A DNA stretch of 64,000 bases from NCBI GenBank assembly GCA_030068145.1, contig JAPJBO010000078.1:248001-312000 (forward strand). The letters run 5' to 3'. Of this stretch, positions 1-64,000 are shown one piece after another (the first letter of the stretch is position 1; the number at the start of each line of letters is the position of its first letter). Position numbers and translations under genes: made by a program. Origin of the DNA: Diplonema papillatum (lineage: Eukaryota > Euglenozoa > Diplonemea > Diplonemida > Diplonemidae). The notes below the pieces were generated by a model. It had not been told where the DNA came from. It did not search any database and was given only the letters and a program-made list of their open reading frames with translations.

Positions 1-2265
1 AGACGCGGCAGGTGTTTCTACCTATCGGCTACGTCTTCACCTTGCATGAATCGTCACAAGCTCGTAACAGTTCCAAGCTGACACTTCATTGCGGGCACAA
101 CATGCAAGAAGGCCTGGAAGAATCAGGAGCCGCGGGTAGCACCCGAGGGCGCCACTCACAGCACCTTCAATCTGAGCCCAGACCTGACCCGCACTGACAA
201 TCCCGCATGTGTCTTCAGAGCCAATCCTTTTCCCGAAGCTACGGATCCAGTTTGCCGACTTCCTTACCTACATTGTTCTGTCGGCCAGAGGCTTCCTTGC
301 GGTGCTCAGTTCACGTTGCGTTTGGAAGGAAGAGACGAGTGGGCGGGGTGGATCAATCAAGGAAGCACACCTCCTGAAGTACCGGATACCGCGTCGGCCG
401 TAGAGCGCCAACACCGTGAGAGCGATTGCTATTGCGATGCATTCACAGGGACCGATCCTGCTGCGTGATCCCCTTCGCTTCTGCGGGTTGTATTCGAATA
501 CCAGGCGATGCAAGGGACGAAGCTACTGCGGTTTACCACTGTTTTTTCTTTCCTTTTTGTTCCACCCCATTTCTTGGCCTCTGGCAGTTCGAAGGCGTGC
601 TGTGAGTGGCGCTCTCGTTGGGCGTCACGCGGACCTTCAGCGCGGAGCGTGGGATTAAGCATGTGTGGCGGTAAGCAGGACAGCGATGCGGGGGTCTGGC
701 CGTCTGTGGGCTATCCGGTGAACTACAAAAAAGGCGATCGAGGAAAGCTATCGGTCGTAGAAATACGATCGAGGACTGCCCCCTTGAAAGCTGAAGAATG
801 AAGAGAATGATCATGCATCAATCTAGGCTTGACACGATACAATCTCTGGTATCGGGGAATCTCTGATTTTTCCGGTCCAATCTGGTTTGAGTGACAAGAA
901 ACCTGGTTGATCCGGAAACGGGAATTCCACAGAGCGGTGAGAGTCTCGGGGTTCCGAGACGAGCCATAGTAGCACGAGTCGCTCAGTTTGGCAATGCCGA
1001 GTTAATCGGCGGGCAATGCTCTGCCAACAGGCTAAATGTCTCCCGGCTGGCAGCGAGCAATCACAGATGGAAAGGTGCGAAGAACTTGAAAAGAAGGCGC
1101 ACCCGCGGTTTTTTTTGTTCTGTGTCTCACCAACCGGGCCACCGTGCGTGAGTGGGGGTTGTTGAGGTGCATACCTTCGCAGCATATTTGCTCGCCAGCT
1201 GCACGTTGCTTCGTTCGACCGGCAAGCGAAAGTCCTTCCTTTTCCGCAAGGAACCTTCGGCCGACTGCTTGGTGGCCATCGTTCTAAACCCCCCCTCCCC
1301 CCCTCGGGAGATGCGCCGGTCCTCACAGATCGCGGCACAGCTCGGTCCTGATTTACGTGGTTACGGGTTTAGGGGACGAACAAGGAGTGCCAATGCTTGT
1401 TGTAGAGTGAAAGTTCGCGTGAACCTCAGAGTGTGATAGAGTCCCCCGTCCCCCGGAGTGACTTTCTCGATAAAAGATTTACTTTTACTCTCAAACGTCT
1501 TCCTTTTGTGTTACCGTCGATCCCGACGTTTTTTTAGAGTTAAAGGGGGAGAGGATTTTTATTATAGCGGAGATTTTTGTCCCACGAAATGGGGGGGGGG
1601 TGGGGGGGGGGGCAGCGCTCTTGTTAAGGATCAGCCACTTTGGCCGGATGGCCGGATAAACCAGACCCCCCCCCCCCCCCCTCTACAGTGCAGTTGCCTT
1701 GGAGGCTGGGTGGTCAAATTCTCTAAGGTGAAATGGTCAAAATTCCCTGCCAAAAGTGGGCCCACAAAAATTTTCCAAAGTGTGGTATTTGGGTTATTTG
1801 GGGCAAAAAAAAATTTTTTTTTTCTGACCGCCCACCGTGGTGACCACCTTAGAGTGTGACAGGTAGCGTCTCCCCCCTCCACAGTGAAAATAGCCTGAGG
1901 GGGGGGGGGGGGGGTCAGCCGGCTGATGGATGGATGGATGGTTCTTAACAAGATGCCTGGGGGGGAGGGACCTACCCACCCCAGGCCCTAAAAACGTCTC
2001 TATTCGCTGGTTGACAGCTGCACCATTAACACAGCGCGTCCGACTCGTCGATACCGGCTCCTGATGACTCGCGGCGGCACCTGCCGAGCTGCCACGACTT
2101 GATCGACGCACTTTCCAAAAAATTCCAAATCCTCGAAATTTTGGCTATTTGTACTTATCCATTTCCCAAAGAATTCCAGAGTCCAAAAACTGTTTTCCAG
2201 GCAAGTCCCCTGGGAAACCGACTTAGAGATTTTCGGACAACTTGCACCAAGAGAATCTTGGTGCA
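1..2265. other. No supported gene; simple-sequence runs
   Basis: Apart from the repeat at 870-1035 I see no gene. Long G or C runs lie at about 1591, 1667 and 1898, and an A/T run at 1806. The minus-strand stretch 268-513 (CECIAIAIALTVLALYGRRG) is faintly protein-like, but too short to call. Confidence 0.6.
870..1035. repeat. Diverged repeat shared by both ends of the window
   Basis: The order cagag..gagagtc, gacgagccat, gcacgagtcgctc, gagttaatcggc and ctctgc resembles 62995-63100. Weak, gapped similarity. Confidence 0.4.
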
Positions 2266-2269
2266 AGTT

Positions 2270-3253
2270 CCGAGCTGGCCGACGGTAGTGGACGGAGTTT
2301 CCGAGCTACCGGACGGTGGCGGACGGAGTATCCGAGCGAGCGGACGGTGGCGGACGGAGTATCCGAGCTAGCGGACGGTAGCGGACGGAGTATCCGAGCT
2401 AGCGGACGGTAGCGGACGGAGTATCCGAGCGAGCGGACGGTAGCGGACGGAGTATCCGAGCTAGCGGACGGTAGCGGACGGAGTATCCGAGCTAGCGGAC
2501 GGAGTATCCGAGCTAGCGGACGGTAGCGGACGGAGTTTCCGAGCTAGCGGACGGTGGCGGACGGAGTATCCGAGCTAGCGGACGGTAGCGGACGGAGTAT
2601 CCGAGCTAGCGGACGGTAGCGGACGGAGTTTCTGAGCTAGCGGACGGTGGCGGACGGAGAATCCGAGCTAGCGGACGGTGGCGGACGGAGTATCCGAGCG
2701 AGCGGACGGTAGCGGACGGAGTATCCGAGCTAGCGGACGGTAGCGGACGGAGTTTCCGAGCTAGCGGACGGTAGCGGACGGAGTTTCCGAGCTAGCGGAC
2801 GGTAGCGGACGGAGTATCCGAGCTAGCGGACGGTAGCGGACGGAGTTTCCGAGCGAGCGGACGGTAGGGTGTGGTTGGTTCAAAGAGAAATTCAAGTTTT
2901 TCGATACTCCGTCCGCCACCGTCCGCTCGCTCGGATACTCCGTCCGCCACCGTCCGCTAGCTCGGAAACTCCGTCCGCTACCGTCCGCTAGCTCGGATAC
3001 TCCGTCCGCTACCGTCCGCTAGCTCGGAAACTCCGTCCGCTACCGTCCGCTAGCTCGGATACTCCGTCCGCTACCGTCCGCTAGCTCGGATACTCCGTCC
3101 GCTACCGTCCGCTCGCTCGGATACTCCGTCCGCTAGCTCGGATACTCCGTCCGCCACCGTCCGCTCGCTCGGATACTCCGTCCGCCACCGTCCGGTAGCT
3201 CGGAAACTCCGTCCGCTACCGTCCGCTAGCTCGAATACTCCGTCGGATACTCC
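2270..3253. repeat. Head-to-head minisatellite: about 31-bp unit, forward array then inverted array
   Basis: The unit is like cggacggagtatccgagcta followed by gcggacggtag. About 18 copies run forward to 2866; after a 40-bp spacer about 11 copies run in reverse complement from 2908. The two arms can pair to form a hairpin several hundred bases long. Variants differ in tatcc/tttcc, gctagc/gcgagc and gtagc/gtggc. Confidence 0.92.
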
Positions 3254-3654
3254 GTCCGCCAGGACCAATATTTCAACCCGAAGCTCGGGTTTTGAGCTGC
3301 CGGGCACAATGAGAAATAGCTTTTGGAGTCGAAAGCTGGGCCCAGCTACTCTCAGTATGTGAGTGGGTTCACCACCAATATCTGGGGGGGGGGGGGAGGG
3401 ACCTACCCACCTCTGAGCCAAATTTGCGGGAAAAAATTCCGCGATAGTAATAATCCTCTCCCCCAAAGTTCGCTTGAAATTCCGGGGTTTTAGGGTCTCC
3501 GTGTGACCGTTCATGAATGGGTTCTCTTAGAGCAAGAAAGGGCTATGTGGTTACGGGTTGTATATTTAGTGCACGCTTTCGTTATGGGTTATGGCTAGCC
3601 ATGTCCGGGACTGTTTGTGACCGACACCAAGTACATTCCTTCGTGGAGTGTAGT

Positions 3655-3790
3655 CTTGGGCCCCCCACGTTCTACAAGTTGAGCATTGAGTTCTTTAAGG
3701 TGCAAGTGCCATCAAGGCAGGCCCCCCACGTTCTACAAGTTGAGCAGGGGTTGCCTTGTAGCCCGTACCGGTCTGTTGTCCGCGTTTATG
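3655..3790 (+). repeat. Dispersed repeat, both variants in tandem
   Basis: ccccccacgttctacaagtt occurs twice; the first is followed by gagcattgagttcttt, the second by gagcaggggttgcc and cccgtaccggtctg. This links the two variants as alternative ends of one family. Confidence 0.65.
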
Positions 3791-3979
3791 TACGCAGTGT
3801 GGTGCTTGGATTTCGCGGCACTTGCGGTGCTTCATGTGGTGCGGGTTGTTTCCGTCCTAAGATAAGGTTTTTTTTGTGCTTCCGACGATGAACGCCAGCC
3901 GTTGTCTTTCGACCTTTTGGGGTGTTCGCTCGAGGATCCGGAATTTTTGAAAGTCCGCGCCAACAAAGTCCGGAAGCCG

Positions 3980-4165
3980 CTGCTTATCACAGTGAATCAC
4001 GGTTTACTACGGAAGAGATAACCGCGCCGCCGGCGATGCAGATTATCGCCGCAGATTCTTTGCATTCTAACCCAAACTACCACGGTCTATCAGGTCCATC
4101 TCTATTTCGTAGAGCTGCATCGATTTGCCTCGAGCTGTCTTCTTCGGTCGATCGGAGGAGTTGGA
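3980..4165. repeat. Dispersed repeat (tcacagtgaatcacgg ... cggtctatcaggtccat)
   Basis: Copies or parts lie at 48425-48560, 20440-20640 (inverted), 52886-52985 and 57055-57135. The block gaagagataaccgcg ... ttctttgcattctaac here is the reverse complement of the last two. Likely the tail of a retroelement family. Confidence 0.6.
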
Positions 4166-4442
4166 CCGGCATAAGTGCAAGCAAAAAGGTGAAATGCAAG
4201 CAGCAGCACTTTGAATATAAGATGCTTCAGATGGGACTCGGTCGGTATCACCCCTCCTGCCCCCTCTGGTGTACGGGTAAAAGGCCAGTTCTGTCGGCAA
4301 CTCCGGATATGCTGTGACCACCCGAAAACGCGACAAACCTCGCGAGGGCCTGGCTAACGCTCGCAAGTGCTCGGCTGGGTTGTCTACGGATCTGGAGTGC
4401 GTGAAGAATTACTCGAGGGGCCGAGGAGGATTCTGTACTACT

Positions 4443-4487
4443 ATTCTTTGCATTCCAACCAAGCTACTTGGTTGGAATGCAAAGAAT
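4443..4487. repeat. 18-bp perfect inverted repeat at a LINE tail-like sequence
   Basis: attctttgcattccaacc and its reverse complement are separated by 9 bp. The word gcaaagaat with ggttggaatg recurs as ttagaatgcaaa or similar at 4060, 20453, 52892 and 57060, apparently the end of one repeat family, so two ends seem to meet head to head here. Confidence 0.65.
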
Positions 4488-4540
4488 TTGTGGCGACAAC
4501 CTGCTGTGTATGACTCATAAAATGGGGGGCACTACGTTTA

Positions 4541-4908
4541 TTTTGTGTTTGCGACGACCCTGAAGGCTGCAGATTGATGTCTTTCGACCTCTTGTTTGCT
4601 TGTAAAGCCAGCTTCTTGCCGCGCGCCCGCCTTGCACGCGTTTTGGTTCGCAACACACTACCCGACTTCTCGGCAGCCGACACGGCGGTGCGTTCGGCGC
4701 CGCGACGTTTCGCGACCCAGCCGGTAACGCGGCAGTAGCCGTGTAGTGTTCCTGCAGGTCCCCGGTGCAGGTGACGGCAGCCGCCACCCGCGGTGCAAAG
4801 AGCGCGCGCGAGAAGGTCATGCACATCTCGCCGACGACCCTTCCCTTGCCGTCGAACGCCTCGTAGCGCAGAGTCCCGTCGGCTCCGACGAGACTTGCCT
4901 TGCGACTG
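4541..4908 (-). pseudogene. WRKY19-like finger gene, copy 1 (5'-truncated)
   Basis: Begins within the shared region (SALRGVRRQGKGRRRDV in one frame, MCMTFSRALFAPRVAAAVTC in another) and lacks the finger. It is joined directly to the LINE reverse transcriptase fragment at 4909. The C-terminal part differs from the other copies. Confidence 0.55.
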
Positions 4909-5118
4909 CAGTAATGTTTCTTTGGTTTGTAAACCCAGGTCCAACAGCATTAGGTTGTTGACGTCATCAGGTCCGCTACTTGTCGTTGGTTTCAGGTCTG
5001 CGAGGCCCCATTCTAGCTCCGATATTGTGAGGGGGGTATCCTGCGTTGTTGAGTAACAAGCTCTGTCATAACCCGGCAGTTCTTCACCGTCACTGATGTT
5101 CGCTAGGTATTGCCCCAT
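4909..5118 (-). pseudogene. Non-LTR retrotransposon reverse transcriptase fragment
   Basis: Reads MGQYLANISDGEELPGYDRA, then TPLTISELEWGLADLKPTTS and SGPDDVNNLMLLDLG. This is the start of the reverse transcriptase of LINE-type elements (family pattern: FT..EL..AL..LK..KAPGPD.I..E.L..L). Only about 70 residues remain; the frame is lost where it meets the finger-gene copy at 4908. It is too short to assign a clade. Confidence 0.72.
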
Positions 5119-5328
5119 TCAGTCAGCCTTCTTCCTGTCGCCGATGCGGAACACCGTGTACCCTCCTCGGGCGCACGGCGGGCACGCTACCTTGGCAATC
5201 CATCTGACGAAGCTCTCGACTCACTGCTTGGAAACCCCATCTGGCAAGACTCTCGGCTCTTTAGCACGATATCTGACGAAGCTCTCGGCTCTGCTTCGGC
5301 AGCCCTTGGAACTCCGTCTGGTAAAACA

Positions 5329-5802
5329 TTAGATTCGCTGCTTTGACACACTATCTGACTTCGCAGCCGCACCGACGTCGTCACAAAACGGCGGTGCGCT
5401 CGGCGCTGCGACGTTCCTCGCAGCGTGAATACGGCGTCCGGCGACCCAGCCGGTGACGCGGCGGCGGCCGTGTAGTATTCCTGCAGGTCCCCGCTGCAGG
5501 TGACGGCCGCCACCCGCGGCGCAAAGAGCGCGCGCGAGAAGGTCATGCACATCTCGCCGACGACCCTTCCCTTGCCGTCGAAGGCCTCGTAGCGCAGAGT
5601 CGGGATTCGCCTCGCGGCTGCCGATGCGGAACATCGTGTGCCCTCTCGGGCACACGGCGCGTGCGGGCTCGCTGCCTACAGTCACTTTCCCGTGGAACGT
5701 GCGCAGCCCTCGGTGGTGGCCATGCGAGCAGCCGTCCTTCTTGCACACTCTTCCTCTTCGTGCGTGCGGGTTTGCTGCCTTGGCGATCCGTCTGAGACTC
5801 AC
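5329..5802 (-). pseudogene. WRKY19-like finger gene, copy 2 (broken)
   Basis: Shares KKDGCSHGHHRGL, VTVGSEPARAVCPRGHT and, in another frame, FSRALFAPRVAAVTCSGDLQ with copy 3. A deletion of about 13 bp after the REANP region shifts the frame, and the finger has lost one of its cysteines (GLRTFH instead of GLCMFH). Confidence 0.6.
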
Positions 5803-5862
5803 TGTTTAGGAGCCCCACTCTCGACTTACTGCTTTGGAACTCCATCTGGCAATACTCTCGCT

Positions 5863-6381
5863 TCACTGCTTTGACACACTATCCGACTTCTCGGCGGCGT
5901 CACAAAACGGCGGTGCGCTCGGCGCTGCGACGTTCCTCGCGAGCGTGAATACAGCGTCCGGCGACCCAGCCGGTGACGCGGCGGCGGCCGTGTAGTATTC
6001 CTGCAGGTCCCCGCTGCAGGTGACGGCCGCCGCCACCCGCGGCGCAAAGAGCGCGCGCGAGAAGGTCATGCACATCTCGCCGACGACCCTTCCCTTGCCG
6101 TCGAACGCCTCGTAGCGCAGAGTCCCGTCGGCTCCGACGGGATTCGCCTCGCGGCTGCCGATGCGGAACACCGTGTGCCCTCTCGGGCACACGGCGCGTG
6201 CGGGCTCGCTGCCTACAGTCACTTTCCCGTGGAACATGCACAGCCCTCGGTGATGGTCATGCGAGCAGCCGTCCTTCTTGCACACCTTCCGCGCCGGCTC
6301 CTGCAGCAGCAGGTCGGTTCGGTTTTCGAGGTGGACGTTCGCCGTGCAGAACGAAGTTCCGGTGGCGACGCACTGACCCAT
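5863..6381 (-). CDS. WRKY19-like Cys/His finger protein, copy 3 (most complete)
   Basis: 172 codons. Residues about 32-58 read KVCKKDGCSHDHHRGLCMFH, a C-x4-C-x6-C-x2-H pattern like the WRKY19-like zinc finger found in many protists. The following part (ARAVCPRGHTVFRIGSREAN, then LRYEAFDGKGRVVGEM) is shared by all three copies, and the C-terminus is Ala/Ser/Pro-rich. Function unknown; a nucleic-acid or protein-binding role is only inferred from the finger. The copy neighbours two broken ones in tandem and a LINE reverse transcriptase fragment, so it may itself belong to a mobile element rather than be a host gene. Start chosen at the first ATG of the frame; an upstream exon is possible. Confidence 0.5.
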   Translation of the reverse strand: MGQCVATGTSFCTANVHLENRTDLLLQEPARKVCKKDGCSHDHHRGLCMFHGKVTVGSEPARAVCPRGHTVFRIGSREANPVGADGTLRYEAFDGKGRVVGEMCMTFSRALFAPRVAAAVTCSGDLQEYYTAAAASPAGSPDAVFTLARNVAAPSAPPFCDAAEKSDSVSKQ

Positions 6382-6584
6382 GGTATTTTGTCTGCGGTGT
6401 TTGCTTTCCTGGCGGCTTTGCTAACCTGGGAAGACAAGGTCGGCATCGCTGCTGTTCGGTGTGCATGCACTGCTCACCGGTCCCTTTGCGCTCAAAACTA
6501 GACACATAGCACGATCTCGCATGGCACCGGATGAGAGGCAACACGGGTGTGATGTGTCACCCCTCTGGGGGGCGGGTTGTGGGT

Positions 6585-6797
6585 GTGTGCGCAACATCCG
6601 CGCTGGTTCCTGGGTGTGTGCGCAACATCCGCGCTGGTTCCTGGGTGTGTGCGCAACATCCGCGCTGGTTCCTGGGTGTGTGCGCAACATCCGCGCTGGC
6701 TCCTGGGTGTGTGCGCAACATCTGCGCTGGTTCCTGGTTGTGTGCGCAACATCCGCGCTGGCTCCTGGGTGTGTGCGCAACATCCGCGCTGGTTCCA
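6585..6797 (+). repeat. 31-bp minisatellite, about 7 copies
   Basis: Unit gtgtgtgcgcaacatccgcg followed by ctggttcctgg, nearly uniform. All six frames are open across it, which explains long apparent frames there. Confidence 0.92.
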
Positions 6798-6899
6798 TCT
6801 GCGCTGTGGTTCGGGCCTTCAAGCCGGAGTCAAACTCAACAGGGTCTTCTTTCCCCGCTGACAGTTTCAAGTCCGTTCCCTTGACTGCTGGTTTGCCAG

Positions 6900-8280
6900 A
6901 TAGTAGGTAGGGACAGAAGGAATCTGATTGGTCCATTCATGCGCATCTTTAATTAGAAGGCGAGGCATTTGGCTACCTTAAGAGAGTCATGGTTACTCCC
7001 GCCGTTTACCCGCGCTTGACCTGATCTCTCAGCGTTGACATGCAGGGCGCTGGGCAGAAGTCACATGCCACCGCTGTGATGAAGCGAAATGCTGTGGTTT
7101 AATTAACCAGCACATCATCAGCGCGGAACCTGACTGACACCTGAGCTCTGGAGCATTGATTCCCGCTGGTCGGTGCTGGGATCGCCGCGGGCGCTGGCAC
7201 CAGACTTTCCCACCCAATGGTGTTCAGTGACAGGTTCAGATACACCCCGGTGCTGATGGCAAAGGAGAGCTGGAACACCGCAAAAACCCCCCAGCAGGAA
7301 GAACGCCAGGCACGCCGAAAGGAAAACAGACCAGGAGGAAGCGGGCGAGACTGTTTAAAGCGAGTTTAAAAAAAGGGAAGAGTTGGTCTAAAGCAAGCGC
7401 GGTATGTGAAGGTAGTCGTGGTCCGATGAATCCAAAATCCCTTGCATACCCCCTTTTCCAATTCTGACGTGCAGACGTTCAGACACCGATCGCGGCACTG
7501 TTTGTAGAATTACTCCGAATTCGCTTCTCCGGGAGAAGGTCCCGTGGTTTCATTCTTAACTTGCAATCGCAAGCCGGTCCATCCCCACCTGACACACAGT
7601 GACAGACCCACAGTGGGTCCCACAGTGGGTTCCGCAGTGGTCCCGCAGTGCGGCAGGCAATGCGATGCAGTTACACGGGACAGGGGTGGGCCGCGGTCAG
7701 CTCGGTAGCGCAATCCACGGTGGAGACTGTGTTCTATCCATAGCTGGTTTCAAAATGCTTACTCAGGACTAGTGCGGTGTGCTGTTGTCCTCGACTTGAC
7801 AAGGAGTCTGGAAGTGCAACGCTAGAGTGAGGCACACACACACACATGCACAGACACCAAACGTAAAAGGGAAGAGAGAAAAGAACTCGTTAGGAGCACG
7901 AGCACGCCTTTGACGGGGGGAAAGGGCGCGTTGCGGGCTAGCCTGGGGGGGAAAATCTTAGTTGGGGGGGGGGGTTGCCTTCGTTGCACACGGACTTCTT
8001 CCTACGACTTCCGTCTGACTTCAGTCAGATTAACATTAAATGCAGTCTACTCTTACTTCAGACCATTGACTCCGTTTGTCAAACTCGATTTCGGTTTGGC
8101 TTAGTGTTTACCCGCGAGAACATGTCCTCGCCTGCATTGGCGAACTTCGGGCGCCTTGCGGCGAACTGTCGTAAAGAGGTTATCTAGCTGGTGCAGCTCT
8201 GTGTTCCGCCCACGACTCAACTGTCTACTGCACCCTACACGGTGGAGTTCAGCCTCAGAATGGAAATAAAAGCTGGAGTT
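6900..8280. other. No supported gene
   Basis: Contains a short piece of the 21405 repeat family near 7100-7140, an acac run at 7835 and a G run at 7966. Nothing else recognised. Confidence 0.55.
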
Positions 8281-8282
8281 AA

Positions 8283-8410
8283 AAAAGCGGGTGGCACACC
8301 CGCTTTTCGGGGTGTGGATTTTACCCGCGTTTTGGTTGCAGCAAACCCGCATTTCGGGTGCGACTCGAACACACCTTTTACTCCAGCTTCTGAGGCTGGA
8401 CCTCAGTGTG
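8283..8410 (+). repeat. Hairpin-bearing dispersed repeat (cacacccgcttttcggg), copy 1
   Basis: Two small hairpins, cacacccgcttttcggggtgtg and acccgcatttcgggt, flank cgcgttttggttgcagca; ends with tgaggctggacctc. Copy 2 at 49208-49345. Confidence 0.75.
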
Positions 8411-8587
8411 TGTGTTGTGCAATATACCGCGTTTCCGCCGCAAAAGTGTGAGACAACCTCCCCCTTGCCCCCAACCCCCGTTTTGCAGCGACGTTTTTGG
8501 TTCGTTCTTCCTTTTTTTTCCTCCTATTCTGTTTCTCCCTTTGGCCTCGTTCCACTCGGGCTTGTTTTGCGGCGACAAATCACGTGT

Positions 8588-8662
8588 TCACGACGTTTCG
8601 ACGATGAGGACGGCACGCGTCAAGCCGGCGCTCTGGATGGTGGCAGACAGGTCGGTGAGTTT
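8588..8662 (-). CDS. p47/NSFL1C-like UBX protein, last exon
   Basis: Encodes KLTDLSATIQSAGLTRAVLI and four more residues, then TGA at 8588-8590. This is the end of a UBX domain, as in p47 (a p97/VCP adaptor), where the family ends with a similar leucine/alanine-rich strand. An acceptor CAG lies just before 8662 on the minus strand, and its phase fits the donor at 10012, so the joined reading runs FPRK then KLTD. The exon is 75 bp, 24 residues plus stop. Confidence 0.85.
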   Translation of the reverse strand, partial: KLTDLSATIQSAGLTRAVLIVETS

Positions 8663-8693
8663 CTGAGGGGTGGGTGGGTGTTGCTTTCGCACA

Positions 8694-9193
8694 GCACTCG
8701 CTCGGGGAGCCGTTGTTATTGGTGCTGGTTTTGAGGGGTAAGGAAATGTAAGAAATCTGGTCTCCGCTGGCCCGGTAGTTTGTGCCACCGCCAACTTCTT
8801 TTACACTCGTTCTCTTCTCTACTCACTACTGTACGTACTCTTTCACTCTTTTTTCCTCACTTCGGCTAGCCAAAAAAGACTCTCCTGTGACCGACACCAC
8901 GAACACATTCGCAATGAATGTGGCCCTGGGGGGCACTCGCTCGGGGTGTCGTTGTTATTGGTGCTGGTTTTGAGGGATGGGGAAAGTAAGAAATATTTTT
9001 TGCGGTGGTCTCCGCTGGCCCGGTAGTTTGTGCCACCGCCAACTTATTCTACACTCGTTCTCTTCTCTACTCACTACTGTACGCACTCTTTCACTCTTTT
9101 TTTCCTCACTTTGGCTAGCCAAAAAAGACTCTCCTGTGGCCGACACCACGAACACATTCGCAATGAATGTGGCCCTGGGGGGCACTCGCTCGG
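8694..9193. repeat. Tandem pair of a dispersed repeat (core gaccgacacc...gaatgtggccctgg)
   Basis: Units 8694-8935 and 8936-9193 share ggtctccgctggcccggtag, tacactcgttctcttctc and cacgaacacattcgcaatga. A third copy lies at 58095-58760, split by an insertion, and cores occur near 3625, 38110, 42955 and 58712. Confidence 0.8.
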
Positions 9194-9290
9194 GGAGGAA
9201 AATCTTGGTTTAATGTTTAGGCAGAGCACTGCCTCTCATGCATGGTTGATGTTAGCAGCAAGTCTTCTTCGAGGAAGATGTAGAAAGAGG
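9194..9290 (+). repeat. Dispersed palindrome-rich repeat, copy 1
   Basis: Contains aaaatcttggtttaatg, a hairpin around cagagcactgcctc and a run gttagcagcaagtcttcttc. Copies lie at 46303-46393 and 61478-61550. Confidence 0.7.
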
Positions 9291-10012
9291 TAAAAAGGGG
9301 AGTGTACGGCTCCCAAAGTGGGGTATGAAACCTTGAGGGACTAGCCCCGAGTACTACTACTAAGGAGGGGGTGGCAGAGCAGAGTCGCAGAGCAACTATA
9401 TACGGGGATCTAAATCGGAGTTGCCAACCTCCTCGCGGTGGTCCCCGTCCACGTGCGCAAGCACGGCTAATGGCAACACGTGCACAGTGCGCGTTGAAGG
9501 CCTGTCAGCAGTCCCGAGGACGATAGTACGAATGCAACTCCCTTACTAAACTATCTCCGGAGGTCTCCTTCGGACCGTTACTCTTGGTGCGACAGAGCGG
9601 TTAACGCAAAAATCGATCGAGGGGAGCGAGGTCGGGACAAGGAAGAGGGAGGAATTGCCTGTGTTATTTTCCGATTCCGAATCCTTAAGTTTCCGAATCG
9701 TCGCCTTCCATCCTTTGCAAGTGGACTTCAAACACTCACGGCGTGTCGCCCAATACCTCTTGTCTCTCTTTAGATCCTCACTCGACGCCCCTAGACGCAC
9801 CGAAGGTGCTCAAACAAGTTTGCTAAAGGAGGGAGAGAGAGGGAGAGAACGCATCAAAACAAGTCGAAGGTTATCGTCTGAAGTCTTCTTTGAAGAAGAA
9901 AGCGGGGGTTGCCTTTAGAAAAACGCAGAAGTGGGAAAAGGGATTGTAAAGAGGGCATGAAACCTTGAGGGACAGGCCCTCGGGGGGAAGGGCAATTTTG
10001 AGCGCGGCACAC

Positions 10013-10927
10013 CTTTCTCGGGAACGAAGTCGACAGGGTGAACGCCGGGACGTCCGGCTGCGACTGCTTGACGAAGGCGACGACGTCTTTAACCGTGTGC
10101 GTCAGGTTGAACTTCGCGGGCACTCGCTTCCCGTTGGGAAGCGCGAGCTGCAGGGTGGTGGTGGGCTGCGACTCGTCCACGGTGAGCTCTCTGCCGTCGA
10201 CGGCGGCGCTGACGCTGATCGCGCCATCAGAGCTGCCCGCGCCCATGGACCGGCCTTCGCCCTTGAAGGCTTTGAAGGACGCGACGAAGTCGACCGAGGC
10301 TTTGTCCTCCAGCACGAACTTCACCTCCGGCAGCGGCTGGTTGGGATACCGGGCCTTCAGCTGCTTGTTGATCTCGCGAGGCACGAGGCCCTTTTCGAAG
10401 AGCTCCGTTAGGAACTGCTTGTTCTCTTCCGGAGCCGCCTTGTCGCGGAGATCGCCTTCGTCGACGACGAACCCGTTTTTGTAGAGTGTCACCCGCACCT
10501 CTACCTCCGACGGCGCCACCTTCGGCCCCCCCGTGCCTGAGGCTGTGGGGTCGGATGAGGTAGGCATCCCGAGCACTCTGGCGGCGCCGGTGAACTTCGA
10601 GGAGGTGCCGCGCTTCGCGTCCTCTTCGTTCGACACCGCGCCGTGCTGCTTCGCGGCCTTCATCAGGTCGTCGTTGTACACGACGGCCTGCCCGCTGCCC
10701 ACGTACAGCTCCTCGGGCGGCTTCCCGCCGGCCGGCTTCGGGGGCGCCGGCTCCTTCTTCTCGATCCGCGCCTTCCGACCCTCGTCGTCCTTCGTGTCGC
10801 CTTGGGGCGCCGACGCGGCCCCGGGGGTGTTGCCGGTGTCGTAGAAGAGCTGGATCGCGGCGTCCACCTTCCCGCCGCTGGCGTCGAGCATGTGCTTCGC
10901 CTGCGTCTCCGTTCCGCCGGTGATCGA
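10013..10927 (-). CDS. p47/NSFL1C-like UBX protein (UBA, SEP and UBX domains), main exon
   Basis: A host gene exon of 305 codons. It opens with the end of a UBA-like domain (ITGGTETQAKHMLDASGG). A charged linker follows, then a SEP domain (VRVTLYKNGFVVDEGDLRD, then LFEKGLVPREI) and most of a UBX domain (TTTLQLALPNGKRVPAKFN, ending FTLSTSFPRK). This order is that of p47/Shp1/NSFL1 cofactor, which links the AAA ATPase p97/Cdc48 to ubiquitinated and membrane-fusion substrates. Acceptor CCAG precedes 10927 and donor AAG/GTGTGC follows 10013. The first exon, which should encode a short N-terminus, was not found upstream, so the 5' end is missing from this call. Confidence 0.88.
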
Positions 10928-10939
10928 CTGGTTTTTTGG

Positions 10940-11824
10940 GGCGTTTTTTTTTTTTTCGAGACATTACAGGCTATGAGCTTCATTTTTCCTCAGTTTTCCA
11001 AATTCCGTCTCAATAGCCAATTTGCTTTTCCCGCTCTGAAATCGAAGCCTTTGTTTAGTTAGGCCACCCGAACCTTGCAAAGGGGGGTCCGGGGGGCACC
11101 GCCCCCCGGCAAACGGTACGGTACATTCAGGTCGAGAAAGAGTTTGTACTTCTCAGTCCGTTTGTCGCGTAAGACATACGACCAACGTACTGGTGGCACT
11201 GTTTGCCATCTGTGTGACCCTCGCCCCGCTCCCCCTGGTGCGAACTCCTGAAGCCACCAGCCCATTTCAAATTCATCCACCACTCAGATAGTTTGTGCTG
11301 GTAAATCATTGGCACGAGTAGATGCAGACCGGTGTCAACTCGGAGAGAATCTGTCAAGAATTCTGGGCTGCTTCTGAGCCTCGACTCCCACTCGGCTCAG
11401 CACCGGCGGCAGCCCCAAACTTCTGCCAGTCAGCCCACCATGCCCAGCGGCGACCCACCGATGGCCAGCCCCTGACCGCCAGCCAGCTTCCTGGCACAGC
11501 TGGCCTAACCCACGCCTCCACCGGACCCCCACGACCTTTTTCATCGAAGGTCGTTTTTTGCACCTTTTTTTATATTTTGTGAGCTGCCGGATTTCCAAAC
11601 TCCGTCAGCTGACGGAATTTGGAATGGGAAGCTAATGCCCTGAGACATTGCAATGTGTTCCAAAAATGTAAGCCTGAGCAATGAGCGAACCAACACCAAA
11701 CTGAAGATTCATGTCACTGTCACAGTTTACATGTCCGTGCTTCACATGGAGATCCCTAACTCAAGACATACCAGGTGAAAAAGAAGAAGAACAACCTGAA
11801 GAGAGGCCTGGAACTCGGCCTGCT

Positions 11825-11864
<40 letters not shown>

Positions 11865-12350
11865 AGGGTCTCTGTGTGGATGTGTCAACTCATAATACGT
11901 ATAAGATCGCAAATCTTAGAAGATTAATGTATCCGACGAATACCTAACACTCGCTACAGGTTAAATAACCCCGTCGCTATCCCGAAAACATCGTAGCTTC
12001 ACCCCTCGCTTGCCCACCCACCCTTGCCCCCTTTTGCTGAAGCCGTGTCCTGAGGCGTCACGACGATTGTGACAAATACACCGAATCACTGCCTGACCTT
12101 TCTACTTTCGATTTATGCATCATCCGCGACGGTGAAGACGAAGCAGCAGACGGAGCCAGTATACGCAGTAGGAGGAGGATGTATTATCTGAAATAGCAAA
12201 AACCGCGTAGCGAGCTATTTAGAGTTCGTGCGAGCTACGGCACATTTTTCTGCGTTGAGATTCTGCATATTGGCATCCGTGGGGGAGGTAAAAAAATGTC
12301 AATCGGGGGTGTTTTCCCAGGGGCTTTTCGTGTTGTTCTGTAGATGCTGC
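10940..12350. other. No supported gene; upstream of the p47-like gene
   Basis: Should hold the missing first exon and promoter of the p47-like gene, but I could not identify them. A G/C hairpin (ggggggtccggggggcaccg) lies at 11080-11110 and an A run of about 40 at 11826. Confidence 0.5.
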
Positions 12351-12351
12351 T

Positions 12352-12445
12352 ATGGTGTGATCCGGTGGTCTTGCTCGGGCGTACAAGACGTGTACTCGGG
12401 GAAGCACTTCGGAAGTTCACAGGAAGTACTAAATGCACAAAGATG
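12352..12445. repeat. Partial copy of the 47274-47585 element
   Basis: ggtgtgatccggtggtcttg, then gtgtactcggggaagcactt and cggaagttcacagg, alike to 47274-47345. The downstream end is lost. Confidence 0.6.
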
Positions 12446-12586
12446 AAAGCCAAAATACTCGAGCTACTGTTCTTTGTCGGGCAGCATTGTCGAGCATTTC
12501 CTTTCAAGCTGGCGCTTATGTAAGAAAAGTCCGTGCGCTCGGCTAAAGGCCGCGCGGGGCGACTGGAGGCAGCAGTTAAAGTTCGG

Positions 12587-12880
12587 GCGAAGCTAAGTTC
12601 TGGTGAAGCAAAGTTCCGGTGAAGCAAAGTCCCGGTGAAGCTAAGTTCTGGTGAAGCTAAGTTCGGGCGAAGCTAAGTTCTGGTAAGCAAAGTTCGGGCA
12701 AAGCTAAGTTCGGGCGAAGCTGAGTTCTGGTGAAGCAAAGTTCGGGCGAAGCAAAGTTCGCACGAAGCTGAGTTCTGGTGAAGCTAAGTTCGGGCGAAGC
12801 TAAGTTCTGGTGAAGCAAAGTTCGGGCGATGCAAAGTTCGGGTGAAGCTAAGTTCTGGTGTTCGGGCGATGCTAAAAGTG
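12587..12880 (+). repeat. Short-period minisatellite (about 16-17 bp: gaagctaagttcgggc)
   Basis: Alternating words gaagcaaagtt / gaagctaagtt followed by ctggt or cgggc, some 17 copies with mild divergence. Confidence 0.88.
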
Positions 12881-13097
12881 AAGCGAAGTTCGAATGATGC
12901 TAAGTTTGGCCTGTGATGGCAAGTTCGGCGCCAGTGCCCGGGGGGGAGACCCCCCCGGACCCCCCCCGACTCCGTTTTCCCAGACTGCACCCGGGGTAAC
13001 CCAAATACCGCGAAACTCCGCAAAAACGCAAATTTCGGGCACATTGGACCCTGAAACGCAACAACCCTCGAAAACAATCTTCGACCGGGAAAATGTC

Positions 13098-13165
13098 TTG
13101 GGCGGGGTTCGAACCGGGCCTACCGGCCTGAAGGCCGACACCCGCTCACTCTGCCACCCCTCTGC
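13098..13165 (-). ncRNA. tRNA-like sequence with pol III box A and box B, probable SINE head or pseudo-tRNA
   Basis: On the minus strand TGGCAGAGTGAGCGG resembles box A and GGTTCGAACCC is a perfect box B, with a stem CGGCC/GGCCG between. The T arm pairs only in part and the acceptor stem is not convincing, so this is not a functional tRNA call. Confidence 0.4.
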
Positions 13166-13362
13166 ATTTTGGCAGGGGGGAAAAAAGCTTGCTCCGCGCT
13201 ATTATCGAGTCCAAAAACAATACACTTTTTTTAGTGTAGACAAAAGCCGGGTTGGCTCGAATAGAGGCTATTCACATTGCATGTTCATAGGACCTCCAGC
13301 ATAGGATAATACAGGGGGTCTTTGGCGCACCTCAAATGCGCAAAAAAAAAAATATATATATA

Positions 13363-15006
13363 TATATATGAGTCGATGCCAAAAGGGGGGGGGGGCGGAA
13401 AAATCCCCGCATAGTTCACCAGGGTCTGACGGGTACTGAGGCCCCATACTCTTCCTAAAACATGATTCTGCGTTCAAATACGCCCTCAGAAGCCTCCGGA
13501 GAGCCTTCTATGATGTCCCAAATGCGATTCTATGGGTTTTTAGGGGGTCCCCGTCTGCTGGCCGTAAACCGCCATAGAAGACACATATGCAACCTGAGGC
13601 TGGGTCGCTCCTCGGAGCAAATTCCCGGCCTAAACACACGTTTTCGGCGTTCTTTATCACTCTCCAGGTGCATTCGACCCTCGGACTTCATAAATTATCT
13701 CGCTTACAGGTGTTCCGGGGTGTGCAAAAACAAGGCGAATGGACCCTACAGACCGTACCACGCCCTGCCTGTCTATACAGGCTTTGGGGTCGAATTGCGC
13801 CGCCTTGGCGCCGTATGCACCGTTTTGGTCTCGTTTGTGCTGCTTTGGGATCCACTAAGAACTCTGGTCTGATTTGCGGGACGCTTTGCTCGGTTTTGGC
13901 GCCCACTTTCACCGTTCAAAGTGCATCCAGTGGTGCAGACTTTGCGCCGAAGCTGGAGAGGAAGCGACCCAGTAGGCGCCACTCCACCGTGAGCGGGTGT
14001 CGGAACAGGACTCAAACTGTGACCCAGGTGATACTGCCGACCATGGCGGGTGTGTGCGCCACACAGTTTGTCTGACCAAGCTCACTGCACAGAGAGAGCT
14101 TGCCACACATCCCTCGGGTCATGTGCCGCCTGTGCAAAGTCATCCAGCAGAAGCACTTTGCAGCCGTGGGTGAGAAAGATGCCAGAAGGGAAGACATTGC
14201 CAGGAAAGCTCTGAAAGCCTGCCCTGAAAGCGGTGAAGCCTGCTTCAAAATCATGAAGTGAACGCGTCGTAGTCAACCGCTTCGACGACGATTGAGAACG
14301 GCTGATGATCGGCTGTTACTTAACGTGACCTCTTCGCTTACAACGCCGTCCTACTTCGTTCACCAAGCCTTGCAGAATCACCAGAATAGCATAAAATGAT
14401 GCAGGTAGAAGCCTGAACAGGCCTTTAAACAGTGAAAGTGGGCGCCAAAACCGAGGAAAGCGTCCCGCAAATCAGACCAGAGTTCTTAGTGGACCCCAAA
14501 GCAGCACAAACGAAGCCCGAAACGGTGCATATGGCGCCAAAGCCGGTGCAATTTGACCCCAAAGCCTGTACAGACAGGCAGGGCGTAGTTCGGTCTGTCC
14601 CCAATGCAGGGGGCCATTCTCCTTATCTTTGCACGTCCCGGAACACCTGTGAGTGAAAGAAACCACGAAGCCCGAGGGTCGAATGCACCTGGAGAGTGCT
14701 AGAGAACGCCGAAAATGTGTGTTTGGGCTGGGATCTTGCTCAGAGAAGCGACCCAGTATCAGGTTGCATATGTGTCTTCTATGGCGGTTTACGGCCAGCA
14801 GCGGGGGGACCCCCTAAAAACCCACAAAATCGCATTTGGGACATCATAGAAGGCTCTCCGGAGGCTTCTGAGGGCGTATTTGAACGCAGAACCATGTTTT
14901 GGGAAGAGTATGGGGCCTCAGTACCCGTCAGACCCTGGTGAACTATGCCGGGATTTTTCCGCCCAAACCCCCCCCCCCCCCCCCTTTTGGCATCGTACCA
15001 TATAAA
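13363..15006. mobile_element. Foldback element: inverted repeats of about 550 bp around a 0.5-kb spacer
   Basis: 13363-13915 and 14432-15006 are inverted copies of each other, roughly 85-90 percent alike by eye, from the outer phrase ccaaaaggggggg/cccccccttttgg to the inner gcccactttcac/gtgaaagtgggc. Such long inverted repeats are typical of foldback or MITE-like DNA elements. The element lies just upstream of the hAT remains, but I saw no shared ends. The outermost words also recur near 48195 (cccttttggcatcgt). Confidence 0.78.
14121..14261 (+). CDS. Coding-like frame in the spacer of the foldback element
   Basis: 46 codons and a stop, beginning MCRLCKVIQQKHFAAVGEKD and ending EACFKIMK; the open frame extends upstream to 14076. 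Composition is protein-like, with charged, amphipathic stretches and spaced cysteines. It is bounded by the inverted arms, so it may be an exon captured by the element. No family recognised; it may also be chance. Confidence 0.35.
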   Translation: MCRLCKVIQQKHFAAVGEKDARREDIARKALKACPESGEACFKIMK

Positions 15007-15084
15007 TTCGTGTCTGGATTCTTGTGTCGAGGTGTACTCCAGTACACACATGAACTATGGGTGGGGCTCCGGGTGTGCAGGCCG

Positions 15085-15302
15085 GCGGAAGGTTGCGGAG
15101 GGTCGAGGAGGGTTGCGGAGGGTCGAGGGGGGTTGCGGAGGGTCGAGGGGGGTTGCGGAGGGTCGAGGGGGGTTGCGGAGGGTCGAGGGGGGTTGCGGAG
15201 GGTCGAGGGGGGTTGCGGAGGGTCGAGGGGGAGGTGCGGAGGGTCGAGGGGTTGCGGAGGGTCGAGGGGGGTTGCGGAGGGTCGAGGTGGGTCGCGGAGG
15301 GT
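15085..15302 (+). repeat. 19-bp minisatellite (ggttgcggagggtcgaggg)
   Basis: About 11 G-rich copies just outside the right arm of the foldback element and upstream of the hAT gene. Confidence 0.9.
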
Positions 15303-15418
15303 CGGCAGAGCACGCACGTTCCCAAGAATCCTCAAAAAAGTATGAGCACCGAAAGGCGCCGACCGGCCCCAACAAACTACTCACATTCCCAAAAAGTACG
15401 AGCACACAAATTGAGCAA

Positions 15419-18400
15419 ATGCATGACCACATCCTCCGACAGGTGAAGCCAAAAAGGATCGGGAAAACACACACCGGAATGCCAGCCACAAAGAAAAGAA
15501 GGACTGAAGAATCAGCATCTCAGTCCACGAGTCTTGCCTCCTTTTTTTCAATGCCTGAAGCTAAAATAGCATCATCTCACGGGCGCACTGAAAAGCCTGC
15601 CGACCCTGCATACCATGATGATTACAGTATGTGGAATACGTGGTCGAGCAGAATACCATCGGCGTGTCTGAAAACGGGCACCAAGACCGTCAACAACCTC
15701 AAGGATTTCCTTTCACTGCAAGGGACCTTGAGAGGCTTCCAGGCGCACCAGAACTGGCCCTTGGAAAAGAAGCGGTGGGTGTGGAAAAAGTTCGATGAGG
15801 ATTCCGAGCGGAAGAAACCTTGGATTAGACTTGTCAAGGAAGCCACTTCGGCCCATGACGTGCACTTGAAGGAGAAGAAGGAAGCACAAGAGCGGGTCAA
15901 AGCAGAAGCCGAATCGCGCGCAGCAAACCTTGTGCAGGAGGCTATCGACCGCGCCCGTGCAGACGCAAGCCAGGCTGTTCCGTTGGCGGAAGCTCTAGCA
16001 CGAGCCGAAGAACCACAAACCCAGCAAGGGGACGCACAACCGTTTGTTGTGATTCCGGATCAACAGCTGGTGCGGCTGCACCCCGACGACGCCAACCTGC
16101 ACGAAATGACACGTCTGGTCATGCAAGAGGTGGAACAGGAATAGAAAGAAGAACAGGCGTCGTTGTCCGCGGAAAGCGAACAAGAAAAGAAAACGGTCTT
16201 CGGGTATTCGACCGGTCGATGTATGCAGGCCCTCCTCCGTACCCAGCACTTCAAGACTTCGAAGTGGCAGCCTTCGTGGAGGAAAAGATTGCTGATGACG
16301 AGCCAGGGGCAACGAGCCTCCTCGACTTTCCCAGCCCCTTTGAGCGATCGCTGATTCCCCCGGACGTCGTGAATGGACCCAACAGCAAGACCCTGCAGGA
16401 ACTCCTTAAACTCCACTACTGGCTTCAGCCGACAACTGGAGGGCTCATCTGTCGAGCTTGCTTTGGTCGACGGACAAGCAAGCGGATCATCACGTTCGTG
16501 ACGCATCCTCTTGATTGGTCGAGGATGCGTGAACTCGGGAACAAGGTCAACTGCCATCTGCAGATTGGAAAGCAGCAGACGGCCCGGCACAGGCATTTCA
16601 CACGGCGTTCACGGAAGCTCTGTCGAAGCTCTATTGTTCCCCGTTCCCAACACCCAGAGGTGCGTCTCCCACCGAAGACGTAGCTGCCGGCATCTTGAAT
16701 ACGCAGCACTTGGTTCGGCTGTTTCAGGTGATGGCATCAACACTCGCTGCGGCAAAGCCACTCAGTGAGTCGTCCTTGCGACCTCCTCTCAACACTCGCT
16801 GCGGCAAAGCCACTCAGTGAGTCGTCCTTGTTCTGCGACCTCCTCTCAACACTCGCTGCGGCAAAGCCACTCAGTGAGTCGTCCTTGTTCTGCGACCTCC
16901 TCTCAACACTCGCTGCGGCAAAGCCACTCAGTGAGTCGTCCTTGTTCTGCGACCTGCTCTCAACACTCGCTGCGGCAAAGCCACTCAGTGAGTCGTCCTT
17001 GTTCTGCGACCTGCTCTCAACACTCGCTGCGGCAAAGCCACTCAGTGAGTCGTCCTTGTTCTGCGACCTCCTCTCAACACTCGCTGCGGCAAAGCCACTC
17101 AGTGAGTCGTCCTTGTTCTGCGACCTCCTCTCAACACTCGCTGCGGCAAAGCCACTCAGTGAGTCGTCCTTGTTCTGCGACCTCCTCTCAACACTCGCTG
17201 CGGCAAAGCCACTCAGTGAGTCGTCCTTGTTCTGCGACCTCCTCTCAACACTCGCTGCGGCAAAGCCACTCAGTGAGTCGTCCTTGTTCTGCGACCTGCT
17301 CTCAACACTCGCTGCGGCAAAGCCACTCAGTGAGTCGTCCTTGTTCTGCGACCTCCTCGCGACCCTAGAACACTCCACACGGGCATTTCTGCGACAAAGA
17401 TACAACTTGTCCTCATCCACAATCCGCACAGACATGCTCAATTCCCTATATTTCAGGTTGAAGGAACGTGTTGTGCGCAAATTGAAGGACTCGCAGTTTC
17501 TTTGTTTGCTGACCGACGAGGCACAGGATCCAGAAAGGTTGCCCATGTCAGCGTCGTTTTCAAACTGTTCCATCACGGAAAGCCTGAAGAAGTCTTCTGG
17601 GACCTCAGTCCCCTCACAGGTGCACACACAGGAGATCGCATCGCTCGTCTTGTGTGTTCGATGGTGGACCCCCTCAACTGCTGGAACCAGATGTGTGCCC
17701 TTTCTACAGATGGGGCTAGTTCCATGTCCGGTGACTACCTGGGAGCCAAAACCTTTTTCCAAAGGTATTGCTGCCCTTTTGCGATTTGGGTGTGGTGCCT
17801 TGCACACCAACTCAATTTGTGCTGCGTTGAGGCAGCCAAAGTCATTCCTGCAGTCAGTAACGGGTTCGGTGTTGTTCAGCGCGTGTTTGTCCTTTTCCGA
17901 GCCGGTCACAGCTCGGGTGGTCGGGCAGCTGTCTTCGATGAGTGCCAAAAGATGGTAGCCATCGCGGACAGCTTTTTTTTTTACCGTACTGACATTGCCC
18001 TTGTAGATGTGGGTGATACCCGCTGGGTGTCCCACGAAAGGGCTGCAAAAACAATCACAGCAGCCCTGAAAGTGTGTCTACTTGCTGTTGAGAAGCTGGC
18101 AAGCGAATCAAACACAGATGCAGCCGCGTTGAAACGCGACATGAGCCTCACCTCATGTTTTTCCTTGTTTCTGCTCGCTGCTGTTTGTCCCACTGTGTCA
18201 CGTTTCAGTCGGTTGCTTCAAAGAGCTGACCTGTGCTGGCTGGAATCATCGTCGTTCAAGCTCAATGCTATTGGTCAGCTTGAAAAACTTCGTGATGATC
18301 CTTCAACCAGTCAGGACTACTTTAACTGCGTCGTTGTTATCGCGGACAGCCGGACTCGACATGGTGGGGAGGTCTTCTGCCTTCTCGCGAACTTTTCAAT

Positions 18401-19396
18401 CAGTTCCATGTCAGCTTTGCAAAGCCGTACCTCGACAGTCTGATCACCTCGATCGAGCGCAGGGTGTGTTCGTTGGACGTTCTTGAAGCTTTGGGAGTTT
18501 ACGATCCGAGAACCGCCACCTTCAAAGAACTGTTCCGTGGCATTGATGTCTCGCAGGGAGTTCCTTCAGAGGTGGCTGAAAAGATAAAGGACAGCACGAA
18601 GCTCACCGAACTGAAAGATAAAATGAACCCACTGTTTGCCCACTTTGGCTCTGCGAAAGACAAGCTTGCATCCCCAGATGTCAACGCACATTCGCATACA
18701 AATGCAGAGTTCTTCCCTCCGGAAATGGAGAAAGCAATCCTTGAAGAGCTCCCGCGTGTGCTCGTCGAACTGGCTCGGATCAAGCCTGATTCAGCCTCTC
18801 CGACCTTTGCAGACTATGCTGTGAAGTTCGTGGAGCTCCACAGGCTAGGAAAGTTGTCGTCGCTGTATCCAGAGGCCGTGTTGCTTCTGCGTCTGGCACT
18901 GACACTCCCCCTTGGCACAGCAAGCGTCGAACGGAGCTTTTCAACTCTGCGCATTTTGAGGCACTACCTGAGGAATGGTACAAAACTTAGGACACTGAGG
19001 AAGCTGATGTTCATAGCTTGCAACCTCGAAAAGGGTGGGATTGACGACGACCTCATGGCCAAGTTGGTTCATGATTTCTGCGTTGGTACTGTTAGCCCAG
19101 ACCCGACAATGCCCCCTGCCCCCAATCCCGAGAACGAAGGAAGCCGGCATGATGATGTTTTGGATGAAGAAGAGGAAAGCGAAGAAAGTGAAACAGAAAA
19201 CCTCGCGACACTACGTGATTGCGATGATCAGTTGTTTACTGAATCCAAACGGAAGTTGCTTTTTGCGCACTTCGATCTCTGGAAAGAGGCACGGAACACA
19301 GTCCAGAACTGGCACAGTGCTTATCGCAAAAATAGAAAAGTGTTTTTCACACCAGCACGGGCCCAAGCGGCGCTCAGCGGAGATGCAGTGGAGTAA
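15419..19396 (+). pseudogene. Decayed hAT-family transposase gene
   Basis: Pieces of one transposase lie in order on the plus strand. 15419-16144 is a basic, coiled-coil-like N-terminal region (MPATKKRRTEES). 16219-16683 has a zinc-finger-like CRAC...HLQIGKQQTARH pattern. 17349-17540 leads to the first catalytic-type aspartate (CLLTDEAQD). 17535-18390 holds STDGASSMSGD, a CLAHQLNLC motif and DTRWVSH. 18385-19396 ends with the hAT dimerisation motif SVERSFSTLR (18922-18951). The frame changes near 16600, 17540 and 18385, and a TAG stop lies at 16144. The gene encodes a DNA cut-and-paste transposase, here not functional as a single frame. An alternative reading with introns at these points is less likely because no good splice sites were seen. 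Confidence 0.82.
16737..17352 (+). repeat. 57-bp minisatellite inside the hAT gene, in frame
   Basis: About ten and a half copies of a 57-bp unit, exactly 19 codons, reading DLLSTLAAAKPLSESSLFC. The copies differ mainly at one cctc/gctc site. Because the unit is a multiple of three, expansion kept the frame open; the antisense strand is open as well. Confidence 0.92.
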
Positions 19397-19891
19397 AGTT
19401 GGCCCAGACCCCTCCACGACACCTATATTTGCTTCCCGACTGCGACCTTTCATCAGTCTTGTTTTGCCTTTGTGAAGTGCCCTCGCCCGCCATGAATGCC
19501 ATAAATACTGCCCTCACACACCGTTCCTGCCATCTTGGATAGGCACGCCTCACGCTCGCACCACCCGAAACCGAAACGACCCATGTCCCCAAGAGCTGTG
19601 CCTCCCAGTGCCCGAATACAAAGCCTTCAGGCCAAAAAGCGTCCAGATGCGCAAAACACCCGTTTTTGGCCAAAATCACGTCTCTGTATTATGCACTGCC
19701 TCCAGTCTCGAAAAAAAAAAAAAAAAAGAATAGCGAAGGGCAGTCTAACTAGAGAGTCTTCGGGCCGCGCATGCAACGCGCTTGAGATTCCGGGGGGTTA
19801 GGGTCTGCGTGGGAGGAGGGTGATCCCGCGCACATCACAGGAATGATCCACGCGTGTCGATCCCAAATCCCAACCCCTCTGAACTGTTTTT

Positions 19892-20144
19892 CTAGCGTTA
19901 TTTGTGGATTTGAAGGTCGGTATTTTAAAGTCCCCGGTTGACCGTAGAGGCTTGGGTATGGGAGGGGGTTGAGAAAAGTGAGAGGGTGCCGCTCGTATCG
20001 GGTGATGTGTCGTTCCGTTGTGAACCCTTGCGGAGTCCCCTAACGCGTTTAGGGGATGTTTGGGATTGGGTAGGATGTGGTCGTTCTGCTGCGGCGTGAA
20101 AAGCCAGGAAGTTTCGACGCTAATCTTCGACTCTTGATCATGTT
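19892..20144 (-). repeat. Truncated, diverged PLE pLTR copy
   Basis: About 253 bp similar to the left part of the 441-bp pLTR from the word ctagcgttatttgtgg to cttcgactcttgat, with scattered substitutions. It ends close to the ribozyme-like motif and has no body of the element next to it. Likely a 5'-truncated or solo relic. Confidence 0.75.
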
Positions 20145-20500
20145 TCCTCAGATGCTGGACAGCCAACTCTTGTTGGGTTCTTTCTCAAACATGCGGAAAT
20201 TAAAGTAGTAACAACGCGTTGTGAACACGAAAGAGAACGCTGGCAGCGTGTTCGGCAGAGATTGGCCTAACGAGCATATTCACTCAACAGGCTAATCCTC
20301 CCCCGGCATGTACAAAGAAATGGCCGTGACCATCGTCGGAAGGTTTCGTTTAGAGAAGGTCCAATGAGGAGGTCAACAACCACGTCAAAAGTTCGTCGAC
20401 ATGGTGCCGGCGCTATACCAGACGCTCCCGTTAGCCACACAGCAGTTGTGGTTAGAATGCAGAGTATCGGTAGCGATGGCCTGCATTCGTCACCAGGTGA

Positions 20501-20968
20501 CTACTTCGATCGCACCGTGTCGTGCTTCAGGCGTTTGCACTCATTCGAACCATCGTCTTCGCGGTCGCATCGCGCCCTTTCCCATCCTCGCCGATAAACA
20601 GCAGCAGGCGATTCGATGCAGTTCCAGGAGAGATGGGTGGGCACAGAAAAACATACCATGAACCGCTGGATGCTCTCCGAATTGTCGCTCATTGTAGGGG
20701 ACGGAGGGGGGGGGTGGGGGGGGAGAGCAAGCTCGGGAGCTTCTGGGCAAAGAGTGGTGGTCGGGAGGCGAGAGGCCTTCTTTCCTGCCCTCTGGGCTGG
20801 TTCCTCTGCGTTGCCTGTTTGAGGGTTGGGGGTCTTTTGTAGTGAAAATGGCATTGTCGCCGTCTTCCCCGAGACATTTGCCTCGAGTTTCACCGCGAGA
20901 ACAGCTGCGTTCACTGATTCGAAGACGGTACCCTTCCCAACTTCAGGCCGCAGCTTCTTCGGCGGCAT
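20501..20968 (-). CDS. Candidate first exon, unrecognised
   Basis: From ATG at 20968: MPPKKLRPEVGKGTVFESVN, AAVLAVKLEANVSGKTATMP, FSLQKTPNPQTGNAEEPAQR, then a Pro-rich part (LPPHPPPPSPT). The first 45 residues look like a real soluble protein with a basic start; later text becomes repeat-like and overlaps the dispersed repeat at 20440-20640. No family recognised. Confidence 0.35.
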   Translation of the reverse strand: MPPKKLRPEVGKGTVFESVNAAVLAVKLEANVSGKTATMPFSLQKTPNPQTGNAEEPAQRAGKKASRLPTTTLCPEAPELALPPHPPPPSPTMSDNSESIQRFMVCFSVPTHLSWNCIESPAAVYRRGWERARCDREDDGSNECKRLKHDTVRSK

Positions 20969-23204
20969 CTTCACTCGGTTTCTTGGGTTCTTCCACTTTG
21001 TGTCTGCTTCAAACTCTTCTACACGTGGCGTGCGAGCTACCCCGTTTAAAAACTGGGAATTTAATGTCAGTTAATTTTATTTCCCTTCTCTGGGCCCGCT
21101 AGCAGCGACGGACCTCGCTTCGCGCCAGCACGAGGGGAGAACTTGGAGATACAGAGAGAGAAGAAAAACAGAGGGTTGGATGGAGAGGACGCAGGCGTGC
21201 GTCGGGGCCCGTGAAGAAGCACCGAGAAGGTGTGTATGTGCTTGTGTATTACAACCTGGTTCGATTGCGGGATAATAAAACCTCGGGGATAAAAGACTGC
21301 GTGTTTTTCCCGTTCAATTTCGTGAAAAGCCCCGGCAGGGAACAAAATTTTCCAAACAGGAACGCTGAATCTTCTCTTACCGACCTACCCCTGTATAAGG
21401 GTGGATTGCAAGAACGTGCTTCCGAATGGGCAGCTTCGAATGGGTATGTGCTCAACACCGCACTGGTCCCGTCTGCGCCGTGGTTCCTTTAAGCCACGGA
21501 CACATAAGGCGGACCATCATCAGCGCGGAACCTGAGAGTCCGCAGACAGGACAGCGGTGTGAGTCTGGTTTGTCAGGCGGCTGTATAAGGGCGGGGGGTG
21601 AGTGTGCACGAACGAACGAGTGAGGGCGTGACAGGGCGAGTGAAGACGAGTCGGGGGCTAGTCGCGACTGGCTCCCGACACCTATGTATAAGGGTGGGGG
21701 GAAAATGTTTCTTGGGTTTGAAGAGCGCGTGGTGCTTGCACCACTGAGGCCAGGTTATTTAACCGCGGATTTAGTGAAGGATTGTTCAGGAAACGGTCGC
21801 GAGCGAAACCCGACCAGGCAACGACCATTTCACTGTCTTTGTTTTGTCATGCGAACATCACGAGGTGCTGTCCGAAGACACCGCCCACGTGAGCACTGTT
21901 AAGCAGCGGTTGCCAGATACTCCCGTAGCACCTATTCACGGGTTTACAGGGGTAAAAGGGAAGCCCGGGTTGGGGGGGTGAGTGTGCACGAGCTGTTTTC
22001 AAAGAGCGTCAATCGGACGATGCCCTGCGTTCCGGTAGAAGTCCCGCGTCGCCAACACGATGGGAGGGTTGAATCCAGATTGAGTCAGTTGGGTACAAAG
22101 CATTGCGAGTGCACTGATGAGCGCGCAAAGGGACATTCCCCAGTATGCCATACGTAACGATGCAAAGTGCCGCAAATCGCAACAGATTATTTGCCTGCTA
22201 ACCCAGAACCAGTCCAAATTATCGCTGTGGTACAACACAGTCTATCAGTGGTCTAACAGCGGGGGTTGACCGGCTCAGTCACGGCGTCTAAGTATCATCC
22301 ATTTCCGGGGTGCGGCAGGTGACTTGCACACAGTATCGACTCTACGTTCACTGTCAACGTGTTTAACTTTGCCAACGCAGAGAAGGGAAATCTTCCAAGC
22401 TGCAACTCGGAGTGTGCAACAACAAAAAGTACAAAGAAGAAAAAAAGTACACGGCCGGCTGAACAAAAGAAGAAAAAAAAGAGAGTAGAAAAAGAAGAAG
22501 AAGAAAAAAAGAAGCTGGGGCAAAAGAAAGAAAGGTAACCCAAAAAATAAGTACCTCCCCTCCGGGGGAATGGACCAGAAGAAACGTACCAGAGTGCAGG
22601 AAGGGGTGAAGGAAAGTAGCACAGAAGGTCAAACATGGTGTTCCACAATGATAATGACGAGTAGGACTAGGTGGTGTGGTCTGCCACCTACTAACTATGG
22701 AGGACACCTACTACGGGTACTCCATGAAGAGGCCGTCTGAGGGAGAATGGCACGTCGTGGATGCGATACCACAAGCACATTATGTCACTACACCCATGCC
22801 CAACATGGCCTGTGGTGGCATCTCCCACCCACCAAGGAGTACTACTAGTGGCTGCTGATGGCATCCCTACCGTGGGTGTGGCTGTGTGCCACATGCTGTA
22901 CAATTCTGCAGCCCGTAGAGGATACTACATAGTGCTCAGTGGTGGTGTGTGGTGCTAGCTGTTGATGTGTACTCGTCTAAACTTGTCTGGATACGACACG
23001 AGTCACTTGACGAGAATTTGCCACGGAGACCAGAATTGCGAGCAGGCGAGCCTAGAGAATCTGAACCGTATGCTGGTACGCGCAATCCCCCCCTCGCCCC
23101 CCCTTCGTTTCCCGAACCAAAGTCCAACAAAAACCGCCGGATACTCACGAACTTCTTGCGAACTTTCACTCGAAAAAAAAATCGGACCGTCGGAAACAGA
23201 CGAG

Positions 23205-23230
<26 letters not shown>
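20645..23230. other. Mostly repeats; no gene beyond the candidate exon at 20501-20968
   Basis: Holds the repeat at 21405-21584, a poly-purine tract (22430-22530) that opens minus-strand frames of Phe and Leu only, a ggtggtgtgg/tactac-rich stretch (22640-22960) and a C run at 23203-23235. Confidence 0.55.
21405..21584 (+). repeat. Dispersed repeat (tatgtgctcaacaccgcactgg ... family), copy 1
   Basis: About 180 bp shared nearly exactly with 45832-46018 and inverted at 25804-25899 and 49640-49755. Contains ggcggaccatcatcagcgcg and gtctggtttgtcaggcggct. A short piece (catcatcagcgcggaacctg) also lies at 7110. Confidence 0.8.
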
Positions 23231-23235
<5 letters not shown>

Positions 23236-23237
23236 TT

Positions 23238-25565
23238 GCATACACGGTGCACTAGTAAAAGTGAAAAAGGTGTTTTGACTAGTCATTTTACTAGTGAAAA
23301 AGCATGACTAGTGCACTAGTAAAAATGACTAGTGCACTAGTAAAAACACTAGTAAAAATGACTAGTGCACTAGCCAAAATGACTAGTGTCCTAGTAGAAA
23401 TCCACCTGTTCCGAACCGAAATCTGGGCTGGTTTGTAAATTTCAGAGGGTCCCACCGCAAAACTGTACCCTACCGTTGCGCTTGCTACCGTGTTCGGAAT
23501 AATGTTGGACCGGGAAAAAGTCGAAATACTTTTCCAACCCCCAAAACTTGGGCCAAAAGTCCAAAAAGGTTCCGGTCCAAGTATGGACTTACGGAGCAAG
23601 CCGGCATGCCGCGGAAGGACTCGACCTCGGTGAGCTCGCAGTGAAGCGAGCGTCGCTGAGTGAAGGCGACGTCCTGGCCGCCGAGTGGCGGACACGCGCG
23701 TTTTTGACGCGGTGGATGCCGACGACAGCGGGCTGCTGACGTTCAAGGAGTTGATCAAGTATAGCCGGTCCCGGACGTCGTGTTCCGGCACGTGGTCGGC
23801 GACGGGGGCAATCTCATGAGTCGCCCCCGTCATGTGCTTGTCTAAGCGACCCAGGCTATGCCCATAGTCATGATCGTGCACCACGGGTTTTAAGGACAAA
23901 CAGAAACTAAAGGTAACCTGAACCAATTTGGACGCGTTTCGGCCCGGAATTCGGGAAGCTTTGAAATGTTCGTACATCCCATCATTTGTGTAACGGAAAC
24001 ACGAAACGAGTGCAAAAGCTACTTGGGTCAGACTTCAAAATACCGCCAAAAAGTGAAAACCCCAGGGAAAAGTCCAAAACTTTCAGAACCTCCAAAAAGT
24101 CCAAAAAGAAATTCCGGTCCAATGATTTTCCGAACGCAGTTCCCAACGCGAATCCTTACTGTGCGATAGACGAAAGCTTGGGGTCAGTTGTCTGCCACGA
24201 GCGTCATTCAACAAAGCCAGTTCTGCAGGAATAAGTCACGATTACTCGTCGGTTTGTGTTTTGCGGAGAACTGTGGTCGCTTTTTTGGTGGGCCACCCAC
24301 CCCCACTCTTCCCCCACAGGAATCGGGCTGAGTATTGAGTTCTGTAAAGTGCAAGTGCCATGAAGGCAGGCGAGCACCACGGCTGAGTACGGGGAGTTTC
24401 TGGGAATTTGTTGCCTACTAGGAGTGTTATACAGCTTGCCTGCCTCATGCTCTTCCGCACTTACTACTAGTAGCTCCCAATGCCCGATAGACAGTGCGTT
24501 GTGAGTTCAAGCTACTCCGAGGCGGTGATTTCTATCGTCGTATGTGAACAACCGAAGATGCGAAAGAAGCTGTTTCCACAAAAAGTACACCGGCTACGCG
24601 ATTCACCGTGCCGTAAACCCGACGAGTAGAAACCAGAACCTGCTGGTGTCCCACCCGACGAAAGCTTTGAGCAATTGATCGGTGGGCTCAATGGTCGTCT
24701 TCACGTCCCGAAAAGACAAAGAAACGTGACTTCCAGGCATTCGAAATGACCGGACAAAGCACCACGACGTGTTGACTGGCACACAACGCGCGCGCCACAG
24801 GCTACAAGAATGGTTTTCCGCGGCGGCGTGAAAGAGGAAGTCTCCAAGCACTCCATGAGAGAGTGCCTCCAACACTTGAAAGCGGAGCACATAGCAGTGA
24901 GCAACTATTTGTGGAATGTGCACAACACAAAGCCTTGCCTGCAAACAGTTCGCAGGCGGACAAAGCCAGCACCTGTTGCACATTCATGTTGGGAAGCTCG
25001 GCAAGAAGACCTGCCGACCATCTCTCATATCTTCGTGGGTTTTAGGGAACCCACTACTGGTCGGGTGCGATGCCAAGGCGATAGGAGCGCCATGAGCGAC
25101 AAGCCGAATCTACGGACCAGAGTTTGAATGTGGTCGGAAGCCCGCATTATGTCCAGCGTCTGAGACCTGTCACGACATGTCTCTGACCTCACCGTAGGGA
25201 TAGCACTGTCGTTTGCACTATGTTTGCTAAGCCATACAAGCTCAGGAACTTTCCAACCAAAAACCTCGCAACTCGGCCTGTCGCTCGCGAAAACTGGGGT
25301 TGCCCAGGTGGTTTGTGGTGTCTGGGCACCGGTGGTCACGGTAGTACCGTGAAACCCCTCGAAAACTCTCGAAACACCCAGGATTTGGGTCCAGGTTAGG
25401 TGGATTTTGTCTATATCACTAGTCATTTTTACTAGTGCACTAGTCATGTTTACTAGTGCACTAGTCATTTTTACTAGTGGCACTAGTCATTTTACTAGTC
25501 AAAGTTTTGACTAGTAAAACCACTAGTCAAAGTCAAAAAAGTCCTTGACTAGTGCACCGTGTATG
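23238..25565. mobile_element. 2.3-kb element with inverted ends built of ACTAGT subrepeats
   Basis: The left end (23238-23410) and the right end (25390-25565) are inverted copies: both begin with tacacggtgcactagt and continue through many ACTAGT words to a shared tgaaatccacct-like phrase. The body holds a captured EF-hand exon at 23700 and no transposase that I recognise, so this is a non-autonomous DNA element. An about 80-bp tandem duplication adjoins the right end (25520-25680). Confidence 0.75.
23700..23768 (+). pseudogene. EF-hand exon fragment captured in the ACTAGT element
   Basis: Reads VFDAVDADDSGLLTFKELIK then YSR. It is a canonical 12-residue calcium loop (D-x-D-x-S-x-L-x-T-x-x-E, 23715-23750) with the flanking helix residues. 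Just upstream, in another frame, LGELAVKRASLSEGDVLAAE is protein-like and may belong to the same gene. EF-hand proteins bind calcium in the cytosol; this copy is a fragment inside a transposable element and is probably not expressed as a whole protein. Confidence 0.72.
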
Positions 25566-25680
25566 TACTTGTCATACGTATGCCAAGTACGTGGTGAAAA
25601 CCACTAGTCAAAGTCAAAAAAGTCCTTGATTAGTGCACCGTGTATGTACTTGTCATACGTATGCCAAGTACGTGGTGTGC
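25520..25680. repeat. Tandem duplication of about 80 bp at the edge of the ACTAGT element
   Basis: Two units share ccactagtcaaagtc, gtgcaccgtgtatg and acttgtcatacgtatgccaa followed by gtacgtgg. The inner part is itself nearly palindromic around cgta. Confidence 0.85.
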
Positions 25681-25689
25681 CTAGCGAGT

Positions 25690-26272
25690 CGCAGTCACAA
25701 TCAGGGCGAGTGCCCTGAGTTTTTTAACTGATTGCTCAGACACGGTTGTAGGGGCCTTCTCCCTGTGACGGATTCGCCTGTGCTCTAGTAGCACGGGTGG
25801 TCCTGGCTGTGACGAGCTACGAACAGCCGCTTGACAAACCAGACTCACACCGCAGTCCTGTCTGCACACACTCAGGTTCCGCGCTGACGGGATGGTCGGA
25901 AACACAAAAAAGCAGTCTACAAACAGCACCACGGTTTTGTGTGTCAGTCGCGATTGTCGAGGGTCGAGCTCAAATTCTGTGTTCCTTCGTTCCTTGTTGG
26001 AGTATGCAAATACTGCTGGGGAATCGTTTGAGACTACGCACCACCCCACCAACCGAAAATAGGAGAGAACCGAGACGGCCTCAGTCCCTTATGGGGTTCA
26101 TTTCTTTCTAAAGGAGTCTGACACTTCTGTTTTTTTTTTTTTTTCTTCTTCTGAGACTTCTCTATTCCATTTCTTCGAAAAAAGACGGGACGCTTGCATC
26201 AAATATGCATGCGGCAGTGTTTTGCCTAAAACAAGTCCCTCCCCTATTTTTCCTACTTCTCCTCTCCTTTTT
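25690..26272. other. Spacer between the ACTAGT element and the PLE
   Basis: Apart from the inverted repeat copy at 25804-25899, only T-rich and unremarkable sequence is seen. Confidence 0.6.
25804..25899 (-). repeat. Dispersed repeat, inverted partial copy 4 of the 21405 family
   Basis: Reverse complement of the last half: ggctgtgacgagctacgaac, agactcacaccgcagtcctg and ctcaggttccgcgctgac. Confidence 0.75.
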
Positions 26273-26713
26273 TAGCGTTATTTGTGGATTAGAAGGTCGG
26301 TATTTTAAAGTCTCCGGTTGACCGTAGAGGCTTGGGTATGGCGGGGGGTTGAGAAAAGTAAAAGAGTGCGACTCGTTTCGGGTGTTGTGTCACTCCGTTG
26401 TGAAACCTTGTGAAGTCCCCTAACGCGTTTAGAGGGTGCTTGGGTTTGGGTAGGGTGTGGTCGTTCTGCTGCGGCGTGAAAAGCCAGGAAGTTTCGACGC
26501 TAATCTTCGACTCTTGATTAAGTTCACCGGGTTGCGTGCTCGTCAGGAAGATCCCGGTGCCTGGCTTTTCTTCTGGGTGGTTTCGTGTTGATCGGCGGCT
26601 GTGTGTTACGAGGCACGGATTAGGGGATGAAAAAAGGAAAAAGAAATGGGGGAGAAAAAGAAGGGGGGGAGAGGGGGAGAGGGGAAGTTGGGGTTTTGAG
26701 GGTTGTCCTCGGG
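26273..26713 (-). repeat. PLE pLTR, 3' copy (in element orientation)
   Basis: A 441-bp direct repeat, identical by eye to 35217-35657. It begins at the word tagcgttatttgtgg and ends at gttgtcctcggg. Diverged copies of its element-3' half occur at 19892-20144 and 37432-37706. It holds the structured stretch at 26478-26570. Confidence 0.88.
26478..26570 (-). ncRNA. Hammerhead-like structured motif in the 3' pLTR
   Basis: On the minus strand an 11-bp stem (26560-26570 with 26478-26488) encloses a 7-bp stem CACCGGG/CCCGGTG, the hammerhead core word CTGACGAG (26539-26546), a GTC followed by GAAGAT that can pair with ATCTTC just before the core word, and CGAAAC (26491-26496). PLE pLTRs are known to carry hammerhead ribozymes. 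Here the order of the core words does not give a textbook type I or III fold, and some pairings are alternatives or pseudoknots. The structure is seen; self-cleavage is inference. Confidence 0.4.
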
Positions 26714-26944
26714 GTACGGGGGGGGGTGGTTGGAGGGTTTGAGTGACAGAGGTTACGCTTGCGCTGTTCGCATGAAGGCTCGTTGGCTCGAAGAAGTGGA
26801 AGTAGCGTTGGTTATTGTTCGATGTTATTCTTACAGTCGTAAGATGTGATAAAAAAATTTATTTTAAAAAAACCTCATTTGACTGTTTGTTGTCCTCCAC
26901 AGTCGGGGTTCTCTAGCTGCACGAGGCAGCCGTGGATGATGAAA
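26714..26944 (-). other. PLE 3' untranslated region
   Basis: 231 bp between the stop codon of the polyprotein and the 3' pLTR, with an A/T-rich stretch near 26850-26875. No reading frame and no clear polyadenylation tract seen on the minus strand. Confidence 0.6.
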
Positions 26945-29900
26945 TTAAGTTCCTCGCTTACTTTGCTTATTCTTTTTCGTAGCCTTGAGCGTGTGCGATA
27001 CCGCTGGGTTTCTCTTGCATTTTGAGATATGGTGGCGTAGACTTTTGAAGCGCGCTTTCCCTGCGGTCCGTCCGTCGTTGTTGCAGTATGGGCATTTGCG
27101 TTTTCCGAGGGCTTTCTGTGCCGCCTTTCGTACTGGGCTTGTTGCTAGAGTCATCTCTTTGCAGTGAAGCATGTGTGTACGGAGGCCTTTGGCGCCTTTG
27201 AACTTGTTGCCTGCGTCCGTGGTAGTTGCTTTGCAGGCTGGGCATGCCCAAATCAGCGTTCCTTCATGCTGTGTTGTTTCTTCGGATGAGGTCTCGTCGT
27301 CTGAGGTAGGGGTGTCCCCTCGCAATTCTTCGAGCAGTTCGAGTGTTTGTGTAGGGTCTGTGTCGGTGGTGTCTTCTTTCGTGTACAGGAACATGTACGT
27401 GGCGTTGTCTGTGTACGTAGGTTCCCGGGAGTGTGAGGTGGTTTCGTTGTTGTAATGTGTCCAGTTTTGGTCTGTGAAAGGGGTGCGGTTACGTTTGTGG
27501 ATGGTGTAGTGGCCGGCGTTCTCTCTTCCTGTGTGTGTTATAACGGCTTGGAGTTCGTATTTGTGTTCGTGGTCCGGAATGTTGAGGGTGGGATCAGCTG
27601 CCACCGGGGTTCGATTTTCGTTTGCGAACTCGTTCCGTCTAAGACACAGTAGTAATGTGTCTTGTGCTGCTCGGATACTGGTTTGCGTTTCTGCTGTCTT
27701 TGTCTTTTTGCACTTGTCACATCTGTAATCTTTGGGGGTGCTTTTCTTGCAGAAACTGTCCAGACATCCTTGAGCGGTGCTGGCCTGTATTGCGAGGATT
27801 GTCATGCTGTAGGGTTGATCTTCTGTTTTGATGTAGCCGCAGTTGTTGCAATGGATTGTTGTCGTCTGTAGGTGTAATAATTCGTTGAAGGCGTCGCTGC
27901 AGTTTGGTTGGCACGTGCGGTGTTCTTCGTTTTCGTTCGCTATCGCAGCGAGTAGTTGAAGTAAGGCTTCTTCTAGGTCGTGTTGTTCTCCGTCGCCGAG
28001 GTGTGTGCCCATGTGCTCGAAGAGCCTTTGGACGACGTTTTGGGTTTTCCTGCCGCTTATCCATTCGTTCACGTCTTGTGTGCATGGGCCTGTTTGGTGT
28101 TGTGGACAGTCGTTGTACTTGCGTATTTGATTTGACAAGTGTGTCGCTGCTATGAGGTTTAGCGACGCTTGCAGGAAGCAAGAGTTTCTTGTCGTGTATT
28201 TGTGAAGTTGCTGTGGGTGTTTCCGCTTCGTTTTGGCTGCTACTGCTGCGGCGATGGTGATGGTTGCAACGAGGCTGGCTACTCGTTCCGTGACGGTTAA
28301 TTCGGGTGTGGGTTGTGATGGAGAGTCAACGGAGGATGGTGATTCGCTCGGTAAGTGGGCCGGGAAGAAGTTGGTTGGCCTGTGTTTGCCGGCGAACTCC
28401 GGTTCGTTGATGCGTGGTTGGCGTTTTTTGTGCCGGGCTACGCAGAATCCAAGGAACGGCTTGAGCTGGCTGTGGAGTCGTGGCAGGTTGCCGAATTCCT
28501 CTGTGAGCCATGCGTTCCAGGGTGCGTATAGTACCCGTGGGTTGTGACCTCTGTCGATCATGGCATATACGCTCCTCTGTATTTCTACACGCAGGTCTTG
28601 TAGGTGGTTCGTTTGTCGGATTGCTCGTATCAGCGAGCCCTTGAAAATCCCGCTCGCTTGCGCCTTGGGAGCCGTTGTTAAATGGTGGGTATAGCGGGTC
28701 CCGTAGTTTTTCGGTTGTATTGTGAGGCGGATGTGCGGTGCGTGGGGAGGATCCGGACGTTCGACGCGTATCCGGACTCCGAGAAATACTACGTCGTCGT
28801 GTGCTGTAGTTGTGTTTTTGTACCGCATGTTGTAAAGGTGCTGCGGTGGTGGTGTGGTCCCGAAGTTGAGGAAGTCGTCGATGAAGCGGTAGGTGTGTGC
28901 GTGTGCCTTCGCTTCTTCGATCTTTCCTTCATCTACGAGGCTGTCTACGTATGCTTTCTCGATCCGATAGCAGAAAAGGTTTGCTATATCCGAGCTAGCA
29001 TTACCGCCCATAGGTATGCCGTCGGTCTGCCTGAGTACTTGATCGCCTTGTGCTATGTAGCTGTTACCGATAATGATTGCAAGTAGTTCTTTGACTGCTT
29101 CTCTGGAGTATGCGCGCTTCGTGTCGTTCGTCTGCCGACTGAAGGTGAAGGTTTTCTTGCCTTTCTGTTTCGCTCCACGTGTTAGGTTAGGGTTGCCGTT
29201 CTGTTCTTCGAATTCGAAAGCTTCTTCGATCGCTTCGCATACTTCTTCCACTATCTTGTCCTGAGGTAGCCTTGTGTACATGTCCTCGAAGTCGTGTGTA
29301 GTTGGGATTTTGTATCGGAGGCGGGTGAGGTTCTGCTTTATGTGCAGGGTGATGTCGTCTGGTCCTTCTGTAAACCATACACGTTTGATTCCTGTACGGC
29401 GGAAGTTGAGTTCGTCTTTTCGTTTGAGGGCTTTCATCACGCTTTTCAATAGGCCTGATAGTTCGAGGTGGGCATTTGTGAGGGTTGCTTTGGGTGCCTC
29501 GCGTTTTGTGTTGCGGTGCTTTTTGTTTTTTTCTGCGGCGACACCGGCTATCCAACGGAAAGATGGTTCTGCTTTGTGTAATTTTATGGAGCCGTAGAGG
29601 TGTGGTAGTCCCTTGTGGAACGGTAGGTCGAGCTCTGCCATTATACGTTTGTGGTTGCTCTCTACTTCTGTTTTTGTGATCGTTTGTTTCTCGTATGTTT
29701 CGTTTGCGTCGAGTTGTTGTCGTAGCGCGTGTGTGTATTGGGCTTTGCAACAGTATCCAAAATCGTGCGTTGTTTTGTCTACTGGTAAGATGACCAGGTG
29801 TTGTTTAATGACAGCTAGTTCGGCTGTGGCCTTTGTATTCAATTTCTCGTCGTCTGAAGGTGGTAGAGCCGCCATTCTTCGTGATATTTCGGCTTTGAGC

Positions 29901-32900
29901 TCCGTTTCGAATGAGGTTGTGTCACTGCCTGCGGGGTAGTATGTCTGTACGTACTCCTCTATTGCCTCGTGTAGCGTTTCGGTCAGAGCGTGGTGGCTCT
30001 GGTAGCATCTGTACTTTCTGCCTCTGCTGACGATTTCCGAAAGCCCGTTTTCTTTCGTAATTGCTGAGAGGAAGCCTATGGCGTGGCCGTTGATCGTTTT
30101 TCCGGAGTTGTATCTGTGACATGCGCAGTGCTCTGGTTTAGGGAGTGGTATGTCAGGCAGTTCCTTGCTGATCTGTGTTACGTTTTGTAGCCTAAGATAG
30201 AGTGGGGGGTTCAGTCGGAAAGAGATTTTGGTGCGCTGTAGTATCTCTTCTTTTGGGCAAGCGCGTTTAATCGCCGGTTGTTGTAGGATGTCGTGTAAAC
30301 GTAGCGAGTTGATGTGTTCACTGCCGTGTGTGATTATGAGCCTTGCTGGTGCTCCGTCGTCTTTTATTACTTTGTTGAGTGTTATCTCCCCGAGTCGATC
30401 TTTTAGGCTTTTTTCGAGTGCTGTGACGGTAGGTGGCAAATTGGTGCGAGGTGCGTGTGCGATTAGCCAGTTAAGAAGCCGCTTGATCCGTGTGCGTCCC
30501 ATAAGGTCGAAGTTGTAGCCGGTGAGGTCTTTGTCGCTGAGGTTTACCAGGTGGTGTAGTTGGCTCCTGATTGAGAATGCTCGTGCTTCGGTAGTGAGGT
30601 TGATCCGCAGTTTTCCGTCTTCCAACCATGCCCACTTTTCGACTTTTGGTGCGTTTTTCGTTCGTTCGTGGCGTTGATTGGAACGTTTTCTGCTTTTCCT
30701 GGGGCGTGTAGTGGCGTTTCTGATATGTCGTTGGACGTTGTATGTGGGTTGGAAGTGTGAAATCCACCAGTTCTCTCTCGGAAGTGCCTGTCTCCGGAAT
30801 TCGTCGTTTGTGGCGTGCTCGTTGATTGGAACTTTCTCGAGCGGTATCGCGTAGAGGGGAAAGTCCCGTTTCAGAAGAGCTTTGGCGATGGGTGTGTTGT
30901 TGCGGCGTTGATACCAGTGGGATTTCAGACGATCCTCAGCGGTACCTTTGGTTTGCCCGACGTATTTGACGTTTCCGCGTTCGTCTATAAGGGCGTAGAC
31001 TACTCCTTGGTCGGAGTGTGCTGGTTTGTCGGTCTGCTGGTTCTTCCATCCCTTGTGTAGCTGCTTGTGTTGTTTGGTGAAGAACACGACCTGCGCTTCT
31101 CGTCGTTTGGTGTCATACGCGGCCCAGAACTGTTTCCCGTAATTGTATTTCGCTTTAGTGCGAAAGCATGTGAGGAACGGGTTTCGCTTAAATTCTGGAC
31201 GGTCTGCTTCTTTTGGGTCGATGGCGTTCTGTTTGAGCTTGTACTTCAAGTGTGTGTCGTTGAGGTGGGTGACTGGTCGGGGGTTCTCTTGTGTTGGTGT
31301 GCTGTGTTGTGTGGTCCGTACGTCTTGTGGTGGTTTGAATGTGAGGTTTTGGTGTAGTTTGTTCGGTTGTGATGTATAAGGTTGGTGTGAAGGGAGTACG
31401 AGTGTATTCAGCGTTGGTGGTGGATGTCGGAGACCGTATTGTGTGGGTGGGAGTAGGAATGCCGTAGTGGGTCGTGTGTTAGTTAGTTTCGGAGGTGTGT
31501 GGAGGGTTGGGGGAGGTATAGTTCGGAGTGTGATGGTCGGCACTGCTGGAGGGAGTGCGGATTGTTGTGGGTAGCGTCGATGAATGTCGGGTGTTGGGTA
31601 GTCGATGTGTGGTTGGTGTCGTGGCTTGTACGTTTCGTTGAGGATGGAGGTGGGACGTCTCATCGTGGCAGGGGTGGGAGACCCGTAGTACGGCATGTGT
31701 GGCCGTGGGATGTTTGGGATGCGTTCGGTGTATGAGACGTCGTGTTGGAAGTCGGCTGGGAAGTTACTACTTGTGGGGGTGGGCGCTACGTACGTTTCGT
31801 ATGTTTCAACGATGCCCGGTGCTGCGTGCTGCGCTGAGTGCGGGTGTGTGATTTCGAAGTTGGGAGTAAAAGGTCGTGGGGAGTAATTGTCTTGTGAGTT
31901 GAGCAGTGGGGGTTGATCTGTGCAAGGCGATATGCTGATGACCCTTTGACAGGCGTGCGGTACGTGCGGTTGTAGTTTATATGTTTTGTCGGTACCTGGA
32001 GTTAAATGCCGCGTCCTGCTGGGGGGTGTGGTTTTGTGGTTTGGGACGTAGGGGTGTGGGTGGTAAGTGTCGTAAGAGCTGTGGGATGAGGTCTGGTCTA
32101 AGTTGGGTGAAATGCTGGTGTCTTGTGCGTGGAAGGGTGGTAAGTACGGTCGCGGTTTGTAAGTTCTTTCGGAGTTCGTGAAAGAGTGTTGGTCCGAGTG
32201 GGCGTAGTTTGAAACATATGGTTGTGGGAAGTATGTGTCGCAGGAGCTTGTGGTTGAGGGTTGCTTCGTGTAGGGTGAGATGCGGATGGTTTCTGCGCTG
32301 CTAGTTGGTAGATATGGTTGTGGTTCGTATGCTCTGTCGGTGTTCGTAGACATGTGTCGGGCTGTGCGTGCGGGTGCAGTCTTGCGGTTTGGAAGATATG
32401 GTCGTGGGAGGTACGTGTCGCTGGAGTTGATGCTTGAACGTTGGACCGTGTCGGGTGAGATGCTGATGGCTTGTGCGCGGTTAGTTGGTAGTGGTTGTGG
32501 TTCGTATGTTCTGTCGGTGTTCGTTGACGATTGTCGGGTCGTGCGCACGGGTGTAGTCTCGTGGTTTGAAAGGTATGGCCGTGGGAGGTACGTGTCACTG
32601 GAGTTGGTGCTTGAACGTTTGTCCGTGTTGGGTGATATGCTGATGGCTTGTGTGCGGCTAGTTAGTAGGTATGGTTGTGGTTCGTATGTCCTGTCGGTGT
32701 TCGTAGACGAGTGTCGGGTCGTGTGCGCGGGAGAAGTCTCGTGGTTTGAAGAATATGGTCGTGGGAGGTACGTGTCGTTGGAGTTTATGCTTGAACGTCG
32801 GTTCGTGTTGGGTGAGATGTTAATGAGGCTAGGTGGTTGGTACGGTTGTGGTTCGTATGTTTCGTCGGTGCTCGTCGAGACGTGTGGCGTGACGAGAGCA

Positions 32901-33478
32901 GGTGTAGTTACGTATCTTGGTAGGTAAGGTTGTGAGTGGTATGTATCGTGGGTGTTGATGTAAGGTTGTGGTTCGTAAGTTTCGTCGGTGTCCAGGGTGG
33001 AGTCTGCTGATGGAGGTGTGTCGAAGTACAGTGAACGTAGTGCCTGTGCGTGGTTACTGGCGGGCGTGTTCGTTGTAGCGTATCGCTGGTTATGTGGTGC
33101 GGGAGCTGTGCGTCTTTTCGAGAACGAGCTTTTCGTATTGCTGCGGGTGCTCTTCGTAGGCGTAGGGCTAGTAGGCGCTGCCTCTGTGAGTCGTGCGGTT
33201 GGTGGTTCGCGCTGTTGGGTGCTCATGCGTTGGATAAGTGCTTCGTGGTATGTGGGTAGCGGCGAGTCGTCGTTGGTGCGTCGTGGTGAGCACGGAGTAG
33301 GTACGGTATGTGCCGCTTTTCGGTTTTCAGCATGGTTGTAGCGGGTGTTTATCCGTTCTGTTTCTTTGCGCTTGGACTTGTGCGCGCGTCGTGCTGTTCT
33401 AACTGTTGCGTGCGTTGCTGCGTCTGCGAGGATCTCCCGTACGTTTAGGAGGGTTGGAGTTATTTTGCGTTTTGACAA
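26945..33478 (-). CDS. PLE polyprotein: Tyr/Pro repeats, GIY-YIG nuclease, reverse transcriptase, USP protease, two zinc fingers
   Basis: 2177 residues. Residues 1-150 are basic. About 165-620 hold tandem repeats with the word TYEPQPY or TYLPRPY in units of roughly 58 residues. GIY-YIG domain about 825-915: VVY at Y828, YVG at Y839, catalytic-type R850 and E902. Reverse transcriptase about 1150-1650: KLHK motif, motif A DFEDMYT (D1396), motif B DGIPMGGNAS (G1487), motif C FIDD (D1534, D1535). USP-like deubiquitinase about 1760-2025: Cys box NSCFLQASLN (C1767), two CxxC pairs of the USP zinc finger, His box GRENAGHY (H1990), third residue N2010 in HYNNE. Zinc fingers begin at C2079 and C2129. 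RT and GIY-YIG should drive target-primed copying in the nucleus. Removal of ubiquitin by the USP domain is inferred from intact motifs. The frame opens at the first ATG of a long uninterrupted frame; an upstream exon is not excluded. Confidence 0.9.
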   Translation of the reverse strand: MSKRKITPTLLNVREILADAATHATVRTARRAHKSKRKETERINTRYNHAENRKAAHTVPTPCSPRRTNDDSPLPTYHEALIQRMSTQQREPPTARLTEAAPTSPTPTKSTRSNTKSSFSKRRTAPAPHNQRYATTNTPASNHAQALRSLYFDTPPSADSTLDTDETYEPQPYINTHDTYHSQPYLPRYVTTPALVTPHVSTSTDETYEPQPYQPPSLINISPNTNRRSSINSNDTYLPRPYSSNHETSPAHTTRHSSTNTDRTYEPQPYLLTSRTQAISISPNTDKRSSTNSSDTYLPRPYLSNHETTPVRTTRQSSTNTDRTYEPQPLPTNRAQAISISPDTVQRSSINSSDTYLPRPYLPNRKTAPARTARHMSTNTDRAYEPQPYLPTSSAETIRISPYTKQPSTTSSCDTYFPQPYVSNYAHSDQHSFTNSERTYKPRPYLPPFHAQDTSISPNLDQTSSHSSYDTYHPHPYVPNHKTTPPSRTRHLTPGTDKTYKLQPHVPHACQRVISISPCTDQPPLLNSQDNYSPRPFTPNFEITHPHSAQHAAPGIVETYETYVAPTPTSSNFPADFQHDVSYTERIPNIPRPHMPYYGSPTPATMRRPTSILNETYKPRHQPHIDYPTPDIHRRYPQQSALPPAVPTITLRTIPPPTLHTPPKLTNTRPTTAFLLPPTQYGLRHPPPTLNTLVLPSHQPYTSQPNKLHQNLTFKPPQDVRTTQHSTPTQENPRPVTHLNDTHLKYKLKQNAIDPKEADRPEFKRNPFLTCFRTKAKYNYGKQFWAAYDTKRREAQVVFFTKQHKQLHKGWKNQQTDKPAHSDQGVVYALIDERGNVKYVGQTKGTAEDRLKSHWYQRRNNTPIAKALLKRDFPLYAIPLEKVPINEHATNDEFRRQALPRENWWISHFQPTYNVQRHIRNATTRPRKSRKRSNQRHERTKNAPKVEKWAWLEDGKLRINLTTEARAFSIRSQLHHLVNLSDKDLTGYNFDLMGRTRIKRLLNWLIAHAPRTNLPPTVTALEKSLKDRLGEITLNKVIKDDGAPARLIITHGSEHINSLRLHDILQQPAIKRACPKEEILQRTKISFRLNPPLYLRLQNVTQISKELPDIPLPKPEHCACHRYNSGKTINGHAIGFLSAITKENGLSEIVSRGRKYRCYQSHHALTETLHEAIEEYVQTYYPAGSDTTSFETELKAEISRRMAALPPSDDEKLNTKATAELAVIKQHLVILPVDKTTHDFGYCCKAQYTHALRQQLDANETYEKQTITKTEVESNHKRIMAELDLPFHKGLPHLYGSIKLHKAEPSFRWIAGVAAEKNKKHRNTKREAPKATLTNAHLELSGLLKSVMKALKRKDELNFRRTGIKRVWFTEGPDDITLHIKQNLTRLRYKIPTTHDFEDMYTRLPQDKIVEEVCEAIEEAFEFEEQNGNPNLTRGAKQKGKKTFTFSRQTNDTKRAYSREAVKELLAIIIGNSYIAQGDQVLRQTDGIPMGGNASSDIANLFCYRIEKAYVDSLVDEGKIEEAKAHAHTYRFIDDFLNFGTTPPPQHLYNMRYKNTTTAHDDVVFLGVRIRVERPDPPHAPHIRLTIQPKNYGTRYTHHLTTAPKAQASGIFKGSLIRAIRQTNHLQDLRVEIQRSVYAMIDRGHNPRVLYAPWNAWLTEEFGNLPRLHSQLKPFLGFCVARHKKRQPRINEPEFAGKHRPTNFFPAHLPSESPSSVDSPSQPTPELTVTERVASLVATITIAAAVAAKTKRKHPQQLHKYTTRNSCFLQASLNLIAATHLSNQIRKYNDCPQHQTGPCTQDVNEWISGRKTQNVVQRLFEHMGTHLGDGEQHDLEEALLQLLAAIANENEEHRTCQPNCSDAFNELLHLQTTTIHCNNCGYIKTEDQPYSMTILAIQASTAQGCLDSFCKKSTPKDYRCDKCKKTKTAETQTSIRAAQDTLLLCLRRNEFANENRTPVAADPTLNIPDHEHKYELQAVITHTGRENAGHYTIHKRNRTPFTDQNWTHYNNETTSHSREPTYTDNATYMFLYTKEDTTDTDPTQTLELLEELRGDTPTSDDETSSEETTQHEGTLIWACPACKATTTDAGNKFKGAKGLRTHMLHCKEMTLATSPVRKAAQKALGKRKCPYCNNDGRTAGKARFKSLRHHISKCKRNPAVSHTLKATKKNKQSKRGT

Positions 33479-35216
33479 CTGTTTACTTCTATTGGATTGA
33501 TTGGTGTTTTTAAAGGTACGCCGCGCACCGAGTGTTACTTTGTTGACTTTAGTGGTACAAGTACCGAGGTCCTGTCCCTAAATAGGGTGACGCCATACAG
33601 GTATTGGCTTTGGAGCAGCGTATGCTGTGGATGGCTTTTCTCTCCGAAAGATCGTTGATGGTTGTACCGGGCCATCCGGGAACCCCATCTTCGATCACCT
33701 AGTTTTCTATGCCCAAGGAGTCGGCGGTTCCTTGGCAGCGAGGAGGTCGTAGTTGTAACGCTACGAGGCGAGATGAACGGCTGTCCTGCGGTTTTAATGT
33801 TGCGCTTGGACCCTGACCCCGGGGTCACGTATGCATGCTACGTTCCCCTATTGTGGTCTAACGGACTTTTCGGACGGTGTGTGGGGTTGGGAGTTCAGGT
33901 CGCTGCGTGATGCGTTGTCTGCGGGCTTTCGCTGGATGTGGGGAGGTTGTACGTTCTGTGGTGTGCTGCGGTCTACTGCGTATAGTTAAGCTTTGTCGGT
34001 CACGCTGCTGTGGAGATTGGCTGTCTTCTTACTTAGGACGTAGGTCTTTGATAGCTGCTGTGTGTCGGAATATGTTGGCTGTTGTTAGAAGGCCTGTGTG
34101 AAAAGTGAACGTGGACCGTGTACTTCCTCGAGAGATGCGTGGTTGTAGGAGCTTGGACCCCTTTGAAGGCGGTGGAAATTACGGAAAGTGTGGCCTCGAC
34201 CATGACGGTCAGCCTTCTCCCACGGCGGCTCCTTCATCATATGACCGAGTTTGAAGGTGCGGGATATATAGATCGCTGGGTCCGTCATGCATAGCTGGTG
34301 CATCCCTATGCTTGTATTTTATTTTGGCTGTACCCTCAAATTCCGTGTTTCGACCGGGGGTTCGACCTGGGAGGAGTTTTATTGATTGTTGGTACACGGG
34401 GAGAGGATGTGAGGGCAGATGTTGTTTACATGACAAGGTGACGTGGTGAAAGGGAAGATGGGTGTTGCGGCGGCATTGTACAAGAGGTGTTTGGTACTGC
34501 TGGAGGTATGTATGCAGGTATTGAAGTGCAAGGGGTCCAGCAAGTGTGTAACTCCTCTGAAGATGCGCTGTGGAAACTGCCGATGGTTAGGTTGTGGCAT
34601 TAGTTGTGAGGTTTGCGGATTCGTTCTGGTTAACTTCGTAGATCTATCGACGGTAGAAGAAGGTGGTTTAACGTGGGCGGAAGCGTCTCCGTTGCGCTGC
34701 GTGGATTGTTGATCCGGTCGATAGGCGGGGTTGGTGTCGGAGTTTTTTTCTTTTTCCTTTTGGTGGAAGGCGACGGTCAAACGGTGGGCGTTGGGAAGGT
34801 TGTTCAACACTTCCGGGTTTCGCTGGTTTTGCCTTCGGGTCAGAGTAATGATTGTGGTTATGACTCGCTTGACCGTATATTGGGAGTGCTGCTGGCTAAG
34901 TATGCCTTTGTTTCCCTTGGGCGGACTAGCGTTGGCAGTGATACTTTGGAAAGAAAGGAGATTGGGGAAGAGAGACGGGGATAAGTTGGGTGTTTTTGGG
35001 TTCGTGCGTTTTGCGGCTGATGCCTGTTGCGATGGTGCACGAAAAACCTGGCCTTTTCGTATTGCGCTGTTTACGTTGTACTGTATCTACGTTGTGTGTA
35101 ATCGTTAAATAGAGAAGGCCTCGTTTAAGCACTATGAGTGTGGTACACGTCCACTCTCTTTGGCTTTACCGAATTCAGAGGTAGCACGCAAGAGCCACAG
35201 CATTCGGTGTTTTTTC
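33479..35216 (-). other. PLE 5' internal region between pLTR and main frame
   Basis: About 1.7 kb with the same T/G-rich plus-strand composition as the polyprotein region, so it belongs to the element. On the minus strand 34379-34810 holds a 143-codon open stretch rich in Thr, Pro, Asn and His, similar in composition to the N-terminal part of the polyprotein; it could be an upstream exon, an accessory frame or chance. No domain recognised. Confidence 0.5.
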
Positions 35217-35657
35217 TAGCGTTATTTGTGGATTAGAAGGTCGGTATTTTAAAGTCTCCGGTTGACCGTAGAGGCTTGGGTATGGCGGGGGGTTGAGAAA
35301 AGTAAAAGAGTGCGACTCGTTTCGGGTGTTGTGTCACTCCGTTGTGAAACCTTGTGAAGTCCCCTAACGCGTTTAGAGGGTGCTTGGGTTTGGGTAGGGT
35401 GTGGTCGTTCTGCTGCGGCGTGAAAAGCCAGGAAGTTTCGACGCTAATCTTCGACTCTTGATTAAGTTCACCGGGTTGCGTGCTCGTCAGGAAGATCCCG
35501 GTGCCTGGCTTTTCTTCTGGGTGGTTTCGTGTTGATCGGCGGCTGTGTGTTACGAGGCACGGATTAGGGGATGAAAAAAGGAAAAAGAAATGGGGGAGAA
35601 AAAGAAGGGGGGGAGAGGGGGAGAGGGGAAGTTGGGGTTTTGAGGGTTGTCCTCGGG
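35217..35657 (-). repeat. PLE pLTR, 5' copy (in element orientation)
   Basis: Identical by eye to 26273-26713 at a constant offset of 8944 bp. Because the gene is read on the minus strand, this copy lies upstream of it and would hold the promoter. Identity of the two copies argues for recent transposition or recent gene conversion. Confidence 0.88.
35422..35514 (-). ncRNA. Hammerhead-like structured motif in the 5' pLTR
   Basis: Same sequence and same stems as 26478-26570. In the 5' pLTR it would lie in the transcript leader, where known PLE ribozymes process the RNA. Confidence 0.4.
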
Positions 35658-37431
35658 TGTTCGAAAAAAAAAGGACTCCCCATTTGACGAAGGTCACGCG
35701 GGGACTTTCAACCCCCCGGAACCTCAACAGCCGGCTTTTGCTTTGAAAAGAGTCGATCTCCTCTGGCATTCAAAAAGCTGCGACCCGACTACATCCCGCG
35801 GTGCGCGTACAGCTGCGGGTGTGGCCGACCGAGACGGGTGGGTGTTTGAACGCGCGCTCCGTGCTTGCGTTTCGTGTTGTTCGGCAGTTTTATTCGCTGG
35901 TCATGTCTGGTCCCCCCGCACCCGCTTTTCTCACCGCCGCCCCCCCACCCCTGAACAGTAAACTAAGACTCTCCCAGCGGTCGCCTGGGGGCTTTTTGGG
36001 GCTGCACTCACGGTGGTTACGGTTGGATAATTTGACGATGGCCGACCGCCCGCACGAAGAAATGTGTAAAACGGTGGTTTGCCTCGAGGCTTTTCAGAGT
36101 AAGTTCGCTTGGGGGTTTAAAGTCTCCTGGTGACCTTCGTTAAGATGGGAAGATATCCTTCGTGCTCTGAGGGTTCTCAAGAGTGGTGGTCACACGAGGT
36201 AAGAGATCCGGTGGGTACCTTTGTTGTTGGTCATTGGTGGTTTCGGCCATTATCCACATACCCTACTTACGGTAGGCCCTCTTCAGTATGGTGCCTCAGT
36301 AGGTGACTTTCTTTCTTCTTGGCCTACGAGTTTAGAGAATCTGATACGAGAATACGACTCGCGCTGCATGCCTAGGGGGGCACGGGGTTAGCAAGGTTGC
36401 AAGTGATCTCCGTCGGGTGGGTGGTCCTTTGCCCGTCTGTCTTTTCCATATTTTCTACTCGCTTCCTTGCTTGTTGTTGAACGCAAGTCCTAAATTGTTT
36501 GTGCGGGGTCGACAAATTTGGTCGACGGGTTTGTTTGAACTCGTTCAATAGCAAGGCAATCAATACGGGGCATCGCCTCGGCTGCACGTAACTTGGAAGC
36601 CTGAGAGAAGATCTTTCAATGCGCCTCTGGTTCCCTAGTGTGCCATGAAATGCTTGCGGCTGACCCGTGGTTACCCTCAGAAGCCGCATCTCCCCTCTGC
36701 CCTCCTAGCTCTTGGGCAGGGCTGGCTAAAAACACCTAAAAACACCTGAGTTTGACCCCTCGTTGCCCTCTCAGCCCGTTTGTAAACGGAGAGAATTAGT
36801 TCCGAGGCAGTAGCATGGATCAAAACCCCCCCGACGGCACAGTCTGGATCCACTGGTGTCAACCCCCCCGGACGCCTGCTGTGTGCCTCTTTGGTACTAC
36901 TAGTGGTGGCGGCGATGTTTGGGGGTTTAGAGTTTTTCTGCAGTCACGGGGCACAACTCGCTTCGGGAGGCGTCGCAACCCACCTGGACACTATCGCCTT
37001 CTCCGATATTGAGGTAGGCGCTGCTTTTCGACTTATGGGTGCTCGCGGGACTTGGATCTGGTGTCGGCCCGCATCCACTCAGGCAGCCACCAAAGTGAGA
37101 GAGAGACGAGTTAGAGTACAGGGGCCATCTCCCCGGGGAGTATCCGGTCGCCCCGCTGCTACAAGTGATGTACGCACACCTACTTAAAACGGCTATGCAC
37201 AGGGGTGTGCTCAGTGTTGACACATGTCGCTTGGCGTGACGACCCAACATGGCCGCTACCCGTTTTGACTCCGCGAAATGTACGATTCGGGGTGCGGGTG
37301 GAGCAGTGGCGATCTTCCCGCGTCCTCGAACATTTGCGCGCTTGGAGAAGAAATGTGAAAACAGGTTTTGCCTGGAGGCTCTTCAAATTACTCTGCACAT
37401 ATGTATTGAGCTATATTCGTGTCCAGGTTTT
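35658..37431. other. No supported gene between the PLE and a solo pLTR relic
   Basis: The block agagagacgagttagagtac ... ggggagtatccggtcgcccc (37099-37165) recurs at 46640-46700, so at least one dispersed repeat is present. No protein family recognised. Confidence 0.55.
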
Positions 37432-37706
37432 CTAGCGTTCTTTGTGGATTAGATGGTCGGTATTTTAAAGTCTCCGGTTGACCATAGAGGCTTGGGTATG
37501 GAGGGGGTTGAGAAAAGTGAGAGGGTGCCGCTCGTTTCGGGTGATGTGTCACTCCGTTGTGAAACCTTGTGAAGTCCCCTAACGCGTTTAGGTGGTGTTT
37601 GGGATTGGGTAGGGTGTGGTCGTTCTGCTACGGCCAGGAAGTTTCGACGCTAATCTTCGACTCTTGATTATGTTCACCGGGTTGCGTGCTCGTCAGGAAG
37701 ATCCCG
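37432..37706 (-). repeat. Truncated, diverged PLE pLTR copy
   Basis: About 275 bp similar to the pLTR from ctagcg to gaagatcccg, with substitutions and a short deletion in one arm of the outer stem of the structured motif. It starts at the same end as the other copies and stops within the ribozyme-like region. Confidence 0.75.
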
Positions 37707-38562
37707 TGGTTTTCGTACGACAGATCGCTCCGGCGCAAGATTGCGAACAATCATTCCCGAAGAATAAGTCGAAGTTAGCACAGCGCCACGGCGCGGCCGC
37801 TATGAGCAGTTGCCGACGCTCTGCGGGGTATTTGCATACTTTCAAGAAAAGACATGCGTGACGTTGTTTGCTGGTTTAAAGAAGAACCGTACACACGTCG
37901 TCGTGGTAGACCTCTATCGGTCAGTGACCGGCAACTCGGCTGGTTCCTTGGCTGGCTCCTTTCCTGGTCCTTTTCCTGGTCTTTAACTGGTCTTTCGGCC
38001 AAAGGACCGGTCGTTTGACTGCTTCATTGACTGGTACCTTTGACGGTCTCTTACTAATGCGCACCCACCTACCTGACCTGTTCTCGGCTACAGGCGAACG
38101 ACGACTCGTGGAGAGACCGACACCAAGAAATTCGCTTTGAATTTAGTCTTTCTCCTCGATAACTGGACACGTTTTTGGAGTATTTGCTTGAGGGTGGCGG
38201 TCGTTCTTCTTCGGCGCAAAAGGTCGTGTCTGCGGGACCTGTACTCGGGACCTGTTGATCTTCGTCTCCTAAGACTAGCGTCTTATACGACGAATAGAAC
38301 AATGTCACCGGGTGTAATTCCGCGAAGACGTGGGGGGAAAGGTGTATTAGCTATTTCTTGGTTGCAAAGTATGAAGAAGTCTCCAGAATCAAGAAAGGTC
38401 GTGAAAAAGGACCGGACCTCCCTTTCACGAAAACAAAAGGGGGGAAGTACTCGAGGGGCCGACGCTTGCTCCGACGGGGGAACTGCAAATGTTTTTTTTG
38501 TTTTTTTGGGTAAGGTGCAGGGGTTTTTCCACTCACCAGTTTCGGGCCAAACCCGTGGTGAA

Positions 38563-38603
38563 AAAAAATTTCACTCCGGCAGAAAAGTTTTTCTGCCGGT
38601 GTG
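38563..38603. repeat. Short hairpin (ccggcagaaaa/ttttctgccgg)
   Basis: Inverted words ccggcagaaaa and tttttctgccgg meet at 38588, preceded by a second small hairpin ggtgaaa/tttcac. Confidence 0.6.
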
Positions 38604-38871
38604 GTGTGGTGTGGGTGCCAGTCGACACGTGCCTGTGTCTGTCTGTGTGTGGTACGCGTCGTTGACCTCGTAGCCCCATAAGCGGGGGTCCCTCTGGCCC
38701 TTCACCCCACTCAAGTTTGGGGTGCACTCAAGTTTGGGGTGCTAGCTCACTCCCTACCCTCTTGCTCCTCTTCAGACCAAGCAGGAAACGGATTCAGAGA
38801 ACATGCAGAACAGCTACACATGATGCCGTGAACGATGTAAGTAGAAGATGTAAGTAGAAATCACAAAGGGT

Positions 38872-39016
38872 TCATGCTGAAAGGCCAATTTTGCGCCTCT
38901 TGCGCTTAGCTCCTTCCGGGGCGTTGTCGAGATCGCCAGCAAGGTACATGGTCCGCAGGGTCACGGCCGACAATCCCTGAGCAAACAATGTGATGAATTG
39001 ATTTGTGATTTTGTGG
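38872..39016 (-). CDS. Possible C-terminal exon with nuclear-localisation-like tail
   Basis: Minus-strand frame KITNQFITLFAQGLSAVTLR, TMYLAGDLDNAPEGAKRKRR and KIGLSA, then stop. The basic cluster AKRKRRK resembles a nuclear signal. Short, and no partner exon found. Confidence 0.25.
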
Positions 39017-39217
39017 GCGCTATGCCTGAAAGGAGACAAGAACTTGTTCCGGTGGACACCAGGTGATGGAGCTGCCGCCATAAATCTCGTCAAATTGGAC
39101 GCCAGATATCCGGTCGTTGAATCCGGTCGTCAAATCCGGACACTGGTTGACTCGATTTCCGCCTTGGATACGGTCCGCATCATACAGACCTGTTGTTGGG
39201 CCGCTTAAACCACACCC

Positions 39218-39412
39218 TGACCACACACAACACGCACCCACTTCACCACCAGCCCACCACCCACGCCCACCCACACTGTCCACCACAACCCGCGCCCTTA
39301 CCACCCACAACCCACGCCCCGACCACACACAACACGCACCCACTCCACCACCAGCGCCCACCACCCACGCCCACCCACACTGTCCACCACAACCCGCGCC
39401 CTGACCACCTAC
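39218..39412 (+). repeat. CA/CCCAC-rich tandem duplication (about 100-bp unit, two copies)
   Basis: Both copies share accacacacaacacgcaccc and cccacactgtccaccacaac. Simple-sequence origin; no gene. Confidence 0.85.
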
Positions 39413-39424
39413 ACCCAGCAACGC

Positions 39425-39519
39425 AAAATCCCTTTAGTGAAAAAAGTTTTTTCACCAAGCCCATTTTGGGAATTTTTTTTTTAGTGAATTTTTTTTTTTT
39501 TCACTAAAGGGGAAAATCC
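39425..39519. mobile_element. Tiny MITE-like hairpin (CCCTTTAGTGAAAAAA ends)
   Basis: aaatccctttagtgaaaaaa on the left and its near reverse complement ttttcactaaaggggaaaat on the right, 95 bp in all; the left half also forms an internal hairpin. Confidence 0.6.
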
Positions 39520-39694
39520 CTGGTAAGGTGCCTTAGGGACTAGTCCCCGTCGGAAACTGTTTTCCTCGACTTTTGTCAGGGAAATGCACTTAGGGTAGGC
39601 GGTTTTTTTTTTTTTTTTTTTTGGCCCATGTCCGTCGGCCCACAGAAATTTACGCGCGCGCGCGCAAAAAAAAAAAAAAAAAAAAAACTTTTAT

Positions 39695-41313
39695 GGTGTG
39701 ATCCATATGCCCGGTGCAAACCCGGCACAAACCCGGCACAAACCCGGAAAAACTCAAGGGGGGTCCGATTTTTTATTTTGCACCACCCCTTCAGGTTATG
39801 GCAGGTGATCGCTGCAATCAAGCTAAACCGACTGCACCAGGGTCCTGTCGAGTAAAACCAACACCAATTAATATGTAAGGCGGCACCGAAAGTGTAGGTC
39901 CACCGCAGAAGGTACCCGGAATGCTTTGCCATTGCAGCGCTGAATACAGACAGGAACCACTATTTTCCAAAGCCTCCAGAGGGCAAGCCCGGTTGTGCTT
40001 GACGCAACGGACTACAACCGACCACCAGCCAGCAATTGCCTCTCAAACTCTCCTGATGCTACGGGAACCGAGGAGCCTAGTACAAGCAGATTAACCCTCT
40101 GCCCTCGCTGTTTCCAAATGAAGCATCATTTCCAAATTCGTGTGTCATGCTGGCTCTTGCCGGATGCTAGCGAGCGAGCGTTACTTCACCACCGCGCCGT
40201 AGCCTCCCTTGTGCCCTGGGTTCCATGATTGGCTGTTCTCGGCCGGTATGCCCGAGTCGGTGTTTCTTCAATTGTTGAACCCCAACGTCCGGGTCTGCCA
40301 CTGGTGCGGCCCCGTTTCTCCGCTCCTCTGTCTCTTCTGCTTCACCCCATGCTTCCATCCGGGCCTGCCTGCGCTTCCAGTCCGCTGGGTATTGTTCCTG
40401 GGGGTGAATCTTCCATTTCGGGTTCCCGTTTTCGAGCGACCTGCCTGAGGTACGGCACGCTCTCTCGCTTGCCATCTTGCCTGCTCGTAGAACGGCCTCG
40501 AATTCCCTGCATTTGCGGCACTCATCGTCTGCATCGATGTTCTGCATCCGCGGTACGTGCTTACTTTTCAGTCGACAACTACTGCTCCCGACACATTGAG
40601 CTAATGCTAACTCCACTGCAGAACGAGTGGTGACCTGTCTCTGGTAATTGCGTGACGCTTGTTTGCACGCAGTTGCGCGTCCACGAACGCCACGCACCCA
40701 TGCTCAGTAGCCATTCCTCCCAGCTGCCGGGGTTGTTGGTACCCGCATTTTGGAGTGCATCGAAACCCCTGCAGAGCTCAAACAGCGGCTTGGTCAGCCA
40801 CAGTTTGAAAGGATGCGGACCCAAAGGTAGCAGTCTGCTCAGGCCATCTTAAGCCATCCGACAGCACCTAGGCGAGGGAAAACCGGTTGTACTTGATGGG
40901 CGGGGAACCCGCCCGTCCGAACCGCTTGTTGCCGACTTCTGTTCCGCTGGCACAGCCGAGCGGGTTGAGCGTGGGAACTTCTGTCCCTCGTTCTGATCCG
41001 ATGGAGATGCTGCTCCTCTTTCCGTTTTCCAAGCTACGGAAGGGGCCTCAAACCGACAAAATATTCACGATACCGAAGCCCGTAGGCTGAACATGACAGA
41101 AGGGCGAGGGACCGCAAAGAGCGGGACAAACCCCCACGAGCACCAGACGATCATGAAACGTGGCAAAATCCACCGCGAAGCCTGAAATCTCCACGACCAA
41201 GGTTGCTAGCGGGTGCTGGGGAGACAAAAATAAAAAACCCGGACCCCCCCCCCCGGTACAAACCCGGCACAAACCCGGCACAAACCCGGAAAAACTCCAG
41301 GGTGGATCACACC
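39695..41313. mobile_element. 1.6-kb element with GGTGTGATCC ends, nested
   Basis: Ends ggtgtgatcca ... tggatcacacc are inverted. Just inside both ends lies the same direct repeat (caaacccggcacaaacccgg with ggaaaaactc). Short end repeats of this kind suggest a non-autonomous DNA transposon. Confidence 0.6.
40167..40824 (-). CDS. Coding-like frames inside the nested element
   Basis: Minus strand. 40167-40697 reads MQNIDADDECRKCREFEAVL, SGRSLENGNPKWKIHPQEQY and PADWKRRQARMEAWGEAEET. 40579-40824 in another frame reads PLFELCRGFDALQNAGTNNP and GSWEEWLLSMGAWR. Both look protein-like; they could be two exons of one gene carried by the element. No transposase motif and no family recognised. Confidence 0.3.
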
Positions 41314-42834
41314 ATTTCAGGAAAAAAAAAAATTGCCACAAGACTTTCTGCTCATGCCCGGTGCTGGGTTGGTGCGCTGGGCAAGCAATATCGTGCTACT
41401 TTGACGTTGGTGTCAATCTAAACAGCAAGATTTGCGTAGCTTTAGCCAGCTCCTGCTGGACGCAGTCGAAGCACGCGGGATACAAGCACAGCCTCAGCCT
41501 CGAAAGTGTGCGCGGTTTTACCGACAAGGCATGTCGGGAGGTTTTGCCGCTGTGGTGCGCCTTCCGACGCCTGAAGCAGCTACTAGTATCCGAGACTCGA
41601 CTGAGGAGTCATTAAAAGGACGCGGGGCAAGCGATGCGTTCACGGTGCTTGCGACATAGTGCACTTGACCGGCGGCAATGCCTTGTGCCGCGGTATATTT
41701 GCGAAGAAAACGGCACTCGTCGCCTGACAGTCTAGACCGCACATCCCTGAGCATGACTGCCTTCGTTGCACACGGCGTCTTACCAATTGCCGTGTGCTAG
41801 AAGCACCTGCCCTCCGTGCGGATGTCGAGACATCACTGGTCTCTTTCGATGTGGGTGAGGTACATCTTGTGAGTCCGGCGCCGTTTGTTACGCATGAGAA
41901 GGTGGCCACTGGCTAAAGCTTGCTGACAGGAGGGTCGGCAGAGTACCGACAAACTCCGTTTACACCAAGCAGGGCATCTTTGTGTACTCGGGTAATATCG
42001 ACAAAGCCACTACACCCGAAACGACGGTGTCGGCGTCCGCCTTTGGGGGTTTCAACAGCAGACCGCCGCAGAAGCCGCGAGAGCAACCATCCTTGCACAA
42101 GGTGGAGGAAAGCAGAAGTTGCAGTTCACCATACTATCTGCTGGTAGCTGGCGCTTATTCTCGCCGATGGAAATGCCACCGACCAGCCGTCAGTAGGCTC
42201 TCGCACGGTGGTTCGGTACGACCGTGACATCGCAATGGGTCAAGAGATACAAGATTGACGGACACCCGCACAATCGACAGTCCTCTGGGTCACTGCTTTA
42301 TCGATCGCGGCGCACCCAGCGAACCGCGATCTCGAGTTCAAACCCGAGTGTTTTTTTCTCCTTCGCATTCGACTATGGAAGGTTTTGTCGAAACGCACCC
42401 CGCGCGACGTTCAGGACTATTGAACCCTAGACTACCACCGCAACCCCTCGGACACATCAAGTTTCATCATCACACTCATCTTTGAGCTCATCGTCCAGGA
42501 ATTCCACCAAGAACGGGCACAAAAGTGCCAACAGCGGACCGGCCAGTAGTATAGCCGGCACATATGGTGTAGTTGGCTTCAAAGTCAATACACACTGAGG
42601 TAAACAACGTCTACGCGATTTGCATCGCCGTGAACTATCGGTGTGATGAACAGGTTTCGACTTTTCCCTACGCCTGCAGTCGCTCTCACGACCGGTTCCA
42701 ATGCACAGATCCCAAAACTTTTTTTTTTTTGGCAAAAGTTTTTTTTCCCGGGGGTTTCCAAAAATTTACGCGCGCGCGGACATGGGCCAAAAAAGAAAAC
42801 CCCCCCGCCTACCCTAAAGGGATTTTGTAGTGTT

Positions 42835-42890
42835 TATTGTGGTTTAGAGGTTCGGTGTTTTAGGGTCTCCGGTTGACCATTGAGGCTGTG
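42835..42890. repeat. Short pLTR-like fragment
   Basis: The stretch from tttattgtggtttagagg to ggttgaccattgaggct resembles the first 60 bp of the pLTR. A related phrase (ttttagggtctccg) also occurs near 3493. Weak but repeated similarity. Confidence 0.4.
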
Positions 42891-43409
42891 AGGCGGGTGG
42901 TATGTGGGTAGTAGGTATGCTTAAATACGGCTAGCCATGTTTGTAAGTGTTGCGACCGACACCAAGAAGAAATTCGCTTTGAATTTAGTCTTGGGCCCCC
43001 CACGCGCATGCATGTTGAGCAGGGGTTGCCATGCAGCTCGTATCGGTCTGTAATATGCGTTCTTACTTCCTTTGGGTTGAGGAGGACTGGAGGAGGATTT
43101 GTGTGGGAGAGCTGTGGCAGCGGCTTGTGGAGCTGTGGCAGTGGTGGGTTGTGGGGACTGTGAGTGTTGTAGGTTCGGGGGTTCCAGTGTCGTGGGAGCG
43201 AGCCACGAGAACACAGACCAGACTCAGGCAGGCACAAGCATGATCTGACTGGCCCGCACCACGCTGCAAGTGACACGTGCAGTCGAAAAAAAAAAGTCGC
43301 CAACTCAATTTTTTTTTCACAATGGGTTTGGCCCTCAACTGGTGTTTGGAAATTAGCCCGCAGGTGCGTATTAAAAAATACTCGACGTAGCTGCGTTGAC
43401 TCCGAATGG

Positions 43410-43630
43410 AAGGGAGGAAATACAATCTGATTTGTTCTTCGCTTACACCCCCGTGTGTTGTTTTCTCACTCAGGAGTTTGACCTGTTGTGTTTGTGTGAT
43501 TTGATCGTATGGGGTAGACCCGCGTCCGTTCAACACGTGGTTCGGTAGTTACAGCACTTGGGAATCCCTTCGGTTCTTTGTCTAGCAGCATCGTCGAGCA
43601 TTTCCTTCCAAGCTGCCGCTTATGTATAAA
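43410..43630 (+). repeat. Dispersed repeat (ttgttcttcgcttacacc ... cttatgta), copy 1
   Basis: About 200 bp alike to 49402-49598; the end gcagcat.gtcgagcatttcct ... cttatgta also occurs at 12477-12525. Ends in an A-rich run, which is SINE-like. Confidence 0.75.
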
Positions 43631-44164
43631 AAAAAATTTAAAAAATCAGCGAAGGGCAGTCTAAATAGAGTGTCTTCAGGCATAGCAGCGCATGCAACGC
43701 GCAGAGGTGCGAAATGATGGTTCACGGCGAAGGTGAGGGCAACTAAAGAGCCGTCATCACCACGCAGTTGGGAAGCCAACTTTTTTTCCCGCTGACGCGA
43801 CTGTTTTATTTTGAAAATTGTGATAACGCATCACAATTCGCAAAGGGCGCAACTGGTACCCCTGGGTTCTTTCGGGGGTCCTTCCTTCGCTTTTACGCTG
43901 AAAAAGGTTTCGCTGTTGTTTGCGGTTGAAAAACAGACGAGACGCCAGTCACACAATTCGACTGTCCGATTCTGCTACTTGTTCGTTCACGTACACCAGT
44001 ATCAAGGTCCGACTCGGTAATTCGGGGTGCGCATGTCAAAGCCGGGGGTGCTTTGAATATATGCAACGCTTGAGCTTCGTTCTGTGTGTCACGGTACCCA
44101 ATTAAGTACAGAAGCTTTCGCTGTCAGGGCGTACGCTCCGTTTTCGGCTTCAGAGAAAATATGT

Positions 44165-44275
44165 GCGGTCCACATGTGGTCTGTGGATCCACACGTGGAA
44201 GCACACGTGGGGGGAAAATCCAACACACAAAAAAAATTAGCGTGTGGAAATCCACATGTTCCACACGTGGAGCGT
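44165..44275. repeat. Cluster of inverted cacgtgg/ccacgtg repeats
   Basis: Words tccacatgtgg, tccacacgtgga, gcacacgtgg, gtgtggaaatccacatg and ttccacacgtgg can pair in several ways. Possibly the end of a small foldback element. Confidence 0.5.
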
Positions 44276-44457
44276 AAGCCCTCGTCGCCCTAGTCATGAA
44301 TCTGGCCTGTCGGACTAGTAGCTGGTGACCGGAGTAGAGACCCTCTTTGGGAATGACGTTTCGCATTGCAGCATGAACACGAGTCGGTGATTGAGCGGTG
44401 GGGCTGGAGGCCGATCCTTTGGTAGCTCCTCTCAGTCCCACGCGCGTTGTCAATCCT

Positions 44458-44661
44458 GCTCTCCTGAGGCGGAAAGAGCAGGGTGCGAGAGTGGACACGA
44501 TCATCCAAGAGCTCGGGTTGAAAGGCGTCGAGAACTCAGTCGTGGGCGGAAACATGGGCGCTGGCATGCGAGGCATCTCTGGGGAGGACGCAAGAGAGTT
44601 GCCATTGGGCTGGTCCTCGTACCCGACCCCGACATTCTTTTGCTCGACGAGCCGACCACGA
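44458..44661 (+). pseudogene. ABCG-type ABC transporter exon, broken
   Basis: Reads RVDTIIQELGLKGVENSVVG, then MRGISG, and after a one-base frameshift in the signature motif GGRKRVAIGLVLVPDPDILL and LDEPTT. These are the ABC signature (GISGGERKR type) and Walker B of the half-size ABCG/White transporters, ATP-driven membrane exporters of lipids and xenobiotics. The similarity stops after DEPTT, before the usual SGLD. No other exon of the gene was seen nearby, so this is probably a fragment or processed relic of a host gene. Confidence 0.8.
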
Positions 44662-44699
44662 AAGAACCAGGATGTCACGTCAGGATCCAAGTGAATACC

Positions 44700-45830
44700 C
44701 TTCGAGTCCACGCCCATTTACGGTAGCGAAGCCCGCCCAAAACCCAACGAGCGCGAGTCTGATCCGATGCATGTGACCTCTCTCTACGCCATGCAAAGGG
44801 TTGATTGTTTGCTTGTCCCGAGAGATGTTGTGCGGCAGATGTAGGGGCAACCCAACGGCCTCCTCCCGGTTTATTTTTGTGTAGGTTCTGGCGTTTCCTC
44901 GCATCCAGCCACGAGAGTACGCGAGTGTCATGCGCGTGCACGCCACGACAGACGAGCATCCACTCACACGCTAGAACGATGCGAGAGAACTGCCAGATTT
45001 TGTTTCTACGGAGGGGGGGAGTCATAGTTTACTGTTCAGACAGGGGGGGTCCAGGGGGGGTAGGCACGACTGGGAAATCAGGAAGGGAAAAAAAAATGGG
45101 CCGATGGGGCACAAGCGAGAGGAACCTCGGGAGGCAGACTCGGGCGTGTGTCTGGAAATACATTCTCTTCAAACCCTGGATCCTACAAAACTCCCCTAGA
45201 CTCGCGCGAAGCAAAAAAAAACAGCAAAAAAAAAAAAAAAAAAAAAATGCGACCCTCGTTCCTTTGTATGCTGGACGTGGTTCTGGACTGCTTCGAAACT
45301 TAAGGAGCCGTGTCCTGTTTTGACTTCGTTGGTTGTTGATGTCAGTTAGTCTGAGGACGGCGCACTCCTTTCGGACTGGCGCAAGCTCTCAGAAATGAGG
45401 CTTTTCATTTGTTGGCAAGTCTGCGGTGTGGTCCGCAATCATGAGACGAGTGTGTATCGCTACAATCAGCGTGACCGTGTCGAAGCCTTGCCGAGCGACC
45501 ACGTGGACGTGCAGCACAGCCGCCTAGCTCTGAATGTGACGTACACTTCGTCGAACGGCCGTAAAGAATTCGCAGGCCCTCGACAGCGGAGGAGGCTCGT
45601 TTGGCACATTTCTTCTTCTTCGTTCTCCCTTCCAATCGGTTTGTTTTTTTTTCCACCTTCCCCTCCTGCCCTCCCCTGTGCTTGAGGTCAGTCTCTTCAA
45701 GGGGGTCGGACCGATCTACGGGCCACGCACGTACCGTACATGTTCTGTAAGCGTACGCGAAGCGCCGTGCACGGCACCGAAAGAGTTTCTCATATTCAGA
45801 CGGCTCAAAAAAAAAAATGTTAAAGCGGGG
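44700..45830. other. No supported gene
   Basis: A runs at 45215-45246; minus-strand and plus-strand frames of 100-140 codons here are low complexity or unrecognised. I see nothing firm. Confidence 0.5.
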
Positions 45831-45831
45831 A

Positions 45832-46018
45832 GATTGCAAGAACGTGCTTGGAATGGGTATGTGCTCAACACCGCACTGGTCCCGTCTGCGCCGTGGTTCG
45901 GTCCTTTAAGCCACGGACACATAAGGCGGACCATCATCAGCGCGGAACCTGAGTGTCTGCAGACAGGACTGCGGTGTGAGTCTGGTTTGTCAGGCGGCTG
46001 TTCGTAGCTCGTCACAGC
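45832..46018 (+). repeat. Dispersed repeat, copy 2 of the 21405 family
   Basis: Same order of words as 21405-21584, with the end gttcgtagctcgtcacagcc that 25804-25899 also has. Confidence 0.8.
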
Positions 46019-46302
46019 CTTAAAGCGGGGAGGGGGGTTTCGTGATATTGTGCATGCTGATTTTTTAGCTATATTCGTGTCTTTGTTTTCGTACGTCTTC
46101 ACCGTGGTTAAGTGCGCGATTGGAGTCAGTCGAAGCAGGTGAAGGTTCAAGCCGCTCACGTGATGTTTGTTAAGCAACAAATAATAGTCGAAAACGTAGT
46201 ACGGGTCGAAGGTACGGGTTGTATGCATCGCGTGTTTAAGAGCAGCGGGGCTTCAACCCCGAAAGATCTTACACAAGGCGCGCACTACCGACTTTGAACA
46301 TG

Positions 46303-46393
46303 TGGGGGGGAAATCTTAGTTTAATGTTTAGGCAGGACACTGCCTCTCATGCATGTTTGATGCTAGCATCAAGTCTTCTTCGAAGGTGTGAGA
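46303..46393 (+). repeat. Dispersed palindrome-rich repeat, copy 2
   Basis: Same order of words as 9194-9290, here with the perfect palindrome gatgctagcatc and gtcttcttcgaag. Confidence 0.7.
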
Positions 46394-47273
46394 AAAAAAA
46401 AAAGGAGGAAGGGGGGAGTCAGTGCAGTCTTGAGCCACGGCTCTGTTACACCAGCGCAACTGCCTTCGGTGGAGTCCAGTCTCAGGAGCTAAAGACGGGC
46501 TTAAATAAGCGGGTGTCCGGCATCCGCATCCGCGCCTTTCGAGTGCGTTGTGAGGCTGCGGTGTGACACTGTAGTGGACTGGGGTTCGGGTCTGTCCGTC
46601 GGACTCTCCACTTTCTGCAGACACCCCCCCACCCCGCAATTTAGAGAGACGAGCTACAGCGCAGGGACCATCTCTCCGGGGAGTATCCGGTCGCCCCACT
46701 ACTGTCCCGTACTACTACGGCGGCGTAAGTCGGTATTCGTCATAGGCGCGGTGCGAGCCGCGGCCCAGTCATAGATGATGCAAAATTATAACGTTGCTCC
46801 CCATCCAAAATGTGCTTTCACAGAAAGAGATGTCTTTCCAGACACTCGCGCTATGTTGTTGCGTGTTTTTTTTCTCGTTCCTTTGTGGGGTTTGGGCCTT
46901 TTCCTGGTCCATCCCCCGTAATTTCCCCTCCCCCTTTTCCCCCCGTTTCCGGTGGCGGTTTTATGACCGCCCGCATCAGAACCTCAGTGGTCGCGGGAGG
47001 GTTAGGGGAGTCGGGAAAAAGCATTCGGTGTGGTGAAAATAGAACATCATTTCCGGGGGGCGCACTCGCTTTACTTTTCCTAACTTCCGACAGGGTGTGT
47101 CAGAGTCAGCGACAGTCAGACTAGCCCACCAAGGCAGTTGGTTTCTTTAGGCAGGTTTTCTCTACCGACGGAAGTTGCTTGGGTTTGGAGTTTTGTTTCC
47201 TCTCGATCGTCCGACTTCGTTCGGACCTGCCATCCCTCTTTCATCCGCGGTGTTCCTTTCCCTCGCGAATAAT

Positions 47274-47585
47274 GGTGTGATCCGGTGGCCTTACTTGGCG
47301 AGGCGTGTACTCGGGAAGTACTTTGGAAGTTCACGGGAACTAAATGCAAAAAGTGCCGTGGCTCTATTTGTGCGCACAGCAGGGTTTGTTTGTGCGTACG
47401 TGTGTAAACCATGTTCTGTGTGATTCAGCACAGCACGCTGCCATCCGACACTTTTTGATACATACAAGCAAGCTTGTCACGATAAAGAAATCGCCAGAAA
47501 TCGCCATTTTACCCTATTTTGGGGTGTACTTGGGAAGTTCTAAGTAAGGTTCATGGAAAGTTAAATTTTTCTACCGGATCACACC
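47274..47585. mobile_element. 312-bp MITE-like element with GGTGTGATCCGG ends
   Basis: ggtgtgatccggtgg on the left and ccggatcacacc on the right. The left part recurs at 12352-12445, where the right end is missing. Shares its end sequence with the larger element at 39695-41313. Confidence 0.65.
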
Positions 47586-48424
47586 AAAAAAGATGCAGCC
47601 AAGATATGGCAGGTTGCCAAAAGGGGGGAGGCTCTTGGGCAGAAAGATTCTGGCTATTTGCGATGCGCTGTGCAGTGTGGGGTATGAGGCCTTAACCCTC
47701 TACTGAAGCCGGATTTGGGGCCCGGCGGGGTTTCCTGTCCAAGTTGTTACGACACTGCAAGATTATTGCGTGCACGACAATCCGAGGTGGCGCGCTACCC
47801 GTCGGCTGTCGACGTTCTTTTGTTCGTGTGTTGTTTTTAGGGGTTGTAGTAAGTAACCATCGAGCCTTGAACGTTTGGCTTGTGCATATAAGAAGTCTTC
47901 ACACGTTTGCGTGTGACTGGAATGAGACAAACATAGACAATCCATCCGGGGTGTCTTCTTTTGAGCATGGAACCCCGGCTCTCTGAGTCGAGGGACCTTG
48001 GGTCCTTGTCGGTTGCAGAGGTCGCACGCCCCACTGAGCTGATGCCTGAACTTCGCCAGAATACTTCTGCCCAAACCCTCCTCTCTCCGGATCATTTTCG
48101 ATTAGAGTACATGTTTTCTTAGGGTTGTCGACGATGGTGACAACTCTAAGAATCCCCGCACTATCTTGGGTGTGGACTCCTCCTCTCCCCCCTTTTGGCA
48201 TCGTCTCATATCTTCATCTCCGGCGACGACCATCTAGCAGCCAGCGGATAACCGCACGGTGCCTTCACGCTGTTCTTTCGGAAGCCCAAGTATCATGGTG
48301 CATGCTCGACACGGTACAATCGAAGGTAGGTGGCTACCTTGTGACGAATGCAGGCCATCGCTAAAGACATTCTCATTATAATCTCAAATTTTAGCCGGTG
48401 CGTCCCTATCTCTTGAACCTGCAT

Positions 48425-48560
48425 CGAAGTGCCCTGCCGCTGTTTATCGCAGTGAATCACGGTCCACCGCGGTCTATCAGGTCCATCCCTAGTCCCTGGA
48501 GCTGCATCGAATTGCCCGGTGCTGTATTCTTCGGTCTATCACGGTCTATCAAGACCGGCT
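48425..48560. repeat. Dispersed repeat, copy of the 3980-4165 family
   Basis: Contains gtttatcgcagtgaatcacg, cggtctatcaggtccatccc and short tandem cggtctatc words. Confidence 0.6.
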
Positions 48561-49207
48561 CAAAATTACCGTGGTAGTGGCTGGGCATCAGGGTGTGCAC
48601 CGGCGCTTGCGCTGCAAAACACACGATCACCTCAGGTTCTGGGGCGAAATAATTTCTCGTAACGAAACCGTGAGGCAGTTGATTTTCTTTAGGCAGGGTT
48701 TCTCTACCGGCGGAAGTTGTTTGGGTTGCTCAGCGCTTTTTCTTTTTTTTCTTCTTTTATACGTGGAATTGCTAAGAAATGCCGTGCGAAGAAGAATCGC
48801 TGCGGAAGCCGAGCGGAAAACGTGGTACGAACCGTGAGCAGCTGGCCCACCCGCCATTGGGTCTTGCAGAGCCCGCAGCGGTCCTTGCCCTGGTTTGGCA
48901 AGAGCTCGGCGGCGACTCCTCCATGACCCCCGTGCGCAGCGCGTCTACTAGCACGGTGAGAGCCCAGCCTCAGATGCTGGAGTTAAAAATACTCGAGGGA
49001 CTGCCTTGTGCTCATTTCGAAGGAGGCTAGAGGGGGAGAAAACAATACAACTACAAAGTGGGTCTTTTTTGTTGAACGCTTACGCCCGCCACTACGCCCA
49101 GATTTACCTGTGTTTCGTGTGGGCTACAGCACATTTACCTTCTTTTTTGGTCTATCGCAACTGGCAGTCTCCTCAAGCATTTCCTACAGCAGGTGCTTAT
49201 ACAAAAA

Positions 49208-49345
49208 AAAAGCGGTTGTCACACCCGCTTTTCGGGTGTGGATTTTTACACGCGTTTTGGTTGCAGCACACCCGCTTTTCGGGTGTGACTCGGGTACACC
49301 TTCTTTATCTCGAGCTGTTCTGAGGCTGGACCTCGCCGTGTAGAG
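49208..49345 (+). repeat. Hairpin-bearing dispersed repeat, copy 2
   Basis: Same two hairpins and the same end ctgaggctggacctc as 8283-8410. Confidence 0.75.
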
Positions 49346-49401
49346 GAGGGATAAGCCGGAAATCTGTCATATACAGTTGACCAGCGTCCGAGGCGGCAGT
49401 G

Positions 49402-49598
49402 CAAGAAGTTTTGTTCTTCGCTTACACCACCGTGTGTTGCTTTCTCACTCAGGACTTTTACCTGTTTTGCTTGTGTGATTCGTCGTGCGGGGGTAGACCC
49501 GCATGACCTCACCTCCGTTCAACACGTGGGATCCCTTCTGTTCTTTGTCGGGCAGCATCGTCGAGCATTTCCTTTCAAGCTGGCGCTTATGTAAAAAA
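49402..49598 (+). repeat. Dispersed repeat, copy 2 of the 43410 family
   Basis: Shares gttcttcgcttacacc, cgtgtgttg.tttctcactc, gggtagacccgc, ccgttcaacacgtgg and the common end followed by an A run. Confidence 0.75.
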
Positions 49599-49639
49599 TA
49601 CTAGCTGCTGGCAAGTTGCAAAGCAGCAATCAACCAAGC

Positions 49640-49755
49640 TGTGCAGACACTCAGGTTCCGCGCTGATGATGGTCCGTCTTATGTGTCGGTGGCTTAAAGG
49701 ACCGAAACAAGGCGCAAACGGGACCAGTGCGGTGTTGAGCTCGTATCCGCACGAT
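49640..49755 (-). repeat. Dispersed repeat, inverted copy 3 of the 21405 family
   Basis: Reverse complement of the first two thirds of the family, from gtgcagacactcaggttccg to gtgcggtgttgagctcg. Confidence 0.75.
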
Positions 49756-50784
49756 CGTGTCATTCCCCCGACGACCTGCGCGTGCCCGATGCCACTTTTC
49801 GTGAGTCTGGTTTGTTGGCAGATCGGGGGAAGGGGGAGAGGCTTGGACACAGGGGCGTAGACACACCCGTAACCCTGACGGTATTCTCTACATTTATAAC
49901 TCAAGACTTTCTGGCCAGTGCACACCAGCAAGGTGAGGGAAAGGACGCAAAGCGACCGCGCGAAGACGATAGTGCAAGCGCCGTAAAGACGGCTCCGTAC
50001 GAACGAAAGAGGTAGTCTCCTGAGTGACTTATGCAGACCACAGGTTCTCTGCACGCTAACCTCAAACTTTCCTGCCAGTGCGCCGACCAGGGTACCCAGG
50101 CTCGCGCGTTCTAGAAGTAGCGCCCTGGCGCAAATTGGCTCCACTTTGCTCAACGCCCAGATCGATGAACCAGCACCACCGTCGTGGAATCATCCCGGTT
50201 ACGGTTGGTCTGAGAACATGGGGCGTCGCGTACACAACAGTGTCGTCTCTCCCGACCGACGCGCTGACCATTCGCTGGGGCTGGCATCGGGGGGGGGGAT
50301 CGGACTCTGTAGTTAAGTGATACACGCCGCCGGCGGACGGGAGCGGCGTGTGGGTGAGCCACGGTTAACGGGCGGCTTCAAGTCGGTAAGGCGCGCATAC
50401 CCTCCACGTTTTTTTTTTTTTTTTTCCCCAACGGTAAAGGGGGGGGTCGAATAATAACAGTTATTTGACACACGTCTGGTTGCCTAAAAACACTACCACT
50501 ACTTGATCCTGCTGCTGTTCGGCGAACCGGAACTTTTTTTGGTATTCGACAAATCGAATAATAACACAGGTGTTATTATTCGACCCCCCCCCCCCTTTAG
50601 TGCAGGCACACAGTGCAGTGGGACTACCCTGAGCGCCGATTTCCTGAGAGGGAGCCAGACGAAACGGCCGCCCCATCCAGCAGGCACGCAGTGCCGCGGC
50701 CAGCAGCGAGGGGTCGCCTCTTGGGTGGATGATCGCAGGGTGCCGGTTTGCTCGCGCAGCTCGAGCGAGAGGCGGCAGCCGTCT

Positions 50785-51073
50785 TTAGTCGAGCGCGACG
50801 ACAGCTGCGCCAGCGTCCCCCGCCAACGGCGGGGGGACGGGTTGCTGGGGGGGTGGCTCCTGGGCCGCCGGATCTCCAGCGACGCCAGGCGGCGGGTCCC
50901 CCTGGACCGAGTCCCGCCTAGCCTCAGGCTGCCCGCCGCCGGTCGGTCCGGGGGGGTTGGGCGGGTCTGCCGGTGGGGCCGCAGCGGGGGGGTCGTTGGG
51001 GGCCAGCGGCTCTCCGGTGTTGGGTCCGGGCGCTGCCGCGCGGTCGTCGGCGGGCTGCTCTCCGCCGGCTTCG

Positions 51074-51105
<32 letters not shown>

Positions 51106-51303
51106 AGCCGGGTCTGCCGCATCCGCCGCGTCGTCCGCGGCGGGGGCCCCGCCCGGCGCCGGCGCGCCGGACGCGTTCTGCTGCGGCGGGTTCGGCTCGT
51201 CCGGCGGCTCGGCCTTCGCCGGCTTGTCCAGCAGCTCCCGCAGCTGGCCCTCGACCGCGGTGTCCGCTTGCTTCTCGGTTTCGTCGGTGTTCGCGGGGCG
51301 CTG
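50785..51303 (-). CDS. Pro/Ala/Asp-rich exon, candidate host gene
   Basis: Minus strand, no internal ATG start: after an acceptor-like CACCCACAG at about 51304 it reads RPANTDETEKQADTAVEGQL, RELLDKPAKAEPPDEPNPPQ, then ten prolines, EAGGEQPADDRAAAPGPNTG and further Pro/Gly-rich text to a TAA at 50785-50787. GC content is far above the surroundings and third positions are almost all G or C, as in the p47-like exon. The segment EGQLRELLDKPAKAE could be a short helix. No family recognised; other frames over this stretch give only Arg- or Gly-rich shadows. Confidence 0.4.
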
Positions 51304-52015
51304 TGGGTGGTGTTTCGGGGTGAAGGTTCACTTAACCCAAGCGCGGGTGAACGGGAGAGCAAGTTTGACTCTCACGGGGTAGCTTCGCTTGGGCCAAGCG
51401 CGGGTGAACGGCGGGAGCAACTATGACTCGCCTGGGGTAGCCGGATGCCTCGTCTTCTGATCGAAGGCGCGCATGAATGGACCAACGAGATTCCTTCTGT
51501 CCCCGCCTATACTATCTGGCAAAGCAGCAGTCAAGGGAGCGGACTTGAACCCGTCAACGGAGAAAGACCCCGTTGCATCTGACTCTAGTCTGACTTTGCG
51601 CAGAGCGCTCGGGAACTTCTTCGAATGGTGGTTTTTTTGTGTTTCCGACGATCCCGAATGGACGTTCAGATTGGTGTCTTTCGACCTTTTTGGTGTGGTC
51701 GGGGAACTACGGGGGAACTACGGGGAACTGACCTTGGGGTGTCTTTTTTTTGTAGTGGATTTTTTCAAACGCCACACACCGGCGCCAAACCGGGAGCTTT
51801 GGAGTGAGCAAAACGGTTCCTCTTGCTTGGGCTTTCCACAGAAGGGCCAAGCCTTTTGAAAAATGGAGCCTTCGGGGTGTCGGGTGTGGTGCTTTCGTGA
51901 CGCCGTGGCATGAAGGATTCGTTGGAAAGTAGACTCGAACGCTATCGCAGGACTCGCAGAAGTCGGTTGGCTCACGCTTGCAGGAAGCTAAGTAAAGCTC
52001 GCTACCGGGCCCCCT

Positions 52016-52203
52016 TCAACGTTCCCCAAGAAGTAGGAAAAGCACAGTTGCCACCATTTCGTACTTGTACTGGTCCTTGAAAATAATCGCGTTAATGGCA
52101 GAGGCCTGACCGATCGAGATCTGCAGAATATCTTGGACAGCCCACAGATAAAATTGGCAGCACGCAATCAAGAGTCCGGAGATAGACGAAAATAGTCCAA
52201 CTT
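52016..52203 (-). CDS. Candidate C-terminal exon with a hydrophobic segment
   Basis: Reads VGLFSSISGLLIACCQFYLW, AVQDILQISIGQASAINAII, FKDQYKYEMVATVLFLLLGE and R, then TGA. One or two hydrophobic stretches suggest a membrane protein. Upstream on the same strand, 52310-52450 reads TSDTAKPWVLRALHPSVPEI and VEQFADNNISLECMLRV, also protein-like and faintly like a SAM domain; it may be another exon. The 34-bp tandem repeat lies between them. Confidence 0.35.
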
Positions 52204-52305
52204 GTCTGCATGGAAGGGAAGCTGATAAGAAGTTACTGTCTGCATGGAAGGGAATTTGATAAGAAGTTACTGTCTGCATGGAAGGGAAGCTGATAAGAAG
52301 TTACT
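52204..52305. repeat. 34-bp tandem repeat, three copies
   Basis: Unit gtctgcatggaagggaagct followed by gataagaagttact; the second copy has aatt for agct. It lies at the edge of a candidate exon (52016-52203). Confidence 0.92.
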
Positions 52306-53000
52306 TCTTGATAAACTGCATGCCCTCACCCGAAGCATGCATTCAAGGCTAATGTTGTTGTCGGCAAACTGCTCTACGATCTCTGGAACAGAAGGATGCA
52401 GAGCCCGAAGAACCCAAGGCTTTGCCGTGTCCGAAGTCTCCCTCTCGCCAGCGAAAGAAGCAAACAAGCCAGAGCCTCTGCGCCATTCCGACACTCCAAT
52501 CCCTCTTGGGTTTAGAAGGTGATCTGCAATCACGTTCAGAAGCCCAGGTGGCGTTTGCATCAGCTCCTCTACTCTGGGAGAAACCGGAAGCTCTCCGGAG
52601 ATGGTACCTGCATTCCAACTCGTCCTCTTGGGAAAGGCCAGTCGACGGCTGTACGCAAGTGGGCGGAGGTCCTGGGACTGCGAAGGCGTGACTACCCCAC
52701 AAGAAGGACTCGCTGTCTCTCTGTTCTGCCCCTGCCGCCATAGCCATCTTATCCTCGGCCAAGCACCAGTTTCTCCTCCTGCAACGCAACCTTGCCTTCA
52801 GCATGGCCATTCTGACCGTCATTCTGGTTATCAACCTTGCTCCTCGCTCGGGTTGCCGTCTTCGACCGCGACCGCCTCTGATAGTTTGGGTTAGAATGCA
52901 AATAATCTGTGGCGATTTGCGGTGTCGCGGTTATCTCTTCGTACGTGATGTGTCATTATTTCGCCTCTTTAGCTCGACTTGATCGTCGCGCTCAGGCGCG

Positions 53001-53702
53001 CGTTTGGTGCCTCGCTTCTTCTTCGATTGCTCGTCCAGGTTCATCGGTTGCTGCACCGGCGCTTTCACACGCCGCACTTCACTTTCTGGTGCTCGTGGCA
53101 CACCCGCTCACTCCACTTTTCGTGTTCCGTAGCGTTGAACACCGCCCATCTCGCCGCACGCTCTGCCCTTCCACCTCCACACGTAGGGAAAAGATCCATC
53201 CCCCACGCCTCGTCGCTGAACTCGTGCCGTCGTCAGCTGTGTCTCGAGCACTTCCATCGTCTCCGTACCACCACGGAAGATCGGCCTCATCTCGTACCCC
53301 GTGAGGCACGGCGGGGCTCCCACCGTTCTCAGCGACCCTATCTTCTCCAGTCCTGTCTGGCAGAAGCGGTCCGTCGCCGTTTCGCTCCAGCGCATCCCCG
53401 ACGGTTTTTAAAAGTTTTGCGAGTACCCTCGCACGCATGCTCAACGGTGTCCCGTCCGTCGTCGCTACGACACTGCCCGGAAGATCTAGTTTGGTGCACA
53501 CGTCAAAGTCGACGGCGAGCTCTGCCATCGAGACGTCACCCACCACCGACCAGCACATCCCATCCAGCCAATACTGCAGCGCCCGGAGCCACTCTCTCCT
53601 CCGACCGCCGCGAAGGTCTGCGGTCCCGCGATCGCTTCGAAACCCGGCCGGCGCGGGGCCTCTGGTAGAACATTTCCTGCTCTCATTACCGCAGCTGATC
53701 AC
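53001..53702 (-). pseudogene. Fragment of the same Cys/His-rich gene family
   Basis: Minus strand, several frames: WLRALQYWLDGMCWSVVGDV and SMAELAVDFDVCTKLDLPG match the family's middle region, GYEMRPIFRGGTETMEVLET and MDLFPTCGGGRAERAARWAV match the next part, and WSERVCHEHQ the start of the zinc region. It is frame-shifted, and the zinc region is almost lost. Next to it, 52886-52985 carries the tail-like repeat shared with 57055-57135. Confidence 0.6.
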
Positions 53703-55089
53703 TACCTGTCAACCCGTGACTCGCAGTCTGTCCTTCCTTCTCATCCTATTCCTTCCTCTTCGGGGCACGCATAGCACATGGCCGCTCTTCGCAAGTTGGG
53801 GCCGGAATACTGCACCTTTGTAGCTCTTCCGCCCCACCTTCGCCAGGGCCGACTGCAGAAAGTGGTCGCCACAAAGGAATTACCCCCCGAAATTCACCGA
53901 TTTTGGCCTGGACCAGGTGGCTCGTCTCCTGGGATCTTTGATCTTGATACGCTTGAATTACCCGAAATTGTCCTTATTTTGTGACGAAAAAGTGCAAAGT
54001 AGCTTAGAAATGCTCGCCAGGACCAAGGCTGTATCCCTGAAGCACTCAGCAAAAAAAACAAGAAACAAAAAAAAAAAAAAAAAAAAAAACACCCCCCCCC
54101 CCCATGTTGAACTACGGGGGAACTACACGGTGGACCGGTCATGGTCATGACCGCATGTTCGACCGGTCAGTTTTTGACCGGTCAGCTGAGAAAGTTATGC
54201 GGTCATTGACCGCATACCTTGCGGTCATTGACCGCATCCTGTGGTAAGCCACAAGGATTCCTGCCTTTTTGGGTTGAAAATCACCCGGTCTCGGTCTGTC
54301 TCTTTTCTGGTAAACGTGCTTCTGCGTTTCGGGAGTCAGAAACGCTGGTTGGAGAAAAGGTATGTTGGGTGTCACCTACAGGGCTTTTTTGTGGGATTTC
54401 TGAGGTCACAATCACACGGTGTGCTCCAGCACCGGGTGAACTGTGCAGTTCATTTTGCGGGTGTCACACCTGCACCTGTGTAAAGTTTAGATGGCTTCGA
54501 AGTTGTAGACGTTGGAGTGCCGCGGTCTTGACCAGGACTCGTCTGGCCGCTCGCGCTCCGATCTGTGCCAAGCAGTCGGGGCGCGAGCGGAGGCACCAAA
54601 TTTATGGCCTCATACGTCAAGAACCTTGTGCGCCCTGGACGCCCGCATACTCGAGGTTCTAAGCAGCGCCAGAAACTCGCCCAGAATCTGCGGAGCAGCG
54701 CCGTGGTCATGGACGGCATCGAAGATCGTCCTGAACTCCTTCACGCCCGGCGGCTTCGCCCGCCGTGGGTCCGGCGACTCCTCCTGAGGACAGCCATCAT
54801 CCTACTCACGCTCTTTCATTGAGCGGGTCGTCGAGGACACACGCCGCCGCTTTGTTCTCCGCCAGCACGGACGCCATGATGTTTAGGGGCACCCCATAGG
54901 CCCATTGTCGCCCATCAGCAACAGGCGACCACCGCCACCGTAGGGCCCGACGCCCATGCCTCGACACTTGGGCCTGTTGTCCGTGGCTCTCGGAGCAGGG
55001 AGCCCCGGGGCTGGTCGGTGCCCGGGGCTCAGCCCCGGAGCGCTCCAGGAGCCCGACAGGGACGGGCATAGAACACACTTTCTACTGTT

Positions 55090-55290
55090 TTCCAGGTAGA
55101 TCCGTTCCCAGCCGCGAGCGAGGCGACTCCTCGACTCGTCTGTGGGAGAGCGGCAGAAGAGGATAAAGGCCTCCCAGAGCTTGTATTTCCCAGCACCTTT
55201 CTTTCTTGTCCTGCTCATCCGCACCCAGTTCACTTTGGTCGTCAACGCAAACCCGTCAACGCTCTCGTCCTCCGAATCTTCATCGACGGG
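55090..55290 (-). CDS. Candidate internal exon, unrecognised
   Basis: Minus-strand frame reading DEDSEDESVDGFALTTKVNW, then VRMSRTRKKGAGKYKLWEAF, ILFCRSPTDESRSRLARGWE and RIYLENSRK. An acidic patch followed by a basic helix-like segment looks like real protein, and AAAGTGTGTT after it could be a splice donor. The frame continues weakly to 54883. No family recognised. Confidence 0.35.
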
Positions 55291-55332
55291 TGAAGATCAG
55301 AGCCAAAGGGGACAACTTTATCGGTCTCAGGG

Positions 55333-56422
55333 GTGAACACCGACGACCCCCTGCAGATGGCGCAGTACATGGCGCAGCTTGGGTGCGGCGGCCATCACTC
55401 AGCTGCCACCCGGACGGTGTTAGCGAGTTTTCAGATTTTTCTGGACTCGGTGCCGTCGCCGCCAAAGAACCTGGCAGACCAGATCACTGCCTGGGGAGCT
55501 TGGCCGACGGCCGCCGCCCAGGCTTTGATGTGGGCAAGGGGCGGTACGGACTCGTTGCCGCTCCTCTGTCCGCATCGTGCTGCGGCACCTCGATGGGATC
55601 TCGGGCCCGAACCTCCTGCTTTTCCCGGGCCACGAGTACCAACAACTGCTCGGGACCTGAAGTCCTATTTCTTCCAATTCCCAGTAGGACGGCCGACGCC
55701 GGGGAGCCCAACGGGCTACGAGATGAGGCCAATTTTCCGCGGCGGCGAGGAGACGATGGGAGTCTTGGAGACGCAGCTGAAGGCGAGCCGACGGTGAGGC
55801 GTGGGGGATGGACCTTTTCCCGACGTACGGAAGAGAGAGGGCGGAGCGTGCAGCGAGATGGACGGCCTTCGACGACACCACGGAGAAGAAGAAGGGCAAG
55901 AAGTCGGCCGTCGTCGGAGGAGACCCGTGGCTCGTACCGGAAGGGATTCCCCGACACGAAAAGTGGGGTGAGCGGAAAATGTGTGCCGAGCACCGGATGA
56001 CGCAGTGCACCACATGTAAGACGACAACGGAATGCTGTCGCAACCATCACCACCGATGTCTCGACCATGAGATGCCGACGTGCGACAGCTGCAAGAAACA
56101 CGCCGACCTGAGGAGTAGGAGACGCGGGCACTGCTGCAGGAAAGGGCACCACCGGGCGGCCGTGGCGAGAGGAGAAGAATCAACGACGAAGAAGAGGAAG
56201 GCGGAGCCGGAGGGCCCCGCGTCAGCGCCGAGACAGGCGAAGCGTGAGAACGTGGTGCTCGTTCTGCCGGAAGCAGCGGAAGGCGAGCGAGGACCCGCAA
56301 CATCGGCATCGACTTCAGCAGCGAAGGTCGGGAAGACGGCGCTTTCTTCGGGCTTCGGACCAGGAGACCCGACGGGGGCGTGGCTCTGTATTGGTGGCGC
56401 CTGGGCAGGTCGTTTTCTATGA
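55333..56422 (+). pseudogene. Broken relative of the 599-codon Cys/His-rich gene
   Basis: 55333-55797 ends with GYEMRPIFRGGEETMGVLET; after a change of frame 55808-56422 reads DLFPTYGRERAERAARW, then CAEHRMTQCTTCKTTTECC, CLDHEMPTCDSCKKH and CCRKGHH, matching the order of the zinc-binding region at 58836-60635. The C-terminal tail is Ala/Glu-rich and basic. At least one frameshift separates the two halves. Confidence 0.6.
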
Positions 56423-56589
56423 TTGCGCAGGACTCTGATTTTGTCATCACGGAGCTTGCCGGGGACGACAGGATGGTCTGGTACGACGACTGGGCCCTCG
56501 TCGGTGCCTGTCCGGGCGCGCTTCGCGCTGTGCGCAACCGGGTCCTGCAGCGTGCCCGTATGGTGCGCATGATGGTCAAGGACGAGTAG
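56380..56589 (+). CDS. Small unrecognised frame, 69 codons
   Basis: Reads ALYWWRLGRSFSMIAQDSDF, then DDRMVWYDDWALVGACPGAL and RAVRNRVLQRARMVRMMVKD. Protein-like composition, and overlapping in another frame the end of the broken Cys/His gene, so it may be the true continuation of that gene after a shift. No family recognised. Confidence 0.3.
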   Translation: MALYWWRLGRSFSMIAQDSDFVITELAGDDRMVWYDDWALVGACPGALRAVRNRVLQRARMVRMMVKDE

Positions 56590-56599
56590 TCTGTCCTCG

Positions 56600-58090
56600 A
56601 GCAAGGACGAGAAGTCTGTCCTCGAGCCCAGCTCGACGCCGGTTGTCCTGGGAGTCGAGTTTGACTTCGCAGCGAAGAGGTACCGGCTATAGCAAGGGTG
56701 GGTGCAGAAGCCGCACCTCCTCTTTTGCTCTGTCGATTTGACGCAAATGACTCTGCGCGGCGTCTGGAAGTCGTCGAGACCGCCATTTGAGCGCGGATGG
56801 TGACCCTGGCGCACCAGGTCCTGACCGGTTCCCTGGGCTGGGAGTCGCTAGTCCGCGTGAGGGACGATATCGTTCCGTTCCTGCGGGGGTGAGCCGGCGT
56901 CTATCGGACAACCGGTGGGTCGGCTTCGACTCGAAGCTGCACCCTCGTGGAGGCGTGGTCCGATGCCAGCACGCAGGGACGGGCGGGACTGGTGGGCTCT
57001 CACAGTTGCACACAGGGAGTTGATGCACCACGAAAGTCGAAAAGAGATTTGGGATAGCATGCAAGAATCTGTAGCGATAATCTGCATCGCCGGTTCGCAC
57101 GTGATGTGTCACGCTTTCGCCTCTTTAGCCCCCTCGGGCGATGGCCGCGCTTCGATGGGCGCTCTTCTACGCCGTTTTGTTGTCGGCTCCGACGCAGAGT
57201 TCGTCCGCTTCTTCGCTCGCGTCAGTGCCGTCTTCTTGACCCTCGCCGCTGGCTTTAATGTTGATGTTGCGGGTCTCTGATGTTGTTTGTCTTCTGCTGC
57301 TTCAGGTAGCATTCCGGGTGTGCTCTTTGTCGCTTTGACGATACGTGGCGAGCAACGTTTTTCCCTCATGTGGAAACCGAGTCAGTAATCGGTTCCCTCA
57401 ACCCGCTGACCATGATTGGCGCTGATGCTCGATTCGATTGTACTTACGGTGAGGCAGTTTCTCACTGGCGTTGTGGTGGATGGAAGGTGACCTCGCCCAA
57501 GCTCGTTTCCCGGGTTAAGGCAGTCACTCAACATTCCCTTGCGCTAGTGATATCAGTTACAAAGACGTGTTCTTACTTTTCCCTTTCTTCTGGGCAGTTC
57601 TCGTCAGATAATACGAAGAGCAGAAATTCCATGGCGATGTGGGCCCCGTAGACATGTCCCGCAGCACATCTTCTTTGCCGAGCTGACGACAGCAAAGTTT
57701 GCGACTCTGCTGTCGACAAGTAGAATCTTTGTCGACAACTTGCCTTTGTTTGTGCGCTTGCAGCCTTTGTTCGCACTTTCTCTCGTTGAAGAGATATTGT
57801 GCTATTTGCAAAGGCTGCCTTCCTGTTGAAATCATCTGTTCTCATAGTAGTGGACGCCACACTTATTTTTGTGTACGCCGGACACAACTGTTTGCGAGAC
57901 TGGAGGCACTCGTTGCGTCGCATGACTACTGACAACCGCCAGTGTGAGCCGCTTGAAGCGGGAGGCTAGTGTGCACTTCGCGTTTTGCAACAGCCAACTC
58001 TACACGGCAGGGTAAGACAGGTGAGCTACGTCTATTGGGAGCGGATATTGCAGAAGTGGCAACGCTCGGCGTCGAGAACGAGTCTCCGCT
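56600..58090. other. No supported gene; repeat tail at 57055-57135
   Basis: The tail-like block cgcacgtgatgtgtcacgct with ttcgcctctttagc matches 52940-52980. Several open frames of 80-140 codons have no recognisable family. Confidence 0.5.
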
Positions 58091-58186
58091 CCCGGTAGTT
58101 TGTGCTACCGCCAACTTCTTTTACACTCGTTCTCTTCTCTACTCACTACTGTTCGTACTCTTTCACTCTTTTTCTCACTTTGGCTA

Positions 58187-58679
58187 CGTAGTCACCGGCA
58201 GGCAGTAGCCTCCCATCCTACGGGCCTAAGGCGCCCTGAGGAGGTGGCTAATATGGCCAACTGTGTATGGGCCTGGGAATCCGGGCCATAACAGGCCATT
58301 CTGCACTAGCCACTATGGTACACCAACCACGGGGTGGATGTAGGTGTGCCATACCTCCTAGTTACGAGGGTGGGAGGTCCACCATCCTACCTACCATAGG
58401 GCAGGTAGGTGTGGTATGGACAGACCCATCCACTGTACGGGTGGTGCAGGACAGGATATGGGAGACGATATGCGCTGATTAGGCGCTGCATATCAGGGTC
58501 ACCATCCGCTCCACCATCCACTAGGAGGTTGGTGTTGGTGTATACAACCACATACCACCAGTAGTACCACCAGTAGTACCACCACGTAGTACCACATGGT
58601 ACTACAGGGTACTCTGTAGGTAGTATGTAGGTAGTATGTATACCACCATACTACGTATGTGTGTATAATACCACACACC
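58187..58679. mobile_element. Insertion of about 490 bp inside a dispersed repeat
   Basis: The repeat known intact at 8775-8935 is split here: its left half ends at ctcactttggcta near 58187 and its right half resumes at gccaaaaaaa near 58680. The insert is rich in ccatc, gtagtacc and accacc words with several short inverted repeats; no clear ends or gene. Confidence 0.55.
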
Positions 58680-58711
58680 AGCCAAAAAAAAAAAGGGGAA
58701 ACTCCTGCGAC

Positions 58712-58825
58712 CGACACCATGAACACATTCGCAATGAATGTGGCCCTGGGCCCCCCACGTGCATACATGTTGAGCATTGAGTTCTTTAAGGTGCAAGTGC
58801 CATCAAGGCAGGCGAGCACTGTTCA
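58712..58825 (+). repeat. Dispersed repeat (ccccccacgtgcatacatgttgagc ... gtgccatcaaggcagg)
   Basis: Shares gttgagcattgagttcttta and aggtgcaagtgccatcaagg with 3655-3735, and partly with 24328-24375. A variant with gttgagcaggggttgcc lies at 3735-3790, 42990-43050 and 60845-60902. Confidence 0.7.
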
Positions 58826-58835
58826 CGGGCTAGCG

Positions 58836-60635
58836 TTACTTTATGACGTCGTCCGTCGGGAGAGTCAACGATGATGAGGATGTGGTCAAACTAGCCATTT
58901 CCAAGTCAAGTTCAATTCCCGCTCGCTTTCGCGGTGCGGACTTTCCGGGCCGGTTTGGCTGTTTCCGGGTCGACGATGGGGAAGAAGTTAGGCATTCCAT
59001 TTCGTGATCGAGCGTAGAGTTGTTCACGGCCTGCCGCGATCGCTTCGATCTTCGTGGCTTCCCTGTCGGGGATGCGAGCTTCGAGGACTCCTGCAGGGGT
59101 CGCTTCCGCCTCCTTCTGGGAGGCGCGTCTTTGGGCTCGCCGGTTGGCGTGCGCGGAAGGGTTGTTTGTATGGGGATGATGTTCCCCGTTGATGACGTCT
59201 TGGGCGACGGTGATGATGACGGTGATGAAGGCGGGGAGGTTGGTGAGCTGGTGAGGCACCGCGCCGTTCGCGTGCGTTGCCGCGTCGCTGCTTTCTTGGC
59301 CGGGCGCTTCGGCCCCCGGTGGGTGGTCGGTCGCGGGGTCTCCTGCAGGATACGCTTCCGCCCCTTCCTGGGCGACTCGGACAGTTGCTCAGCCGCAGGC
59401 GAGCGCGGCGTGGCCGCGGGCGCCGGCGTGTTCGTGTTGGGTGGTGCGGCGGGCTTCGTAGCCTTCGGTTCGTCGGCACTGTGGTGCCCTTTGCCGCAGC
59501 ACGCGGCGGGTCGTCGCTCTGCGAGCGTCGGCAGCTGGCGGCACCCTTCGCACGGGCCGCGGTTGTGTTCGCGGCACCCGTGGTGCCCTGCGGCACAGCA
59601 CGTCTTCGGCGTGTTGCAGACCGCGCACCTGGACATTCGGTGTCGGTCGCAGATCGCGATGGGTAGCCCGTCGTCGGCGGCGTGGTGGTGCCGACAGCAC
59701 GCCTGCACGGTGGGCCCCTGTTTGTCTCCGAGGCGGCGGCAGACCTCACACTTCACCGCGCCCAGAAAATGGACGGGGTCCGGGTTTGCGGCAGGTCTCT
59801 GGGGGGCGGGCCACCGGCCTGCCCTCGCGCGTCGTTCGTCGTTGTACACGGGCCCATTGTCGTAGGCTCCGTTCCCCTTCAACCGTTCCTGGACGATTCC
59901 TCCTGTAGCGGGCATCCGGTGTCGGGGTCTGGGTTCCAGGCCCGGCAGGCTGGGCAGTCCAATAAAGGACAGTGCCGTGGTCACCGCCTTTATCGATCCG
60001 GGCAGGCAGCCGCCGAGCTCTTGCTGGGCCGCCAGCTTCATGACGGCACTGATCATGCATCGCATGCCGTTCGCTTTCTCGCGAAGCGTTTTCGCCTCCT
60101 TCTTGGGCAGCCGTACGTCCAAGCCGGAATACAACTCGAAGTCGACAGCGAGCTCAACCGATGCTACGTCGCCGGTCGATGACCACTCAAGTCCCGCGAG
60201 CCAGTCCACGAGGGCGAGGAAGGTCCGTTCGTCCCAGTACCGTAACCACGCCCAAGCCGGGGCGATCCGCTGATACGGGAAATCGTACCTTCGCACCGGA
60301 TTCTGCCCGCAAAGCTCCCACGGAGTTCTCGCTTTGCGGTCCTTCCATTCTTGGTTGACGTGCCTCGCACGTTCTGCCAGATCTCCGCCATGAGGGATTG
60401 AACCGGCCCGACCAGATCTCTCGTGCGCGTCGTAGCAATTCCGTGCTCGAGGAGGCTTTTCCGCGGCTAAAATCGCCACGTACTCTGCTTTCGCGCGGAT
60501 CGGGGTGTAGGCACCGCACCGCCAGAAGATCCTTGACGCCACCAACGCGCTGTGGAAATCGCGGGCCTGCCCACCCCAGACCGCGCGGCTCATCAGAGTG
60601 GCGATCGCCGGAGGCGTCAACACGGCGCAGCACAC
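58836..60635 (-). CDS. Unrecognised protein with Cys/His-rich zinc-binding region, 599 codons
   Basis: Residues about 15-230 (VWGGQARDFHSALVASRIFW, AWLRYWDERTFLALVDWLAG, VASVELAVDFELYSGL) resemble the region behind the catalytic domains of non-LTR retrotransposon proteins of protists; this is a weak impression. Residues about 290-400 are rich in Cys and His (AVKCEVCRRLGDKQG, ICDRHRMSRCAVCNTPKTCC, CREHNRGPCEGC, CCGKGHH) and should bind several zinc ions. The rest is a basic, Ser/Pro/Thr-rich tail with KRSR-like nuclear signals. Two broken relatives lie at 55333-56422 and 53001-53702. The open frame begins after a stop just upstream, with no ATG at its start, so it is probably the 3' part of a longer gene or element. 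Confidence 0.6.
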   Translation of the reverse strand: MCCAVLTPPAIATLMSRAVWGGQARDFHSALVASRIFWRCGAYTPIRAKAEYVAILAAEKPPRARNCYDAHERSGRAGSIPHGGDLAERARHVNQEWKDRKARTPWELCGQNPVRRYDFPYQRIAPAWAWLRYWDERTFLALVDWLAGLEWSSTGDVASVELAVDFELYSGLDVRLPKKEAKTLREKANGMRCMISAVMKLAAQQELGGCLPGSIKAVTTALSFIGLPSLPGLEPRPRHRMPATGGIVQERLKGNGAYDNGPVYNDERRARAGRWPAPQRPAANPDPVHFLGAVKCEVCRRLGDKQGPTVQACCRHHHAADDGLPIAICDRHRMSRCAVCNTPKTCCAAGHHGCREHNRGPCEGCRQLPTLAERRPAACCGKGHHSADEPKATKPAAPPNTNTPAPAATPRSPAAEQLSESPRKGRKRILQETPRPTTHRGPKRPAKKAATRQRTRTARCLTSSPTSPPSSPSSSPSPKTSSTGNIIPIQTTLPRTPTGEPKDAPPRRRRKRPLQESSKLASPTGKPRRSKRSRQAVNNSTLDHEMECLTSSPSSTRKQPNRPGKSAPRKRAGIELDLEMASLTTSSSSLTLPTDDVIK

Positions 60636-61062
60636 TTCGCGGATGCATCAGGGAGGTGACCCCGCATGTACGAGCTGCGGCAACGGGAGCGTCGAGGACG
60701 AGGCGCACATAACTGCCGCGCCTCGCGACGAGTCTCGCCCGCAGCCGCGTCTTCAGGTCGGAGCGGATATCGTGGTTCCGCTCTGCTGGGGACTTGCCCA
60801 ATGGCAAGTACGGTTCACCGTTTCGTTTTACATCGTCGAGGGGGCCGCCTGCCACGTGCATACATGTTGAGCAGGGGTTGCCATGTAGCCCGTATCGGCC
60901 TGAGTCAACAGAGTTACTTTAATGGGATGTTCACCGGGGAAGGGTCCGACCTTACCGTCAGTCAACAGCAACGTCGAAAAGGGGGAGGGGGAAAGAAGAT
61001 AGAAAATCGGTGGGGTTGACAATAAGGGACAACAAATTTTGTACCCCCATATATATATGGTA

Positions 61063-61117
61063 TGCCCAAGGTATATCCCAATGGGATTACCTTGGGCAAG
61101 GCAATCCCATTGGGATA
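61063..61117. repeat. Two interleaved perfect inverted repeats
   Basis: tgcccaaggta (61063-61073) pairs with taccttgggca (61088-61098), and tatcccaatgggatt (61074-61088) pairs with aatcccattgggata (61103-61117). The pairs interlock, so only one hairpin or a pseudoknot can form. Confidence 0.85.
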
Positions 61118-61477
61118 TAAGGGAACAAAATTTGAAGTGGTGGGATATAAGGGAAATTCACCTTTTTTTAACCATACAGGATAAATCCTGCAGCCAGCAA
61201 AAGCCGGTCTGCGGTCGAAAATGAGGCGGCGGGGTCCGTTAAAAAGTTCGTGGTTTAGAGTCTGGGAACAAACAAAGACTCGAGGGAGAAAAACAGTTTT
61301 AAAAACGACAAGTCTACGCGGGTGCTACACACCTGGTTGGCCGAAGCTCGGCTGCCTTCTAATTCGGACGATCTGTTGGTTGTAGTTGGTGATACCCCCT
61401 TGCAGGAAAGGTTTGGAATAAAAGACTTCAAACAGCAGCCACGGACTGACAACTAGACTGCCCGCAGCCACGAGTAG

Positions 61478-61550
61478 CTCAATGTTTAGACAGAACACTG
61501 CCTCTCATGCATGATTGATGCTAGCATCAACTCTTCTTCAAAGAAGGTGC
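61478..61550 (+). repeat. Dispersed palindrome-rich repeat, copy 3
   Basis: Shares aatgtttagacagaacactg, gatgctagcatc and cttcttcaaagaagg with the other copies. Confidence 0.65.
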
Positions 61551-61751
61551 TAAAAAGAAACGAAATGCAAGGGTCGGAAAAGGGAGTGAAAGACTCCCTT
61601 GAACCCGGGGTCCAAGTGTCACGGGTGCTCAGTTTCACCTGCATGTTTGATGTCAGCACCAAGGACTAACTAAGCAAGTTTAGCAACAGTCGGTGTCGTC
61701 TCATCCCTGCAGATGCGGGAGTAAAACGGAGCACTGTCTGCAATACGATGC

Positions 61752-62313
61752 TTAAAAGAAAAGAAATGCAAAAAAGATGGGAACAGGGAGCGGAAACCCG
61801 GGGGTTCCAGTTATCACGGGAGCACGGGTGCCATACTTAAGAGCCGTGAGGGAGGCTGAGCTGATGGATGGCTGCACGGAACTCCTGGTGGATGTGGGCG
61901 TGCCGGGTGTGGCTGGGTACATGGAGAAGGTGGCCCGGTGGGATTCGACCTCCGCGATCCAGCCTTCGAGCTTCCGCTTCGACGCGAGGGAAGGGTCGGA
62001 CGCCTCGTTGGCGCTCGCGTTGAAGGAGCGGCTGCTGGCGGGGGGCAGCCCGCTCCCGCTGGCGTCGAAGTTCGCGGACGACGGCGGGTGCAGCGCCGAA
62101 TCGCTCGCCAGGAGCGCCGGGGCCAGGGCTCCGCCGTCGGCCGCCTGGTAGTCATTGGCCGCCGCGGCCGGCGGCCGGATGAGGTACGAGGGCGGCGGCG
62201 AGGCCGCGTTATCGCGGCTGTCGCCGGCCCCGTCGCCCTCCTCGCCACTCAGCGGCGATGGCGCCGCAGCGCGCTGGTCGTGCGCCTGGTTCCCGGCCGA
62301 CTCCTGCTGCTGC

Positions 62314-62346
<33 letters not shown>

Positions 62347-62555
62347 GGGGGGTGGTGCTGGGAGCTCTCTTTACGGTGGCGGGCGCTCGACTGCAGAGGG
62401 TTCGACGGATCTTTGCTTTTGCTTGTTTCCGTGCGCGGCGTGTCCTGCGGCAGGTGAGGAGAGTTGGTTCGATGTCTTTGAGCCTGGACGCTGATGCTTG
62501 CATCAGCTTTGGTAAAAAAAGCGAGTTTGTGCGTGCCGGTTGATCGTTTTCCCAC
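61752..62555 (-). CDS. Polyglutamine protein, candidate host gene exon(s)
   Basis: 267 codons starting MGKRSTGTHKLAFFTKADAS. A run of 11 glutamines (CAG repeats, about 62302-62345), broken by a proline, is followed by an acidic/Pro region (SGEEGDGAGDSRDNAAS) and an Ala/Ser-rich part with AKRKLEGW-like charged words (SLASKRKLEGWIAEVE) and SMYPATPGTPTSTRSSVQPS. The last residues (VITGTPGFPLPVPIFFAFLF) look like read-through into an intron: AA/GTATGG near 61828 is a good donor. No domain recognised; such low-complexity proteins are often nuclear regulators. Confidence 0.45.
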
Positions 62556-62820
62556 TTGTATTTACCCTGTGCATATTCAGGTAAGGAATTCTGATCGACA
62601 CTGCCTACGTCTTTTTAGCCTGCACAATACATTGAAGGGCAACCCGCAAGATTGTTAGTACTAAAATGAGAGAAAGGAGGGCGTAAGATACCGCCGGGTG
62701 ATCGTTGTCCGGCGCGCATTTACTCTGTTTCATTTTCAGGAACCGCCAAAGACACGCTGCCTACGTCTTTCTTGACGGCGCAATACATCGAAGGGCAACC
62801 CGCAAATTGTAAAAACGTGT
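62535..62820. repeat. Tandem duplication of about 130 bp upstream of the polyglutamine gene
   Basis: 62535-62660 and 62690-62820 share tgatcgtt, tttac.ctgt, tcagg, gctgcctacgtcttt, acaat or gcaatacat, and gaagggcaacccgcaa. Roughly 75 percent alike. In the position of a promoter or 5' leader for the minus-strand gene. Confidence 0.7.
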
Positions 62821-62959
62821 AAGCTCATCACTCAGCGCAGGAAAAGAAAGCAACGGCGATGCTCCTAGTATCGGCGAGTGAACAGGGCAGAGCCCAAGCC
62901 TGAACCGGTGTTCTACGGATATCCGCAATGTGGCGCGAGCTGCTTGGGGACACAACTGG

Positions 62960-63110
62960 CGTCGAGGTAAGTCTCCTGGAATGGGACCCATACCGGTATC
63001 CACAGAGGATGAGAGTCCCGTATTTCCTCGACGAGCCATGTTGGTTAACTCCTTGCTGGCACGAGTCGCTCCTGAGCTAATCGGCAGGTATCCCTCTGCT
63101 GGCGAACGCT
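62960..63110. repeat. Diverged repeat, partner of 870-1035
   Basis: Contains cacagaggatgagagtcccg, cgacgagccatgttgg, gcacgagtcgctcctgagct and aatcggcaggtatccctctg. Confidence 0.4.
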
Positions 63111-63119
63111 CATAATGAA

Positions 63120-64000
63120 GGTCGTCAAAGAAACAACCGCACCCGCACAGCCCTTACTTGCTCGAAGAGGACCCATGTTACAACGGTTGCCCGGAGACTC
63201 GTAAACCCCCGAAATCTCAAGCGAATTTTTTTAACTCTGAAACGCACACCTCATCAGCTGTCCCGTCCTTGCCGGACTGAGAGTGGAGGCACCCCATTCG
63301 GCGGTGCCAGGGCGGGCGGTGAGCGTAGGTATCGTGCCGATACCGGAATGGGAGAATGCGTGAGGTGACCGCGGGTGTCCCGGGAGATGCGGAGCAGTCC
63401 GGCGAAGCGCGCGAGCGGAGCAGGACCGAGGGGCGGGGGCGTGGGGGGGCCTGTGCCGCGGGGCCGGGACGGCCCCCGCGCTACAAATCCTGCAGAACTC
63501 GACTCGTTATTCCTTGAGTGAAGCAGACTTGTTGGCGCACCTTTCCGGTGCTGTTTGTTTTTCCCTTCGCCGGGGCGCTGATTCGTTCAGCCGGCCGCCC
63601 CCCCCACCCTGTCGCCTGGGATCAAGATCAAGGTGCAGGATGAGACACGCCGCCTCCCTGGTCGCTCGGTGGTTCCTCTCCCCCCTTGTGGCTACTTTTA
63701 GTGTACAGTGGGCAGGGGGGTGGGATTTTCGGGTTTCCGGCGAAATTCGCTCAGTCAGTTGCTTTTGAAGGTGTTCTATTTCGGTTTCTCTTCCCCGCTC
63801 TCGTGGAGATGTGTGGGCGGATGTTCCTCTTTCGTTCTGGGATTCGTTGCTGTGGATACTCTTGTCTTTCGATGACACCACGTACAGCCGTGATGTCTGA
63901 CCGCGCGACCGTGCCAGACTCCAATAAACCCCTTTTAGACCGAATAGCTGAATGGGGTAAACCCTGGGACACCCAAGAATGGTCTGGGTGTCACGACACA
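63120..64000. other. No supported gene at the right end
   Basis: GC-rich, with G runs near 63430-63460 and a C run at 63600. Nothing recognised. Confidence 0.5.

Follow-up and report, generated by a model that had tools for sequence, protein, structure and literature searches.

In a 64,000-nucleotide stretch of the Diplonema papillatum genome (contig JAPJBO010000078.1; hereafter the window), we find what appears to be a Penelope-like retroelement that carries a genuine ubiquitin-specific protease (USP) in the same open reading frame (ORF) as its reverse transcriptase (RT). A preliminary description of this DNA had proposed this combination, and it is now supported by a significant match to the Pfam UCH family and by the recurrence of the RT-USP order in relatives. 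We consider it likely that this is a recently inserted element, that its RT polyprotein captured a USP together with zinc fingers at the C-terminus, and that the USP acts in cis. A ubiquitin-editing enzyme would thereby be added to the toolkit of the Penelope class, which is related to telomerase.

The ORF is a stop-free frame of 2177 codons on the minus strand (26945–33478), within which all domains lie uninterrupted in the order N-terminal repeats, GIY-YIG nuclease, CxC linker, RT, USP and two zinc fingers. The length given in the preliminary description is confirmed, as are its signature residues for GIY-YIG, RT and USP, all of which were found where it had placed them; the strand was absent from that account, and the CxC linker, the C-terminal zinc fingers and the flanking direct repeats go beyond it. 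The minus-strand frame stays open upstream to 33577. It starts with TTG, the first ATG (Met) is residue 85 at 33226, and the coding sequence of the element, counted from this Met, is likely 26945–33226 on the minus strand. In simulated sequence (n = 300, order-1 Markov, element strand, three frames), the longest run without a stop had a median of 201 and a maximum of 362 codons; a frame of 2177 codons is thus not due to chance. The N-terminal region holds a P/S/T/Y-rich repeat array with a unit of about 57–60 aa, or 171–180 nt (31855–32960, minus strand).

The GIY-YIG nuclease (Pfam PF01541; residues 825–914; 30737–31006, minus strand) precedes the RT and matches its profile at E = 1.9e-5 with 25.3 bits (cut-off 22.6). 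Its signature residues Y828, Y839, R850 and E902 are intact, and the domain aligns in the relatives P0002, P0003 and P0004. By eye, cysteine pairs are visible in the nucleases of L001, L002 and L004 and absent from those of P0001 and P0004. Between nuclease and RT lies a CxC motif (C1118-A-C1120, residues 1118–1120; 30119–30127, minus strand), which is also present in P0003, P0004, P0005, L001, L002 and L004; the P0002 model lacks that stretch, and P0006–P0009 and L003 start downstream of it. CxC between endonuclease and RT is a defining feature of Penelope-like elements with an N-terminal endonuclease, a clade that also features an insertion-in-fingers domain in the RT; within it, Naiad-type nucleases have CCHH cysteine pairs, whereas Chlamys nucleases lack the CCHH motif. 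The domain order, the CxC motif and the missing CCHH motif therefore point to the Penelope elements with an N-terminal nuclease, and the element, compared without reference Penelope sequences, is probably Chlamys-like.

The RT core (residues about 1225–1660; 28499–29806, minus strand) retains its catalytic residues D1396, D1534 and D1535 and is 31–43% identical to that of relatives. Among the domains originally proposed, Pfam upheld UCH and GIY-YIG, and RVT_1 scored below its cut-off (E = 0.11, 12.7 bits against 29.6), so the evidence for an RT comes from the catalytic motifs and the alignment to relatives. In PDB, the RT-USP profile retrieved 57 rows up to E = 1, which are deubiquitinases, and no solved RT. 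NCBIfam searches of P0001, P0004, P0005 and P0006 gave weak group II RT matches only, in P0005 and P0006.

USPs form peptidase family C19. The predicted USP domain of the window (residues 1763–2032; 27383–28192, minus strand) matches Pfam UCH (PF00443) at E = 9e-14 with 52.1 bits (cut-off 23.9), over profile positions 6–254 of 254. Its catalytic residues are recognizable as C1767 in NSC, H1990 in GHY and N2010/N2011, and zinc-type CxxC pairs stand at 1877/1880 and 1920/1923. When searched against PDB, a USP profile built from the sequences of the window, P0004 and P0005 found USP36 best (1.4e-27), followed by USP12, USP46 and SAGA Ubp8; the window protein alone scored best with USP15, so subfamily ranking is weak among USPs so divergent. 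The window USP finds the USPs of P0005 at 6e-10 and of P0004 at 5.9e-9, the best E among 10,000 shuffled versions of these two being 0.034. A structural model of the domain was poor (mean pLDDT 40.5, pTM 0.43), and Foldseek with this model gave 11 matches at E ≤ 0.001, all of them USP-family (USP1, USPL1, Ubp8), with TM-scores of 0.15–0.30. Two zinc fingers follow, the first CxxC...HxxxxC-like (residues 2079–2106; 27161–27244, minus strand) and the second at residues 2129–2154 (27017–27094, minus strand), and these may bind nucleic acid. One finger of the first kind is also found at the C-terminus of P0004; the pattern has no match in P0005.

The ORF sits inside a complete retroelement that has flanking repeats; the window also holds three truncated copies of the repeat. 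The direct repeats, or pseudo-LTRs, are 446 nt long, 445/446 identical and spaced 8944 apart (3′ copy at 26268–26713, 5′ copy at 35212–35657, both on the minus strand), and the 5′ copy reads as the 5′-truncated tail of an upstream tandem unit. The truncated copies share the 3′ end of the element, lack 5′ sequence and are likewise on the minus strand (37428–37706 and 19888–20144, each 91% identical; 42823–42901, 78%). It is very doubtful that we are dealing instead with a domesticated host gene containing RT and USP domains. Such a gene would accord with the annotation of P0004, a D. papillatum protein, as host 'ubiquitin carboxyl-terminal hydrolase 16', but not with nearly identical flanking repeats and truncated copies, nor with the 11 member sequences of the P0004 cluster at 90% identity, though one contig is listed for that cluster. 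As a caution, some genes annotated as USPs in genomes of this kind may encode transposon proteins. No clear target-site duplication was seen at the full copy, where the only match was of 6 nt and off the junctions; the copy at 37428 has a 7-nt match, GGTTTTC, at its junction with element letters included, and the flank matches of the other two truncated copies are 5 and 4 nt long. A hammerhead or HDV-like ribozyme was looked for in the repeat, but the stretch with the 3′ repeat copy contained no Rfam ribozyme family up to E = 10. On its minus strand the repeat shows a CUGACGAG core together with long complementary segments; the stretch with the 5′ repeat folds with z −3.05.

Pfam was run on ten relatives. 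UCH lies behind the RT in three of them (P0004, 5e-23; P0005, 2.5e-21; L003, 5.6e-27) and has no match in the other seven (P0002, P0003, P0006, P0007, L001, L002 and L004). P0005 is a transcript ORF labelled 'Rhum', probably from the diplonemid Rhynchopus humris, and its Trinity transcript name suggests that RT and USP share one transcribed ORF. L003, a contig binned in a bacterial MAG, is probably of eukaryotic origin. Relatives from the chromerid and dinoflagellate hosts once envisaged were not encountered; the named ones are diplonemid, and the viral contigs scanned held no relatives of the element. Neither the lack of a USP match nor a chance fusion of spliced genes, which the preliminary description had raised against its own claim, was borne out, given a significant UCH match and the same RT-USP order in all three relatives.

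As far as sequence comparison can tell, the RT-USP fusion is not by chance, because three of the ten relatives also have UCH behind the RT. We regard as highly improbable that the USP is a passenger, whether a host USP gene chance-fused at one copy or one of two spliced genes. Transposable elements do transduce host sequence, and the USPs of the elements are only 21–27% identical to each other; those of the diplonemid type score 34–38 bits mutually, about as against USP15/USP36 segments (25–37, the exception being the P0004 USP against the USP15 segment, at 0.1–0.4). This explanation is nevertheless largely refuted by the repeated RT-USP order, by a window ORF that runs from domain to domain without a stop or a break in frame, and by the conservation of the Cys, His and N/D boxes across the four RT-USP elements (window, P0004, P0005 and L003). 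Two relatives have imperfect zinc pairs: P0005 is missing a Cys in its first pair, and P0004 has CxC as its second.

Trees were built from the relatives in this analysis, with no reference Penelope-like sequences in them. The L003 RT groups with relatives lacking the protease, the tree demands a minimum of two changes in the USP label, and placing the four USP elements in a single clade is rejected (lnL lower by 177.6, p-AU 2.8e-68). From the position of the L003 RT, two or more acquisitions of the USP are probable, and repeated acquisition, if true, would favor a selected role. On the trees, the USP label clustered no better than shuffled labels (251/500 and 326/500 shuffles were as low). P0002 and P0003, both without UCH, adjoin the window element in one tree (support 82/96); with seven UCH-less relatives, two of them its neighbors, the clade does not depend on the USP. 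A papain-like domain is a lead in P0006 and P0007, with Pfam C39 at E = 0.017 and 0.095; a Longin match there stays below the Pfam cut-off (best E 9e-4). The papain-like domain had no PDB match, and the P0006 model, which includes the RT, has a mean pLDDT of 33.0. A profile search that returned only P0006–P0009 scored just the 8000 candidates with the most words in common, and its rows do not include P0004 or P0005. We lean slightly towards the broader proposition that Penelope elements with an N-terminal nuclease took up deubiquitinases more than once (a USP on two or more occasions, and possibly a papain-like cysteine protease in P0006/P0007) and that in-cis deubiquitination is a functional component of how they retrotranspose, in diplonemids as in other hosts.

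In the mechanism we propose, the element RNA would be copied by target-primed reverse transcription after nicking by the GIY-YIG nuclease, and the covalently attached, predicted USP would, acting in cis, strip ubiquitin from the RNP of the element itself, extending its life; alternatively, its substrates would be host proteins encountered where the target is nicked. That the USP shields the RNP is, in our judgment, an evenly balanced proposition. It is possible, if rather unlikely, that the USP acts on target chromatin or repair proteins (H2A/H2B, PCNA or FANCD2-like), opening chromatin or steering repair to a completed insertion; the remaining probability falls to other roles. USP12, USP46 and SAGA Ubp8, which follow USP36 among the profile matches, are chromatin deubiquitinases, and the zinc fingers stand C-terminal to the USP. 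A repair role has also been proposed for the OTU/Ulp1 domains of DNA transposons (PMC2836005). The weak subfamily ranking, with USP15 best for the window protein alone, speaks against action on chromatin. Maturation of the element's own polyprotein, an early suggestion, could suit so long an ORF with its extended repeat-rich N-terminal region, but went unsupported and seems improbable: USPs are specific for ubiquitin-like folds, the Pfam matches include no ubiquitin-like domain, and the ORF has no LxGG or RGG site. USP recurrence in distant relatives suggests ubiquitin policing of retroelement RNPs or insertion sites, and that Penelope elements profit from interfering with cellular ubiquitin control. 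D. papillatum, a diplonemid with a P0004-type element, is described as genetically tractable (PMC12621601), which makes the policing idea testable.

While a USP-family domain on a DNA transposase has already been published, no report of one in a Penelope element was found in the literature searched. Ginger1 DNA transposons carry OTU or Ulp1 and a Trichomonas vaginalis protein combines Transposase_11 with Peptidase C19 (PMC2836005). As in the putative window element, a transposition enzyme is joined there to a ubiquitin/SUMO protease domain; theirs, however, are transposases of DNA transposons, whereas ours belongs to a retroelement. Canonical Penelope/Poseidon elements such as PAc of Anolis resemble the window element in having RT plus GIY-YIG with pseudo-LTR and partial tandem structure, but their nuclease is C-terminal to the RT, a hammerhead ribozyme is present and the domains given include no protease (PMC11167929), whereas the window nuclease is N-terminal and a protease is present. 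Cellular USPs (USP36, USP12/46, USP15, Ubp8) share with the window USP the Cys box, QH/D-E box, two CxxC, His box and N/D; the window USP differs in its low identity, in a Cys box that reads RNSC rather than GNTC, and in its place within a retroelement polyprotein. Naiad and Chlamys, reportedly described by Craig et al. in 2021 as Penelope-like elements with an N-terminal endonuclease, are matched in the GIY-YIG ahead of the RT, the CxC linker, pseudo-LTRs in partial tandem, 5′ truncation and the absence of hammerhead family hits from the stretch that holds the 3′ repeat. The window nuclease differs from that of Naiad and agrees with that of Chlamys in lacking CCHH cysteine pairs. To this shared plan the window element adds a C-terminal USP, zinc fingers and a long, repeat-rich N-terminal region.

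The frame that the preliminary description placed at 26945-33478 was confirmed and lies on the minus strand, where 2177 codons run uninterrupted, openness reaches back to 33577 and the first ATG is codon 85. In 300 order-1 Markov trials the longest stop-free run on the same strand did not exceed 362 codons, compared with the 2177 seen. The catalytic and signature residues claimed in that description were all found at the positions given. Pfam searches of the encoded protein recovered the proposed ubiquitin-specific protease (USP; UCH, E 9e-14, residues 1763-2032) and GIY-YIG domain (E 1.9e-5, residues 825-914), while the Penelope-type reverse transcriptase (RT) matched RVT_1 at only E 0.11. 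The coding strand of the element (26000-36000) is strongly A/C-rich (A 0.33, C 0.34, G 0.18, T 0.16) and differs in this from the remaining window.

In the window's USP the Cys, His and N/D boxes are all retained, as are the two zinc pairs. The three boxes align with those of two protein relatives, P0004 and P0005, and of L003, a relative in a metagenome-assembled genome (MAG) contig. Of the zinc pairs, L003 retains both in full; in P0005 one Cys is missing from the first, and in P0004 the second reads CxC. Asn occupies the third catalytic position in the window's USP, as it does in USP2. A profile spanning RT and USP picked out 57 sequences of the PDB at E values of at most 1, all of them deubiquitinases and none an RT; a separate USP profile, from the window's protein, P0004 and P0005, matched USP36 best among PDB sequences (1.4e-27). 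AlphaFold, given three sequences, modelled the domain poorly (pLDDT 40.5), and the 11 Foldseek matches at E <=0.001 that this poor model gave were USP-family entries only, with TM-scores of 0.15-0.30. Such a model-based ranking is supportive of a USP fold, not proof of one.

Protein searches yielded eight relatives: the Diplonema papillatum proteins P0002-P0004, the EukProt transcript P0005, whose label 'Rhum' probably denotes Rhynchopus humris, the ENA proteins P0006, P0007 and P0009, and the EukProt protein P0008. Four more (L001-L004) came from a search through contigs of bacterial and archaeal genomes; they lie in MAG contigs that look like eukaryotic DNA binned with bacteria. Every relative with a named host is diplonemid. 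UCH stands behind the RT in three of the ten relatives scanned with Pfam (P0002-P0007 and L001-L004; P0008 and P0009 were left out). P0004, annotated as putative ubiquitin carboxyl-terminal hydrolase 16, carries GIY-YIG, RT and UCH (5e-23), and its C-terminal zinc finger resembles that of the window's protein; P0005 has RT and UCH (2.5e-21); and L003 (1-2640), from a 'Gammaproteobacteria' MAG bin and probably misbinned eukaryotic DNA, joins a Penelope-type RT to a complete USP domain (5.6e-27). L001, L002 and L004 have N-terminal GIY-YIG, CxC and RT without protease. P0008 ends in NSCF and about 45 further residues, Cys-box-like, with the rest of the USP absent.

Other arrangements occur among these relatives. 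The D. papillatum 'Kinesin-like protein 3' model (P0002) contains a Penelope RT and GIY-YIG, apparently an annotation artefact with the element in an intron. After the RT, P0006 and P0007 carry a different C-terminal domain (ECGWA(A/S)LN ... H ... D; part only in P0009), which might be a papain-like cysteine protease; its C39 match is weak (Pfam, E 0.017 and 0.095). In L004, a small ORF at 214-870 is repeated at 5487-6050, downstream of the GIY-YIG/RT ORF, which suggests a two-ORF Penelope-like element in tandem.

RT trees of 12 and 9 rows split diplonemid-type elements from L001-L004 with 100/100 support, and L003 groups with protease-less L001 (98/93 and 80/80, respectively). Given the starred branches, the USP label must have changed at least twice. 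A single clade of the four USP elements was rejected on the 9-row tree (lnL 177.6 lower, p-AU 2.8e-68), a test involving long branches and a group defined after the USP trait had been seen. The label showed no more clustering on the trees than under random shuffling, where 251 and 326 of 500 permutations scored as low. The USP of L003 scores 26.7 bits against a USP15 segment, 23.0 against the P0004 USP and 10.9 against the window's; among P0001 (the window's protein), P0004 and P0005, identity is 33-35% in the RT and 21-27% in the USP. The simplest reading of these sequences is that the USP was acquired at least twice; a single gain with repeated losses would be a less simple alternative. Among the diplonemid-type elements, too, P0002 and P0003, without USP, adjoin the window's element (82/96, 9-row tree), which calls for a loss, another gain or errors in the gene models. 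Both were scored as USP-negative, an absence that is uncertain because their gene-model ends may be wrong.

A protease that is fused in cis, keeps its active site intact and recurs among relatives points to a likely benefit of ubiquitin removal for the element. We favour two roles: the USP may shield the element's own RNP, or may act on proteins at the nicked target. Processing of its own polyprotein, also proposed initially, lost ground, since the window ORF showed neither a ubiquitin-like domain among its Pfam matches nor an LxGG/RGG site.

The element is flanked by 446-nt direct repeats on the minus strand (26268-26713 and 35212-35657, the second 8944 nt from the first) that are identical at 445 positions; one mismatch per 446 nt suggests a recent insertion. 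Three further pieces of the repeat in the element's orientation (37428-37706, 19888-20144 and 42823-42901) have a common 3' end, in the element's sense, and differ in their opposite breakpoints. The repeats and pieces show the pattern described for Penelope-like elements: 5'-truncated insertions, and pseudo-LTRs from partial tandem copies (PMC11167929, PMC9033089). Both repeats contain a hammerhead-like CUGACGAG core and the complementary pairs CACCGGG/CCCGGUG and AUCUUC/GAAGAU (folding z -3.05 for the 5' repeat stretch), and the truncated piece at 37428 ends near CACCGGG. A self-cleaving RNA is possible; the ribozyme families of Rfam gave no match up to E 10 in the stretch with the 3' repeat copy.

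Elsewhere in the window, eukaryotic 28S rRNA fragments at 6928-7110 (minus) and 62816-63107 (plus) recall the ~3600 scattered 28S pieces that the D. papillatum genome paper reports; neither 'Penelope' nor 'ubiquitin' occurs in its main text (PMC10161547). Together with the named relatives, the fragments are consistent with a diplonemid host in general rather than with one particular species. A minus-strand open frame at 9857-10963 with UBA, SEP and UBX domains is a p47/NSFL1C-like host gene, and a plus-strand ORF at 18326-19393 with a hAT dimerisation domain is a DNA transposon remnant.

Craig et al. 2021 reportedly described an N-terminal EN+ Penelope clade, whose Chlamys part is said to combine an N-terminal nuclease and a CxC linker with no CCHH Cys pairs; the window's element shares all three features. 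Protist hosts of Chlamys are known, since such elements are listed in Ectocarpus (PMC12477816). Among the matches listed from the full-text literature we recognised no report of a USP in a Penelope element, and Craig et al. 2021 could mention one. The nearest precedent recognised for the window's fusion is found among transposases: Ginger1 with OTU and Ulp1, and, in Trichomonas, a Peptidase C19 domain with Transposase_11 (PMC2836005).
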